Positions 1 through 64,000 of a stretch of 64,000 bases of DNA are shown here, in pieces. Location of the stretch: positions 6,842,745-6,906,744 of the forward strand of contig NC_052404.1 in assembly GCF_009389715.1 (NCBI RefSeq), in the 5' to 3' direction. Below the pieces are notes generated by a model. That model had not been told where the DNA came from. It worked only from the letters and a program-made list of their open reading frames with translations, and searched no databases. This DNA comes from Phoenix dactylifera (Eukaryota; Streptophyta; Magnoliopsida; Arecales; Arecaceae). A program made the position numbers and the translations under genes. Position 1 is the stretch's first letter, and each line of letters starts with the position of its first letter.

Positions 1-1667
1 CACTTCTTGAATGTGTCAAACACATCACTCTTATTTCTGATAGTGTATATCCAGACTTTGCGGGAGTAGTCATCAATAAAAGTGAGTAAATACCTAGATC
101 CACCCTTGGATGTAATTGGGGCTGGTCCCCATAGGTCAGAATGAATATAATCTAATATACCAGCTGTCCTGTGCACGCCTGTAGAAAAGCTGACCCTGTG
201 TTGTTTTCCGAACACACAATGCTCACAGAATCCAAGTGCACCAACCTTCTGACCACTTAGCAAACCACGTCTGCTCAGCTCCTGTAAACCCTTGTCTGAG
301 ATGTGGCCCAATCTCTGATGCCACAGGTGTGTCAACTGCTCAGTAGAAGACTGTACTGCTGAAGCCTGTCCAACTATTGTACTACCATCCAAATAGTAAA
401 GGGTCCCACACAATTTTCCTTTCAATAAAGTCAATACTCCTTTATTGATAGTTATTGATCCTCTACCCCATCTGCCCTCGAAACCTGCACTATCGAAGGC
501 ATGTACTGAGAGAAGGTTTCTCTTTAGTTGAGGAACATATCTGACATCGTCCAAAGTCACGACAGTGTTTGCATTAGATTTAATTTGAACTGTACCAACA
601 CCTTCCACTTTACAAATACCATCGTCTCCAAGAAGAACGGTGCCCCCCTCACATGATCTAAAAGAAGAGAACCAGTCCTTATGAGGTGTCATGTGGAAAG
701 ATGCTCCAGAGTCCACAATCCAAGTATCAGGATGACTGACACTGCAAGCAGCTGTAAATACTGCATCATTATCATTACTGTTGTGACCTGCTGATGAAAC
801 TGCAACCGTTGCCGAGTCTGAGACGGTTCCTTTATCCTTTTGTTCCCTCTCTTTCTTAGACTGTAGTAGTCTACATTCTGATTTCCAGTGGCCTGGTTTC
901 TTACAATAGTGACAAACACTTGGTCTTCTAGACCTAGACTTTGATCTGGTTTTGGATTTGCTTCTACCTTGTCCACCTTTCTTCTGCTCATCTCTACCTC
1001 TAACTATAAGTCCTTGAGCTGGAGTCTGAACTTGATGTTGTAGCTGTACTTTCAATCTAAGCTCATTGGATAACAAAGTAGCTTCTACCTCTTCAAGACT
1101 TATTGTCTCTTTTCCATAGAGCATAGTAGTAGTAATATGCTCAAAGGACTCAGGCAATGAGTAGATGAGGATCAAAGCCTTGTCTTCTTCATCTACTTCA
1201 ACACCAATATTTGATAAATCAAGTAGGAGCTTATTATACTCATCCAAGTGATCTTTGAGTGAAGTCCCTTCTGCCATACGAAATGTGTGCAACTTTCTCC
1301 TCAAATACAATCTATTAGTAAGGGATTTTGCCATATATAGACTCTCCAATTTTTCCCATACTCCCTTAGCTGTATCAAGATCCACAACATTTCGCAGGAC
1401 TTTATCACTCAAACCCGAAAACAAAGTTCCTAGTGCTCTCTCATTAATCTCTTCTTTGACAGCCTCATTATCTCCTGGGATTGCATCCATACCCTTGAGG
1501 GCTTTTGCTACATCCTCCTTAACCAACAGGTATTTCATTCTTACCTTCCATAGTGAGAAGTCCCCTGTGCCATCAAATACAGCCACTTCATGCCTTATGG
1601 TAGTGGAATGTGAAACAGAGGCCGAATCGTTAGCCCTAGATGAATTTTGTTGCCCAACAGTAGCTAT
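1..1667 (-). CDS. Ty1/Copia gag-pol polyprotein, 5' part (runs off left edge)
   Basis: This is the N-terminal half of a Copia polyprotein, which packages and integrates the element's own RNA. On the minus strand one frame stays open from near the primer-binding site to base 1. In order it shows a gag region (VAVFDGTGDFSLWKVRM near 1600-1560), a basic RS-rich stretch, a CCHC zinc knuckle CHYCKKPGHWKSEC (about 870-911), an aspartic protease site WIVDSGASFHMT (about 690-725), the GAG-pre-integrase motif HLWHQRLGHISDKG near 300-330, and the start of integrase (LDYIHSDLWGP near 140-170). I saw no internal stop in this half. There is no in-frame ATG ahead of the gag domain; codon ATA at 1667-1665 (GCT ATA GCT) sits where the start would be expected, and the first in-frame ATG (KVRM) lies inside gag. 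The rest of pol and the other LTR lie outside the window. Confidence 0.88.
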   Translation of the reverse strand, partial: MATVGQQNSSRANDSASVSHSTTIRHEVAVFDGTGDFSLWKVRMKYLLVKEDVAKALKGMDAIPGDNEAVKEEINERALGTLFSGLSDKVLRNVVDLDTAKGVWEKLESLYMAKSLTNRLYLRRKLHTFRMAEGTSLKDHLDEYNKLLLDLSNIGVEVDEEDKALILIYSLPESFEHITTTMLYGKETISLEEVEATLLSNELRLKVQLQHQVQTPAQGLIVRGRDEQKKGGQGRSKSKTRSKSRSRRPSVCHYCKKPGHWKSECRLLQSKKEREQKDKGTVSDSATVAVSSAGHNSNDNDAVFTAACSVSHPDTWIVDSGASFHMTPHKDWFSSFRSCEGGTVLLGDDGICKVEGVGTVQIKSNANTVVTLDDVRYVPQLKRNLLSVHAFDSAGFEGRWGRGSITINKGVLTLLKGKLCGTLYYLDGSTIVGQASAVQSSTEQLTHLWHQRLGHISDKGLQELSRRGLLSGQKVGALGFCEHCVFGKQHRVSFSTGVHRTAGILDYIHSDLWGPAPITSKGGSRYLLTFIDDYSRKVWIYTIRNKSDVFDTFKK

Positions 1668-1668
1668 A

Positions 1669-1680
1669 GCTCTGATACCA
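1669..1680 (-). other. Primer-binding site, initiator tRNA-Met type
   Basis: On the minus strand these bases read TGGTATCAGAGC, the standard Copia primer-binding site complementary to the 3' end of initiator tRNA-Met. It lies two bases inside the LTR edge and fixes the element's orientation as minus. Confidence 0.9.
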
Positions 1681-1682
1681 AT

Positions 1683-2419
1683 TGTTGGGATTAATGGGCA
1701 CAAAACTCACTGTATCCGGCTTACCAATTAACAATTGGACTCATTCAGGCATTCCATCAAACACATCACAGGCATGAAAAGATAAGCACAAAGACACCAA
1801 ATTTACGTGGTTCGGCAGCAAGTGCCTACATCCACGGGGAGGAGGAGCAATCCACTATGTCAATCTTCCCAATAGGGTACAAACATAGATACATAAGAGC
1901 CCAAAATATGGACTGACAAATGATCACAATAGGAGGCAAGATAAAACCAAATATAAAGCAAGAAACAACCTGATCGGATCACCCTTCTGCAGCCACAATG
2001 ATAGATCAAAAGTGTAGTATGCAAATCAACCTTTCTACGGCTCCAATGGTAGATCAAATGAGTATCAAAAACATACCTTCCCTTGTTGCATTTACTGTAA
2101 ACAGCAAAGAAGAAAGAGGCTCACGGAAACAGGGAAGTCACAGGAAGAAGCCACGGTTGAAGAAGGGAAGAAGGAAGAAAGCCTCCAGCGAGTGAAGACA
2201 AAGGGGAACCCAAGTTGGATGTTGCCAGGAGACCGAGAGCGCACAGGAGGATGAAGAAGATGGGTGCGGCGGCTGAAATCCCTTTCACCCTAAAACAAAA
2301 CAAAACCCTTCATCCCACGGGAAAAGAGGTAACATGTACCTTTTATATAATGAAATGTCATTTTGCAAATAGGTCCCTCTCAAAGCCACTATTTGGAGCA
2401 AAGTCCAAAATAGTCAACA
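1683..2419 (-). repeat. 5' LTR of the Copia element
   Basis: The 737-bp segment begins TGTTGGGA and ends with CAACA on the plus strand, giving the inverted TGTTG/CAACA ends typical of LTRs. It abuts the primer-binding site. Read on the minus strand, a TATA-like TTATATAAAAGG lies at 2339-2350 near the upstream end, as expected for an LTR promoter. The bases just beyond (2420-2424, AAGTG) should be one copy of the target-site duplication; the partner copy is outside the window. Confidence 0.85.
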
Positions 2420-2687
2420 AAGTGTAATAGTAATAGATAATTTTGTGCCTTGGTTTTTGCTAATGCAAGCCATTATATGTCGTTATGACGGCTGATGATG
2501 GCACAATAAATAGATAATTTTAAAAGAGTAATTCTTAGAAATTTTTGAATTTGATAACACTGCAAAAAAAAGGTTATAGTTTGAGGCCTTGGCATTTAGT
2601 GTTGGAGTAATGGTGCTATCAAAGCGGTGATCTGGATTTCCCAAGAGTAGTCTTTCCAGAAAGTATGTGCTTCCACAAAAATACTTG

Positions 2688-3164
2688 GGGCTTGTTTGGT
2701 TCGCGGAAAGCATTTTATCTCCTACGAATATGATTCCTGGGAAGCAGATTCCTAGGAAGAGAATACCTGAAATAAACATAACTTTTTTGGCATATTTGGT
2801 TAAACATAGGAAAGTGAAAGATTTACAAAGTGCTTATGTTTGGTTGACCATCCACTTTTCTGAAAAAATTATGTGTAATTCCTATTATACTCTTAATTAA
2901 AAAATGGGTCTTTAATGCCTCTTTAATGCTGAAGGGCCTTTTTGGGAAAAAATAAAATTGGAGTGATTCACACCTATTGGAAAAGTAATTTTTCCATGTT
3001 TCTCATGAAAAAGACTTTTCCATGAAATATGGGAATCATATTCCCATAGGAATACAACTTTTCCATCTCTCTCCTTTGAAAACTCCAACCAAATAAGAGG
3101 CATCTCATTATTTTTCCGTTGACCACACTTTCCCCCCTTCTTTTCCCACGAACCAAATGAGCCC
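2688..3164. mobile_element. Tourist/PIF-Harbinger-like MITE
   Basis: A 477-bp non-coding element. The left end reads GGGCTTGTTTGGTTCGCGG; the reverse complement of the right end reads GGGCTCATTTGGTTCGTGG. These imperfect inverted ends are flanked by a 3-bp direct repeat TTG (2685-2687 and 3165-3167). A 3-bp duplication with GGGC-TGTTTGG-like ends fits the Tourist/Harbinger group, although TTG is not the usual TWA target. No transposase is encoded. Confidence 0.65.
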
Positions 3165-4070
3165 TTGAATGCCATTGCCTGAAAGAATGCAGCTGGATTT
3201 CCAATTGCCTAAGTTTTCTTGGAATTAATAGGAATTCTTGCATTTTGCCTACTCTGAGAAGTACTGGATGGGACCACAATGTAACAGGGAATATAAATTT
3301 TCAGAACAGCTCGTATAGCATTCATTTTTTCAAAATGTGCAAGCATGCGACTGATCTTCCAAGAAGTTCCTGTTTTGGGTTTGAGGTGGAGTAATAAAGG
3401 GTCAAGTCTAAGTGTGACCGGTATAACAATAATGAGACGTTGTTGGGTTACAAATTTTTGATTCATGGACCATGCATGTCTAAAAATTTCGATCTAAGAT
3501 AATCATAGTGAGGATGGTTTTTATCATGTTGGTTGCTTTTGAGTCTTAATAGATGTGGACAAGTGATGGCTGAAACACATGTTTACATGGTGGCTTAGCA
3601 ACTGGTTGCTCTCTTCATCCGGAGTTACACAATGCACAAGTTAATGAATCTCTAATTTACTAGAATGTATATCCCTATGGAGCCAAGCCGGAACTGCTCC
3701 ATGTTGGGGCCATGGACTCCTTATCCTCGGAGCCAAGCCCAACGAGTGAATCCTGCCACGTATACTTTGAAACCCCCCTCCATGCATGACTGCTGGGCTC
3801 CGCGATTCGTGTCTGAAACCCGATCCCCAGTGGATAACTTCTGCATAGCTTCTCAAATCCGGTTTCGTACCTCGTAACGCACCTCCGTGCCGGGACCGGT
3901 GCCGGTGCCGGTGCCGCATTTACTTGCCACCCTCCTCCGTACCGTATCTCGAGTTCGCGAATCGCAAAATAATAATTAAATTGGCGAATAAAGTAAGACC
4001 GAGATCCAGAGCGAAGGTGATACGAAGCTAGCTCGCCTCCAGAATATATTCGGTAGGACGTGGATTCGCT

Positions 4071-4124
4071 GCCGAATCCATCTCTCCGTTTCATCCAGCC
4101 GAATCCATCTCTCCGTTTCATCCA
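4071..4124. repeat. 27-bp tandem duplication
   Basis: Two identical 27-bp copies beginning GCCGAATCCATCTCTCCG lie head to tail about 230 bp upstream of the epoxide hydrolase start codon. Confidence 0.85.
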
Positions 4125-4356
4125 ACCAAATCGACCGAGACGGATTCTTTTTTATCTTTTGGCGGTACATGGCGATATGTTATTGCATGGATTTGGTGCA
4201 TTAAATCCAGGTGATCCACCGAATCCTAAGGATACTGAAGTCGACGTAAAAATTTAGCCGTCAAGCGTCGTCGCAAATTTCCAACTAAATTAAGAGATAT
4301 CATTCCGTCCCCCCCCGAAAGGCCGCCCTCCGCGCCAGAGAAAGGGAGAGGAAGTG

Positions 4357-7286
4357 ATGGAAGGGATCACTCATCGGACGGTGGCGGTGAACGGGATCAA
4401 CATGCACATAGCGGAGAAGGGGGAGGGCCCGATGGTGCTCTTCGTCCACGGCTTCCCGGAGCTCTGGTACTCGTGGCGGCACCAGATGGTCGCCCTCGCC
4501 GGCCGCGGCTACCGTGCCGTCGCCCCCGACCTCCGCGGCTACGGCGACACCGACGCCCCGCCCTCCGCCACCGACTACACCATCTTCCACCTCGTTGGCG
4601 ATCTCGTCGCCCTCCTCGACGCCCTCGCCCTAGACCAGGTAACTGGTGCCCCCCCCCCCCCCCCCCCCCACTTCTCTCTCTCTATATCTTTATAATTATT
4701 TCTACTAATTGTTACTAATCCTTGAGATATCGACCGTATGGAAATCTGGAAGGTGTTTGTGGTGGGGCATGACTGGGGGGCGGTGGTGGCGTGGTGGCTC
4801 TGCATGCTGCGGCCGGACAGGGTGCGGGCGCTGGTCAACATGAGCGTCGCCTTCAGCCCCCGGAATCCGGCTCGTCGGCCTGTCGACTCGCTCAGAGCTT
4901 TATTTGGAGACGACCACTACATCTGCCGCTTCCAGGTATATATATATCTATATCATCGATTTTTGATTGAATTGTGACTCGTCACTAATTGTTGGCTCCC
5001 CGTCAACCCAAATTGATGATTACGCCCTGAGTTATTTATGGTTGATGTTTCATTATGAGCTGCTTATGGAACCATGTTTTCAATCATGTTATGGTGAATT
5101 CATCAACAAATGATAGACAGATCAGGTAATTTGGGATTTAAGGAATTACATGTGTGCGTAATCTGGATCATGGAGAAAGTTTTTAGAATAAAATGATTCA
5201 TCCAACCTGAGGAATAATAGCTTGTGACTGCAGAGTATTAGGTTAGGAATCAAGATTTCAGCTTACGGACCACAGTAGAGTTAATCTAGCAGCAATTTTT
5301 ATTCTTATTAACATCTTTATGGAGTTTTGGGACACTGATTTTTTGTGTCAGTGATTCTTCTGCTTAAAAAAGAATTAGTATGCCTGCGTCTCACGTCACA
5401 AACATGATCACAACATTTCTTGGGGGCAAAAAGGATTTCTGTTTTAGTTATTATTGTTCTGAAGTACGTATGTTCATGTTTTACTTTAGGATCCTCTGAC
5501 TGATTTAAGAATTGAACATATGGTTCTCCTCATCCAATAATCCTGATCCAGGCTTTACAATTCATTCATGGATCTACCGGATATATTTTTAATTTCTGGT
5601 ATCTACTTACTAGAAAAATATCAATTAAATGAAACATGCCCTCATATGAATATAAAGTTTGCATCTCTTCATTTGAATTCATTTCATTTTTTTCAAAGAA
5701 ATAATTGGAAGCTGTTACATATTAAATCGAAGTTGAATTTATGCATATAACCATTAATCCTTCGCTTATTTTTTTAAAAACAAGCCATTTGATTCCTTTT
5801 TCCAAAGGCATCTACGCCCATTATCAGTTCGTTTGGTTACCTTTGTTACTCAAAACTGGTACTAGACATTCTGCAGCTTAAGTTTTAAAATTGTTACATA
5901 TTTGAACTATGGTAAGTTCATCAAAACTTAATTTTGTTGCACATCATATTTCTTTTCTACAGTAAAATTGGGTGATGTTTGATATCCTATTCACAGTAAG
6001 GCTTTGCAGATTTACCGGTTGCATCATTTTCTGCCTGTCTGACAAAAATGTTGCATGATCGTACGGCAGGAACCTGGAGCAGTAGAAGCTGAATTTGCTC
6101 GTATTAGTACTGCATTGCTACTTAAGAAGTTCTTAGCATATCGCAAGCCAGAAGCACTCCTTGTTTCTAAGGAAAAAGGATTTGGAGGTTCCCCTGATAC
6201 TGAAATCACCTTGCCTTCATGGTTGACAGAAGAAGATGTAAACTATTACACTAGCAAATTTGAGAAGTCAGGATTTACTGGAGGATTAAACTACTATCGG
6301 TGTCTGAACTTGTATGTCACTACAACTTAGTCTACTTGAAAAGGCAGGATATCTTATGATTGAGCTGCATGACATACATATAAAGACTAAATTATTGCAT
6401 AATTGTATGACATGCTAGGAAAGAGGAATGTTATTTCACTGTGTTTAATCTAAAAGAAATAGATTATATTATAGACACTTGACATTTTTCCCTGGTAATG
6501 CGACCTTACCTGTGCAACTTCTCATTATTTTCATTTATAACCTTGTCATGAAAAATATCTGGTTTAATTGATACTGTTGAACTAGTGGATAATTTTGTGT
6601 AAGTCGGAGGTTTTCTAATGGCTGAATTCATGTTTTACCACAGCATCTTTATTCAACCTAATAGTGTTTTATTAGATCAACCCTTTATATTTTGTTCTTG
6701 GGATTTCAAGGCATTGCAGACATTTTTTGTTGATCTGAATTGTATTGGATTGGATTCTGTTTGAACTTTGCAGCTAAACTTAAGGTAAAACATCTTTTAA
6801 CAATGCACTCTCAGAACCATCATTAATCATTTTCCAAACAAGCCTTTTGATTTACATTCCATTAGAGAAGACCATGGAATCGAGAAATCTAATGACAGTA
6901 ATAAAGGTCAATTAGTAAACTCAAATTTATTTCAACTATAACTGTAGCACTGTTTGCTACAAAAAGTTCTAGTCGCCATTCCTCTATTTTTATTTATTTT
7001 GAAATTCTATCATTCGATGACTTCATCATTAATGTGCAGGAACTGGGAGCTCACAGCACCTTGGACTGGTGTCCAAATAAAAGTACCTGTGAAGTTTATT
7101 GTGGGGGACCTGGACCTAACGTACCATACCCCGGGGATCCAAGACTATTTACACAAGGGAGGTTTCAAAAGAGATGTTCCATTTCTTCATGATGTTGTTG
7201 TGATGCAAGGAGTGGGCCATTTCCTCAACCAGGAAAAGCCACATGAGATCTCTGATCATATATATGAGTTCATTCAAAAGTTCTGA
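4357..7286 (+). CDS. Soluble epoxide hydrolase (alpha/beta hydrolase), 4 exons
   Basis: Predicted to hydrolyse epoxides such as fatty-acid epoxides to diols in the cytosol (family knowledge). Exons: 4357-4638, 4753-4935, 6070-6311, 7040-7286, giving 317 aa, the usual size of plant enzymes. Every intron is GT..AG and the phases join exactly. Visible motifs: HGFPELWYSWRHQ (oxyanion loop, residues 31-43), nucleophile Asp101 in GHDWGA, cap-domain Tyr150 (HYICRFQEPG) and Tyr231 (NYYR), acid Asp261 in GDLDLTYHTPG, and His296 in GVGHFLNQEKP. The spacing matches potato StEH1 with a constant offset of four residues. The ATG at 4357 is chosen over a GTG just upstream. Exon 1 is very GC-rich while the introns are AT-rich. 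Intron 1 carries a 21-C tract close to its donor. The gene is convergent with the L18 gene. Function is secure at family level; the physiological substrate is unknown. Confidence 0.95.
4649..4669 (+). repeat. Poly-C tract in epoxide hydrolase intron 1
   Basis: Twenty-one consecutive C residues start 10 bp after the intron 1 donor (GT at 4639-4640) and are followed by a short CT run. Its length may vary between individuals or be a sequencing error. Confidence 0.9.
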
Positions 7287-8668
7287 TGTTCAAAGGCCAC
7301 GCTTGTTGTCCTGTGTTTTGCTTGAATCAAATTTGTGGAACCTGAAAGTTATTTGGCCTAATTGGTTCTGTAATTGTGGCTTACTTTTATGTTCCAATTT
7401 GGTACTCAATCCGACGTGCATGGAGTTTACCGAGATCTGTCGAAACATGAGAAATTCTATTGCTAATGGCATGCTGATGAGCCGGGATGTAGACTGGTCG
7501 GTCATTGTTGATACGAATCATGTAAGATTTCGAGAGAGCTGTCCAAGGGTCTGTTTGGTCGCCTGATTAGTGGTTCTGATGATAATTCGCAGTGGTCCGG
7601 GAACCAGTTGGGAGGAGAAGGCAGGGTGGACGAAGTATACTTTAAGAAGGCCAACGTACTCTTCAATCCAAACGAAGTATTTGGGAGAGCAAATTTAGAA
7701 AAAAAACTATGTAGACGATAGAGACCACAAAGGGAGATGCCAAGAAACCTACTTTGCCTGCTTCCAGATGCAGGTTGCCAACCAAAAACACGAGGAGATT
7801 TGGAATGAATAATACACTATTTTGACACAGATTTTTTTCCAAAAGAGAATCGTGTCTAAAGCATTGCTCTACGGCCATCATCAGAAAACCTGGAACCGTT
7901 GCCTGAACTTTTCCACTTGAATCCCCTGAACCATTTTTATTTTGCCATTGAAGTTAACAAGAACGTATGCTTAGCTTGACATTTCATCAAGTCAGCTCTT
8001 AATGTTCTAAGCACTTGCTCACAGCAGCCGAAATCATACAACACCCTTCACGAGCAATGAGCGTCAAGTTTTTCATTAAAGTAAAAATAGCATCGGTGTC
8101 AGCTAAAAGCCCTGTTCCATCCCGTCGCTGTATCTTCCACTAAACGTCTTAACTCACTTATCATTTACTCACCTATTTTGATTTAATCAGAGTAATTAAA
8201 AATGACACTATATATTGACAACCAAAGCATCAAATGGCTCGGACCACAACCAATCTCAGTGGCCAGATGACCTGAAGACCAGTAAACTGAACACTAATGC
8301 ATCTTTTTAAGGGTAAGAAATATGATTTGATGGACTCTCTTTCGACAATGGAAATCATTCACCAAATCATGTACGCTAGTTTACTCGGCTATGCATTTTA
8401 CCACAAAAAATGTGGAGGACCAAAGCAATATGAGAGAAAAACATTTTCTAGCATTAGGTGGAAAAGCATATCACAATCCAAATTGAAGTTTCTTAATGTA
8501 TATGATGGTGATCCGCATTCAAAAGACAAAGAAAATGAAATTACATGCCAGACTCGATAAAATCCTACCAAAAACTGAAACACACCAAAAATTTGCATGT
8601 CAACAATCGCCACTGCTAAAAACATCACCATTTGTTCTGCCTTTGGAACGAAAACAAGATAAACTGAC
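7287..8668. other. Intergenic region between two convergent genes
   Basis: Should hold the 3' UTRs of the epoxide hydrolase (from the left) and of L18 (from the right). I see no coding exon. A fragment GGTCTGTTTGGTCGC near 7547 resembles a Tourist end, but I could not find its partner. Confidence 0.5.
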
Positions 8669-12614
<3,946 letters not shown>

Positions 12615-15465
12615 GGCTAAAGCTCCTCCTCCGCTCCTTGGTCCCCTGCGGCGGCTTCGGTTCTAGGGTTTTGACGGCCCGCCCTCGACCCCTTTAAGGG
12701 TTTCGTATCAGGCGTATCCATAGTTAGGGACGGTTCGATTCTAAGTTGGGCATTCCGTTTGCAGGACTGAGAGTAGTTGATCCGAACCGTTGCCCTACTA
12801 AATCCAACGATCATCCAACGGCTTAGAAGCTTCTCACCGGATATGGCGAACCGTTGGATGGACGCGGCTTGCTTATCTGTGATGCGCCTCTCCAGTGGAT
12901 GCAAAACGGATCCGGGTTGTATCAGTGGGCCGGGTCAACCTGTTCTTGGGTCAAAAACCACGCTCAACTCAACCATGCCCCATTTGTAACCGGATTGAAA
13001 AATATAAGTTTATATTTATTTATGTAAATATTTTACAAACTTATACCTACATATCAATCCATTTAAGTTTTAGGCTTTTAGATGTCAATTTGTACATATA
13101 ATGAAAAGAAATCAAAATAGGATATGCAAAGAACATAAACAACAAATCAAATTTAACTTCAAAGAGTAATCGTAATTGCAGGCTTACGGGAGGACTGGCC
13201 TCCTTTTGAGTCACTCACGTCTTTTGGGAGACGAACAATGCTGCTGACTGAACAGCCTTCTATGCTACACACCATTCAGGTACTTTTTTTTGGGAGAGTA
13301 TTGAGTCTGCTCCTTTCCTCCTCTTTTCTAATTCTCGTATTTTTCTAGCTTTTCTTCTCATATTTCCTCACCGTCCAATCACTGGTGCCAGCTGTCCACC
13401 ACCTCCGACCCCGACCATGCCCTCTAGCAAAATCCCCAGCAATCTCGGCCTTCCTTTTCTCTTCTAAGAGAGGCAAAGCATGATTTCTCTCTCTCTTATT
13501 TCTCTCTTTTCCCTCTCTTCCTCTCTAAGAAGATCCATGGATCCCATTTCAGTATCCCATCTCCCTATCCTACGAACCCAAGTTGACCCCTGCAAAATGG
13601 TTCAGGCCGATCACCCTAATCTTTGTCGAGTATCATTGAAATTTACTATTGATGAACCCTGTCGATTGATCTTGGCCTTGATCGAATCCATGCTTCATGA
13701 TTAATTGATCGAATCACTTAGACCTGACCCACCCGAAGCCGTTGAATGCCCTTGCTCGGCTAACTGTTTCCTTTTCTGTTACTTTAATACTATTAGAATC
13801 ATTGAATATAAATTAATTTTACTTTTAATGTTTTAAATAGGTTTAGTTGATTCACCTAGTAATTTGGAAAGTTCAAAGAGGAAGAGATTAGTTGACCTTA
13901 CGCTTCTTATTGATTTACAAACTATCACATATTTTTCGTGCATATGGTCTGTCATTAATGAAATCATATTTTCTTAAAACAAGGATCACTATATATATTA
14001 TGAAAATTATGTTTTGTTATTAAAAAAAGTTTCGATGCATATTTTTAATGAAAATAGCTTATTTATAAAAATATGAATCTTATCATATTATTTAGTATTT
14101 TTTTCATCTACTTATGTGCGTGTTTTTTAAAAAAAAAGATATAAATATTTTAAAGGCTCTGAGATAGCTACGTATGATCTATTAGAATTAGAGAAGATTG
14201 ATACTTGGAGTTAGAATCCATACGAAATGTGATCCTGTCAGTGGATATAAAGTTGGCATATGAAATATGATACTTTATTGATTACGAAATATGACCCTGT
14301 CATAGCAAAAATAATGATTATAAATTTATTTGCAATATAAACTTGGAATCATGTTTATGAAATATGGAAGATTTGTTTATGCATAATTTGCCATATGACT
14401 TACTTTATCATACTATACTATAAAATTCTTTTTTTTTGTAACATTTATTATTTTTTAAATGATGCATTGTTCATAGAAAAACTTATACTTGATCCTATAA
14501 GGAAGTGTAAGTTTTACTTACTTGAGTTGAGTTGTGTAGCTCATATTATTATCTTTTTTTTTGTTTCTAGACGAAGAGAGTCGCTAGAAATAAAGAATAG
14601 TCTAGGCTTGAAGTTTGCACAACAAGCTTGACTGTTTTGTAGTAGAATTTTAGTTCTTTAATTAAGTATAAATTTGTAATTATAAATTTTGTGGTTAGAA
14701 GATTTGATATTTAAATTTAAATTTTTGATGCTCTGAACAAGCACTCATTTATTTATTTAGTAGATTAAGGATTTGAATCCTTTTGTTATACACTCGTTCG
14801 AAGTGGATTTATATACAAATTATAATTGTTAGCTTTTTATTATCACAGACGATATCTCTCAATAGCATAACCGTATTATGTTCCAGCTTTGAGGCTCGGC
14901 ATTATTCATATTATAAAAGATTGTCATATAACACTAAGTAACATATTAGAATGACCTTTAGTTTTCACCTACATTAGTGAATAATACAACGGAGGTGACT
15001 GAAATCGTTATAACAGCTGTTATAGTGGTTATAACACCATCACTTATAACTTTGCCCTCACTCACTTTTCCCATCCCCATATACAAATAATGTCATGTTT
15101 GCTGCATCCATCATATGTGACCAAAATTCACTATTTTCCAGCACACACTGTTTTGTTATCAGATAACTTCTAACAAAGATATAGATCATCTTAGCCAGTG
15201 GGATGGTAAATTCCTTCAGAAACTAAGGATGGAGCCACACAAATTATTACATAAATTACTGAAGACCACGTTAAATATCACTGTCATAAAGGGTTTACCT
15301 ATACATCCAAATCGAGCTTATAGGTTACATCAATTGAAGATATTTATGATTGTGTCCCCATAAAACCTTCATTAGTTTTTTTTTTTTTAATTTTGTGTGT
15401 GTGTAGAGAACATAATTTAAATGTATCATTGCAGATGGGGCTCCACATTCTGTTATTTCTCCAAA
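12615..15465. other. Spacer between L18 and the E2 acyltransferase gene
   Basis: The first 150 bp are the L18 leader and promoter. The rest is AT-rich and, apart from small chance ORFs, shows no gene I can support. A palindrome-rich stretch (GTTATAACAGCTGTTATA and relatives) lies near 15008-15045, and homopolymer T and GT runs near 15379-15405. The far right end should be the 3' UTR of the minus-strand E2 gene. Confidence 0.5.
12664..12671 (-). promoter_or_regulatory. Telo-box in the L18 leader
   Basis: The plus strand reads TAGGGTTT, i.e. AAACCCTA on the gene strand, about 50 bp upstream of the L18 ATG. A degenerate AAGGGTTT follows near 12697, and TTAGGGTTAGGG lies in intron 1 (about 12575-12586). 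Telo-boxes are characteristic of plant translation-machinery genes. Confidence 0.6.
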
Positions 15466-18400
15466 TCATCTCATGTGCAGCAAGAGTAGCTCTGGCTTTT
15501 CCACAAGAAGTTTCCACTCATTGCAAAATCTTGCAACAGTAGCTCCATCTACAACCCTATGATCGGCTCCAATTGTAACCTGTAAAGCACACAAATCATT
15601 ACACATATGAAACTTTAGCATCCAAAATGTAGGTTGCTTTCATTGTAGTATCTTCAAAACAAGCGAACCTATAAGTTTATTAAAAGAAACAGAAGCAAAT
15701 ATACTGAAACACAAATTTCTACCTGATCTCACAGATGTTTTAGTTAGTTAATAGCCTAAAACTGACAATATTTTCACAAGATGTTTTTTTCCCTGGGTTG
15801 GAGAGCTAGAAAGGATCAAAAACTTAGATGGAAGATGGAGATGACATGATCATATACAACGTGAGTAGTCAAAATATCATGCTTACAAGTAGTGATATCC
15901 ATGTCAAACACAAACTTAACAAATAACTGCATTGGATTATACTAATTACTGTTATCCTATAATAACTTACTTTTGGGGGAATCTGAACCTTTTGCTAGAA
16001 TGATTACCTATTACAGATGCCCTTATTTGATGGATAAGGATAAAAGTTATAGTTGAACATTATTATTAAATGTGTCCCTAACCTTGCTGCTTGTATACAA
16101 GTCAAATACGGAACGGTTGTCTCTGTAATCTGTCTATAAGCTAATAACAAATGTTCTTACATGTGAGTTTGAAGATGTTGAGGTCTCATCTTGAGTACTG
16201 CTATTATATTATGTTATCTTGCTTCTTGAGTACATATCAAATATGCATCGCATGTCTCTTACATCTCCCTTGGATAATCTGTATGAGCACACTTGCAGCA
16301 TGCACAAACACATGCACGCACATAGTTCTTACGCATGCACACACGCAAACACAGAGCTCATGCATGAATGCGCACAGCTTATGCACCTGCACATGCAGAC
16401 GTACCATAAAAACAAGCAGAGGCACATGCACACGCACAGATATCATAAAGTCCACACACATGCATGGATCATGCACCTGCACATGAAGATGTACCATACA
16501 CAAGCAGATGAACATACATAAATGCATATCATAAAGTCATAATACTCCAAACAACTTACATTAGCAACAGAAGCAGGATAAACAATTTCATCATCATCAA
16601 AGCGGGGTAGTTTTTGAATCCGTCCAATTGCAATTATGGCAACTTCAGGTAAGTTGAGCAGTGGAGAACCAAATTTGCCACCAATTGCTCCAATGTTGCT
16701 TATAGTTATTGTTCCCCCAGTAATATCTTCAGAACTCAGCTTGTTATTTGATGCCATCTGCTGTAAGCGTGATAGTTCCTTCGTAATCTGATTACACAAT
16801 TTGCATACTTGAGCATTGAGTTTTGCATGCTAGCTGACAAGATAAAAAGATTAAAGGTGTGTCTAATTTACAGCCATTATATAAAGGAAAATCAAGAATA
16901 TGTGCTGTCATGAAGAATATAAATACAATTTTAGTTTCCTGAAGTGTTGTCAAGCTGAATGTACTTGCTTACAAGCAGTACTACTCTTACCTTGACGGGC
17001 CACCAAAAGTGACATGAAATATACCTGTATCACTTCAAGATGGTTAACTCAGAAAGGAAGCATTCTGCTTTCTACAATAAACACAAAGCTGAACAGCAGT
17101 CAAGATTACCTTGAATGCAACTTGCAACTTACACTGTGCAACAGCGTTCTGCTTTATGAAAGGGTTTATGCAAACTTGCAAGACACTGGAAGAAAATAGC
17201 TATTTTCACTTCAATTGCATAATGCCACACTTTTGTGCATCCCTTACTTCAGTTTTGCAGATAAAATTTCTTATGCATAGCATGAGTTCACAAAATTCTC
17301 CAATGTTAGCGAAAAGTATTATTGCACTGACCCTTGGTGGGAAATGTTCTTCATTTTAGATAATGAAACCATTACTTCTCAAATTTATCAGATCAGAAAC
17401 TAGCACCACTGGTTTTGGGGGCCCATCTTTCATTTATGCTCTTTCAAACCCCACCCTCTCAGCTTGAGTTTTTGAGTGTTTTCACATTTATTACCCTGAC
17501 AATGTCCAATGTTGTTAATCAAATGCCACCATCAACCACCTTGTCATTCATTTTTTTCTTTCATTTTTTTTCATGGAAGATTTTCAGCAAAACAATTGCT
17601 AGATATCCAGAACTAACAAAGTATATAGAGATTGATTGTAATTTTGCTGGTCATCTTCGACATGTCAGGGCATTCTCATTACCTTATTGCTCATCTAATC
17701 TACAGTTCTTTTAACATTTTTACGAAGCCTCCAGCTATTCCTCTTCCTACCTCAATCAAAGACTTAGCTGTGCGTGATCCATAAGAAAATAAGTAAATTA
17801 AACATACACGCTAGTCATTCTATGCTTTGTGGTAACATATTTATTGTGGTGGTGTATCATTGTCATATCACTCATGCACAGATATATGCAGTTGCCCTCC
17901 ATGCTATTGTCAGCAGTATGTGTAACCACACCTTCGTAACTCTTCGAGTATCACTTGATCAACTAATACAAGATCCACTTGTAAATTGTTTATACATCAT
18001 CTGAGAGACCATTTATGGAACAGCCAGGGATGTAGAGGACTATGCTTTGATTTAAAATGAATTGAGGAATAATATGCTAGCTTAAGGTTTTCTAGAGAGG
18101 AGATAAACCTGATGCTCTTGCTCAACAAAGACCAATACTTTTATTTCTCATTTGCCTCCATGTTCATGTATTCGCTTTTTACAATTTGCAACAGGAAACT
18201 AGAAACTAGAATAGAGATATTCCAGGTACAACTAAGAACATATGGACAGCAGCATTTGGGGTAAAAATGAATTAAATTTGAAAAGCCTTCAGCAGTAATT
18301 TATGAACAATACACAACTAGTCATGAGTTATATGTGAAATTTGGTATTTTATTAAAAAGTATTCTTATGTTGAAATAGTTTGAAAAGTCTCAGGAAATGA

Positions 18401-21400
18401 TAAGTTACAAAACTATCTATTTCTTTGACATCAATAATCAGTCATGTGAAAATAATCATTACAATAATTAGCTGAACTAATTCAGTAGTATACGAAAGAG
18501 ATCAAAGGCTAAATCGCAATTGCCATGGTGAAGCGGCTTCTGAAGATCTTTCTATTCAATAACAAGCTTATCTCCAGCTAGTATAAAGTCGAACAACCCA
18601 TGTAGCATAGAAACACCATTCCGTTTATTGCATTAAATATGTCAGAAGACTCTAAAAGATAGGCCAAAATAAAATAAGTTTTCAGAAGGGAAAATTGTTT
18701 ATAGCAAGGAAAATTAGAAGAAGCTGCAGCTAACCTCCAATATAGAAAGTGATTGAACCTTCTTTATATTTGGTACGACTAAACCATAGGTAGTAGCCAT
18801 AGCAACACCAATATTGTGGCAGCCTACACAAATAACAAGTTGAAGCAATAGGCTTGATTTGAAATAACAAAGAGCTATAACACAATGACAAAAGTAATAA
18901 ATGACGTGATGCCAAAGTCTTCGTAATGGACAACCTGCCACAAGTCTGCATCAAGAAGAGATCTAGAAGCCCTCAAAAAAAGCATATGAAGCATGTTTTT
19001 GTTCATTTCTGGCTCAGCTTCGGTAGTTGAGTGCAGTCTATGAGACTACATATATACCTTTTTAAAGAGATTATTGTGAATAAAGAAACCATGTCTCCCT
19101 ATTGGGTCTGGAAATAACAAACAAAAGCAAAACTCTTGTGGAAGCATATATTGGCAAAGCGAACAGAAACTAATCCCATATGTAAGGGGGAAAAAGGAAC
19201 CCGATATGACTACATTACAGGATATAAGCTCAAATCTGAAAATGATGTCACTTAAGAGAATACATTTATAGCACCACTCATGAATGAAAGTTGTTGTATA
19301 TAGTCAAGTTACAATTCATTGTAAAATGCAGTTCACTAGCAATATTTTTAGCATACAGATATATGTAACTACTATCTAACATGTGTCTGTCCTTTTTTCT
19401 TAACTTTTGAGAACGTGGGATCTTATAAGTGTCGTATTACAGATAACATAGGTGTAACTGAATTGTTTGACATTACCTGTCAGAAAGATAATACAAAGAA
19501 CTTAGACCTAGTTTGCTTAATATCTTAATGTACAGTCATGCTTTCAGCTATTCATTTTTCAAGGATATTTCTATGAAGATAATGTTTGTAGGATATTAGC
19601 TCAATGATATTTTTATGTATTTGATAGAAAAAGAATATACTGCATGAATAGGCTGCAACATATATACCTGCTTTATATCTATGTTGAAATGTAAACTATG
19701 CACATCATTGTCAAATATCATCTACTGGAAATACTATACACACCAATGGCAGCACACATAATTCCATGCACCAGCATGGTATCTCTTATTTGTCCAAGAA
19801 AGATATGCATAAGTATGGACACAGACTGGCATAAAATCAAATATATAATAGAGTGTTAACTGCAACAGGAGAATGGCTGCATACCTTTCAGGATGACCTC
19901 AGTAGTTGCCTCATTGAAGGAGCTATTTAACAGGGGATATTTACTCAACGCCATTGAAAGAGACTTTATGAAAAATGGAAGAAAGGTGTGTTTCACATTT
20001 GGAGCTGTGTTTTCATTCTGAAAGGCTGCTTTAAGTTCTATAAGAGCATCACAATTTATTTCTTCTAGATAATGAAAATGTGGGACTTTGGCAGACATGG
20101 TCATAGATTTAACCATAGACCTCTGAAATCCCCTGAAACATAAAAATGCTATCCTCATTGATTTTGATGGATGAGGATTCCAATATTTATAGAGTTAAAA
20201 TATTGATTAGATATAAAACACAACTTAAAGATAATTCAAGAGTGCTGAAATAGCTTGTCCTCTTGAGAAGAAAGATATGCAAACATAACAGCACATTGAA
20301 AAGGAACATGACAAACTCTATAAATATAATCTCTTGACACAATCTTTAGTAATCCAAGTTTATGGTTTAGTTGCCAGGATCGAGAGTGGGTGCAGGTGCA
20401 ACAATACAAGAGATCACCTAATAGGAATTATTGACTCAAAAGGATTCATAAAGTTGATATAAATAACTAGGTTTTTGCACAATGCTTGATTGTGCCATAG
20501 ATAATATGCACAGAATGTAATGGGAGTTTGTTTAACCAGCTGTGAAATGACCAATAAAACTTTTTTATTTTATTCTCATGCAATAGGGGAAAAAAAGGCA
20601 TTTTAATCATTTGATTGGTGGTAAAGTAAACAAATTCCAAAAAAAGCAAATAGGGCAAATCAATCCTTAAATCACCAATGAAAATGAATATACACCAATT
20701 GACTTTTTCAAATTTTATTGGAGTAAAGCTATAGGGGATGTATTGGTTGTTCACAGGCATATCAAGACATCCTCAATCCACCATCTATTATAATCCTAAC
20801 CATATCAAGTATGCCATTAGCTACAACTTTGTGAACAACCTTTCTCACTATTTTTGATTATATGAATCCATCTTAAATATTGGAGAATCTGTTGTTTGAC
20901 AACCCATTTCTTTCATGTTGCAACCTCACTGTAAAGCATGATCCTTAGACTCCAGCTGGAATTCCTCTCTTGAGCAGACACCTTGCCGTCATTCCCATAA
21001 CCTTGATGGAGCTCTCTCAGACCTTCAACATCAGATTCTCTATCTGGATTTAATTTACAAGGTGCAACATATGCAAGAATTGAGAGAGCTACACCAGAAC
21101 CCTATGCCAGGATCTGTGCCAAAATCCTATGAGGGCAAAAAAAGAATGGTACACCATCTAAGTTAAGAATCCACATAGTTAACCATGATTAAGATGACCA
21201 AAATGCCGAATGCTTAGGAGGTTCTTTTTTATGCATTAAATTATTAGGGAACAAGAGGTTTTTAATGAAAAGAACTGTAGTTTGCATGTGAGGACAGAAA
21301 TTGAGCATTCACCCTGTTGATTATGATTTACACATCTTAAAACACATAAACCAAGTTGTAGCGGGTTACAAATATTTTTCAAGCTATATATCACATGTCA

Positions 21401-24400
21401 TCACGTTGTTTGAAACCACTAAGTTTATAACCATGCTAAGTAAGAAATGTCTAAAATGTGTGGATTTTGCGTTTTTGTTTTTGTATATTATGATTAACAA
21501 AGTAATGTTCAATTTAGATGCCAATATGTATTTTTCATCTATTGCATATGCATTCATAAAATATTGGTAGAATAGTGGCTCATCAGACAGAGTCAAAATC
21601 ACATATATCTCCATGTTAAGATTACTTTGAGCATTACCTCACAAAATCAGCTATAGTTACCTGAGAGGAATTGTCGTATCTTCATAGCATTTTTCATCTA
21701 GCATGTGCATGTGAAATGCCTTCCCTTCTTTCAACAGCCCAGGTTCACCAACATTGACTTGTGAAAGGGAAGGTCGTTCTTCCTGAATACCCTTGCTAGC
21801 AGCATAGTTTAAGACATCTTCTTTCAAAACCCTTCCATCTATTCCTGTTCCTTGAATATCATTTATGTTTAGACCATACTGCTTTGCAAGATGCCTAACA
21901 AAAGGTGTAGACAGAACTCCCTTAAAATCCTCCCCTTTTCTCGATGATCTTTGAGAATCTGATTCACATAGGTCAGAATTTAGTGATGTTGCATCCTCAT
22001 GACACTCAGATGTAAGAGGACTCTGAGCATCTTCCGCAATTATCTTCAATAAAGTTTCACCAACCTGCAAATGGAATTCTATAACTCACATAGATGACAG
22101 GGTTTCTTTGTACTTGAAGCAATCATATATCATTAGAAATAAGGGGAAAGGAAAATTGCATTTGCTTCAGATTCTGTGACAGGACAAAGTAGCAATGCAT
22201 AAACATGCCAGCATTTGTCTACATATAACCAGTTATAAATGCATTTTACCAGGAAACATCATCTAAGACAATTTTCAAGTCAATGCTGTATGAATGAACT
22301 TAGATGAAATTAAATACTAGTACAGAATGAAAACCTCCCTTTTTTGATGAAAGAGTTGTACTGAATGACAAATTACAAATTTGAGAAGACTTGCTCTCTT
22401 ATGAGCATAATCTTACGTGCATAATCTTATGTAAATCATTGATTGTGTTTTGGTTATGAATTTGTTCCAAGGGTTCACTGTGACAGCATATAAATTTCAG
22501 AAACTTGACATTGTAGAAGCTTGAGAAAAGTTTGTGTTAAAATCCTAAGCTATTTTACTAAGCCTAAAAGAACCAGCCCACTGATCTTCAAATCAATGAC
22601 ATCTCATCATTCAAGAGGTCAGTAGTCATATTCCAAATGGATAGAAGTCTCGACTTCAACTAAAGGAGTCAACTATGAGGCCTAATAAATGAAAAGGATT
22701 TAAATTGTTCAAAATAAGGAATCCAATGTAGGAGCAAAAGCTCCCCTGAACACGAGATCTGATGCCACTCTACCTTGACTATATCACCAGGAACAAAAAG
22801 AATCTGAAGGATTTTTCCTTTATAGCGGCTTGTGATTTCAATGGTTGCTTTGTCGCTCTGTACTTCACAAAGCGGTTGAAATTCTTCTACCTCCTCACCC
22901 TGACAAGAAAAATATTAATCAATTGTCAGCTATAATAACAACATCTAGATGGTTAGATATATAGTTAATTAGATGACAGCATTGAAACTGAAAATATGCC
23001 ATCCACCTCCTAGTCATGGTATGGCCAAAGCAAATTACAGCAATTGAAGAATCTGGATGCATGCAGTTCGCCTAAAACAAATTAGAACCAAAATTTATTA
23101 AGAAATAAAAGATATATCTACACATTAAGGCTTTGTTTGGTTTGGAATAAGAAAAAGGGGGTAGCAAAAGTTATGCCACAAGTTATTCAAATTTTTGTTT
23201 GGTTACAATTTTTAGAACAACTTTTTATAAGTTTTTTGGTCCAAAAAAAGTAAAAATTAAGTATAAATATACTTATAGACTAAAGAATAACTTATGACAG
23301 CTCTCCCATGGTATAAATAAGACTACCATAAGCAAGTTTGACCAGCATAATTATTCCTAGGTTATGCTTGTTTCCCAAAAGCTGTTTGGCAAGTATAAGG
23401 CTTATTCCAAGCCTTATATCTGCTTCATGCCAAGCCAAGCATTGTCTAATAGCGAAACAGCAACCGTATGTTCAGTATTTGAATATGTTAGTTCGAGTCC
23501 ATGCCATGTCACATCTCAAGTATAGGCTCTCCACAGATGCCTTTGAGCCTCTTGGTTTGGGTTCTACAAAGTGATGCAAACACAGTAGAAGAAAGCCTAG
23601 AGGTTTGTGCCTTGTGACTTGTCTTTTTACAGGAGGCAGATCCACCAGCTGGCTACGTAGTTTCACTAACAATGAAAGAGGAGGGATTGTCCTACTTATT
23701 TTTGCAAGATGTACGTGAATTATCCAATGTCAACCTTAATTATGATATATCACCGCATCCTTCAAAATTTGCCTAGAAAATATGATATCAAAATGCTAGA
23801 TGCTTACAGAATTTGCTAAATTGACCAAATCCATATCCTTTAGCTGGCTTTTTTACATGATTTTTCCTTATTTTATACATATTTGTTTTGTATTGAAGAG
23901 ATCCTGTGAAACTTATACCTTATGGCTCAAGGGCTAAAACTCACCTCCTTAAGACCCTAGCCACTTCTTTAACATTACACATGCTACTTCAAAAACATTT
24001 ACATCATTATGTGTGTAAATATCAGATATTAGTACATTACAAAATAAAGACCTTTATCTAAAGTCAAAATGAAATGTTCATTTACAACATAGCAGTTTGT
24101 TGGAATTTTGGCTGAAATGTGGTGAAAGTTAACAACCATGAAAATTCTCAATGTTTTACCCTTAAATTTTGTAATGCACTTCTTTTTGAAAGAATTCATT
24201 AAAATTATGAGATTATATCAAAGAGATTTGTGCTGTCACATGTTTTTGTATAAATGTAAATATTCACAACAAGTATTGACACCAGAAAATTGTATGAGAG
24301 CAAAACTACCTAACACATGATGCTTATCCAAAGAGGCTTGCACGCTCTTCTCATCTATCATAGTTCTTCTTTACAAGACCCAATTCCATGTCCCTTCTGA

Positions 24401-25671
24401 TCTTTTATAATATCTCATGGTTGAAAAGTACCAACATCTTCTTGATTCAGAAAAAGCTTTTCTAAATACATTTCCATTCAAACAAATACAGATGAACACT
24501 TCAATAGACATGACTGGGAAAAATGATTGCTTGTCCAACGCTTTATAACATAGTGCTCATGTAGAAGCACAAAGAGAATTATTGGGCCAAAATTAGTTCA
24601 CGGCATCCTGTACAGTGAGTGAGTGACTCAAGGAGCGCCCAAATTGGTCAAACTGTTGTTAGGGAATGCATAGAAAGCACAGAATTCCTGCAGGTCAACA
24701 CTCCAAGTTGGGTAATCATTTGGACTTACCAACAGTTCCAAACTTTTATATTTAAAATCTGAATTTTGAATTGATTATATGTTAGTCCTCAAGACTGACC
24801 ACTTAGATGGGTAGGCATTTCAAGCTGAATTCAAGTTAAGGTGCTCTAAGTGGGAAATTATGTGTGGAATGGGGAATACATATTGGAGTGCCATGCACCG
24901 AACAAACTGTTGCTTTCTTACTAGGTGTCTGATCAACGCAGCAACTGCTTACCCAAATCACGAATCAGAACTCCTACTGAATTACCATATCTCCGTCCTA
25001 AATGACTCCCCATATTGTTTTCTTTCCAAGATTTTAACTTTATAAAAGTTTCATAAACACCATAACAATAGAAATCCAATTCACGCAAGAGTCCACTGCT
25101 ACCTTCTACTATGCATCCCTCTAAGATTAAATGGGCCTCTATAGTTATAGCAAGTGGAAGCAAATTTGAACGAATTGAAGCAAACGCAAGAAAAAACACC
25201 GATCTCACCTCTTTGACGAACCATTTGAGTAGTTCGCACTCGGCAATACCTTCCCCGGTCTGCGCCAGAGGCACCTCCACCACTTCTCCCGTGGGGGCAT
25301 CGACCCAAGCCTGAGTCGTCAAGCACCGATTCCTTGTTGCAGTATACGAGCCCTCAAACTACGCATCCAAAAAAAAAATCAAAAAAAGAAACCCAAAACA
25401 GAGATCGCCCATCAAAAAACGAAACCATCTTGGGGGAAATCAAAGGAAGAAAAAGAGGAGAGTGGAATTGCTCACTAACGAGAGAGTACAAAGAGGAGGA
25501 AGCCAACGTCCGATCGGCGCGGAGAAGCGGCGAGAGGGGGAGGAGAGAAGAGAGCCCCGAGAGCGGCGGAGGGGCCGATTCCGGGGACGGCCGCGGGGAT
25601 TGGATCGCGGCGAGCGGAAGAGGAGGCCGAGGGCGGGCGTAGCGGCAGAGGCGCCTGAGAGCCATTACCAT
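15466..25671 (-). CDS. BCE2: Branched-chain 2-oxo acid dehydrogenase E2 (dihydrolipoamide acyltransferase), mitochondrial, 8 exons
   Basis: E2 core of the mitochondrial complex that degrades Leu, Ile and Val; it moves the acyl group from E1 to CoA through a lipoyl arm. Minus-strand exons: 25671-25480, 25352-25209, 22899-22774, 22064-21661, 20132-19885, 18823-18735, 16787-16560, 15579-15466, about 514 aa. Order: Arg/Ser/Pro-rich transit-peptide-like N-terminus without acidic residues in the first 30; lipoyl domain with [11 protein letters not shown] (lipoyl Lys129); E3-binding domain [25 protein letters not shown] (about 206-241); acyltransferase domain from [13 protein letters not shown], including [16 protein letters not shown] and [20 protein letters not shown], with catalytic [10 protein letters not shown] (His484, Asp488). 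It follows the Arabidopsis protein closely in these blocks. Uncertain points are the exon 1/2 splice (two in-frame acceptors) and the choice between ATG 25671 and ATG 25665. Confidence 0.95.
16381..16540. repeat. 90-bp imperfect tandem duplication in a CA/TGCA-rich intron stretch
   Basis: ATGCACCTGCACATG begins at 16381 and again at 16471. Both copies continue through GTACCATA, AAGCAGA and ATATCATAAAGTC. The duplication lies in the intron just downstream of E2 exon 7, in a wider ACACATGCAC-rich tract starting near 16295. Confidence 0.75.
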
Positions 25672-26109
25672 TGAGAAGGAAGTGGGCGAGTTGGGGTTAA
25701 AATCTCTCTCCCACTCCCACCTTTCTGTCCGAGTTGGCGATAGAAGAAACAGAAGCCGAGAGCCGGGCCTCCAGAAGATGGGAGCTATTGAAGGATGAAG
25801 GTGAAGCTACAACTTTGATTAAACTTGTAATATGGCCTTCGCATGGAGGGTAAAGATGACCGAGCACAGAAGTACCGCCCTAAACTAGTTTTATATATGT
25901 ATATATTGCACGGCTCCACCGCATGTGGTCCCCACACAGGAAGGGCCAGCTCGGACGTGGATAAAGCACGGTGACGTCAGAACTTTGTGTCTTCGGTATC
26001 GCGTTCCATTGAACTTCTCTCTCGAGTACTTATCCTAACTTCCATTCATGCATATTGGCTTTAAATAACGCCGTTATAACCGTTACAATACAATAATTAT
26101 AAGGTGGCT

Positions 26110-26640
26110 GCTCCCACCATGGAGGGTGGTGATGGCTTCGAAGCCGATCACTCCCAAAATGATGCCGGAAAGAGGCTCGGACCTTCGCTTTGATATCATA
26201 TCCGACCTAAAAAAAAATAAAGACAGAAAAGTGTTCTCGTTGAAAAATATCTTCTAATACTTAAGTCAAACAAACTATTAAAAAACAATGAAGATATCGG
26301 AAGAGCGACAGCATAAGAGTGTAAAAGAGGTTCAAGAGTACTGCCGTGGTGGACCTCCACGAATGGTTTATATAAGTAAGGGTCGGTGTTCGTCGTAGAA
26401 GAATTGGGACGTACACATCGGCTATTTTTAGTAATCGATCGTATCCCGAAGATTACGCACGAACGTTTTATCTGTGCATCTTACTCTTTGTATTCACGAT
26501 CATGACCATCCATTCCAAAAGAATTTAAAATTTGAACAACTCTCCACACGCCTCTAAAGCCTCTGAGTCGGCCACATGGTAGATTTTAACTGGCTAGTCC
26601 GAGGCTTCGTGATAAGCTCTCATTGGTCAGTCTGTCACAT
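26110..26640 (-). repeat. Possible decayed Copia-type LTR junction
   Basis: On the minus strand TGATATCAAAGC (about 26189-26200) matches the initiator-Met primer-binding site TGGTATCAGAGC except for two G-to-A changes, as cytosine deamination produces. The sequence to its right lacks coding potential and could be an old LTR, but I could not fix its ends. Confidence 0.3.
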
Positions 26641-27187
26641 CGATTTGGTCAGTTCTCAGACATACCAACCACCTTTTATTATATTAGAGATAAATAATAT
26701 AAAAAATAGAATGATCATTAGTTTCTCTGTTTATTTTTCAAATCATCATAACATAAATAATGAGTTAATGATGGTTATTTTTACTTCATACTTTTTAAAT
26801 AAAATATTATTTTTCAAATTTTATGTTTTCTCAAAATTTCTCCAAAATAATTATACAATGCAAATAAATATTATGTATCTAATAAGAAAATAAAAGAAAA
26901 GATAACACGATTAAAACTTTAAAAAGTTACCTATTAAGATAAATAATAGGTATGTTATAATGGATAACTAGCATATAGCTTGCGTAATATTCAAGTACAG
27001 TTTTTTCTATTTTTTCAACTATTCTAAAATATAATATGGCAATATAATAAATTATAATAAAAAAAATTTATAGCATTTTTTTTGGCACATCAAGCAATAA
27101 ACTTTAATAAGAGCCGAACATGTCTTTAACAGTGCCATTAATATTAACATCCACATAATAAATAAAAAGTTCACCACAAGTTAGTTA

Positions 27188-27199
27188 CGCGCGCGCGCG

Positions 27200-27262
<63 letters not shown>
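27188..27262. repeat. Compound (CG)n-(AT)n microsatellite
   Basis: A run of about six CG dinucleotides (27188-27200) is followed, after ACA-type bases, by about thirty AT dinucleotides (27203-27262). Confidence 0.95.
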
Positions 27263-27265
<3 letters not shown>

Positions 27266-28233
27266 ATAATAGATATATTATTTAAATTCTTTTACTCTTT
27301 TATGCATCAAATTAAAGAGTGGCACGAAAATTGATCTACAACATACTCATCTCTCCTCTCATACACAGCATTACACCCCACAGAAAAATTGTGCCTGGAG
27401 ATGCGTTTGCAAAGTGGCTTTGCCCAAATTTGTGGCTATGTTACAAAGAGGCTTGCCATCCCTCGCTGAAGGGCTTTAGCAAGTTCTGATAAGCTGGCCT
27501 TACCATAAAGCCACAGCATACAAAAGAGTAGTCTTACGGAATTGGAACAGGGAGTCTCTGATTGCTTCTTGTACACCATGATCAACATCCTCTGCACCCC
27601 CTATTGCCTCTCTCTGGCTCCTCTCCTCAGCCTAACAGGCATTTTAGGCATACTTGGATTATTATCTAAGAAAATTAAATGAGACATCATTAATTCTCCA
27701 CTAAGATTAACCTTGAAGTTGTGTTACTTTTCTCAACTGGTTTCCACAAAAGAACTACACATTCTGATCCAGTCATACCACAAATGGTAGCAAGAGTATT
27801 TTTCTAAAGAGCGTATAGCATTTTTCCAAGAAATCCAAGAAGCATAGGTTATATTTGATATAATAAAAAGTAAAATACATAGAAGACTCAAAAGTAAAAT
27901 GTCTATAAGCTACATGCCCCATGCATTGATAAAAATAACCTTAAAACATGATAAATATTGTACAACACAGCACCCTCTGAATTATAACAAAACCGAAAAA
28001 TTTAGAAGCCATATTTAATCTTGTGGTGGTGGCTCCTTGAAGCAGCTCTCAAACTTCAAGTTCCTCGCTCATCAAACCCCTTCCTCTACAGGGATAATTC
28101 CTTCGTCCACCCAAATCCACATATTATAAATTATTCTTCCTATTGCTAGAAAATCAGAAAAAATGGCCTTCACATAATTTATCTCCAAAAATCTCTTCTG
28201 AAGGCATTCTAACTTGTCCTCAGTGCACATTAC

Positions 28234-31200
28234 TCATTCTAAGCGTTCCATCTGCGATAGAAGATTATTATACATGGATCAAGAATGGACCAATAAAATG
28301 TTGAGATATAGGTCAGAAAACATGAAGATCACATGAGAATGAACACCAAAATTGATGATACCACTGCATATGGTATATAAGAAATCAGAAGGCTTTTCCT
28401 ACAATTGCTATCCCAAGCTATCCCTCAATGACTGGAAAATGAGTATAAGAAGACTCTTCTCATGTACATGGCCAGTGACAGCTAGCACTAAGACAAAAGT
28501 TGATTCTTGAGCCTCGCTTCCATGGGCGAATGCAGATGTCACAAAAGAAAAATGGAAAATATTCCTGGTCAATGGCCCTAAGGGCTTACAATGAACTAGA
28601 CAGCCGCATGTAAGCACTGGATGCAGATCTGGAAGATTGAAATGCTATTTCTATCTCACAAGAACTATGTCGACATAATTGCAGGAATCAGCTTTCTAAA
28701 GTGCTTGGGTATCATAATTTTCTAGGCTTGTTCATAACAAAAATAAATATTCCATCAGCCCATTTTGATAACAAGGATGAAACCCAACAAACGACTTCAT
28801 CAGAAAAATAAAGAACAAATACCTTCCAAAGGCCATCATTTAAATAGTGCATATTATCAACTCCAATTCCCTTGTTGATAGAGCTACTGCAGCAACAAAC
28901 AGAGTACATCGTTCAACACAAGGAATGTGAAAAAAAAAGGAAGAAAGATATCAAAATCTGAAAATAACCCTTTTTTTCTGCTTGAGATACTATTTGATGC
29001 CAATGTATCATTCATGAACAAAGAGAGGCATGCATACACTAGCAGGGCACAAACAAGTTCACAATGGAAATTTTCAGTTACATAATGATGTAACCATTTA
29101 TATAATTACAAGTGGGATAAGAAGAGTATGGGTACCTTTAAATGCACTCTTTTAGTGTAAGACATGAAAATGTAATAATTTGTTGATACAAACGTTGCAA
29201 GATTGTTATAGAACCCAATTAAGTTCAGAAGCATAAGTATTTAGGAAGAGTATTCCAGTCAACACCATAACCACAAACCCACCCAACACCCCATCCACGG
29301 CGCACGCATGCGAGAGAGAGAGAGAGAGAGAGAGCCCAAGCTATGCATGCAGGGCTGGAGTGCAGTTTTAGTATTTCATACAGTACCATAACTCCTCTTT
29401 CTCCACCATGCAAAATTCGAACAACATTTTACCATGCAGTATAACTCGGCAGTTAGGTATCCATAAGTCATGCTTCTGCAATAGAATCCTTAGTATTACA
29501 GTCAATTTTATGAATGCAGTCCCTAGGCTGCATCACATTACCTATATGGTTATCATAAATGGCCAGGCTGCATATAGGCAGAATAGGCATCCCACTTAAC
29601 AATACCCAACCACATAACTTAGCATAATGTGCATGTATAACCAACTGCATGTGCCCCTGAATAATTGTTTGCATACTTCATTCATGCCATGCGGCCCCTT
29701 GACAATCCGGATACCGTGGCCACCTTTCAAAATACCGTCCATTATTATTATGACTTTTGTTTCTCATTACTGCCTTCCAACCTTCAAGTGGTTTTCAAGT
29801 GAAGAACAGAAATGTAACATGATTCCCTAGTTTAAGGTAAAGCCTACCGAAACTCAAGAAGATTTCATGCCTACATAATGTTTAGAACCCGTGAAGCTGC
29901 TACTTTAAACAGGAAACACCCCCAATGCCTACCACCCTCACGTGCATATCCCATAGTATTATTAATATGGGTAAGGAGAAATTAGGATCTCTTTGCTGAC
30001 CACTGTTAGAAATCATCAAGTAAACAACTGAATGACCTTTTCTTCGTGGTGGATTTCTTACATTATTTGGACAAAACATTTGAGAATGCAATCAACAACC
30101 TTATGGCTTCAAGATTTACATGTAGAAGCAACCTGTTCACTAGTTTAACCTCAGTGATCCTTGGGAAACTTACGAGAAGTAAAATTAAAGTATTATTCAG
30201 GCCAAGCACAAGCAAATGTCGAGAATTAAAATCAAGAACCACTTGTCAATGGTCGAATAGCCCAAACAACACAAATAGTTCTTCCATTAATTTCATCCAT
30301 AAATAAGAGAAGCATCGTTCTCTCTAATTTAGAAAATATAGGTTTCCTGACTAGGGAATCTTCCATTTTTATCAACATCTTTGATCAATTTCTCACCCTG
30401 TATACTAGTAATCACCTATACAGCCTTTTTTAATCTAAGGAGTAGCTTATAAAACAATATAAGTAAATCAACTAAGGATCATTTAACCATGAATTTCCAT
30501 CTTTGCATCTGTAAACTATCAATTGATATAGCTTAAACTACACGAGGAGCTTATAAAAGTGGCCTTTATTTATAGAAGACTAGACACTGATCATGAATTG
30601 AAATTGGTGAAAAAATGAGAAAATATGAAAAAAAAAACATCATCACTCTTAAATATATATATCTGAATAATTAGCAATTGATATGTAATTGATCAATGGA
30701 ACCTCAAAATATATTACAACTACTTAAAGGGGGGAAAACCAATGTAAGATAAAACCTACATATCTTTTGCTGTCATTTTTGTATATCCAATTGCCAAAGC
30801 ATGTTGTTTTCCTTCCGCCATTATGGCCTGAAAATAATGAAGATACAGAAATCAGCCATTATTCCCTACATCACAGCACACAGAAATATTACTTGTACAA
30901 AAGTAATGTGTAATAACTAATAAGTATTTTAAAGGCTGCATGACTACCTAAATCTAAACACATTGTAAGTTGTAACAGCAACCACTCAACCAAATCCTAT
31001 TGGTTGATATGCTATGTCAATACCTCCTGAGGGGGAGATAACCCAGAAATTACAGTCACTGAACAGTTGTACTTGATGGCAATTTGTTCTATGGCTACTC
31101 CATGCATGGCCTAGCAAAACTGAACATGATGCCAATTTGTTCTATGGCTACTCCACAAAGTAGCCTACCAACTGATGTATCTGAGTTGACCAGTTCACCC

Positions 31201-34200
31201 TTGACTTGTTGAAGTCATAGGGATTAAATTTTACATTCTATAACTACAATATAAATATAAATCAACTTTTGCTATGACCTGTAAAAGAGAATCTTTACCA
31301 CAGGGGTTTCTTCCAATACTTCATCATCCAAAGCGCCACCAGGCGATGTCAGACCAGGACACATAATGTTAGCACCAGAAAGGACAAATTTGATCGCGCC
31401 TCTATCCACCTGAAACTTTTTCATTATATCTGGATCTGAGAGAGCATAAGAGAAAGGATGAGAACCTAAAGAATTACAGGGTTAGACTACTACTCAATTA
31501 CTACTCAATATTAAGGCATCAGTTTGACTCAAAGAAGGTGCAATTTTTAGTGATCACATCACCCATGGGGAATATACAACAAATCATTTGCTGCTCAGCC
31601 AACTCATAAAACAAAAGGTAACCTATACATTACAAAGCTTGGAAACTAACCTTATACGAAACAAAAAAAATATAGGAAGAATAAGAGCCAAGGAGATACT
31701 TTACATTGATGAAGTAACCTCAATGTTGGCATGTAAGGACTATCTCGAACATTGAAAAATAGTGGTACATTGTTTTTTTTTTTTTTGGTAAATCGGCCGC
31801 TCACACATGACGAGCGTGAAGCTGGCCTACAAAATCAGAAAACAAAATGCTACGCAAGGACGCAGGCACAGCATCGTGGCCTGTCCAAAAAAAATCTCCC
31901 GAATGATGAGCCGCGAAGGAAGCAACCCAGTCAGCCGCACCGTTTGCCTTCCGATATACGTGCGAGGCTTGGTAGGAGGCAGTCTCCCCCAACGCTCTAC
32001 GAATATCGAGAAGCAGCGGCCGGTCGTCGACTGAGTACCCCCCTCCCCGGATCCACCCAACCACCGTGGTCGAGTCTCCCTCGAGAAGGAAGTGACCCTC
32101 ACCAAGTACCCGCCTCGCATAGGAGACACCCTCCCAGGCCGCCTGAAGCTCTGCGGTCGCCACTGATGAGTCAAAAATCCTGCGTCCACCTGCCGCCACA
32201 AGTCTGGCATCATGATCCCTAATGATAAATCCCACACCTCCGCAGCTCCCATCCGCTGATACACTGCCATCAAAGTTCACCTTGAGAAAGCCAGGGGGTG
32301 GGGGCACCCAGGATACAAGTATCGTCCTGGACGCTGCAGTAGCAGAATGGGGGCCCCAGATGTCCCTAGCCAACCCAGTAGGTGTAGACTCAACAGCGCC
32401 GATGATCTCCGCCGCAAGCCGTAGAGCTCGATCCGCCACCAACCTCGGATGGTGGCTCTCACCATCGAAAACCCATGTATTCCTCCCCAGCCAACAATGA
32501 TAGGCCAGGTAGGCATCACGAGTCCCCCTCTCCTCGCGTACAGACCCCCGGACCGAGGCCTCCAAGTGACGGAGGAACTCCTCAACGGACGTCCACAACT
32601 GCCTCTGGTCGGGCTGAGCTGAAGCATGTCTCCATATCTGGCTAGCTCTAGGGCACTCAAAAAGAACATGATAGATGGTCTCCTCTGTCGCCTGACAAGC
32701 TCCACATCCGGCCTGGACCCTCACTCCTCGTCTCACCAAAACCCCACAAGTAGGTAAACACCCCCAAGCCACCTTCCACAGGAACAAGGCCACTCGAGGG
32801 TGAATGTGCATCCTCCAAATCCAGCCGCAGTCCATCTGTCTCGCAGAGGGCCCTCTACCAATTGCTAAAAGGTCCCGAACTCTCACAGTCGTCCCACCTG
32901 TCCTGCTCCATACCCTCCTATCCACTGCCTCCCCCTCCGGGATCGGCAGAGCTAGGACGCGCTCAGCAAGGTGCTCCCCGAATACCTGTCGAACAAGGCT
33001 CGTGTCCCACCTCCGCTCCCCCTGGGCAAATAAGGCACACACTCTACGTCCCTCCATCCAGCCATGGTCAATCTCGGTGGGCCACCCCTGCAAAGCTACC
33101 TCAGCCAACCATCTGTCCTCCAAAATGCTGATCGACCGCCCATCCCCAATCTCCCACCTGATCTCTGGCAACACTCCTGGGGCGCGAACGCAGATCTCTC
33201 TCCAAATAAAGGAAGCTCCTCGGCCAGTACGTAGGACGTAGTGGGGGGCAGGGTCCCCGTACTTCGCCCTCAACAGTGAGCCCCAAAGGCCCTCAGGCTC
33301 TAGAAGAAACCTGGCTGCCAACCTGGTCGCCAATAACTCCCTCCGCTCGACCAATGAGTGAATACCAAGTCCTCCCCTGTCAGTCGGCTGGCAAATAGAC
33401 TCCCAAGCCACCATGTGAACACCATCTCTGCCTCCCCGCCGTCCCCAGATGAAAGTGCGAAACATCCTCTCCAATCCCCGGATCACAGCAAGAGGGACCA
33501 GGGTATTGGAGAGCAAATAAATGGGGATAGAGCTCAACACTGGCCGTACCAAGATGACTCGGCCCATCATCGACAGTGCACCCACCTGCCAACCCTCCAA
33601 ACGGTGGGTGATGCTCCGCTCCATGGATGTACACTCCCTCCGACGTAGACGGCGTCCCGTAATAGGCACCCCGAGGTATGTAAGGGTCCCCACCTGCTCT
33701 CCAATCCCTAGTAGGCTCATAATAGACTGCCTCGCCCCATGGTCAGTCTTCGGGCTAAAGAAAATGGCAGACTTGGTCAGATTGACCTGCTGCCCCGACA
33801 TACCACAATATGCCCCCAAGATCCTACTAATGGCCCGGGCTGATCTGCTCGTCGCGCGGGCTAACAGTATACAGTCATCAGCGAATAGCAGATGCGAAAC
33901 CCTAGCCGTCCCGGCCCCCGGGCCATAGACCTGCAACTCCTGCTCATGGACTGCCTGTCTGAGTGCACGGGACAAAGAATCTGCACATAGAATGAACAAA
34001 AGTGGTGACAAAGGGCAACCCTGTCTCAATCCTACCGACGACTCGAAGAAGCATGATGGTGAGCCATTAAACAATAAGGCAAAGGACGGGGACAATATGC
34101 AACCGAGCACCCATCTGACCCACTGTGGGTGAAATCCAAATCCCTCCAGGCATCGCCGCACAAACTCCCATCTCATCCTGTCGTATGCCCGCTCCATATC

Positions 34201-37200
34201 AAGTTTGACTCCCATTAAGCACCTGCACTTAGGCGCTTTCTGGAGGTCAGTCATGAACTCATGAGCAATGAGGACGTTATCCGAAATGGAACGCCCCCCA
34301 ACGAAAGCCCCCTGCTCAGGGCAAATGAGTCTGGGTAGGATACCCCTCATCCTCTGGACTAGTACCCTCGCCACCACCTTATACAGGGTGGTACACAAGC
34401 TGATCGGTCTGTAGTGGCTCGGCTCAACAGGGTCCTGTCTCTTCGAAATCAGTGTAATGAAAGTCCTCCTCCACTCCACAGGCATTGCTGTCGACACAAA
34501 AAACTGCTGGACTGCCGCGGTCACCTCCTGTCTGACTATGTGCCAATACCTCCTGAAAAAGACAGGGGGGAAGCCATCTGGGCCCGGGGCTCTGTCCTCG
34601 CGCAAAGACCAAAGGGCCGACTGTACCTCCTCCCCGGACACTGGACTGACCAAAGCTGCGTTCTCCTCCACTGACACCTGCCTCCCTGGTACCGGTCCGC
34701 ATGCACCTCCATCTGTACCTCCAGACTCGGTCCATCTATCACGAAAAAACTGCATCAAGGTCCTCCTGACTGTCTCCTGATCTTCAGACACCCGCCCACT
34801 GCTATCCCTAATCCGGCCAATCCGGTTCCGATGTCTCCTGATGATGGTCGACTGGTGAAAGAATCTGGTATTCCGATCCCCCTCCCTAATCCACTGGATC
34901 CTAGACTTTTGCCTCCAAAACACCTCCTGCTGCCTCAAAAGGGAAGCGTGTCCAGCCAGTAGTCCCCTGAGCTCCCCCTGATCCACATCTGAAAGACTAC
35001 CCCCTCTGTCCTCAAGTGCCTGTAACCTAGTGATGGATGCCTCCGTCTCCTCCACCCTCCTGAAGATATTCCCCACCTCCTCCTTATTCCACCTTTGCAA
35101 TCAGCGTCTGGTTAGCTCAAGTTTCCGGGTAACCCTATACATCACATCCCCCTAACCGGCATCTGCCACGCCTCTCTCACCACCTCCCACGACCGTGGGT
35201 AAGACAACCATACCTTCTCAAAGCGAAAAGGACAATGAACTGGAAAGGTATAAGAGGTACTCACCAATACTGGGCAATGATCAGAAGCAATCCTGGGCAG
35301 GTGGCGCACCAAGAAGTCCGGAAATCTCTGAAGCCATCCGGGCGTCGCGTACGCTCGGTCAATCCGCTCCCAAACACGTGCCATCCCCAGCCTGTTGTTG
35401 CACCAGGTGAAGCGCGGACCAGTGAAACCAAGATCCGCCAGCCCATTGGACTGTATAAAGTCCTGGAACTCTCTGACCTTAATGTTGTTGGAGAAGACCT
35501 TACCCCCTCTCTTGTCCTCCGGGCAGTCAATGCAATTGAAGTCCCCTGCCATTATCACAGGGTGGCCAAGCTGAATGAGGCTGGTGGCCTCCTCCCACAA
35601 GACTCTCCTCTCCCGATGGTCTGTACTGGCATATGTGGCTAAAATGACCCACGGAGGCCCAGCCCCCTCAGAAATAACCAGGATCACCTGTTGGTTGCAC
35701 TTGTGGAATACATCAATGCCAACACCCCCCAACCTCCATAACACAATGATGCCCCCTGAGAGGCCCCGTGAGTCCACCGCATATGTCCCCCATGATCGCG
35801 GGATGGCACGCCTAGCTCGTTCCAAACTAGATCCCGACAGTCGGGTCTCAAGCAAAACACAAACATCTGGGTCATGCAAACTCACTAACCTACGGAAGGC
35901 CGGCCGAAAGGAAGGCTTCCCCGCTCCCCGACAGTTCCAAAGAAGAACCTTCATAACAACACTTGGGTGTTTTGATGCATGGCCACCCCTTCGGGGTCTT
36001 GCAGCCCTCCCTCCTTACTACACGCCGCACCCTCTTCCGGCCCGGCCATCTCAAGCACCACCTTCAATTGGTGTACCAAGGCTTCGTGTGCAGTTCCTCG
36101 TGGTTGCTCGGTGCTCACAGGCTCACTCTGAACTTCCATCTCCCTGGGCTCCTTTGCCGTTCCCCCCTTAGGCATCTCACCTAGGGTCTTCTTCCCAGGT
36201 GAGCAGACTGTGGCAGTGAGCAAAATTTCATCCCGCACAGTCTCGGCCCCATCACCGACCTTGGTTCCTCCGCAGACCGACTTGGGAGAAGACCCAAGCT
36301 CCGCTGACGGGAGGCCACCTCGCCCAAGCTCATCCACCGCCCGAGCATCCACCCCGCCTGGCGCCACCGGAGGCAGACCCCCATCTCCACCGCCCGCCGC
36401 CATACCCCGTCGCGGAACGGGATCCGCAGAAGATCGCTTCCGGTTGAAACCACCCTTGCCGCCCCCGCCGACCGGCCTCCCAACTCGCGGGCCTTCCGCA
36501 ATCGCCGGAGACGCGCTCCGACTCCTGAAACGCCGCCAGTCGCCATTCTTGCTCGCCGCCCCGGCCACCGGCACGCGGAACCCCGGCACGAAAGACCCAG
36601 GCACCGGAGGGGCCGAGTGGTCTCGGGCCAGACCTCGCTCCGGCCCGAGGGCCCCCCGCCGCTTCGAAGGGCTTCTGGCCCTTTTCATTGGGCTGGGTCC
36701 GCTGTTCAGGCTGGGAGGGCCCAGCCCAGGCCCCTGATCACAGGCCCCAGTCTGGACCGGGCCCGCTTGGGTTTGGACGACTCCCTGCCGAGTTAGACTC
36801 GGTGTCGACTCGGTCCGCTGCACCGGTGTCGCCGCCACGCCCAGCACCGGTCCGACTCCTCCCGCTCCCTTCGCCGGCGAGATGCGCCGAGCGACCTTCT
36901 TAGGCTTCCGCCAGCCCTCAGAGTCCGGCGATGACTGAGGCTCGCTCGCCCCTCCCTTGGCCGGACCCGGGCCCGAGTCGGTATGAACCGGTTCCCGAGT
37001 CGGCTCGGTGCAGGAAGTCGTCGTCCCCTTTGGCCTAGCCGGAAACCTAGCCCCACCGCCACCTCGCTGTGCCGGAAACCTAGAAGAGGTCATCCATGGG
37101 CCGAAGACTCTCGGCCTACTCCCCCCGGGTAGGTTTCCCTCCGTAGACGACGAAGAGCCGCCAGGAGCTCCATTAACCATCGGGATCGATCTCCCTTCCG

Positions 37201-40200
37201 CCTCGCAGAACCGGCACTCCCCCGCCTAATGACCAGTGCGGGCACAGAGGTAGCAGAGGCTCGGCAGATCCTCGTAAACGAAGGCCTGCCAGAACCTATT
37301 CTTCCCCCATTGAACTAGTGTACCAGGAACCAGTGGGAGGCTAGCGTCGATCTCGACCTTTGCTCGGGCATAGCCGACCCTCCGCCTCTCGCTTGACACC
37401 GCATCAAGCGTAAGTGGCCTGCCCGCCGCCGCCACCATCTCCAGGATGGATGCATTATACCAATATTCCAACGGCAGCCCCGGTAGCCTAACCCAGACAA
37501 CTGTCCGGCTAACCGAGTGGACGCCCGGGGTGAAATCAGGCCGCCAGTCCTCCATCGACATCAGCTGGCCCCCCACCAGCCAAGGGGCCACTGCCATTGC
37601 CTTCGCCCGCTCCTCCCCTGACCCGAACCGGATCGTCAGAACACCCTCCGCCATTGGAAGAACCTCCACCGGTTGCAGGAGCTTAGCCCGTCCTCTGAGT
37701 TCACGAGCCACAACCTCTGCCGGAATGCGCCGCCCCAAACTCTTGGCGTGCACAGCTCTCCCCTCCCAATCACTCCTCGCCTGCATCACCCTCTCCGTCG
37801 GCAACGTTACCACCCGGGGAAAACGACGCTCGAGCTCAGCCAGCTCCTCCTCGGTAAACCGATGGCAGCCCATCTCCGGTTGGGACGGAAGCCCTCGCGC
37901 CACCCCAACCCACCGTGGAGTGGTCTCCGCCCGGCCTGGCAAGGGACCATCCCGATTCCCCCGATCAGAAAGCCCCCCGGCGGCTGCCATCCGGCGAACC
38001 CACCAGCTACTCGGTGGAAAGCCAAGTTCCCCTCTCTCTCCTCTCTCCTCTCTCTCTCTCTCCTCTCTCCTCAACGGTGTTTTCCATCGTGGTACATTGT
38101 TCACCACCACAAGATTGAGATGATTTTGGCTTAAATAAAGAGAAAAATGCATTAATCAAGATGTCCAGTTTAGTAGTGGATCAACTTTCATCATTTCATA
38201 CATGGACAGCTAGAAAACAAGTCGCTAAACAAAAATAATGAGAATGAGTTGGCATTTTCAGTAAGAAATCTTTCAAAATTTAATAATCTGAACATCAATG
38301 CTTTAGGATGCCCAGAAAAGTTCCAAATGGTCCAGCAGACAATTTTTAATGCCTTACACAAAATTCTACAACATACATTATTGACCAGTAACATGAGAAA
38401 CATGGAAGATACATTGGTTGACATAAAACAAACTCCAAAATAACTTAGATATTGCAAAATAAATCTACCCAGAAAGCCACGTTAAAAGGGATATCCTCCT
38501 TGTATCACTGCCAGATGTGCAGCATTACATTCTATGATTCAACTCATATTTATCTGATCTTATTCCTAATCTGAAACCTCCTTGCTTAAAGGAAAAACTT
38601 TTTGCTGCTCCATATCTCTATGTTGCACATACACTTGCAAAGACAAACCTAATATGTAATAGCCCTCCTGTACTTAGAGAAATATGATTGGATATGTAAG
38701 ATTGAAATGTAAACCTTCTCTTAATGTGCTAAATACTGAATAATACTGAAATCGGTGATGTGCCTTAGAGACTAATCTATAAGACTTTTTTTTTTGAACA
38801 GAACTTTTGGACCTTAACAATGTCTTGGCATAATAGAATTAATGGGATCTTAAGATCCAAAAAAATAGCTTGGTTTTTAAAGTTGATATTTTGATCTAAT
38901 GCTAAACATCTAAAGTTTGAACTAAAAATGAGATACCAACTTTTAAACCTTAATAATTAGATTTTCTATAAGCATTTTTTGTTGAACTCAAATGAGGAAA
39001 GGGGGTTTACTAACTTATTTACATGTAATGTCTTTAGTAAATGTCCTCTTTTCTATTTACTTCAATAATATTCAGTAAATAAGTGTTGTTGCTGAGGGCC
39101 CTGTTGGAATTTAACCTACTGAGTCATCATCTTCTTGACCAGCTAAGGAAGGAAAGGAAATATAGTAAGAATAAGAATAAGAAGAAGGAGGAGGAGGAGG
39201 AGGAGGGGAACTTTTATGGATTTCACTGGCTTTAAACATTCAGTAACTTCTTGATGCATAATTCAAATAGTCTTTTCCAAAAACTATGGATTTCCTTGCA
39301 AGTGACTATTCCACGCCTTTAGAAATTAAGGTTTTAAAATTTGCTTTCTAATTTTGAATCTCTTAGTCGCTCCATGTTTACATGTCTTTAGAAATTCACA
39401 ATCTTAGTATCTGTTTGAAAATCGCTGGACTACTTTGCCAGTAAGTCTTCCACGTGACTTGGAACCAATTTTTTTTAGTTTCTTTGAAACTTACAGTTAA
39501 TATCAAGATTGTGTTATTTTGAAGTTCTAATCATCACAATTGTTTTCAACACTTGCAATCTTTAATATTTCGACTCTCCAACTGAATTCAATCTCCAAGT
39601 TGCATTCAAACTTGCATATTCTCAATCTGAAATGTGGTTGATTTTAAAATTATTTGTTTTCATTTGAAAACTCTAGACGTATGTGTGTTTTGAAATTGCT
39701 ATTATAAAATTAGTGTATCTCCTTCGATTTGAAACCATATATTTATTGAAATTCTCTAAATGCTAGGTCAGAAATAGTGTTTATTCTCTTTGGAGCTTTT
39801 ATTAATTATTTAGTATGAAATTTGTGAAATTTGTTAAAGTATGAAATATTGACATAATTCTAAATAGAATTGAAACCTTAGCTGGGAGGTATATGAGTGA
39901 CCCCACTCAAGTTGTGGCAAGGAACTCGATGGTATTTGTGGTCACATCTGGATTACCAATGAAAGTCTAAATGGACCCACAACCAGCTGGTACACAGGTG
40001 GCCTCACTTGATTTATTGATGAGAAAGCACATGCTATGTGGTATATGTGGACCCTTGGCCGAGTAGCCTGAGTACAGCCGAGGATATAAGTGACCTCATT
40101 TGCATTAGCAATGAGGATAATAAGTGGCCTCATTCAAATTATCGGAGACAATATAAGTGGCCTCACTTGCGTTTGCAATGAGGATCTAAGTGACCTCAAG

Positions 40201-43200
40201 GGTATTTTAACATTATAAGATAATGTGAAATTATATAAAATATCAGAATTTGACATAAAATATGTTATGATTGTTCCATTGTTAATTTTCCTTATAGTGA
40301 ATTTTAATTTCTAGAATTTTCATTACCAAACCATCGCCAGAATTTTTGAAATATATATGACTTGTGATCTAATATGAATTATTGAAACTCTTCTTGAAAA
40401 ATCATGTGTTTTGATCCTTTTACAATAATTCCTTTCCTTATCGAAACTTTTGGTTTTATTTCAATGAACCAAACCTGGATTTTCAATGATTCTTTGAGTT
40501 ATGTAGTATGATTTAAGAGATGTGTTTTTCAATGAAAACCTAAATTCTTAATCATGGTAGAGGTTTACTTGTTGAGCTACATAGCTTACTCCACTTATTT
40601 TACAATCTTTTCAAAGTTAGTTGTATGATATATAGTGGACCCATTTCAAAGAAAGACTGAATCTGCTGGGGTTGTTTTTGGATCGAGTGATTATTGAAAT
40701 AACAAAAGCATAGTTTTGTATGATTGTTGATATAATTGGCGGCACAATAATGTATAGGTAGATATGTTTTTAAGTTTGTAAGCGAATTTTCATTTAAATG
40801 CTATGGTTTATAATACATTTTGATATACATTATTCCATCATATAGTTTATCCTGAGGATGTTAAAAGTTTCAATGATATGTAAATCTATTATAATGGTCA
40901 AACCTCAAGATTAGCAAGTTCTAATTTTGAGGAATGACATTATCAGCATCAGGGACAGTCCTTGTACATTTGGGATGATTAAAGCAAGCTGTAAAGAAAA
41001 GGAGAAGGTAGGGAAGTTAGCTAAGCACACATGAGCACTCACTCATGCTTTGCAAAAAGAAAAAAAAAGATAACAAAATTTGGCCATGGTGGATAGGTGA
41101 ATATAGGAGGAATAATTATGCTAGAAGCTCAGAAATTAATGTGCACACATTTCAATAGTAACCATTTTATTATTCCACCTTTTTATTGGAGTAAGTTGAA
41201 GTTGGAGGGGAAAGGGAGAGTTAAACTATTCCACCTTTTTATTGGAATAAGCTATTCCTTGGTTAAGTGGGATAAATGGGTCAGGAGGAGAAAAACTAAA
41301 GCATCATGCTCTACCTTTTTTTCCAGAAAGACCCATTCTGTCCTTCTTAGAAAGTGGTTTATTCCATGTGCTCAAATGACCGACTGGCTAAAAAGAGGCG
41401 GAATAAGTGAATTAAGAGAGTTTTATTCCTCCCTATTCCTCTTCCAAATGCAACCTTAGCATTTTAGCCTTTGCAGAAAATTGAATGACGGAAGAATTTG
41501 GTAGTTTGTTCGCATGACTTTGGAAAGATTGGCATCCTCTCTTCAGAAATAATTTCATCAAATTTGATTAGTGGAGAATATCTTTAGCAAGGTTCGCCAT
41601 CTTGATACCGGATCCCATAATGGTACCATCCTGTTATAGTGCCAGTACGCCCAGTAGAGTACCTAATTCGGCATACTGAGTGTTGGTACATCCCCATACT
41701 ATTTCAGTATCGGTACAATATGGTACAGTCGGTATGCACCGTGACCAGTATGGCAAACCTTGATCTTTAGTTTTCTTTATGATGGAAAGGGGACTAGATC
41801 ATCCCAAGAAAATCTAATCAACATCTATTTTCCCTGATACCAAATTTTTTTTGGGCTACGGCCCTGTTTGGGGGAGCTGTTAGTAGTAGAGCTTTTGGAA
41901 GTAGAGCTGTCCGAAGCAGAGCGTTTATAAAAAGCTTTTTGCTATTTGGTAACCACATTTCTAAAGTGCTGTGGCACTTTAACATGTGTTTGATAAACAA
42001 ATTGAGAAAGTACTTTTGTGTGACAAAATGACCATAAAAGACATTACCAGTATTATACAATAGAGTATAATAAAATATAATATGTATTAATAGATAAATA
42101 TATAATATAGTATAATATTAATGTAATGTAATATAATATTATTATAATATAGTACTATAACATTATGTATTATAAAATAATAATTTAATATAATATTAAA
42201 TTATTTAATATAACATATCAATGTATTATGATATAATGTAATATAATATTATATTTATAGTATAATACAATAATAAATATATAAAATATTATAATTATTA
42301 GGGTAAATTAATTTTTCATCATTCTAATGACCATTTATCTCTCTAATAAATTTTCTAGCTAGGTGATAAAATTAGTTAAATAATTACTAATATTATTTAT
42401 TTATTTATTTAGATCAGATTATTTGCCACTCACTCATTATTTTTCTTTTTATTTATTTTATTTAGTTATTTATTTATTTATTATTTTATTTCATTGAAAT
42501 ATAGAGGGGTCGCCGGTCATGGGTGGTGGCCGACATGGTGGCTGCCACCATGGGCAACCACGAGCTCCCAAAACAAAAAAAGAAAAGAAAAAAAAAGAAT
42601 AGGAAGAAGGAACAGTGACGGCAGCGTTGAGAGGAAGAAGAAGATAGAGAGGGAGAGGAAGGTGATGGGTGAGAAAGGAAGAGGCGGGATGAGGGTTTTG
42701 GAAAAAAAAAAGTGAGATTTAAATGGGGTATTTTGGTGCAAAAAATAGCTTCCTGACAAAGCTGAAAACATCGTTTTCGGAAAGCTCCAAATTGGAGCTT
42801 CTCCCCAAAAGCTGTTTTCAGCTTCCCGCAAAAGCTGAAACAGCTTTCCGAAAATTTTACCAAACACCATTTTTTATCTGAAAGTACTTTTGGAGGGCCA
42901 GAAAGTGCTTTTTGGCCCTCCAAAAGCTCCCCCAAACAGGGCCTACTTCCATCAGCATGGTTTCAAATATAAATTAGCAAAGAAAGGTTCTATTCAAGGA
43001 TTTTAAGTGCTAGTGCTACAAGGTTGTAGTAATTGGCAAGCAAGGCATGTGTCATGCCATGCTAGCATGCATGCCATCCTGCCGCGAAACAAACAAAATT
43101 GCAGAGGATTTGTGAGCCCCTTTTTTATCAAAATAATAATAATAAATCAATTAGTAGGTGTTGTTTGAGCCTGTTTTGGGTACCAAGCATGAACTTACAC

Positions 43201-46200
43201 GCTCTGACATTTGAAACAAAAGTTTCATTCAACAGAGCCAATGAGAGCATCAAGGAAGCAGATAACATGATAAGTTATCATTTTCTTTATCACCGTTTTT
43301 AAGTTTTTGCAGCTTTAAGTTCACAATTTTGCTTGGCAAAGACTTTCATAACTTCAATTAATGTGACAGAACAATGATCATAATTTCCTTTTCCAAAGAA
43401 TGGGAGGTTAGCTTGGATAGCTCTTCCGCTTGCTGTTGGGTGGGCCATTTTAAGAAAGATTTTATAGGACAATTCTTAAGTTTGAGGACGAGGGAATACA
43501 TGACTTTGGACAATAAGTGTGGGATCCAATACCACATACTTCTATCGATTCTTTTAGAAGAAATTTTAAGGAGATGGAAGATTATTTACTCAAGGATAGT
43601 TTCTTCCAGATGCACCTTGTCGCTGCCTTCAGATAGCAGGAATCTAGACCTCTTCTACTTTGTTTCGAACAATGTAATAATAACCAAATGCTTATGCATG
43701 AAAGGAAAGGTTTGGTTTGCAAATGGAGACTGAGATGGAAAAGATATTGCAACATATTTAAAGGAGCTCCACACTGAAGGGAGAATGAAATGCATTTGTA
43801 TCAGTAGACAGTGTCAGTAAATAAAGAAAACTTTGCAAATGAAAGAAGAAAAGGCAGATGCGCTAATAAGCACTCACATATGGAAAACTGACATGGAGTC
43901 AGGTTGATTTGATTAACTAGCGTTTGGATTTGATATACAGTCTTCGCATATAAAAAATAATAGTCAACTAGACAGAAGAATGATGATACGAGTTAGCATG
44001 AAAAATGTTGACACTATCAAATTTATGGGTTAAACTGTTAAAGAATAAAGTTAAGGCGAACAATTGGTTGGTCCATAAGCAGAAAAGATCTTAAGAAATC
44101 AACATAGCATCAAAAGGCAGCCATTGAAGCTTCTCATGTGAAAAAGAAGGTTTCTCCTATTTAATCTATTGACTTAGAAAACAGAGCAGCATTAGTGAAG
44201 GAGCAGATCTAATTGCGAAAAATAATTGTGAAAGAAGTAAGAGAATTTCTAATTGCAGCATGCTACCAAAGACACCCTTGATGCTGGAGACACTTTAGAC
44301 CTGTTATAAGTGCAAGTCCATATTCATGACAAGGTAATATTACTGATCAGCTGCGGATAATTTAGTGTTACACAATAAGGCTAGCAGTGATGTATGCTAA
44401 ACTAGGCAAGATGGAACACTTTGAAGCATAATATTTGAAAACTAGCCAACACGAAAACAGAATATATGTAGTTTTGCAGCTCTATAGCTAAATGGATATA
44501 GTAAGTTAAAAAAATTGGTTGTCAGTTATCATGATCAAAACTTTTTAAAATAGCTAATTAACCCATTCTCAACCTGTTTTCCTTTATCATGCCCCAACTT
44601 ATATATATATATAATGACTTTATCAATTCAAATTCCAGCACCAATATCCTTTTGTTAGCATGACTAAACTACCACATAACAAACAGAGTTACCACTGATG
44701 TTATAAATGAATCATCAATAATCACTGATATATCTTGCGGAAAAGTACAAAATAATTGAGGAAAGAATGGACGGACCATTTTGCAACAATTAGAGGCATT
44801 TTCTTTGGAAGCATGTCATCCAATAGAGGTTCAAGGCCAGGATACTGCAAAACAAGTGATCTCGCCAATGATACAAACAAGAGTGAAACCTATTCCTTCC
44901 ATCTGATCAGAAGTAAGCTCAAAGTAAAAAAGGAAAATTACTTTTCAGATTTAACACAAACCTCATCAGCAATACTTTGTCGAATCTTCCTTTGTACAGA
45001 TGCCTTCACTTGGTTTTGTGCAGATACGTCTTCAAAGGAGAACCTTCAAAGAGAAAGTGAAAGTTAGTTGCTAATCAATGGCATACATCAAAAAACAAGA
45101 ATTTTTTGCAAGAAAAGACATAATCGTAATTATCAAAATCTTGTAATAGAAGTTCCCCTGGAGGAAAGATCTTAAAAGTTAATTTCTGTTTATAACAATA
45201 AAAAAATATGTAATATTTATTTGGGTTTGCATTTTGGATCTCATTGGTCCCTTTCACTGTGGATGATCCACATTCACAATCCCCGCTATTACCTTGGAGT
45301 CTTGGACACTCCAAGTTTTTTATGCTTGTAGAAGCCATCTCCAAGAACTATCCCTACTATTACCTTGAGGTGTATTGAACCAAACTGACAGAGAATCGGA
45401 ACAGTTTCCCCTGTCGGTTCGATAAATTGGCCGAACAGGCTCTAATGGATTAAACCCCTTCAAGCCGGCTCAGTTCGATTAACCACCCCCAACCACCCCC
45501 CCCCACCCACCCCACCCCCGCCCCACACAGCTCAATTCAACTAAAGGAACCCCTCTGCCCCCTTCATCTTGCTCATGACCTTCACGTCCCTCTCAAGCTA
45601 GCGACCCTCCCTCCCCTGCGCTCGTGATAGTCGACTACTAGCCCTCCCCCCACCAGCATCAAAGGTACGCATCCTCCCTGCTCCCTCTCTCTTTCTTGCG
45701 GGGTTTGTGTTAAGGTTTCAGGCCCTCTCTCTCTCTTTCAAGCCTCGCACCCCTAACGACGAGGGCTTTCGAGCCCTCCCTCCCTCCCTCCCTCTCTGAC
45801 TCTCTCTCTCTTTTCCTCTCTCCTTTTCCATCTCCCCCTCCCTCTCTGACTTTTTGTCGATATGCCCTAAAATGGCACCGTACAGATCCATACCGTGCCA
45901 AACTGATCATCCGTCAATACCCCCTCTGGCGTCGATTCAACAAAACTTGCTGCTATAAATACTCTTTCTAAATTACTTTTGGCTCAATTATTCTAATTTA
46001 TATAATTATGCTTTCCTATTTGTACATAGATACGGCTGGTTAAGTCTATAAATAAAAACTTTAGTTGAAACTTTGCAAGTATGTACATTACACTATCTCA
46101 TTCATCAACAGAAAAGGTTCTTCATAATCATGCAGCACAAAGATGCGCCATAAGTTTTTCATAATCATATAGAATTTTTTTCAAAAAAAAATATGTTGCA

Positions 46201-48133
46201 AATGGTATAGAATTCAAAGAGTTAGCACCCCCAAAAGAAAAGGGAACTCAGCAAAAGGCCATGACTATAGGACTAAATTAGTGCACATGTCTAATGGGTA
46301 GAGGCCTAAGGGGATGGACCTAACATGAAGAGTGAAGGCAAGGAGGAAGAAGATGTCAAGTGAATAGTCAATCCATACAAGACGTCACCTTTCAAGCTAA
46401 GAATCTCTCTGCTGCTTGCCAAAAAAAAAAAAAAAATCAAATCTTACTTAAGAACTTTATCAGTTTAATCTTCTATTAACAAAATGTTCTCGTGTTCTTC
46501 TATTTTCAAATTCGCTATGGGCAGTATATGCTTTCTTTTTTATCTGTCTTCTCTATATTTAGCAATGCAGCCTCTAGTCAAAAATCAAAGATTTCAAGTT
46601 AACAGTTAATCATAGTGAAGCAGTCAGGAATGTTAATAATCTGCCACATGTCAACAAGGTAAATTGAAGTTTAAAAGGTATGCTCCATACAATTGTCTCC
46701 TACAAAGACATATGTTCATGCCAGCCCACTTTGATTCCCCTTTTGTTGAGATTCACGTACTAAAGATTTACCTCTAAAATTGAAGTTCAAACCAAGGACT
46801 AAAAAATGTACTTTAATGCTCAAATGACCATTTATCATAATTAACAATTAACTACTGCAGGCTTTGCACCCATACTCTGCAATAATCACATTTTTACCAT
46901 GTGACATCTTGTCTTTGTGTTTTTCTTTTTCTTGGTTGGTTTTTGTGGGTGGGGTGGGGGTGTGGTCCTCTCAATAGTCCCTTCACAATGGTAAACCCCA
47001 AATATTGGTTTCATCCTCATCAGTCACCTCACCACATAATGAATCACTGGCAAATTTGATCCCTTTTTAAATGCCTGCTCAAATGTGCCCAAGAATCCGC
47101 CCTTCTCTTCCTACCCCCACACCAGCATCTTTGCATGAATTAACTCCTCCCTCCTCATCCTTGACTTCTCAGATTACCGACCACATATCCAAAGCGCAGA
47201 TCATTTATTATATACCATGCACGCAAATCATTTTTTCAAAGCTCTCTCCATGCCAATTCTCTTACCATATCTGCAACACACGATATCACTTTTCTGCCTC
47301 CTGCTCTCAGTCAAAGCATCTGTTTCCTTTTCATATCAAATTCATAAATTTCTTCTAAGATCTCAAATAACTCACATTGGAGCCCTCATCCTTATGCTGA
47401 CAACAGCTGTATACCTTTAATGCACACTCTGCTACTCCAAATACTCCAGTTCCAAGCTCTCTAAACACGTTCCCTCAGAACAAAATGGTCCCTTGAACAA
47501 GATAAGCTATCTTATATCATATAATTGACAACAAAGACAGATAAGAATACAAGATTTGACGTTCTACCATGATATCACCTGCTGATCTACAATCCATAAC
47601 AAAATATTCACTGAGGCATGTTGTAGTTCAGTGCTGATATTAAATCACATTGCAAGAGATCCAAACTCTCTCCTGTAAATAATATCTCACATAAAATTAC
47701 CCTTAAAACTAACTCACTATAACAGTCTCCAGTAAATACCGGATCCAAACTCTTAATTTTGCGACCAACATCCAACTCCCACAGTCCAATCTCACAAAGG
47801 AAAAGAATATATATTTCTCCGGCAAAGGATTCTATGCAAAAATGACAGAAAAAAAATTGAATAGATGAAAAAGAATCAGGATTTGAAACCCTAAAACCGT
47901 GTGCATTTGAGTCTAGACTTTAAAGAAAACCTCGAGCAAATTAATTGACCAACAGAAACATAATTAGCAGAATCAATAGACATTCCCGATATACGGTAAA
48001 AAAGATCTTTCAAATAATTTTATTAAAAAAAAAAAGAAAGATCGTTTATATATATTTTTTAGATGATTTTTTTAAAAAATGCCCTAAAAATCTTAGGATA
48101 AAGAAAGAAAGGTAAAGCTCACTTCTTAAACAT
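28234..48133 (-). CDS. MCTS1: MCTS1/Tma20-type translation factor gene (PUA domain), coding exon 4 split by a LINE
   Basis: MCTS1 partners with DENR in translation re-initiation and recycling of 40S subunits (family knowledge). Minus-strand coding exons: 48133-48123, 45043-44962, 44844-44777, exon 4 (38129-38089 continued at 31761-31705), 31435-31299, 30827-30760, 28886-28823, 28251-28234. Leaving out the LINE and one duplication copy, the parts sum to 181 aa, the size of human MCTS1, with exact phase at all seven junctions. Recognisable blocks are [59 protein letters not shown], the PUA domain [20 protein letters not shown] and [35 protein letters not shown], and final MERLE. Odd points: an 11-nt first coding exon, an 18-nt last one, and a 6.3-kb LINE within exon 4. 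As drawn this allele cannot make normal protein unless the LINE is bypassed, so it is likely a recent loss-of-function allele or haplotype. Confidence 0.93.
29312..29334. repeat. (GA)n microsatellite
   Basis: About eleven GA dinucleotides in the last-third introns of the MCTS1-type gene. Confidence 0.9.
31057..31165. repeat. Short imperfect duplication in an MCTS1 intron
   Basis: The phrase CAATTTGTTCTATGGCTACT appears at about 31080 and again at about 31133, about 53 bp apart, with related bases around it (CTAGCAAAACTGA versus CTACCAACTGA). Confidence 0.7.
31762..31774. repeat. Left copy of LINE target-site duplication
   Basis: GTGGTACATTGTT. The same 13 bases recur at 38089-38101. Its right edge merges with the poly-T tail, so the last one or two T are ambiguous. 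Confidence 0.9.
31801..35100 (-). CDS. LINE ORF2, reverse transcriptase and RNase H part
   Basis: A 1099-codon open frame after the TGA at 35103-35101. It holds reverse transcriptase blocks [56 protein letters not shown] and the catalytic [12 protein letters not shown]. Next comes a zf-RVT region ([20 protein letters not shown], then CGACQ and HVLFEC), then an RNase H domain with its acidic residues in [22 protein letters not shown] and [11 protein letters not shown], and the late [15 protein letters not shown] motif. It ends 14 bp before the poly-A tail. It has no ATG of its own at the left of the frame and is best read as the rest of one ORF2 with the endonuclease part, separated by a frameshift and a nonsense codon. 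Confidence 0.95.
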   Translation of the reverse strand: MQRWNKEEVGNIFRRVEETEASITRLQALEDRGGSLSDVDQGELRGLLAGHASLLRQQEVFWRQKSRIQWIREGDRNTRFFHQSTIIRRHRNRIGRIRDSSGRVSEDQETVRRTLMQFFRDRWTESGGTDGGACGPVPGRQVSVEENAALVSPVSGEEVQSALWSLREDRAPGPDGFPPVFFRRYWHIVRQEVTAAVQQFFVSTAMPVEWRRTFITLISKRQDPVEPSHYRPISLCTTLYKVVARVLVQRMRGILPRLICPEQGAFVGGRSISDNVLIAHEFMTDLQKAPKCRCLMGVKLDMERAYDRMRWEFVRRCLEGFGFHPQWVRWVLGCILSPSFALLFNGSPSCFFESSVGLRQGCPLSPLLFILCADSLSRALRQAVHEQELQVYGPGAGTARVSHLLFADDCILLARATSRSARAISRILGAYCGMSGQQVNLTKSAIFFSPKTDHGARQSIMSLLGIGEQVGTLTYLGVPITGRRLRRRECTSMERSITHRLEGWQVGALSMMGRVILVRPVLSSIPIYLLSNTLVPLAVIRGLERMFRTFIWGRRGGRDGVHMVAWESICQPTDRGGLGIHSLVERRELLATRLAARFLLEPEGLWGSLLRAKYGDPAPHYVLRTGRGASFIWREICVRAPGVLPEIRWEIGDGRSISILEDRWLAEVALQGWPTEIDHGWMEGRRVCALFAQGERRWDTSLVRQVFGEHLAERVLALPIPEGEAVDRRVWSRTGGTTVRVRDLLAIGRGPSARQMDCGWIWRMHIHPRVALFLWKVAWGCLPTCGVLVRRGVRVQAGCGACQATEETIYHVLFECPRASQIWRHASAQPDQRQLWTSVEEFLRHLEASVRGSVREERGTRDAYLAYHCWLGRNTWVFDGESHHPRLVADRALRLAAEIIGAVESTPTGLARDIWGPHSATAASRTILVSWVPPPPGFLKVNFDGSVSADGSCGGVGFIIRDHDARLVAAGGRRIFDSSVATAELQAAWEGVSYARRVLGEGHFLLEGDSTTVVGWIRGGGYSVDDRPLLLDIRRALGETASYQASHVYRKANGAADWVASFAAHHSGDFFWTGHDAVPASLRSILFSDFVGQLHARHV
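35142..35954 (-). CDS. LINE ORF2, APE-type endonuclease part
   Basis: A 270-aa frame from ATG 35954. It carries the apurinic-like endonuclease motifs [27 protein letters not shown] and [10 protein letters not shown], which nick target DNA to prime reverse transcription. The start overlaps the ORF1 stop as ATGA (35954-35951). The normal frame would continue into the reverse transcriptase, but the G run at 35152-35148 is one base short, so translation ends after PVRGM. With the base counted in, the frame reads on for about 15 codons ([15 protein letters not shown]) up to the TGA at 35103-35101. Confidence 0.93.
   Translation of the reverse strand: MKVLLWNCRGAGKPSFRPAFRRLVSLHDPDVCVLLETRLSGSSLERARRAIPRSWGTYAVDSRGLSGGIIVLWRLGGVGIDVFHKCNQQVILVISEGAGPPWVILATYASTDHRERRVLWEEATSLIQLGHPVIMAGDFNCIDCPEDKRGGKVFSNNIKVREFQDFIQSNGLADLGFTGPRFTWCNNRLGMARVWERIDRAYATPGWLQRFPDFLVRHLPRIASDHCPVLVSTSYTFPVHCPFRFEKVWLSYPRSWEVVREAWQMPVRGM
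35951..37990 (-). CDS. LINE ORF1 (gag-like, DUF4283 and zinc knuckle) with one internal stop
   Basis: RNA-binding gag-like protein of the LINE. Frame from ATG 37990 ([15 protein letters not shown]) to TGA at 35953-35951, 679 codons with one internal TAG at 37228-37226. The first half is a DUF4283-type domain ([19 protein letters not shown] to [14 protein letters not shown]), then the CCHC knuckle [17 protein letters not shown], where the TAG takes the place of one spacer residue. The second half (from [10 protein letters not shown]) is Pro/Gly/Ser/Arg-rich and low in order. The TAG probably arose after or shortly before insertion. Upstream of 37990 the frame stays open into host exon 4. Confidence 0.88.
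38030..38072. repeat. CT-rich tract in the LINE leader
   Basis: Runs of CTCTCTC and TCCTCTC on the plus strand (GA-rich in LINE sense) just inside the 5' end of the LINE. Confidence 0.85.
38089..38101. repeat. Right copy of LINE target-site duplication
   Basis: GTGGTACATTGTT, identical to 31762-31774. It is part of MCTS1 exon 4 and on the gene strand encodes the end of VVNNVP. Confidence 0.95.
39182..39208. repeat. (GAA/GAG)n microsatellite
   Basis: AAGAAGGAGGAGGAGGAGG-type trinucleotide run in MCTS1 intron 3. Confidence 0.85.
39890..40200. repeat. Degenerate minisatellite
   Basis: Phrases of the form ATAAGTGRCCTCAYTT and GCAATGAGGAT recur at irregular 40-50 bp spacing (clear near 40087, 40119, 40152 and 40180; older relatives further left). 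Copies have drifted far, so unit edges are approximate. Confidence 0.6.
41588..41762. mobile_element. hAT-type MITE in MCTS1 intron 3
   Basis: 175 bp. Left end CAAGGTTCGCCATCTTG; reverse complement of right end CAAGGTTTGCCATACTG. The flanks carry a perfect 8-bp duplication ATCTTTAG (41580-41587 and 41763-41770), the hallmark of hAT insertion. The interior has repeated GGTAC/GTACC words and no coding sequence. Confidence 0.85.
41860..42943. mobile_element. Non-autonomous Harbinger-like DNA transposon
   Basis: 1084 bp. Left end GGCCCTGTTTGGGGGAGCT; the right end is its exact inverse (AGCTCCCCCAAACAGGGCC). Flanked by the 3-bp repeat TAC (41857-41859 and 42944-42946). The interior has an AT-rich middle and no transposase; sub-terminal AAAGTACTTTTGGAGGGCC-type words recur near the right end. 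Superfamily assignment rests on end sequence and 3-bp duplication only. Confidence 0.75.
45484..45535. repeat. C-rich low-complexity tract
   Basis: CCACCCC-type repeats in MCTS1 intron 1, followed by further CT-rich stretches (CCCT repeats near 45773-45795 and CTCTCT near 45796-45855). Confidence 0.8.
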
Positions 48134-50652
48134 ATCGGACTAAGAAAGAGGGAACCAGAGAGCGAAGGCCGAAGGGATCCAAAGGGACAGCAACGCAGGC
48201 TTCGCGCGGAGTGCTTCGAAAACGAAGACGACGATGGGCGTCGATGCCTCCAAACGCAATGGGTTACGGATCGCGTGGCGATTAAGCCGATCGGATCGCA
48301 CAGGGTAAGAAGAGCACTTAAATTTTAAAGAAAAACATAAAGTCTGACGGTAGGGATTGTATCTTTCGCGCGAAAGAATGATTCACCTTCCTTCGCACGA
48401 CTCTACCGTAAAATCCGCTTTAATAACTGTGCTGACCGATAAACGAGAAAAATTTGAAGGGCTTGATGGCCGCGTGGGGCGCGATCCAACGGACGACGTT
48501 GTGAAAGAAGATCAATCGTTTTTTTCTTGCGCGAAGGATACAACCCGAATCCGGATATCTATGTGCTTCCTTATATTTTTTTTGTATTAAAAAGTGGGGA
48601 GTCGACCAAACCGATGGCTATTGGCAAGTACACCTTAACCGGAATATATAATTTTTCACGAGCTTCTAAAATGATTATTTGAATATTCTACAAATTTTTT
48701 CAAAGGATGGCCAAATTTATCTGAATCTTTATTGAGAATGTTTCAAATTCCACTCGATTCAACCAATTACTATCAATTTCTCATTAACTTATTAGTATAT
48801 TCTGAATAAATGAAATGGAACTTTATAAGTATGTTTTAAAAATAAACTCAAGATAATAAATTAAGATGGCAACAATTATGCTCTTGAAGAACCTACAGTT
48901 ACATTTTGAACATTATGGGAATAAAAAAAAATTAATTGTTTGAGATTAAATTTGGCCTATATTTTTTGACATAGCTATGGGATGTTTAGGTAATTTTATA
49001 ATTTGTGATTTTGTTAGAATAAAAACCAAGTTAAGTATGCACTCCATATCATATAACAAACTTAATCTATTGATGTAAGTATTTTCTATGATTAATTGTG
49101 GTACATGCAATCTTTCAAGATTAGAGGGAGAGTGGAGAAAAGAAGGGAGTTTGACTCAAGATCAGAGAAGGAAATGATAAAATCAAACTTGTTATTGATC
49201 CACAAATTTAATTATTATAATTAAGTCTTTACAAATACATATCTATTCTATAAAAAGATAATGATTTAAAACATGACCGCTGAGATTAAAAATATGACAT
49301 TGAGGTTGATAAGGTGAGAAAGCCCATAAGCTTATAATGGTTCTTGCAAATGGTGATTTTGATTTACTTTATCTTGCTAAATGGATTGAAGACGAGAAAA
49401 TTATTATTGTGTTGTTCTTGAACCTCGTGACAATGATCTTATGGTAAGTATTTTCTATCAAACATGCAACTTTTACAAAACAACCTCATCAAGTGATGAA
49501 TATTGATCCGAGGAGTGACATTATGTCTTCATCATGGACTCAAAGAAATGCTTGTTGTTGTAGAATGGTTCTCCATCATGGTAGATTTATCATAATTCTA
49601 CATTGATAGACGAACTAAGAGATACCCCGAGTCATTTACTAGACAAATCAGTTTGCTTTTGACTTTTTTTCTCTTTTTTTTCTCTAACTAGAAATATGAA
49701 AATTAGAAACAGATGTTTAAACCACATGTAACGCATGTTTCCATTGACTAGTTATGATCCATGTATTTATGCACATAATTTAAAAATAACTATTCATAAA
49801 TATTAATATAAATACAAGATATCAATAAAAAATTTAAAAGTATTGCTTAAATTTTTTAGCATGCTTTGCATTACGACGCATGGTCTGGAATTGGGAAATA
49901 TAAAAAATATGCTAGCATGTAGAAATTATTTTATATAATATATAATTATATTTTATATATAATTCAACATAGGATCACTCTTAGTATGATATAGGAAATC
50001 AGATGCCGATTAGATAAATCTTGCTCAATCATATGGCAAATCAAACCCCAATTGGATAGGTCTTGCTCAATGCAGTTATTGTTTTAGCTAATTATTTTGA
50101 ATCTTATTAGTAATTATAAATCTAAATAATCTAACTTGTGAGGTTGTTCTTCTCTTTTTTTTTTTCTTTTTTTTTCTTAAGAAAAAAAGAGGAAGAAGAA
50201 TTAACTTCAATACCAGAGGACCAGTAGCGCTTCCAACAAGCAAACCAGACAAGGGACATCCGATCTCCACATTTAATCGATACCCGCGCGTTTTGAATCT
50301 GGATCACTCCGTTGAAAACAAAGCCCCGTTCCAACTGTGCTCCGTTGGAGAGGAGCATTACTTTTTTTTTCCTTTTATCTATTTATTTTACTTAGCATAT
50401 TTTTTACATATAATCATGGCCATCCGTTGTGGGGTTCGAGTTAGGTCCAACGGTCATCGGAGCAGTTGCTTGTCCGACGCATCCAAAAGCGTCGGATCTA
50501 ATTCCCCTCTCTTGAGACGCATCATGCATAGAGATAATCCGGAAGGCGAACGGGTATGCATCCATTAGCCGGGGCCGATATCGAATTTAATCAAAAAGAA
50601 CGGCAGGTTTGGTGTCCGAGTTTCCATCTCAAATGAAGGGGAGCGAAGAGAG

Positions 50653-50692
<40 letters not shown>

Positions 50693-51165
50693 GTCGTCCA
50701 CCGCTCACCTCGGTCTCGTTTCCCTCCTCTCCCTCCTTCCCGAAGCGCAATTCCGTCGATGACGAGGTCAAGGGAGGCGATGGAGTACTGAGTATAAGAA
50801 GAGGGGAGGTGGTGCCTCAAATGTAGTCGATGGATCCACTTCGCCGCCACCGGAACGTCGCCTTCCTCGGCCTCTCGGGCAACCGCTGCAGCGCCGGCTA
50901 CATTGGAGGTCCCGGCCTCCCTCTTCTTCTTACTGTTCCATCGTCTCTCTCGACCTCACCATCCGCCGTAGCGCTCGAAGACGGAGTTGGACATTGGGAA
51001 GGAACTCAACTAGAGCTGAGCTTATAAAACACGACCAACCGAGCTCAGATTCGATGTTCCAGCGCATTGCCCATTGTACACATGGAATAAGATATACGGG
51101 CAAGTGTAGGAAAAAGACTGTCAAATAGTAGGATACAGGCACTGGCAAAAGCATCTTCGACATTG
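48134..51165. other. Spacer between the MCTS1-type gene and the dynein light chain gene
   Basis: The left few hundred bases are the MCTS1 leader and promoter. Bases about 48700-50150 are AT-rich with nothing recognisable. From 50400 the region is GC-richer with a (GA)n run (50656-50689) and a short open stretch on the plus strand at 50830-51027 (MDPLRRHRNVAFLGLSGNRC). I do not recognise it, and it lacks any supporting second exon. The right end should be the 3' UTR of the dynein light chain. Confidence 0.45.
50656..50689. repeat. (GA)n microsatellite
   Basis: About seventeen GA dinucleotides followed by CCCGTCGTCC. Confidence 0.95.
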
Positions 51166-54100
51166 TCAACCAGATTTGAATAACAGCACGGCTTTCGAGT
51201 CTACATAGAAATAGATGAAGTGGTTGGTCTCATGCGTCACGTATGAACCTGTTAAACAAGAAGCCAACAAAAGAATATTTATCACTCAGTCAACAAGTTA
51301 ATCCATCACAATTCATGGTTAGTTTTTAATAAAGAAACAAAAAAGAAGGGAGAATAAAACTTCAACCCAAGATATAGTAAAAATGGGACATAATTGCATG
51401 ATAAATGCATTATATAGAACTTCACTGCTACAGGTACACATAGTTCAGTCATATACTCAGTTCAGTTTGAACAAGTAGATAAAAAACCTCATTCATTATG
51501 CCAACACTAAAATTAGCAGTACTGCATGTAGTAGAGGATACCCAGAGATATATAAAAAACCCAGATGACCAAAAAAATAATTGATGGCTAAAACAAAAGA
51601 AGCCAAGATGGTCTCTCATATAACCAAGGGTATCAAGTTTATCCAAATGAACTGCATTTGTGGACTTCTAGAAGCTAAGACAATTAGAATTCACTTGCTC
51701 TGGCTGTTTAGAATTTCAAATGACTTTTACTAAGTAGAGTGGGGATGGTTCAATGAGATGTGAACGTCGCTGGACGTGTTAGCAAATATAAGGTAGAAAG
51801 ACGCAGAAAAAATTACATTGATCACATAAATATAACATTAACACTAAGCCTTATCTGATCAAGTTAAGGCAGGCAGTCAGCATGATATTTCAATTCCATT
51901 TCTCCCTTCCAAACACAAGCTTGCCTTCACATGTTTAAAACTGGAAGCAAATATGCTATTCAAGGATGCTGTTCTAAATATGTATTGCTGGCATAAGAAC
52001 AACAAACTTATGCAAACAACATTGTAGCCTGTCATGGTTTCATATTTGCGAACTAGTGGAAGAAAGTCTTCATGATAATTCATAAAGTATGAGATTTATG
52101 TTGCACTGGAACCGAAGAATGGTGCACAACAAAGGGAATGGCTTAAAAAGAAGCATATCATACAGTAAAATTGGAGTACACGTATCGTATGAAGAACCCG
52201 TTTCAGCAAAAAAAAAAATACAGTAAAATTGGAGAGAGAAGGAATAGAGAACTGAAAAGGTTAGAAGATTAATGACAGCAGAACAGCCAAGCCAATCATC
52301 AGCCCTTTCCTCACTTCCATCCATATTTCCTAGCATTAATGCAGTTTTGCACAAAACACGTTGCCTCTTTAGCCTCAACAAGAACTCCACAAGGATGCTA
52401 AAAGGTACAATTTATTTATATAGACTTCATAATGCGACCAGAACCTTATTACTAGCTGAACCTCACATTACAATGGCTGGCCCATGATAGATTACTCAAT
52501 CATTTAGTCAAACTTGAGTCAAATTTTCCTTTCCTTTTAAAGAATCTCACGATTGACTCAAAATTCTGCGAGCACCTACATGTCCTACACATTGCAAAGG
52601 AACCTAAAAGTTATGAAAACCATATATAGTCTCTCTTTTTACAGTGAATGAGCTATTACTTAGTTGAGTGCCTAATTACAACCTTTCAGATGAAGTGTTG
52701 CTTCTTTACCAAAACTTGCAATGTTGACACTAAAGGAGCTTGAAGGCAACTTGGTGATGGTCCAAGGAGGCTGATGAGTAAACTTCCCAAGCCAAGGCAC
52801 TTATTCCATGTATGAGCAATAATGCTCGTAGCATGTCAAATAGCAACCATATCCCTATATTTATTATTTGTTTTATTAAGCATATTATTATTTAAGTTAG
52901 TCATTGCATATTTTACCATCACTTTAGAATAGTAAGTTTTCTTCTAGGGTATAAGAGGGCTTTTAGTTCCTGGGCCAGAACCAAGCTCCTCTTCTACTCC
53001 CAAAGAACAATTATCTCACTTCTGCAAGTACAATCACTTGTGAACGTGCTTGCTCTGACCTCCTGTGAGCCATCCTCCCTATATGGTTCCATGTTACTTC
53101 ATCTAGTCCAGATAATTTGACTACATGCATTCCAATATTAATTCACGAAAGTGTCTAATTTCAGTTGCAAGACAATGAAATGACAGAAGACGAGGCTTTC
53201 TCATCTAATATGGATGAACCTACACAAGAATGAATCGGAGAAAAGTATTTTTCTCAAACTCATATATCTTGAACATGAGTAGAAATGCAGAAGGGGCTCA
53301 ATAATTATGATCATGTCATGTAGAAGTGCAAAGATACACACCGTTGAAGGAAAAGGGGAGGAAACATTGCCATCATAATATAAACAAACACTTTTGAAAC
53401 TGGAAAGCAAAAAATATCCCAAACTCATAGGTCCTATGAATAACTAGTTAAAAGTATAAATTGATAATGTTCACTTCCTGGAATATGCATCTAAAGACTA
53501 TAGTATAACAATAAAATAGTTTAAGCAACACATCAAAAAAGACTTCATTGAAGTTTAAAAAATTAAATATTATGTAACCCAATAATTAAAGTAATTAACT
53601 TGGAAACAAAAGAAAACATCGAAGGGCATCTTGCATTAACTATAGATGTATTAAATTATAAAACAGTGTCTGTGGAAGTATATTTCTCATCTAATATGGA
53701 TGAACCTACACAAGAATGAATCCGAAAAAACTATATTTCTCAAATATATCTTGAATACGAGTACAAATGCAGACGGGGATCAATAATTATTATCATGTCA
53801 TGTGGAAGTGCAAAGATACACACAGTTGAACGAAAAGGGGAGGAAACATTGCCATCATAATATAAACAAACAGTTTTGAAACTGGAAAGCAAAAATTATC
53901 TCAAACTCCTAGGTCCTATCAATAACTAGCTATAAGTATAAATTGATAATGTTCACTTCCTGGAATATGTATCTAAAGACTATAGTTTAACAATAAAACA
54001 GTTTAAGCAACACATCAAAAAAGACTTAATTGAAGTTAAAAAAGATATATGTTATGTAACCCAATAATTAAAGTAATTAAGTTGGAAACAAAAGAAAACA

Positions 54101-56653
54101 TCGAAGGACATCTTGCATTAACTATAGATGTATTAAATTATAAAATAGTGTCTGTTAGAGCAAAGCCAATTAATACCAGAAATGTTATTTGCTTTACTCA
54201 AGGAGGTCAACATATGAAATCTACTTTCATGCTCACAGATTGATAAAAAGACTGGAGGAGAAAATAACCGCATGGTCCTAATAGGATGTGGAAATCATGT
54301 ACACGACTGCCAAAAGTAGTTCAGTAACCATTAAGAAAAGGCAAGAACTAAGGATACATACATATAATTTCAGAAATGTATGAGGATATAGTGCGAAGAA
54401 CAAGTGGCATGGATAGTAAATTCTAGTTGCAATAGTTGCCTGCACCAAGAGTAAGGATTGCACCCTTGTATCTTTACACTTTCATAGAAGCATAAATGCA
54501 AGTCTCATGGAATTTAATTATGCAAACTAATTATGAATGTTACAGAGTTGAACTGCTGAGAAAAGAAGAGAAAAATGGGAGAAGCTCACAGAAACATGGG
54601 TTGAAAAACCTTGCTCCATCAAACATAGAGTTCTTTTAACCTTGGAGTAAATAATCTTTTATTACATATCAAATATACAAAGCAGAGAAACAAAATGGAG
54701 CCTCTGTGATTTGAAGCAGCTGGATGGTAAGAGGTTACCTCATCACTACATGCTGTTAAAACTTGAGAAAAGATGCTATAAAAAACAATAAAGACAATAA
54801 CGGTATACTATTTGAACTCTTAACATTAAAGAGGGTTCCCTTACATATTATACATCTTGAGAAGATTAAGATGTTGAAGTGCATATGACATAAACCAGGG
54901 GACACAGTACTAAGTAACTGAAAATAAAGTCTACGGGTTGTAATAATGGGCACATGTTCGATGAAGACTGGAGGTTGCTGTTTTGAGAAAGGATTCAGGA
55001 AATCTTGTGCTAACAGAAAATCTACTTCTTTGGTAGGTAAAATATGGCGATGCCTAATCCATAAGTTTATTCTCAAGTAAATGGATGAGACTTCTTGGTT
55101 AAAGCTGCAGTTACGACAGTTGGTTCACCTTGGTGGCAAAAGTATAGAGCATACTTTGCAATATCCAACATGGATAACTAGAAAGCTGAAAATTTCACGC
55201 ATATAAAATAAGTTTTGACAACTTCAAAATCCTAAAACAATAATGTGGTCAATATTCAAAGGTATATGCTGAGAATCAAATTAGACTTCTGAATGTAGTT
55301 AGATATGAAACTCTTCAGACCTTAATATGATCTTGAAATTTTTTTTGGATGGCTGGTATCAGGATTAAAGAATTACTTGGTGTGCTAACATCTTCATTCT
55401 GATATTACTTCAATGATGCTTCTATAATTAAAAGTCCTAGCATAGATAAAAGTTGCTTTTATCTACATCTGGATGTGTAAAAAGGTTTTTCGTTGCATTT
55501 TATCCAAGATTTCAGCTTTGCCTCCGGATTGCATTGATTGGCATGTCTTGCAAGATACAAGCTACTTTGATCTTTTCGTATGGACTCACATCCAGACCCA
55601 GAAACCTCGTAATAAACCGTTGAGGTCTCGATCAAGAAATTCACGAAAATTGTCCACAAGAATAAACATTGGGCCACATGGATGAACACCTTTTCCTACT
55701 GCCTTCAAGTAGCCACTCAACAGTCTAGGAAGAAGCACTGACTTTGCACGGGCAGTTTGTTCTTAATCAACATCCAACAAAAGAGATATCTAACAATGAG
55801 AGATTCAAAAAGAAAAGGAGGAGGAAAAAACATTCCAAGAACACTTCGAAATTCTAATAATTAACCATAACCATCATCTTTCGATTGATTATTGATTATC
55901 CCGATGCACGGATTGAAATTTCTCCATGAAACACTTTACCTAAGGGAACTATCGTTTCCTTTGTAACTTTCCCCCCTTTGTGCCAAGCAGTTCGATCAAA
56001 TTCTCAATCAGGTAACTACTTGATCATGCACCCTCATGACTTCCCTGAATTCATCCAGCTAAAAAAAAAAATACAGATCTGAATTCTTAGAACTTTTCAG
56101 CTAGCTAACTATCTTTCCTTGGAAAAAAAAGAGAAAAACTAAGCTAAAAGACTGATACGAACGCAAACAGCAGACGAAAGAAGAGATCAAATGGAGTTAC
56201 CGAAGTTGCGACCAACAATGCAGTGCCAAGTGGGGCCGTGCTTGTTGTCGAACTCCTTCTTGATGTACTCCGCGATCTCCTTCTCCACCGTATACTTCTC
56301 GAACGCCTGCTCCACAAATAAAACAAAGCAAACCCTAATCAACAGACCGGAAAATAGTAAAAAAGAAGAAATTTAAACTTTAGTCTAATATGGAAGCAGA
56401 CGTAAAAGGGGAGATGCGATGGAGAGAAATAGGTGGAGCTGCGTACAATGCGGGCACACTCGAAAACCTCCTGCTGCATCTCCTCCTTCATATCGGCGCT
56501 CTTGAAGGTGATCTTCCTGGCCGCGGGGGCCGCGGGCCCTGTCCCCGTATTGTCCCCTGGCGGCGCCGCCGACTTCCGGTCATCAGAGGAGGTCCTCAGG
56601 TACGCCATTGAGGCCGCCGATCTGGCGCCACCCTTCTTTCTCTCCTCCGCCAT
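51166..56653 (-). CDS. LC8-type dynein light chain, 3 exons
   Basis: Small dimeric hub protein that binds short linear motifs in partners. Higher plants lack most dynein motors, so it probably acts as an adaptor (family knowledge). Minus-strand exons: 56653-56447, 56306-56201, 51248-51166; 131 aa with correct GT..AG sites and phases. Residues 1-46 are a variable Lys/Ala/Pro-rich extension ([15 protein letters not shown] to AAPAARK). The LC8 core begins [17 protein letters not shown] and continues [36 protein letters not shown] and [20 protein letters not shown], ending LLFKSG. The core is about 85 aa, close to the usual 89. The ATG at 56653 is the first in frame. Intron 2 is 4.95 kb and contains a 486-bp tandem duplication. 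Confidence 0.95.
53197..54155. repeat. 486-bp tandem duplication in dynein light chain intron 2
   Basis: TTTCTCATCTAATATGGATG starts at 53197 and again at 53683. Copy 1 spans 53197-53682; copy 2 runs to about 54155, where both end in GTGTCTGT. The copies stay in register with scattered single-base changes and small indels. No coding content is apparent. Confidence 0.9.
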
Positions 56654-57736
56654 CTCGCCCCCTTTCTCCCCCTTTAATCCCTCCCCGATATCGCCGGCGC
56701 CGGCTCCGAAGAGAACGCGGCCGCTCGCTCTCAATTTTTCGGTAGTTTCGGAAGAGGAAGGAGATCTGAGTCTTGTTTTATTCGACTTGCTAAGCGTTCC
56801 AAGACTCTTTCAAATTTGGAATTTAGAGAGAGATGGGGGCTGGAACAAAATTACCCCTACGGTATGAGTATAGTATCGACAAGTATTTTTTTGACCGCCG
56901 GTGCCTCGTAGCGGTACCGTGGGCGTGGATAGAAAGCAAACTATTTTCTTTCAGCAAAAAAAAAGAAAAAAAAAAGAGCCAACTATTTTTGTGGACGAGC
57001 TTACGCCTTTTTTTTTCCCTTTTTTTTCATTTTTGTTTTTTTTTAGCGGCCGATTGATATTACTCGGGTACGAACACATCTAATAAAATTGGAGAACAAA
57101 TGTCACGAAATGAGCTTGTGTTTTGTCTGGACTAATAATGGTGATGCCCGATTCTAGTATTCTTTAGTTAGCATTTGGTAAGAGTATAAAAAAATAAGTA
57201 CAAGATTAACTAAAGTAGGTGATATAGCAACGGTAGATGTTTGTATCAAATTCATTTGATCGTTAATTTTTACAGAATAAATAATAAATTAAAATAAAAT
57301 TTTCTAGTTTTTTTGGGAATGAGAAAAACTACTCTTATCCCTTTCTAGTACACTTTATATGACAAAAACACCGAAACATAATAAGATATTATATACAATA
57401 TAATAGTGTATTATTAATTATTATATCATAATATTGATATATAGATAATAATATAAAATTTAGGGCTATAATTTAAAATGGTGAGATGGGCATAAAGAGT
57501 GGGTATAACACTATCCCAACATGGACATGGAACAACCTATACCCAAAAAAGAAAAAGAGTACAAGAAGGTTTTACTGAAGCATTATCACCACTGTGCTAG
57601 AAATGTCTGATACTCTTCTTTTGGGGACGGATGTCAACATTTAGAGGGTACCCCTCTATTGCTTCGTCTCTAAATTTTGTAGGTTGTATCCAAGTTAAAA
57701 TAGTGTAAGCAGCTGTTGTATGATGGAGATGACGAA

Positions 57737-57783
57737 AAAAAAAAAGAAAAAAAGAAAAAGAAGAAGAAGAAGAAGAAGAAGAA
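57737..57783. repeat. A-rich/(AAG)n microsatellite
   Basis: AAAAAGAAAAAGAAGAAGAAG-type run. Confidence 0.9.
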
Positions 57784-57946
57784 AGAAGCGGCACCATGCA
57801 CCTGCTCCACGATTCCGCCGTGCCGATCCACCGCTGCACCCGTAACCGAAATATTAATTGAAGGAAAACCATTTACCAAATATGTTCCACCCCAACGTGG
57901 CATACCACACGCCCCTATCCCTCCGAATCAACTAATCATCCCATAC

Positions 57947-57952
57947 CACGTG
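57947..57952 (+). promoter_or_regulatory. G-box CACGTG upstream of the DUF538 gene
   Basis: CACGTGG at 57947-57953. A second CACGTGG lies at 58064-58070 and an ACGTGG near 57894, all within 280 bp of the start codon. Such ACGTG cores bind bZIP or bHLH factors in light and ABA responses (family knowledge); use here is inferred. Confidence 0.5.
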
Positions 57953-58170
57953 GCATGCCACCGGTGCAACGTAGTGGTTTGGTAACGCAATTTAGGTCGT
58001 CTAGTCTAGAAAATACCTCCCTAAGCTTCAATCTTTCCCCTACCTACCCTTGCAGCTTCCTAACACGTGGTCTTCTGGTTCTTTCTGTGGATAAAACCAC
58101 AGAAACAAACAAACAAGCGGAGAGCGTGTAGAAATAGGAGGAAATCTAGAGCAAGAGGAAGAAAGAAACC

Positions 58171-58683
58171 ATGGGGATGATGGGGTCTCTCCTCCTCCTC
58201 GTCGTCCTCCTCCTCTGCATCGCTTCCTCCGCGGTAAGCTCACCCCTGCCCATCATCTTCTCCGATGATACGAAGCCGAGCGCCTACGAGGTGCTCGAGT
58301 CGTATAACTTTCCCATCGGGCTGCTCCCCAAGGGCTGCCTGGGGTACGACCTCGACCCGGACACCGGCGAGTTCTCCGCCTACTTCAACGGCACCTGCAG
58401 CTTCTCCCTGGAGGGCTCCTACCAGCTGCGCTACCAGGCCACCGTCTCCGGCCGGATCTCCGCCGGCCGCCTCTCCGACCTCCGCGGCGTCAGCGTCAAG
58501 GTCCTCCTGTTCTGGATCAACATCATCGAGGTCACCCGCCACGGCGACCAGCTCGAGTTCTCCGTCGGCATCGCCTCCGCCGACTTCTCCGTCGACAACT
58601 TCTACGAGAGCCCCCAGTGCGGCTGCGGCTTCGACTGCGACGGCGCTTCCTCTTCCGCTTTTGATCGATCAAATCTTCTTTAA
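58171..58683 (+). CDS. Secreted DUF538 family protein
   Basis: Single-exon, 170 aa. Residues 1-24 form a signal peptide (MGMMGSLLLLVVLLLCIASS then AVSS), followed by the DUF538 domain: SAYEVLESYNFPIGLLPKGC, YDLDPDTGEFSAYFNGTCSF, YQLRYQATVSGRISAGRLSD, GVSVKVLLFWINIIEVTRHG, ending FYESPQCGCGFDCDG. These are the expected family blocks. The function of DUF538 is not settled; members are stress-linked and predicted to be secreted. The coding part is strongly GC-rich (C or G at most third positions) against AT-rich flanks. The ATG at 58171 is the first in frame; two further ATGs follow within four codons. The C-terminal tail after the last Cys is short and low in order. Confidence 0.93.
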   Translation: MGMMGSLLLLVVLLLCIASSAVSSPLPIIFSDDTKPSAYEVLESYNFPIGLLPKGCLGYDLDPDTGEFSAYFNGTCSFSLEGSYQLRYQATVSGRISAGRLSDLRGVSVKVLLFWINIIEVTRHGDQLEFSVGIASADFSVDNFYESPQCGCGFDCDGASSSAFDRSNLL

Positions 58684-59146
58684 GGTAGAACAGAAACCCT
58701 TTTAATTCCTCTTATGTTTAACTATATATGCGTATCTACTAGCAATGGAAATGGAAATGGAGATGACCCTTTTTATATTTCTCTCTTTTAGTTCGATCAA
58801 ATCCATCTTTAGGTTCTCGAGCGGAATGGAAGAATTCCTCTAATTAATAATTTAAAGGATTTTTTTTTTTTTTTTGCGTGAATACCCTTCTCAAAGTTTA
58901 AATTTGCATAAATATCTTTTTAGAACTTATATTTATTTCCATACCCTATAAAGCACAGATTTTGCACAATATTCTCACACCATTAATAAAAACCATATTT
59001 ATTTTATTTAAAAATAAAATAAAAATTTTAAATTAATTTTTTCTCTTTTTGCGATCGTCTTATAAATATTTTTTTTTTCACATCTATCTATTAAGAATAC
59101 TTTAGTTATTTTAATTTAAAATCATTAATTTTTTAATAGCGTTAGA
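58684..59146. other. 3' flank of the DUF538 gene
   Basis: AT-rich, with a run of T at 58861-58876. Likely 3' UTR followed by spacer. Nothing else is seen. Confidence 0.6.
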
Positions 59147-59940
59147 TGTTATGGGTATTGTTGCTGGTGGTCCAAACCGAGAACGATTGGCACAGCGGTG
59201 TGAACGGGGTCCCGTTTGAGTTGCCTTGGTTGGTGTTGATTGCGCTCCACTTTCCACCGGGAAACCTGCAAGCAAGCCTCGCACCACCACTGGGGTAGTG
59301 GGGGCCCTCCGACGATCAAGTCAGAGGAGATTGGAGGAGAAGGAGAGATAATAGTAGCAAGTAAGAGAATGCTCTGGAAGTTCTTGCTTACCCTCCCCCT
59401 TCTCCCCCCAGCCGCATATATACCAGGCTGGGGGGCCCTTTTGGGGGGTTGGTCATCGTGTAGCACGATGGAGCTGCCACTGACATGGCCGTTACAGGGC
59501 GTCGTGGGGCAGCGCTGGGTACGGCCATGACAGGGCGTAGTGGAGCTCCGCTTTGTACGGCTGTTACAGGGGATCGTGGAGCAGCGCCGGATACGACCGT
59601 TGCAGGGAGTAGTGGAGCAGAGGGCCGCGGCGTGCCTCTGGGAAATAGCCTGTCGTTGTCGAGAGATGTCCGACTCGGGGTCGGGCTGCGGAGACGAAGA
59701 TGTCCGACTCGGGATCGGATTGCTGGATCAAGGGGCAGCCGACTCGGGGTCGGGCTGCGGAGCCGAAGATGTCCGACTCGGGGTCGGATTGCTGGATCAA
59801 GGGGCAGCCGACTCGGGGTCGGGCTGCGGAGCTGAAGATGTCCGACTCGGGGTCGGATTGCTGGATCAAGGGGCTGCCGTAGTCTTCCTGGGCGCGCGTG
59901 CCGGTCACGTGGGGCATGGTGGCTAAGTTCCCCCGTAACA
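59147..59940 (+). repeat. Candidate LTR of a GC-rich retroelement
   Basis: The segment opens TGTTATGGG and closes CCCGTAACA, giving inverted TGTTA/TAACA ends, and base composition jumps from AT-rich to GC-rich at 59147. No 5-bp duplication is found between the two flanks, as expected if this is only the 5' LTR and the partner is beyond the window. Against this, no standard primer-binding site follows 59940, and a TATA-like box lies downstream near 60207, so the true LTR might extend further right. Confidence 0.5.
59672..59878 (+). repeat. 69-bp tandem repeat, 3 copies
   Basis: GACTCGGGGTCGGGCTGCGG begins at 59672, 59741 and 59810. The copies differ at a few bases (GAGACGAAG, GAGCCGAAG, GAGCTGAAG). 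Because 69 is a multiple of three, both strands show repeated 23-residue open stretches; these are probably not coding. Confidence 0.95.
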
Positions 59941-60206
59941 GTAGCCCCCCACTTCCGAGCCTGAAACCAGAAGGGGAACGGGTGAAGGGAGTGATGCTTC
60001 GAGATTGCCGCCATCCCTCGGAGAGGCGCGCGCGCTTCGAGCTCCCCGCCTTCTTTATGGCGTACGGCGGTTGTTTGCTGACCTGGCAGTCTGAGGATTT
60101 CGGCGGACATCCCTCCTTAATGGCGTCGATTCGCCTTTGGGGCGCGAGCGACCCTTCGGCAGCCAGACGTCCTCTGGCGTCACCGAGGCGTCACCCACCT
60201 TTCCGC

Positions 60207-60473
60207 CTATTTAACCGGGGGCCCTCCTCCGTCCGCCTTTCTCTTTACAGACATCTTCGAGTTTCTCCTTTGCGCTGCCGCCATTGCCGTCGGACTGTTG
60301 GCTTGCTCCTCCTTTGACGCTCTCGGAGCCGTTCTTCCTTTTCTTCCGGTGAGTTGCCCCATTCTTCAATTTAAGGCTCTCCATACTTTCTCCTTTTGTA
60401 TTAGGGTACTCCAGTCGTTCCGGTCCTTTCCCCCTTCTTGACCCCGTCCTGACCGTAGATTCACTGGCCATTA
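60207..60473 (+). promoter_or_regulatory. Possible promoter and leader intron of the retroelement ORF
   Basis: CTATTTAA near 60207-60214 is TATA-like. A donor GTGAGT near 60350 and an acceptor TTAG at 60471-60474 just before ATG 60477 could bound a leader intron of about 125 bp. This is inferred from sites alone. Confidence 0.35.
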
Positions 60474-60476
60474 GGG

Positions 60477-62845
60477 ATGGGCGAAGTGAGAGCAGACCGC
60501 ATTAAGACGGAGCTGGTCGCTGAAGACCTAGATAGGTTCGTGGCTCGATACCACCTTCCCGAGGCCTGCAATGTTACGCTCCCGGGGCCTGAGGAGAGGA
60601 TGTCCCATCCTCCTCCAGGGAAGGTCGCCATCAATGAAGGCATTCTTCAGGCTGGGTTTCGCTTTCCCCCCTCGGACTTAGTTGTGCAGGTGCTTCGGGG
60701 TTTAAGAGTGGCGCCGACGCAACTGGTGCCGAACTCATGGCGCGCCCTGACGGCCTTCCAGGTTCTCTGCCGCATGCACGAGGTTCCCGCCACCCTGAAT
60801 GTCTTTTGGGAATGCTACGGCCTGAGCGGCCACCCCCAGGACAAAGGGTGGTGGTGCTTTGCGGCGCGGCGAGGGTGCGGCCTCGTCAAGGAGGCTCCTT
60901 CCTCCATTCACGGCTGGAAGGAGCGTTTCTTTTTCATTGACGTAGATCCCTCTTGGGGAATCAGGGCAACCTGGGAGACGCCGATGAAGTCCCCGATTGG
61001 CCTATCGAGGTTGTCGAGGGAGGAATCCGATGGCGTCGCCGTCTTGAAGGGGTTGGTTGCCGAGGGCCGGCTCCCCTCGGTGGCTTGCCTTATTTCCGAG
61101 GATACCTTGGTGAACGTTGGTCTGAGCTCGGTCCCCACTGACCGTGAGCCCGCCACCATTTCTTTTTTAGCTCTTTTCTCCTCTTTCGTCTCGTTCTTTC
61201 CTTCAGTTTCTCAACCTCCGACCACCTCGTCCTTTTTGCAGAGATCGACGACGTCATGCGGTCGGACAAGGCAACGGCTGTTGGTAGGACGTCCCTACTG
61301 GAAGCAGTCCGGAGGAAGAAACGAGCTCCTCCGAGCGGGGCCCCACCGGCGAAGAAGTCCCGCCGGCAGGCGACTCCGACGCCGACAGACGGGTCCGGAC
61401 CCACCGATCAGGGGGACGCCGCGGGCGCGGACCGGGAGTTGACGCTGTATCAGCCCTTCGATGCCGAGACTACCGTTTCTCCGGAGGCATCACCCGGGCG
61501 CGGCCGAGATGGATGGGTCGGACGTGATCGGTCCCCAGCCCAGCCTTTGACTCGGTCGGCTCCGGATGATACGAGGAGGGACGCGCCGAGGCCCCGGCCG
61601 AGCGGGACCCTGTCAATTCCAGGGGCGGTCCCCGCCCCGAGCATGGTCAGCATGACTCTTCCCCAAGCGATGGGTAAGGGTAAGGCTGCGGAACCACCGT
61701 CCGACTCCGGGGAGAAGTCGGGGTCGGCCTTCACTTTCGCCGGCGCCCGAAGCCTCATCGAGACGGTACTGCTGGAGAAGGACCGCAGGCAGGTCCGGGA
61801 GATGAGGGTCCCTGACGTTGGGGCTGCCAGCTGCGTCTGTCTCATGTCGGTGAGTGTTCTTTTGGTCGCTTTCATCATTTATAGGCTCTGTTGATCCCCG
61901 CCTGACGCCCTCGTTTTTCCTATCTCTTAGCTCGCCCAGTACATGATCCGCCTGGAGGAGTGCTACGAGGAACAGGCGAGGCTTCTGGCGAGGGCCGAGA
62001 GCCAACTGAAGGCAGTAGAGGAGGGAGGTCAGGCTGCGGCGGGGAGGACGACCAGGGACCTCGAGATGAGGCTCCAGGTGGCCGAAGAGCGGGCACTCGG
62101 CTTCGTCACCCTCGAGAAGCAACTGTTGGAGGCTCAGGAGCAACTCAAGGTTGCCTCGGGTCTCGAGGGCGAGATCAAGAAGGCGGAGGAGCGGGCCGAG
62201 AAGCAGTCCCGGAAGGCTGCCGACTACCGGGAGAGGTGGGAGAAGGCCCAGCGGTCAGCCGACAACGCCCGCAACCGAACCCGGTCTCTTGAAGCCAAGC
62301 TGGGCGAATTGGAGTCGGCCTTGGAGAAGTCCCGCGCGAGCGACCAGGAGCTTCAGTCGCGCCTGGAGGAGGCTGAGGCTGCTCGCATTGCTGCCGAGGC
62401 GAAGCACAAGGAGGCTCAGGCTGATCTGCTGAGGATCTCCTCCGAGGCGGACGACCGGATTGTGGCGAAGGTCTTGGAGGCGAAGGCTCAGATTATGGAG
62501 CGGGCAGAGGCGGCGCTGGCCGAGAAGAGTGCGGAGATCGGGCGTCAGGCGGTACAGGCTTATCGTCAGTCCGCCGAGTTCACCCGTGATATGTCGGAGG
62601 CGGTACAGGCCTATCGTCAGTCTGACGAGTTCGTCCGTGACATGTCGGACGCGGGGTCCGACTCCTTTGTCTTAGGCTTCGAGGAAGGCCTGGCAAGGGT
62701 GTCGGCTAAGTACCCCGAAATTGACCTGAGTGGGATCTCCCTTCTCGACTCCCCTCCGGCGCCATTGCCTGCTGCTTCTCCAACCGTCTCCCTACCCCCT
62801 GCGGACGTGGCCGGCGTTCCCGACCCGGGGGTTCCTCCAAGCTGA
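60477..62845 (+). CDS. Retroelement-associated protein, gypsy-type Transposase_28-like domain plus coiled coil, 3 exons
   Basis: Exons 60477-61143, 61242-61849 and 61931-62845 join in phase to 729 aa through GTGAGC and GTGAGT donors and CAG/TAG acceptors. The N-terminal third (VAEDLDRFVARYHLPEACNV, INEGILQAGFRFPPSDLVVQ, LNVFWECYGLSG, FFIDVDPSWG) resembles the plant putative gypsy-type transposon domain (PF04195, Transposase_28). The middle is Pro/Arg-rich and disordered (AVRRKKRAPPSGAPPAKKSR). Exon 3 is a long Glu/Ala/Arg-rich coiled coil with a duplicated AYRQS-EF-RDMS motif, and ends in a Pro-rich tail. Such ORFs are frequent in plant LTR retroelements and their derivatives; their role is unknown. 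The frame is undamaged across all three exons. It lies between a candidate LTR and a satellite-like array. Assignment of the domain is from pattern memory and should be treated as likely, not proven. Confidence 0.72.
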
Positions 62846-63020
62846 CCTTCTGTATTTTCGTTCTTTTCTTTGTGTGTTGGCGTTTTGCCAAGTTGTATGG
62901 GTCTCGGCCCTGAAACAATGAAAGTTAATGCAAATAGAGTTTCTTCATTTCACTTTCGTCCTTCTTCTTTTTAACTCTTGGTAGCGTCTCGCTGACTCCC
63001 GACTCTTGAAATTCTTCTGG
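62846..63020. other. 3' flank of the retroelement ORF
   Basis: T-rich short spacer with an AATGAAA-type word near 62919, plausibly the 3' UTR, leading into the tandem array. Confidence 0.45.
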
Positions 63021-63027
63021 CGCTAAG

Positions 63028-63900
63028 CCAGGCATCCGAGGGTTCCGCTCGTTGGTCGGCCAAGGCTGGCGCAAGCCGAGGCGACCGGTCGGGGCTTCAG
63101 GCTAGTCTGCTCCCGGGACGATCATCGGGTTAGCCTGGCATCCGAGGGCCGTGCCTCGGGAGATTCCGCTCGTTGGTCGGCCAAGGCTGGCGCAAGCCGA
63201 GGCGACCGATCGGGGCTTCAGGCTAGTCTGCTCCCGGGATGACCATCGGGTTAGCCTGGCATCCGAGGGCCGAGCCTCGGAAAATTCCGCTCGTTGGTCG
63301 GCCAAGGCTGGCGCAAGCCGAGGCGACCGGTCGGGGCTTCAGGCTAGTCTGCTCCCGGGATGACCATCGGGTTAGCCTGGCATCCGAGAGCCGAGCCTCG
63401 GAAAATTCCGCTCGTTGGTCGGCCAAGGCTGGCGCAAGCCGAGGCGACCGGTCGGGGCTTCAGGCTAGTCTGCTCCCGGGATGATCATCGGGTTAGCCTG
63501 GCATCCGAGGGCCGAGCCTCGGGAAATTCCGCTCGTTGGTCGGCCAAGGCTGGCGCAAGCCGAGGCGACCGGTCGGGGCTTCAGGCTAGTCTGCTCCCGG
63601 GATGATCATCGGGTTAGCCTGGCATCCGAGGGCCGAGCCTCGGGAAATTCCACTCGTTAGTCGGCCAAGGCTGGCGCAAGCCGAGGCGACCGGTCGGGGC
63701 TTCAGGCTAGTCTGCTCCCGGGATGATCATCGGGTTAGCCTGGCATCCGAGGGCCGAGCCTCGGAAAATTCCGCTCATTGGTCGGCCAAGGCTGGCGCAA
63801 GCCGAGGCGACCGGTTGGGGCTTCAGGCTAGTCTGCTCCCGGGATGATCATCGGGTTAGCCTGGCATCCGAGGGCCGAGCCTCGGGAAATTCCGTTCGCT
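63028..63900 (+). repeat. 121-bp satellite-like tandem array, about 7 copies
   Basis: GGCTGGCGCAAGCCGAGGCG begins at 63064, 63185, 63306, 63427, 63548, 63669 and 63790, an exact 121-bp step apart from one 122-bp shift caused by reading limits. Copies are nearly identical and end after 63890, where the sequence diverges to GGTCGTGCGCCTG. Since 121 is not a multiple of three, chance frames of 81 codons recur; these are not genes. Each unit carries three dyads: CGACCGGTCG, GATGATCATC (GATGACCATC in some copies) and CCGAGGGCCGAGCCTCGG. Confidence 0.95.
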
Positions 63901-64000
63901 GGTCGTGCGCCTGTCGCTTGCCGCCCGACGGGATTTCTCCGTGGCCAGCTGCGATCGTGTTTCTCCTCCTCTCCAAGCGTCGCCTGGGGAACACCAGATG

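Follow-up and report, generated by a model that had tools for sequence, protein, structure and literature searches.

An MCTS1-type gene interrupted by a LINE

The 64-kb stretch of date palm DNA considered here (the window) harbours, on its minus strand, a gene of the MCTS1/MCT-1 type that extends from 48133 to 28234 and comprises eight coding exons. The first of these (48123..48133) encodes MFK plus 2 nt and is followed by the donor GTGAGC, whilst exons 2 (44962..45043, 82 nt), 3 (44777..44844, 68 nt), 5 (31299..31435, 137 nt), 6 (30760..30827, 68 nt) and 7 (28823..28886, 64 nt) are complemented by a short eighth (28234..28251, 18 nt) encoding MERLE and the stop. Exon 4 is found in two parts, of 41 nt (38089..38129) and 57 nt (31705..31761; 19 residues, including the substitution G75S, with the donor GTAAAG), which together make 98 nt and are separated by 6,314 bp (38088-31775). 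All seven introns begin with GT and end with AG. A neighbouring DUF538 protein displays 86% identity to Elaeis over 99%, and 82% to Phoenix over 81%.

When the intervening element and one copy of a 13-bp duplication are removed, the flanks join to form an uninterrupted 98-nt exon and a coding sequence of 546 nt (181 codons plus stop), exactly as the preliminary description of this locus had proposed. Translation of the joined sequence yields a protein that matches human MCTS1 (PDB 5ons) with an E-value of 3.5e-63 over residues 1-178, contains the Pfam domains Pre-PUA and PUA, and is up to 94% identical to monocot MCTS1 proteins among the best 120 of 2,320 matches. Its length (~181 aa) and domain order of Pre-PUA plus PUA are those of the MCTS1/MCT-1 (Tma20) family, and the identity originally suggested for the gene is thus borne out. 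The date palm protein shares this family with human MCTS1 (PDB 5ons, 3r90) across residues 1-178, but its gene, unlike the human one, is split by a LINE. Excerpts of one study (PMC5972666) describe MCTS1 of human and Drosophila as binding DENR and the 40S subunit, with a role in re-initiation. No second MCTS1 copy is present within the 64-kb window, as judged by DNA self-comparison (E 1e-8). In the open-licence literature, plant MCTS1 or DENR is named in no title found, and the role of MCTS1 in plants seems little described.

Structure of the inserted element

The interrupting sequence is a full-length L1-type LINE (31775..38088, minus strand) that shares the gene's orientation, and the earlier claim of a 6.3-kb LINE within coding exon 4 is supported by its domain content. 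ORF1 (37226..37990) runs from an ATG at 37990, contains DUF4283, and is closed by an in-frame TAG (37226-37228) within the zinc knuckle. Because this stop truncates it, the CCHC knuckle match (E 3.5e-4, 20.6 bits) falls below the Pfam cut-off of 27. The same frame continues past the stop (35951..37225) until a TGA, a region in which no Pfam domain was found. The first part of ORF2 (35142..35954, ATG at 35954) carries an Exo_endo_phos endonuclease domain and also terminates in TGA, whilst the second part (31801..35100), which is in a different frame and is preceded by a stop at 35101-35103, carries RVT_1, zf-RVT and an RNase H-like RVT_3 domain (PF13456). ORF2 therefore has at least two lesions around 35101-35144, bringing the reading-frame lesions in the element to at least three. 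Its ORFs are consequently not intact, and the copy is, to judge from its sequence, now non-autonomous.

Intact ORFs are unnecessary for membership of the plant L1-type LINEs, and the element has several features of this class: an ORF1 with DUF4283 and a CCHC knuckle, an ORF2 with endonuclease and reverse transcriptase, and a poly-A tail with a target-site duplication in place of LTRs. The terminal RVT_3 domain occurs at the end of ORF2 in related plant LINEs, and is also listed for many Phoenix relatives of this element. The poly-A spans 14 nt (31773-31786), the final 2 of which are shared with the duplication. Self-comparison of the window (E 1e-8) lists no repeats within the LINE and no second copy of it in these 64 kb. 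Among the matches listed, the closest relatives are date palm LINE proteins, with 54-59% identity for the first five Phoenix matches; examples are LOC120104815 (P0122) and LOC120104769 (P0121), with 58% identity over 1,095 residues. LOC120104815 has the same ORF2 domains as the inserted LINE (endonuclease, RVT_1, zf-RVT and RVT_3). Compared with these two, the inserted element represents a diverged subfamily, and its ORF2 is interrupted.

The insertion site and conservation of the host gene

At both edges of the element lies the 13-bp sequence GTGGTACATTGTT, at 38089..38101, where it forms the 3′ end of the first part of exon 4, and at 31762..31774. The copies are identical, again in agreement with what had been described. 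This sequence occurs exactly twice on the plus strand of the 64-kb window, at these two positions, and its reverse complement occurs nowhere within it. With an identical pair at both edges of a poly-A-tailed element, in an otherwise continuous exon, a chance match was judged untenable. The nick on the antisense strand would have been at TTGTT/CACC, which is T-rich just in part; the consensus for L1-type nicks is T-rich, for example TTTT/AA.

With regard to the condition of the host gene, there are no stops, frameshifts or splice-dinucleotide lesions besides the insertion. The earlier statement that the other seven exons are undamaged therefore holds in these respects, and the one unusual residue, G75S, sits in the second half of the interrupted exon. 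Here, serine replaces a near-invariant glycine, which is present in 102 of 104 compared proteins and invariant in an alignment of 28 sequences. The 104 proteins derive from the best 120 of 2,320 matches, 16 having been dropped for identity below 75% or a short alignment. Across 95 near-invariant positions, this is the only departure of the date palm copy. Amongst 105 sequences, a number that includes the date palm query, 59 have no departure, 18 have one and 28 have two or more, and G75S falls within the range of the other plant proteins listed. It could indicate that selection on this MCTS1 copy was already relaxed before the insertion.

Consequences of the insertion and alternative explanations

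The reading that best accommodates these features, and one that is probably correct, is a fairly recent LINE insertion by target-primed reverse transcription, with no normal MCTS1 being produced from the allele. Target-primed reverse transcription would have placed a full-length, sense L1-type LINE into coding exon 4, duplicating 13 bp of it. Transcripts entering the LINE would then pass from exon 4 into ORF1 in one continuous frame, ending at the ORF1 stop, and the predicted fusion product of 354 aa would combine MCTS1 residues 1-67 with LINE sequence and lack the PUA domain. Alternatively, such transcripts may be truncated or degraded. Rescue by skipping of exon 4 can be rejected, as in silico translation shows a frame shift with a stop after 53 residues. 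Since a fusion devoid of PUA, truncation or decay, and a skip that loses the frame would all fail to provide normal MCTS1, the sequence is best read as a null allele. Some uncertainty attaches to this, because a strong-looking acceptor in the ORF2 tail, close to the 3′ end of the LINE, would yield an in-frame product together with donors in the 5′ region of the element.

The latter arrangement would turn the LINE into a new intron of 6,177 nt, which seems improbable. It would run from a candidate cryptic donor in the LINE 5′ region (CTG/GTGGGT, 38002..38003, minus strand; intron from 38003) to a candidate cryptic acceptor (ATTTTGTTTTCTGATTTTGTAG, 31827..31848, minus strand; exon from 31826), both of which are predicted, and the allele would still make an MCTS1 of 231 aa. 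Its 50 extra residues would separate the two copies of a duplicated NNVP motif at a beta hairpin turn, where they might be tolerated; a predicted model of the Musa homologue places residues 64-65 between two strands, 58-63 and 66-72 (block mean pLDDT of 85 for residues 61-70, mean 73, with the four other models of that prediction run being poorer at 44-67). The acceptor at 31827 ranks first among the 510 sense AGs evaluated in the LINE and, at 22.5, equals the best native acceptor, but these scores are a home-made consensus count by which 49 of the 510 reach at least the level of the weakest native acceptor. Similarly, the donor at 38003 scores 6.0 on this crude scale, against 4.0-5.5 for all seven native donors, but is itself surpassed by six internal LINE donors at 6.5-7.0. 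Counting from the first base of exon 4, the initial 1,400 nt contain six donors that score at least 5, and three of these preserve the entire frame when paired with the acceptor at 31827; however, about one in three donors would do so by chance, and the two top donors are 90 nt apart, hence not independent. The LINE, at 54-66% G+C, is also unlike plant introns, which tend towards A+T richness. That the LINE constitutes an instant 6.2-kb intron, and thereby a new natural MCTS1 variant with a 50-residue insert flanked by duplicated NNVP, is less probable still. Exact excision of the LINE by splicing was rejected as impossible, because the duplication contains a GT but no AG in register, and so offers no AG/GT junction.

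A different account overlaps with the preferred one and departs from it in the order of events: the MCTS1 copy may have been a relaxed paralogue from whole-genome duplication, already dispensable before the LINE arrived, such that the insertion was near-neutral and became fixed. This is possible, if not the expected history. Palms have a whole-genome duplication in common (the p duplication, according to excerpts of PMC7822834), making an MCTS1 paralogue reasonable to expect; G75S would suit relaxed selection, and the three lesions of the LINE indicate that time may have sufficed. Conversely, one departure in 95 near-invariant positions is ordinary amongst the proteins compared, and a stop, frameshift or splice lesion is absent elsewhere in the gene. 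As a single assembled sequence was examined, one might also envisage an assembly artefact, in which a mis-join misplaced the LINE, or a mixed consensus in which it belongs to one haplotype. This is very unlikely, as the same 13-bp duplication at both edges, with poly-A at one, is the signature of target-primed insertion, and a mis-join would not create a precise duplication.

Age and significance of the insertion

Under the preferred explanation of target-primed insertion, the event would be fairly recent in evolutionary terms, at about 0.04-4.3 My, the range allowed by the three LINE lesions under assumed rates and a measured nonsense fraction for the LINE of 0.037. The preliminary description had called the insertion young, which is plausible, although the signs it cited, namely the identical 13-bp pair and the undamaged gene, are weak, and the LINE has at least three lesions. 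Identity over 13 bp dates little: under assumed rates, the pair would still be identical after 5 My with a probability of 0.71 at 2.6e-9 and 0.43 at 6.5e-9, and dating from the duplication alone was rejected as too weak. Likewise, the rest of the gene would be undamaged with a probability of ~0.7 at the age suggested by the lesions, and of 0.34-0.39 at the upper age limit, again under assumed rates.

The insertion may have reached fixation, its loss of function being made good by a paralogue, or it may segregate with an empty allele. The locus would provide a natural plant MCTS1 allele, probably a null one. Should there be no second copy, and should the insertion be common, the plant would tolerate MCTS1 loss; should the site segregate, wild-type and null siblings would be available for study.

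As a mutation, the insertion is of an ordinary kind, a textbook LINE insertion. There is a comparable LINE in another plant gene, which its authors link to a trait difference, the phenol colour reaction; that case concerns a different gene and species, whilst the date palm example affects a translation factor with no known trait. Closer to hand, the MANTLED/DEFICIENS gene of oil palm contains the LINE Karma (Ong-Abdullah 2015, cited in PMC10241880), which is reportedly likewise a sense LINE in a palm gene and affects host transcript processing. Karma is reported to be intronic and to exert its effect by methylation. The date palm LINE differs from this intronic element in splitting a coding exon.

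Structure and identity of the interrupted gene

The window, which comprises 64,000 bases with no N, harbours an MCTS1-type gene of eight coding exons on the minus strand (48133-48123, 45043-44962, 44844-44777, the divided exon 4, 31435-31299, 30827-30760, 28886-28823 and 28251-28234). Exon 4 is split into two halves (38129-38089 and 31761-31705), separated by 6,314 bp (31775-38088), with GTGGTACATTGTT bordering the insertion at 31762-31774 and 38089-38101 and occurring only these two times in the window on either strand. All seven introns start with GT and end with AG, and the joined frame of 546 nt comprises 181 codons plus a stop. Human MCTS1 (PDB 5ons) aligns with the joined protein (residues 1-178, E 3.5e-63), in which Pre-PUA and PUA domains are present. 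Of its 2,320 matches 120 are listed, and identity to the monocot proteins in that list reaches 94 % (Zingiber). The coordinates, duplication, 98 nt exon and 181 codons of the preliminary description are thus all borne out.

The inserted LINE ends in a poly-A of 14 residues, two of which are common to the duplication at 31762-31774, and because of the position of this tract it lies in the same sense as the host gene. On the minus strand, 37226-37990 codes for DUF4283 and the beginning of a zinc knuckle, 35142-35954 for an endonuclease, and 31801-35100 for RVT_1, zf-RVT and RVT_3. The proteins it most resembles are those of date palm LINEs (54-59 % identity for the first five hits); LOC120104815 matches at 58 % over 1,095 residues, and a further relative, aligned across 229 endonuclease residues, at 67 %. 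These domains and relatives identify it as a full-length plant L1-type LINE. The element is not intact, as ORF1 contains an in-frame TAG (37226-37228) and ORF2 is broken into two parts in different frames, with TGA at 35142-35144 ending the first part and TGA at 35101-35103 preceding the second; because of these features, ORF2 has at least two lesions. On the minus strand, the TGA that closes the ORF1 frame (35953-35951) and the first ATG of ORF2 (35954-35952) overlap as ATGA, an arrangement that suggests translation of ORF2 by termination and re-initiation, and that forms a curious parallel to MCTS1, which in animals is a factor for re-initiation.

Predicted products of the interrupted allele

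Left unspliced, exon 4 runs in frame into the LINE leader and ORF1, and such a transcript would encode a host-LINE fusion protein, on translation 354 residues long (MCTS1 1-67 plus 287, up to the ORF1 stop) and without the PUA domain. A single open frame (38155-37226, minus strand) spans the insertion junction, covering MCTS1 exon 4 and LINE ORF1. Skipping of exon 4 leads to a stop after 53 residues. Precise splicing-out of the LINE was ruled out as impossible.

A near-miss, in-frame removal of the LINE, leaving an insert between the duplicated NNVP at a hairpin turn, is very unlikely. By a consensus count of our own, the top-scoring of the 510 sense AGs in the element ends at 31827, 52 bases from its 3′ end, and ties with the strongest native acceptor (22.5); however, 49 of these 510 score at least as high as the weakest native one. 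The donors 38003 and 37913 are each rated 6.0, higher than any of the seven native donors (4.0-5.5), and with acceptor 31827 they preserve the frame as far as the usual stop (231 and 261 residues), but six internal LINE donors score 6.5-7.0, and the frame is kept by three of the six donors scoring at least 5 in the stretch searched, which is near chance. In the predicted Musa homologue (mean pLDDT 73; 85 for block 61-70), the insert would fall in the turn that links strand 58-63 to strand 66-72. The allele is probably null through a fairly recent LINE insertion; to this extent the earlier interpretation is supported in part, whilst the youth, consequence and compensation it put forward are unproven.

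Departures of the host protein were assessed by leave-one-out counting in a set made up of the query and 104 of its 120 listed relatives, at positions with a conservation of 97 % or more. The query departs at one of 95 such positions, namely G75S, which is encoded by the second part of exon 4 (31705-31761, minus strand). Across all 105 sequences, 59 show no departure, 18 (including the query) show one and 28 show two or more. Gly 75 is kept in 102 of the 104 relatives, in all 28 sequences of a further alignment (A1), and in human MCTS1 as aligned. The change could have arisen before insertion in a relaxed copy, or after it, or could be tolerated.

Age of the insertion

The LINE had been called young from its identical duplication and the soundness of the other exons; recent insertion is likely, but neither sign carries much weight. 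With a rate of 2.6e-9 substitutions per site per year, the 13 bp pair would stay unchanged with probability 0.93, 0.71 and 0.51 after 1, 5 and 10 My, and at 6.5e-9 with 0.84, 0.43 and 0.18. PMC7822834 cites 2.61e-9 for palm ADH, and its authors applied 7e-9 to LTR elements. Taking the three LINE lesions as post-insertion, with 0.1-0.2 indels per substitution, gives a neutral divergence of 0.0022-0.0038 per site, and an age of 0.17-1.5 My over rates of 2.6e-9, 6.5e-9 and 1.3e-8 (Poisson limits about 0.04-4.3 My), the indel ratios and two faster rates being assumptions. The 546 nt host frame and 28 splice bases would have escaped any disabling change with a probability of 0.69-0.72 for the central ages and 0.34-0.39 for the upper limits. 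The LINE may be younger still if copied with its lesions already present; a very recent, or polymorphic, insertion is not shown.

Comparison with known systems

Karma, in oil palm, is reportedly a LINE in a MADS-box gene. PMC10241880 cites work, with Karma and the mantled variant in its title, on a gene of oil palm that uses alternative poly(A) sites according to the methylation of a TE in one of its introns. Other plant genes are also known to carry LINE insertions, such as Si7PPO of foxtail millet (PMC8742101); the LINE in the MCTS1-type exon is a further instance of this kind of mutation. In both Drosophila and human, MCT-1 acts together with DENR to promote re-initiation (PMC5972666), from which a role in plants is extrapolated. 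A paralogue elsewhere in the genome, also raised previously, is plausible because the p whole-genome duplication is common to the palms (PMC7822834).

Other features of the window

An intronless DUF538 gene (58150-58680, plus strand) neighbours the MCTS1-type gene, its protein showing 86 % identity to that of Elaeis guineensis (99 % of the length aligned) and 82 % to that of Phoenix (81 % aligned). Together with the relatives of the LINE, these matches suggest that the host is a palm, although among clusters at 90 % identity neither oil palm nor date palm matches exactly. Frames with 2-oxoacid dehydrogenase acyltransferase (E2) and E3-binding domains (16446-22085, minus strand) are probably exons of one gene. 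A Copia-type frame of 568 open codons, from gag to the start of integrase (3-1706, minus strand), reaches the window edge. A stretch of about 477 bp occurs twice, nearly adjacent and 92 % identical, at 53197-54155, and a gypsy-type Transposase_28 frame (60459-61439) lies upstream of a tandem array (63043-63905) of about seven copies of a 121 bp unit with 97 % matches.
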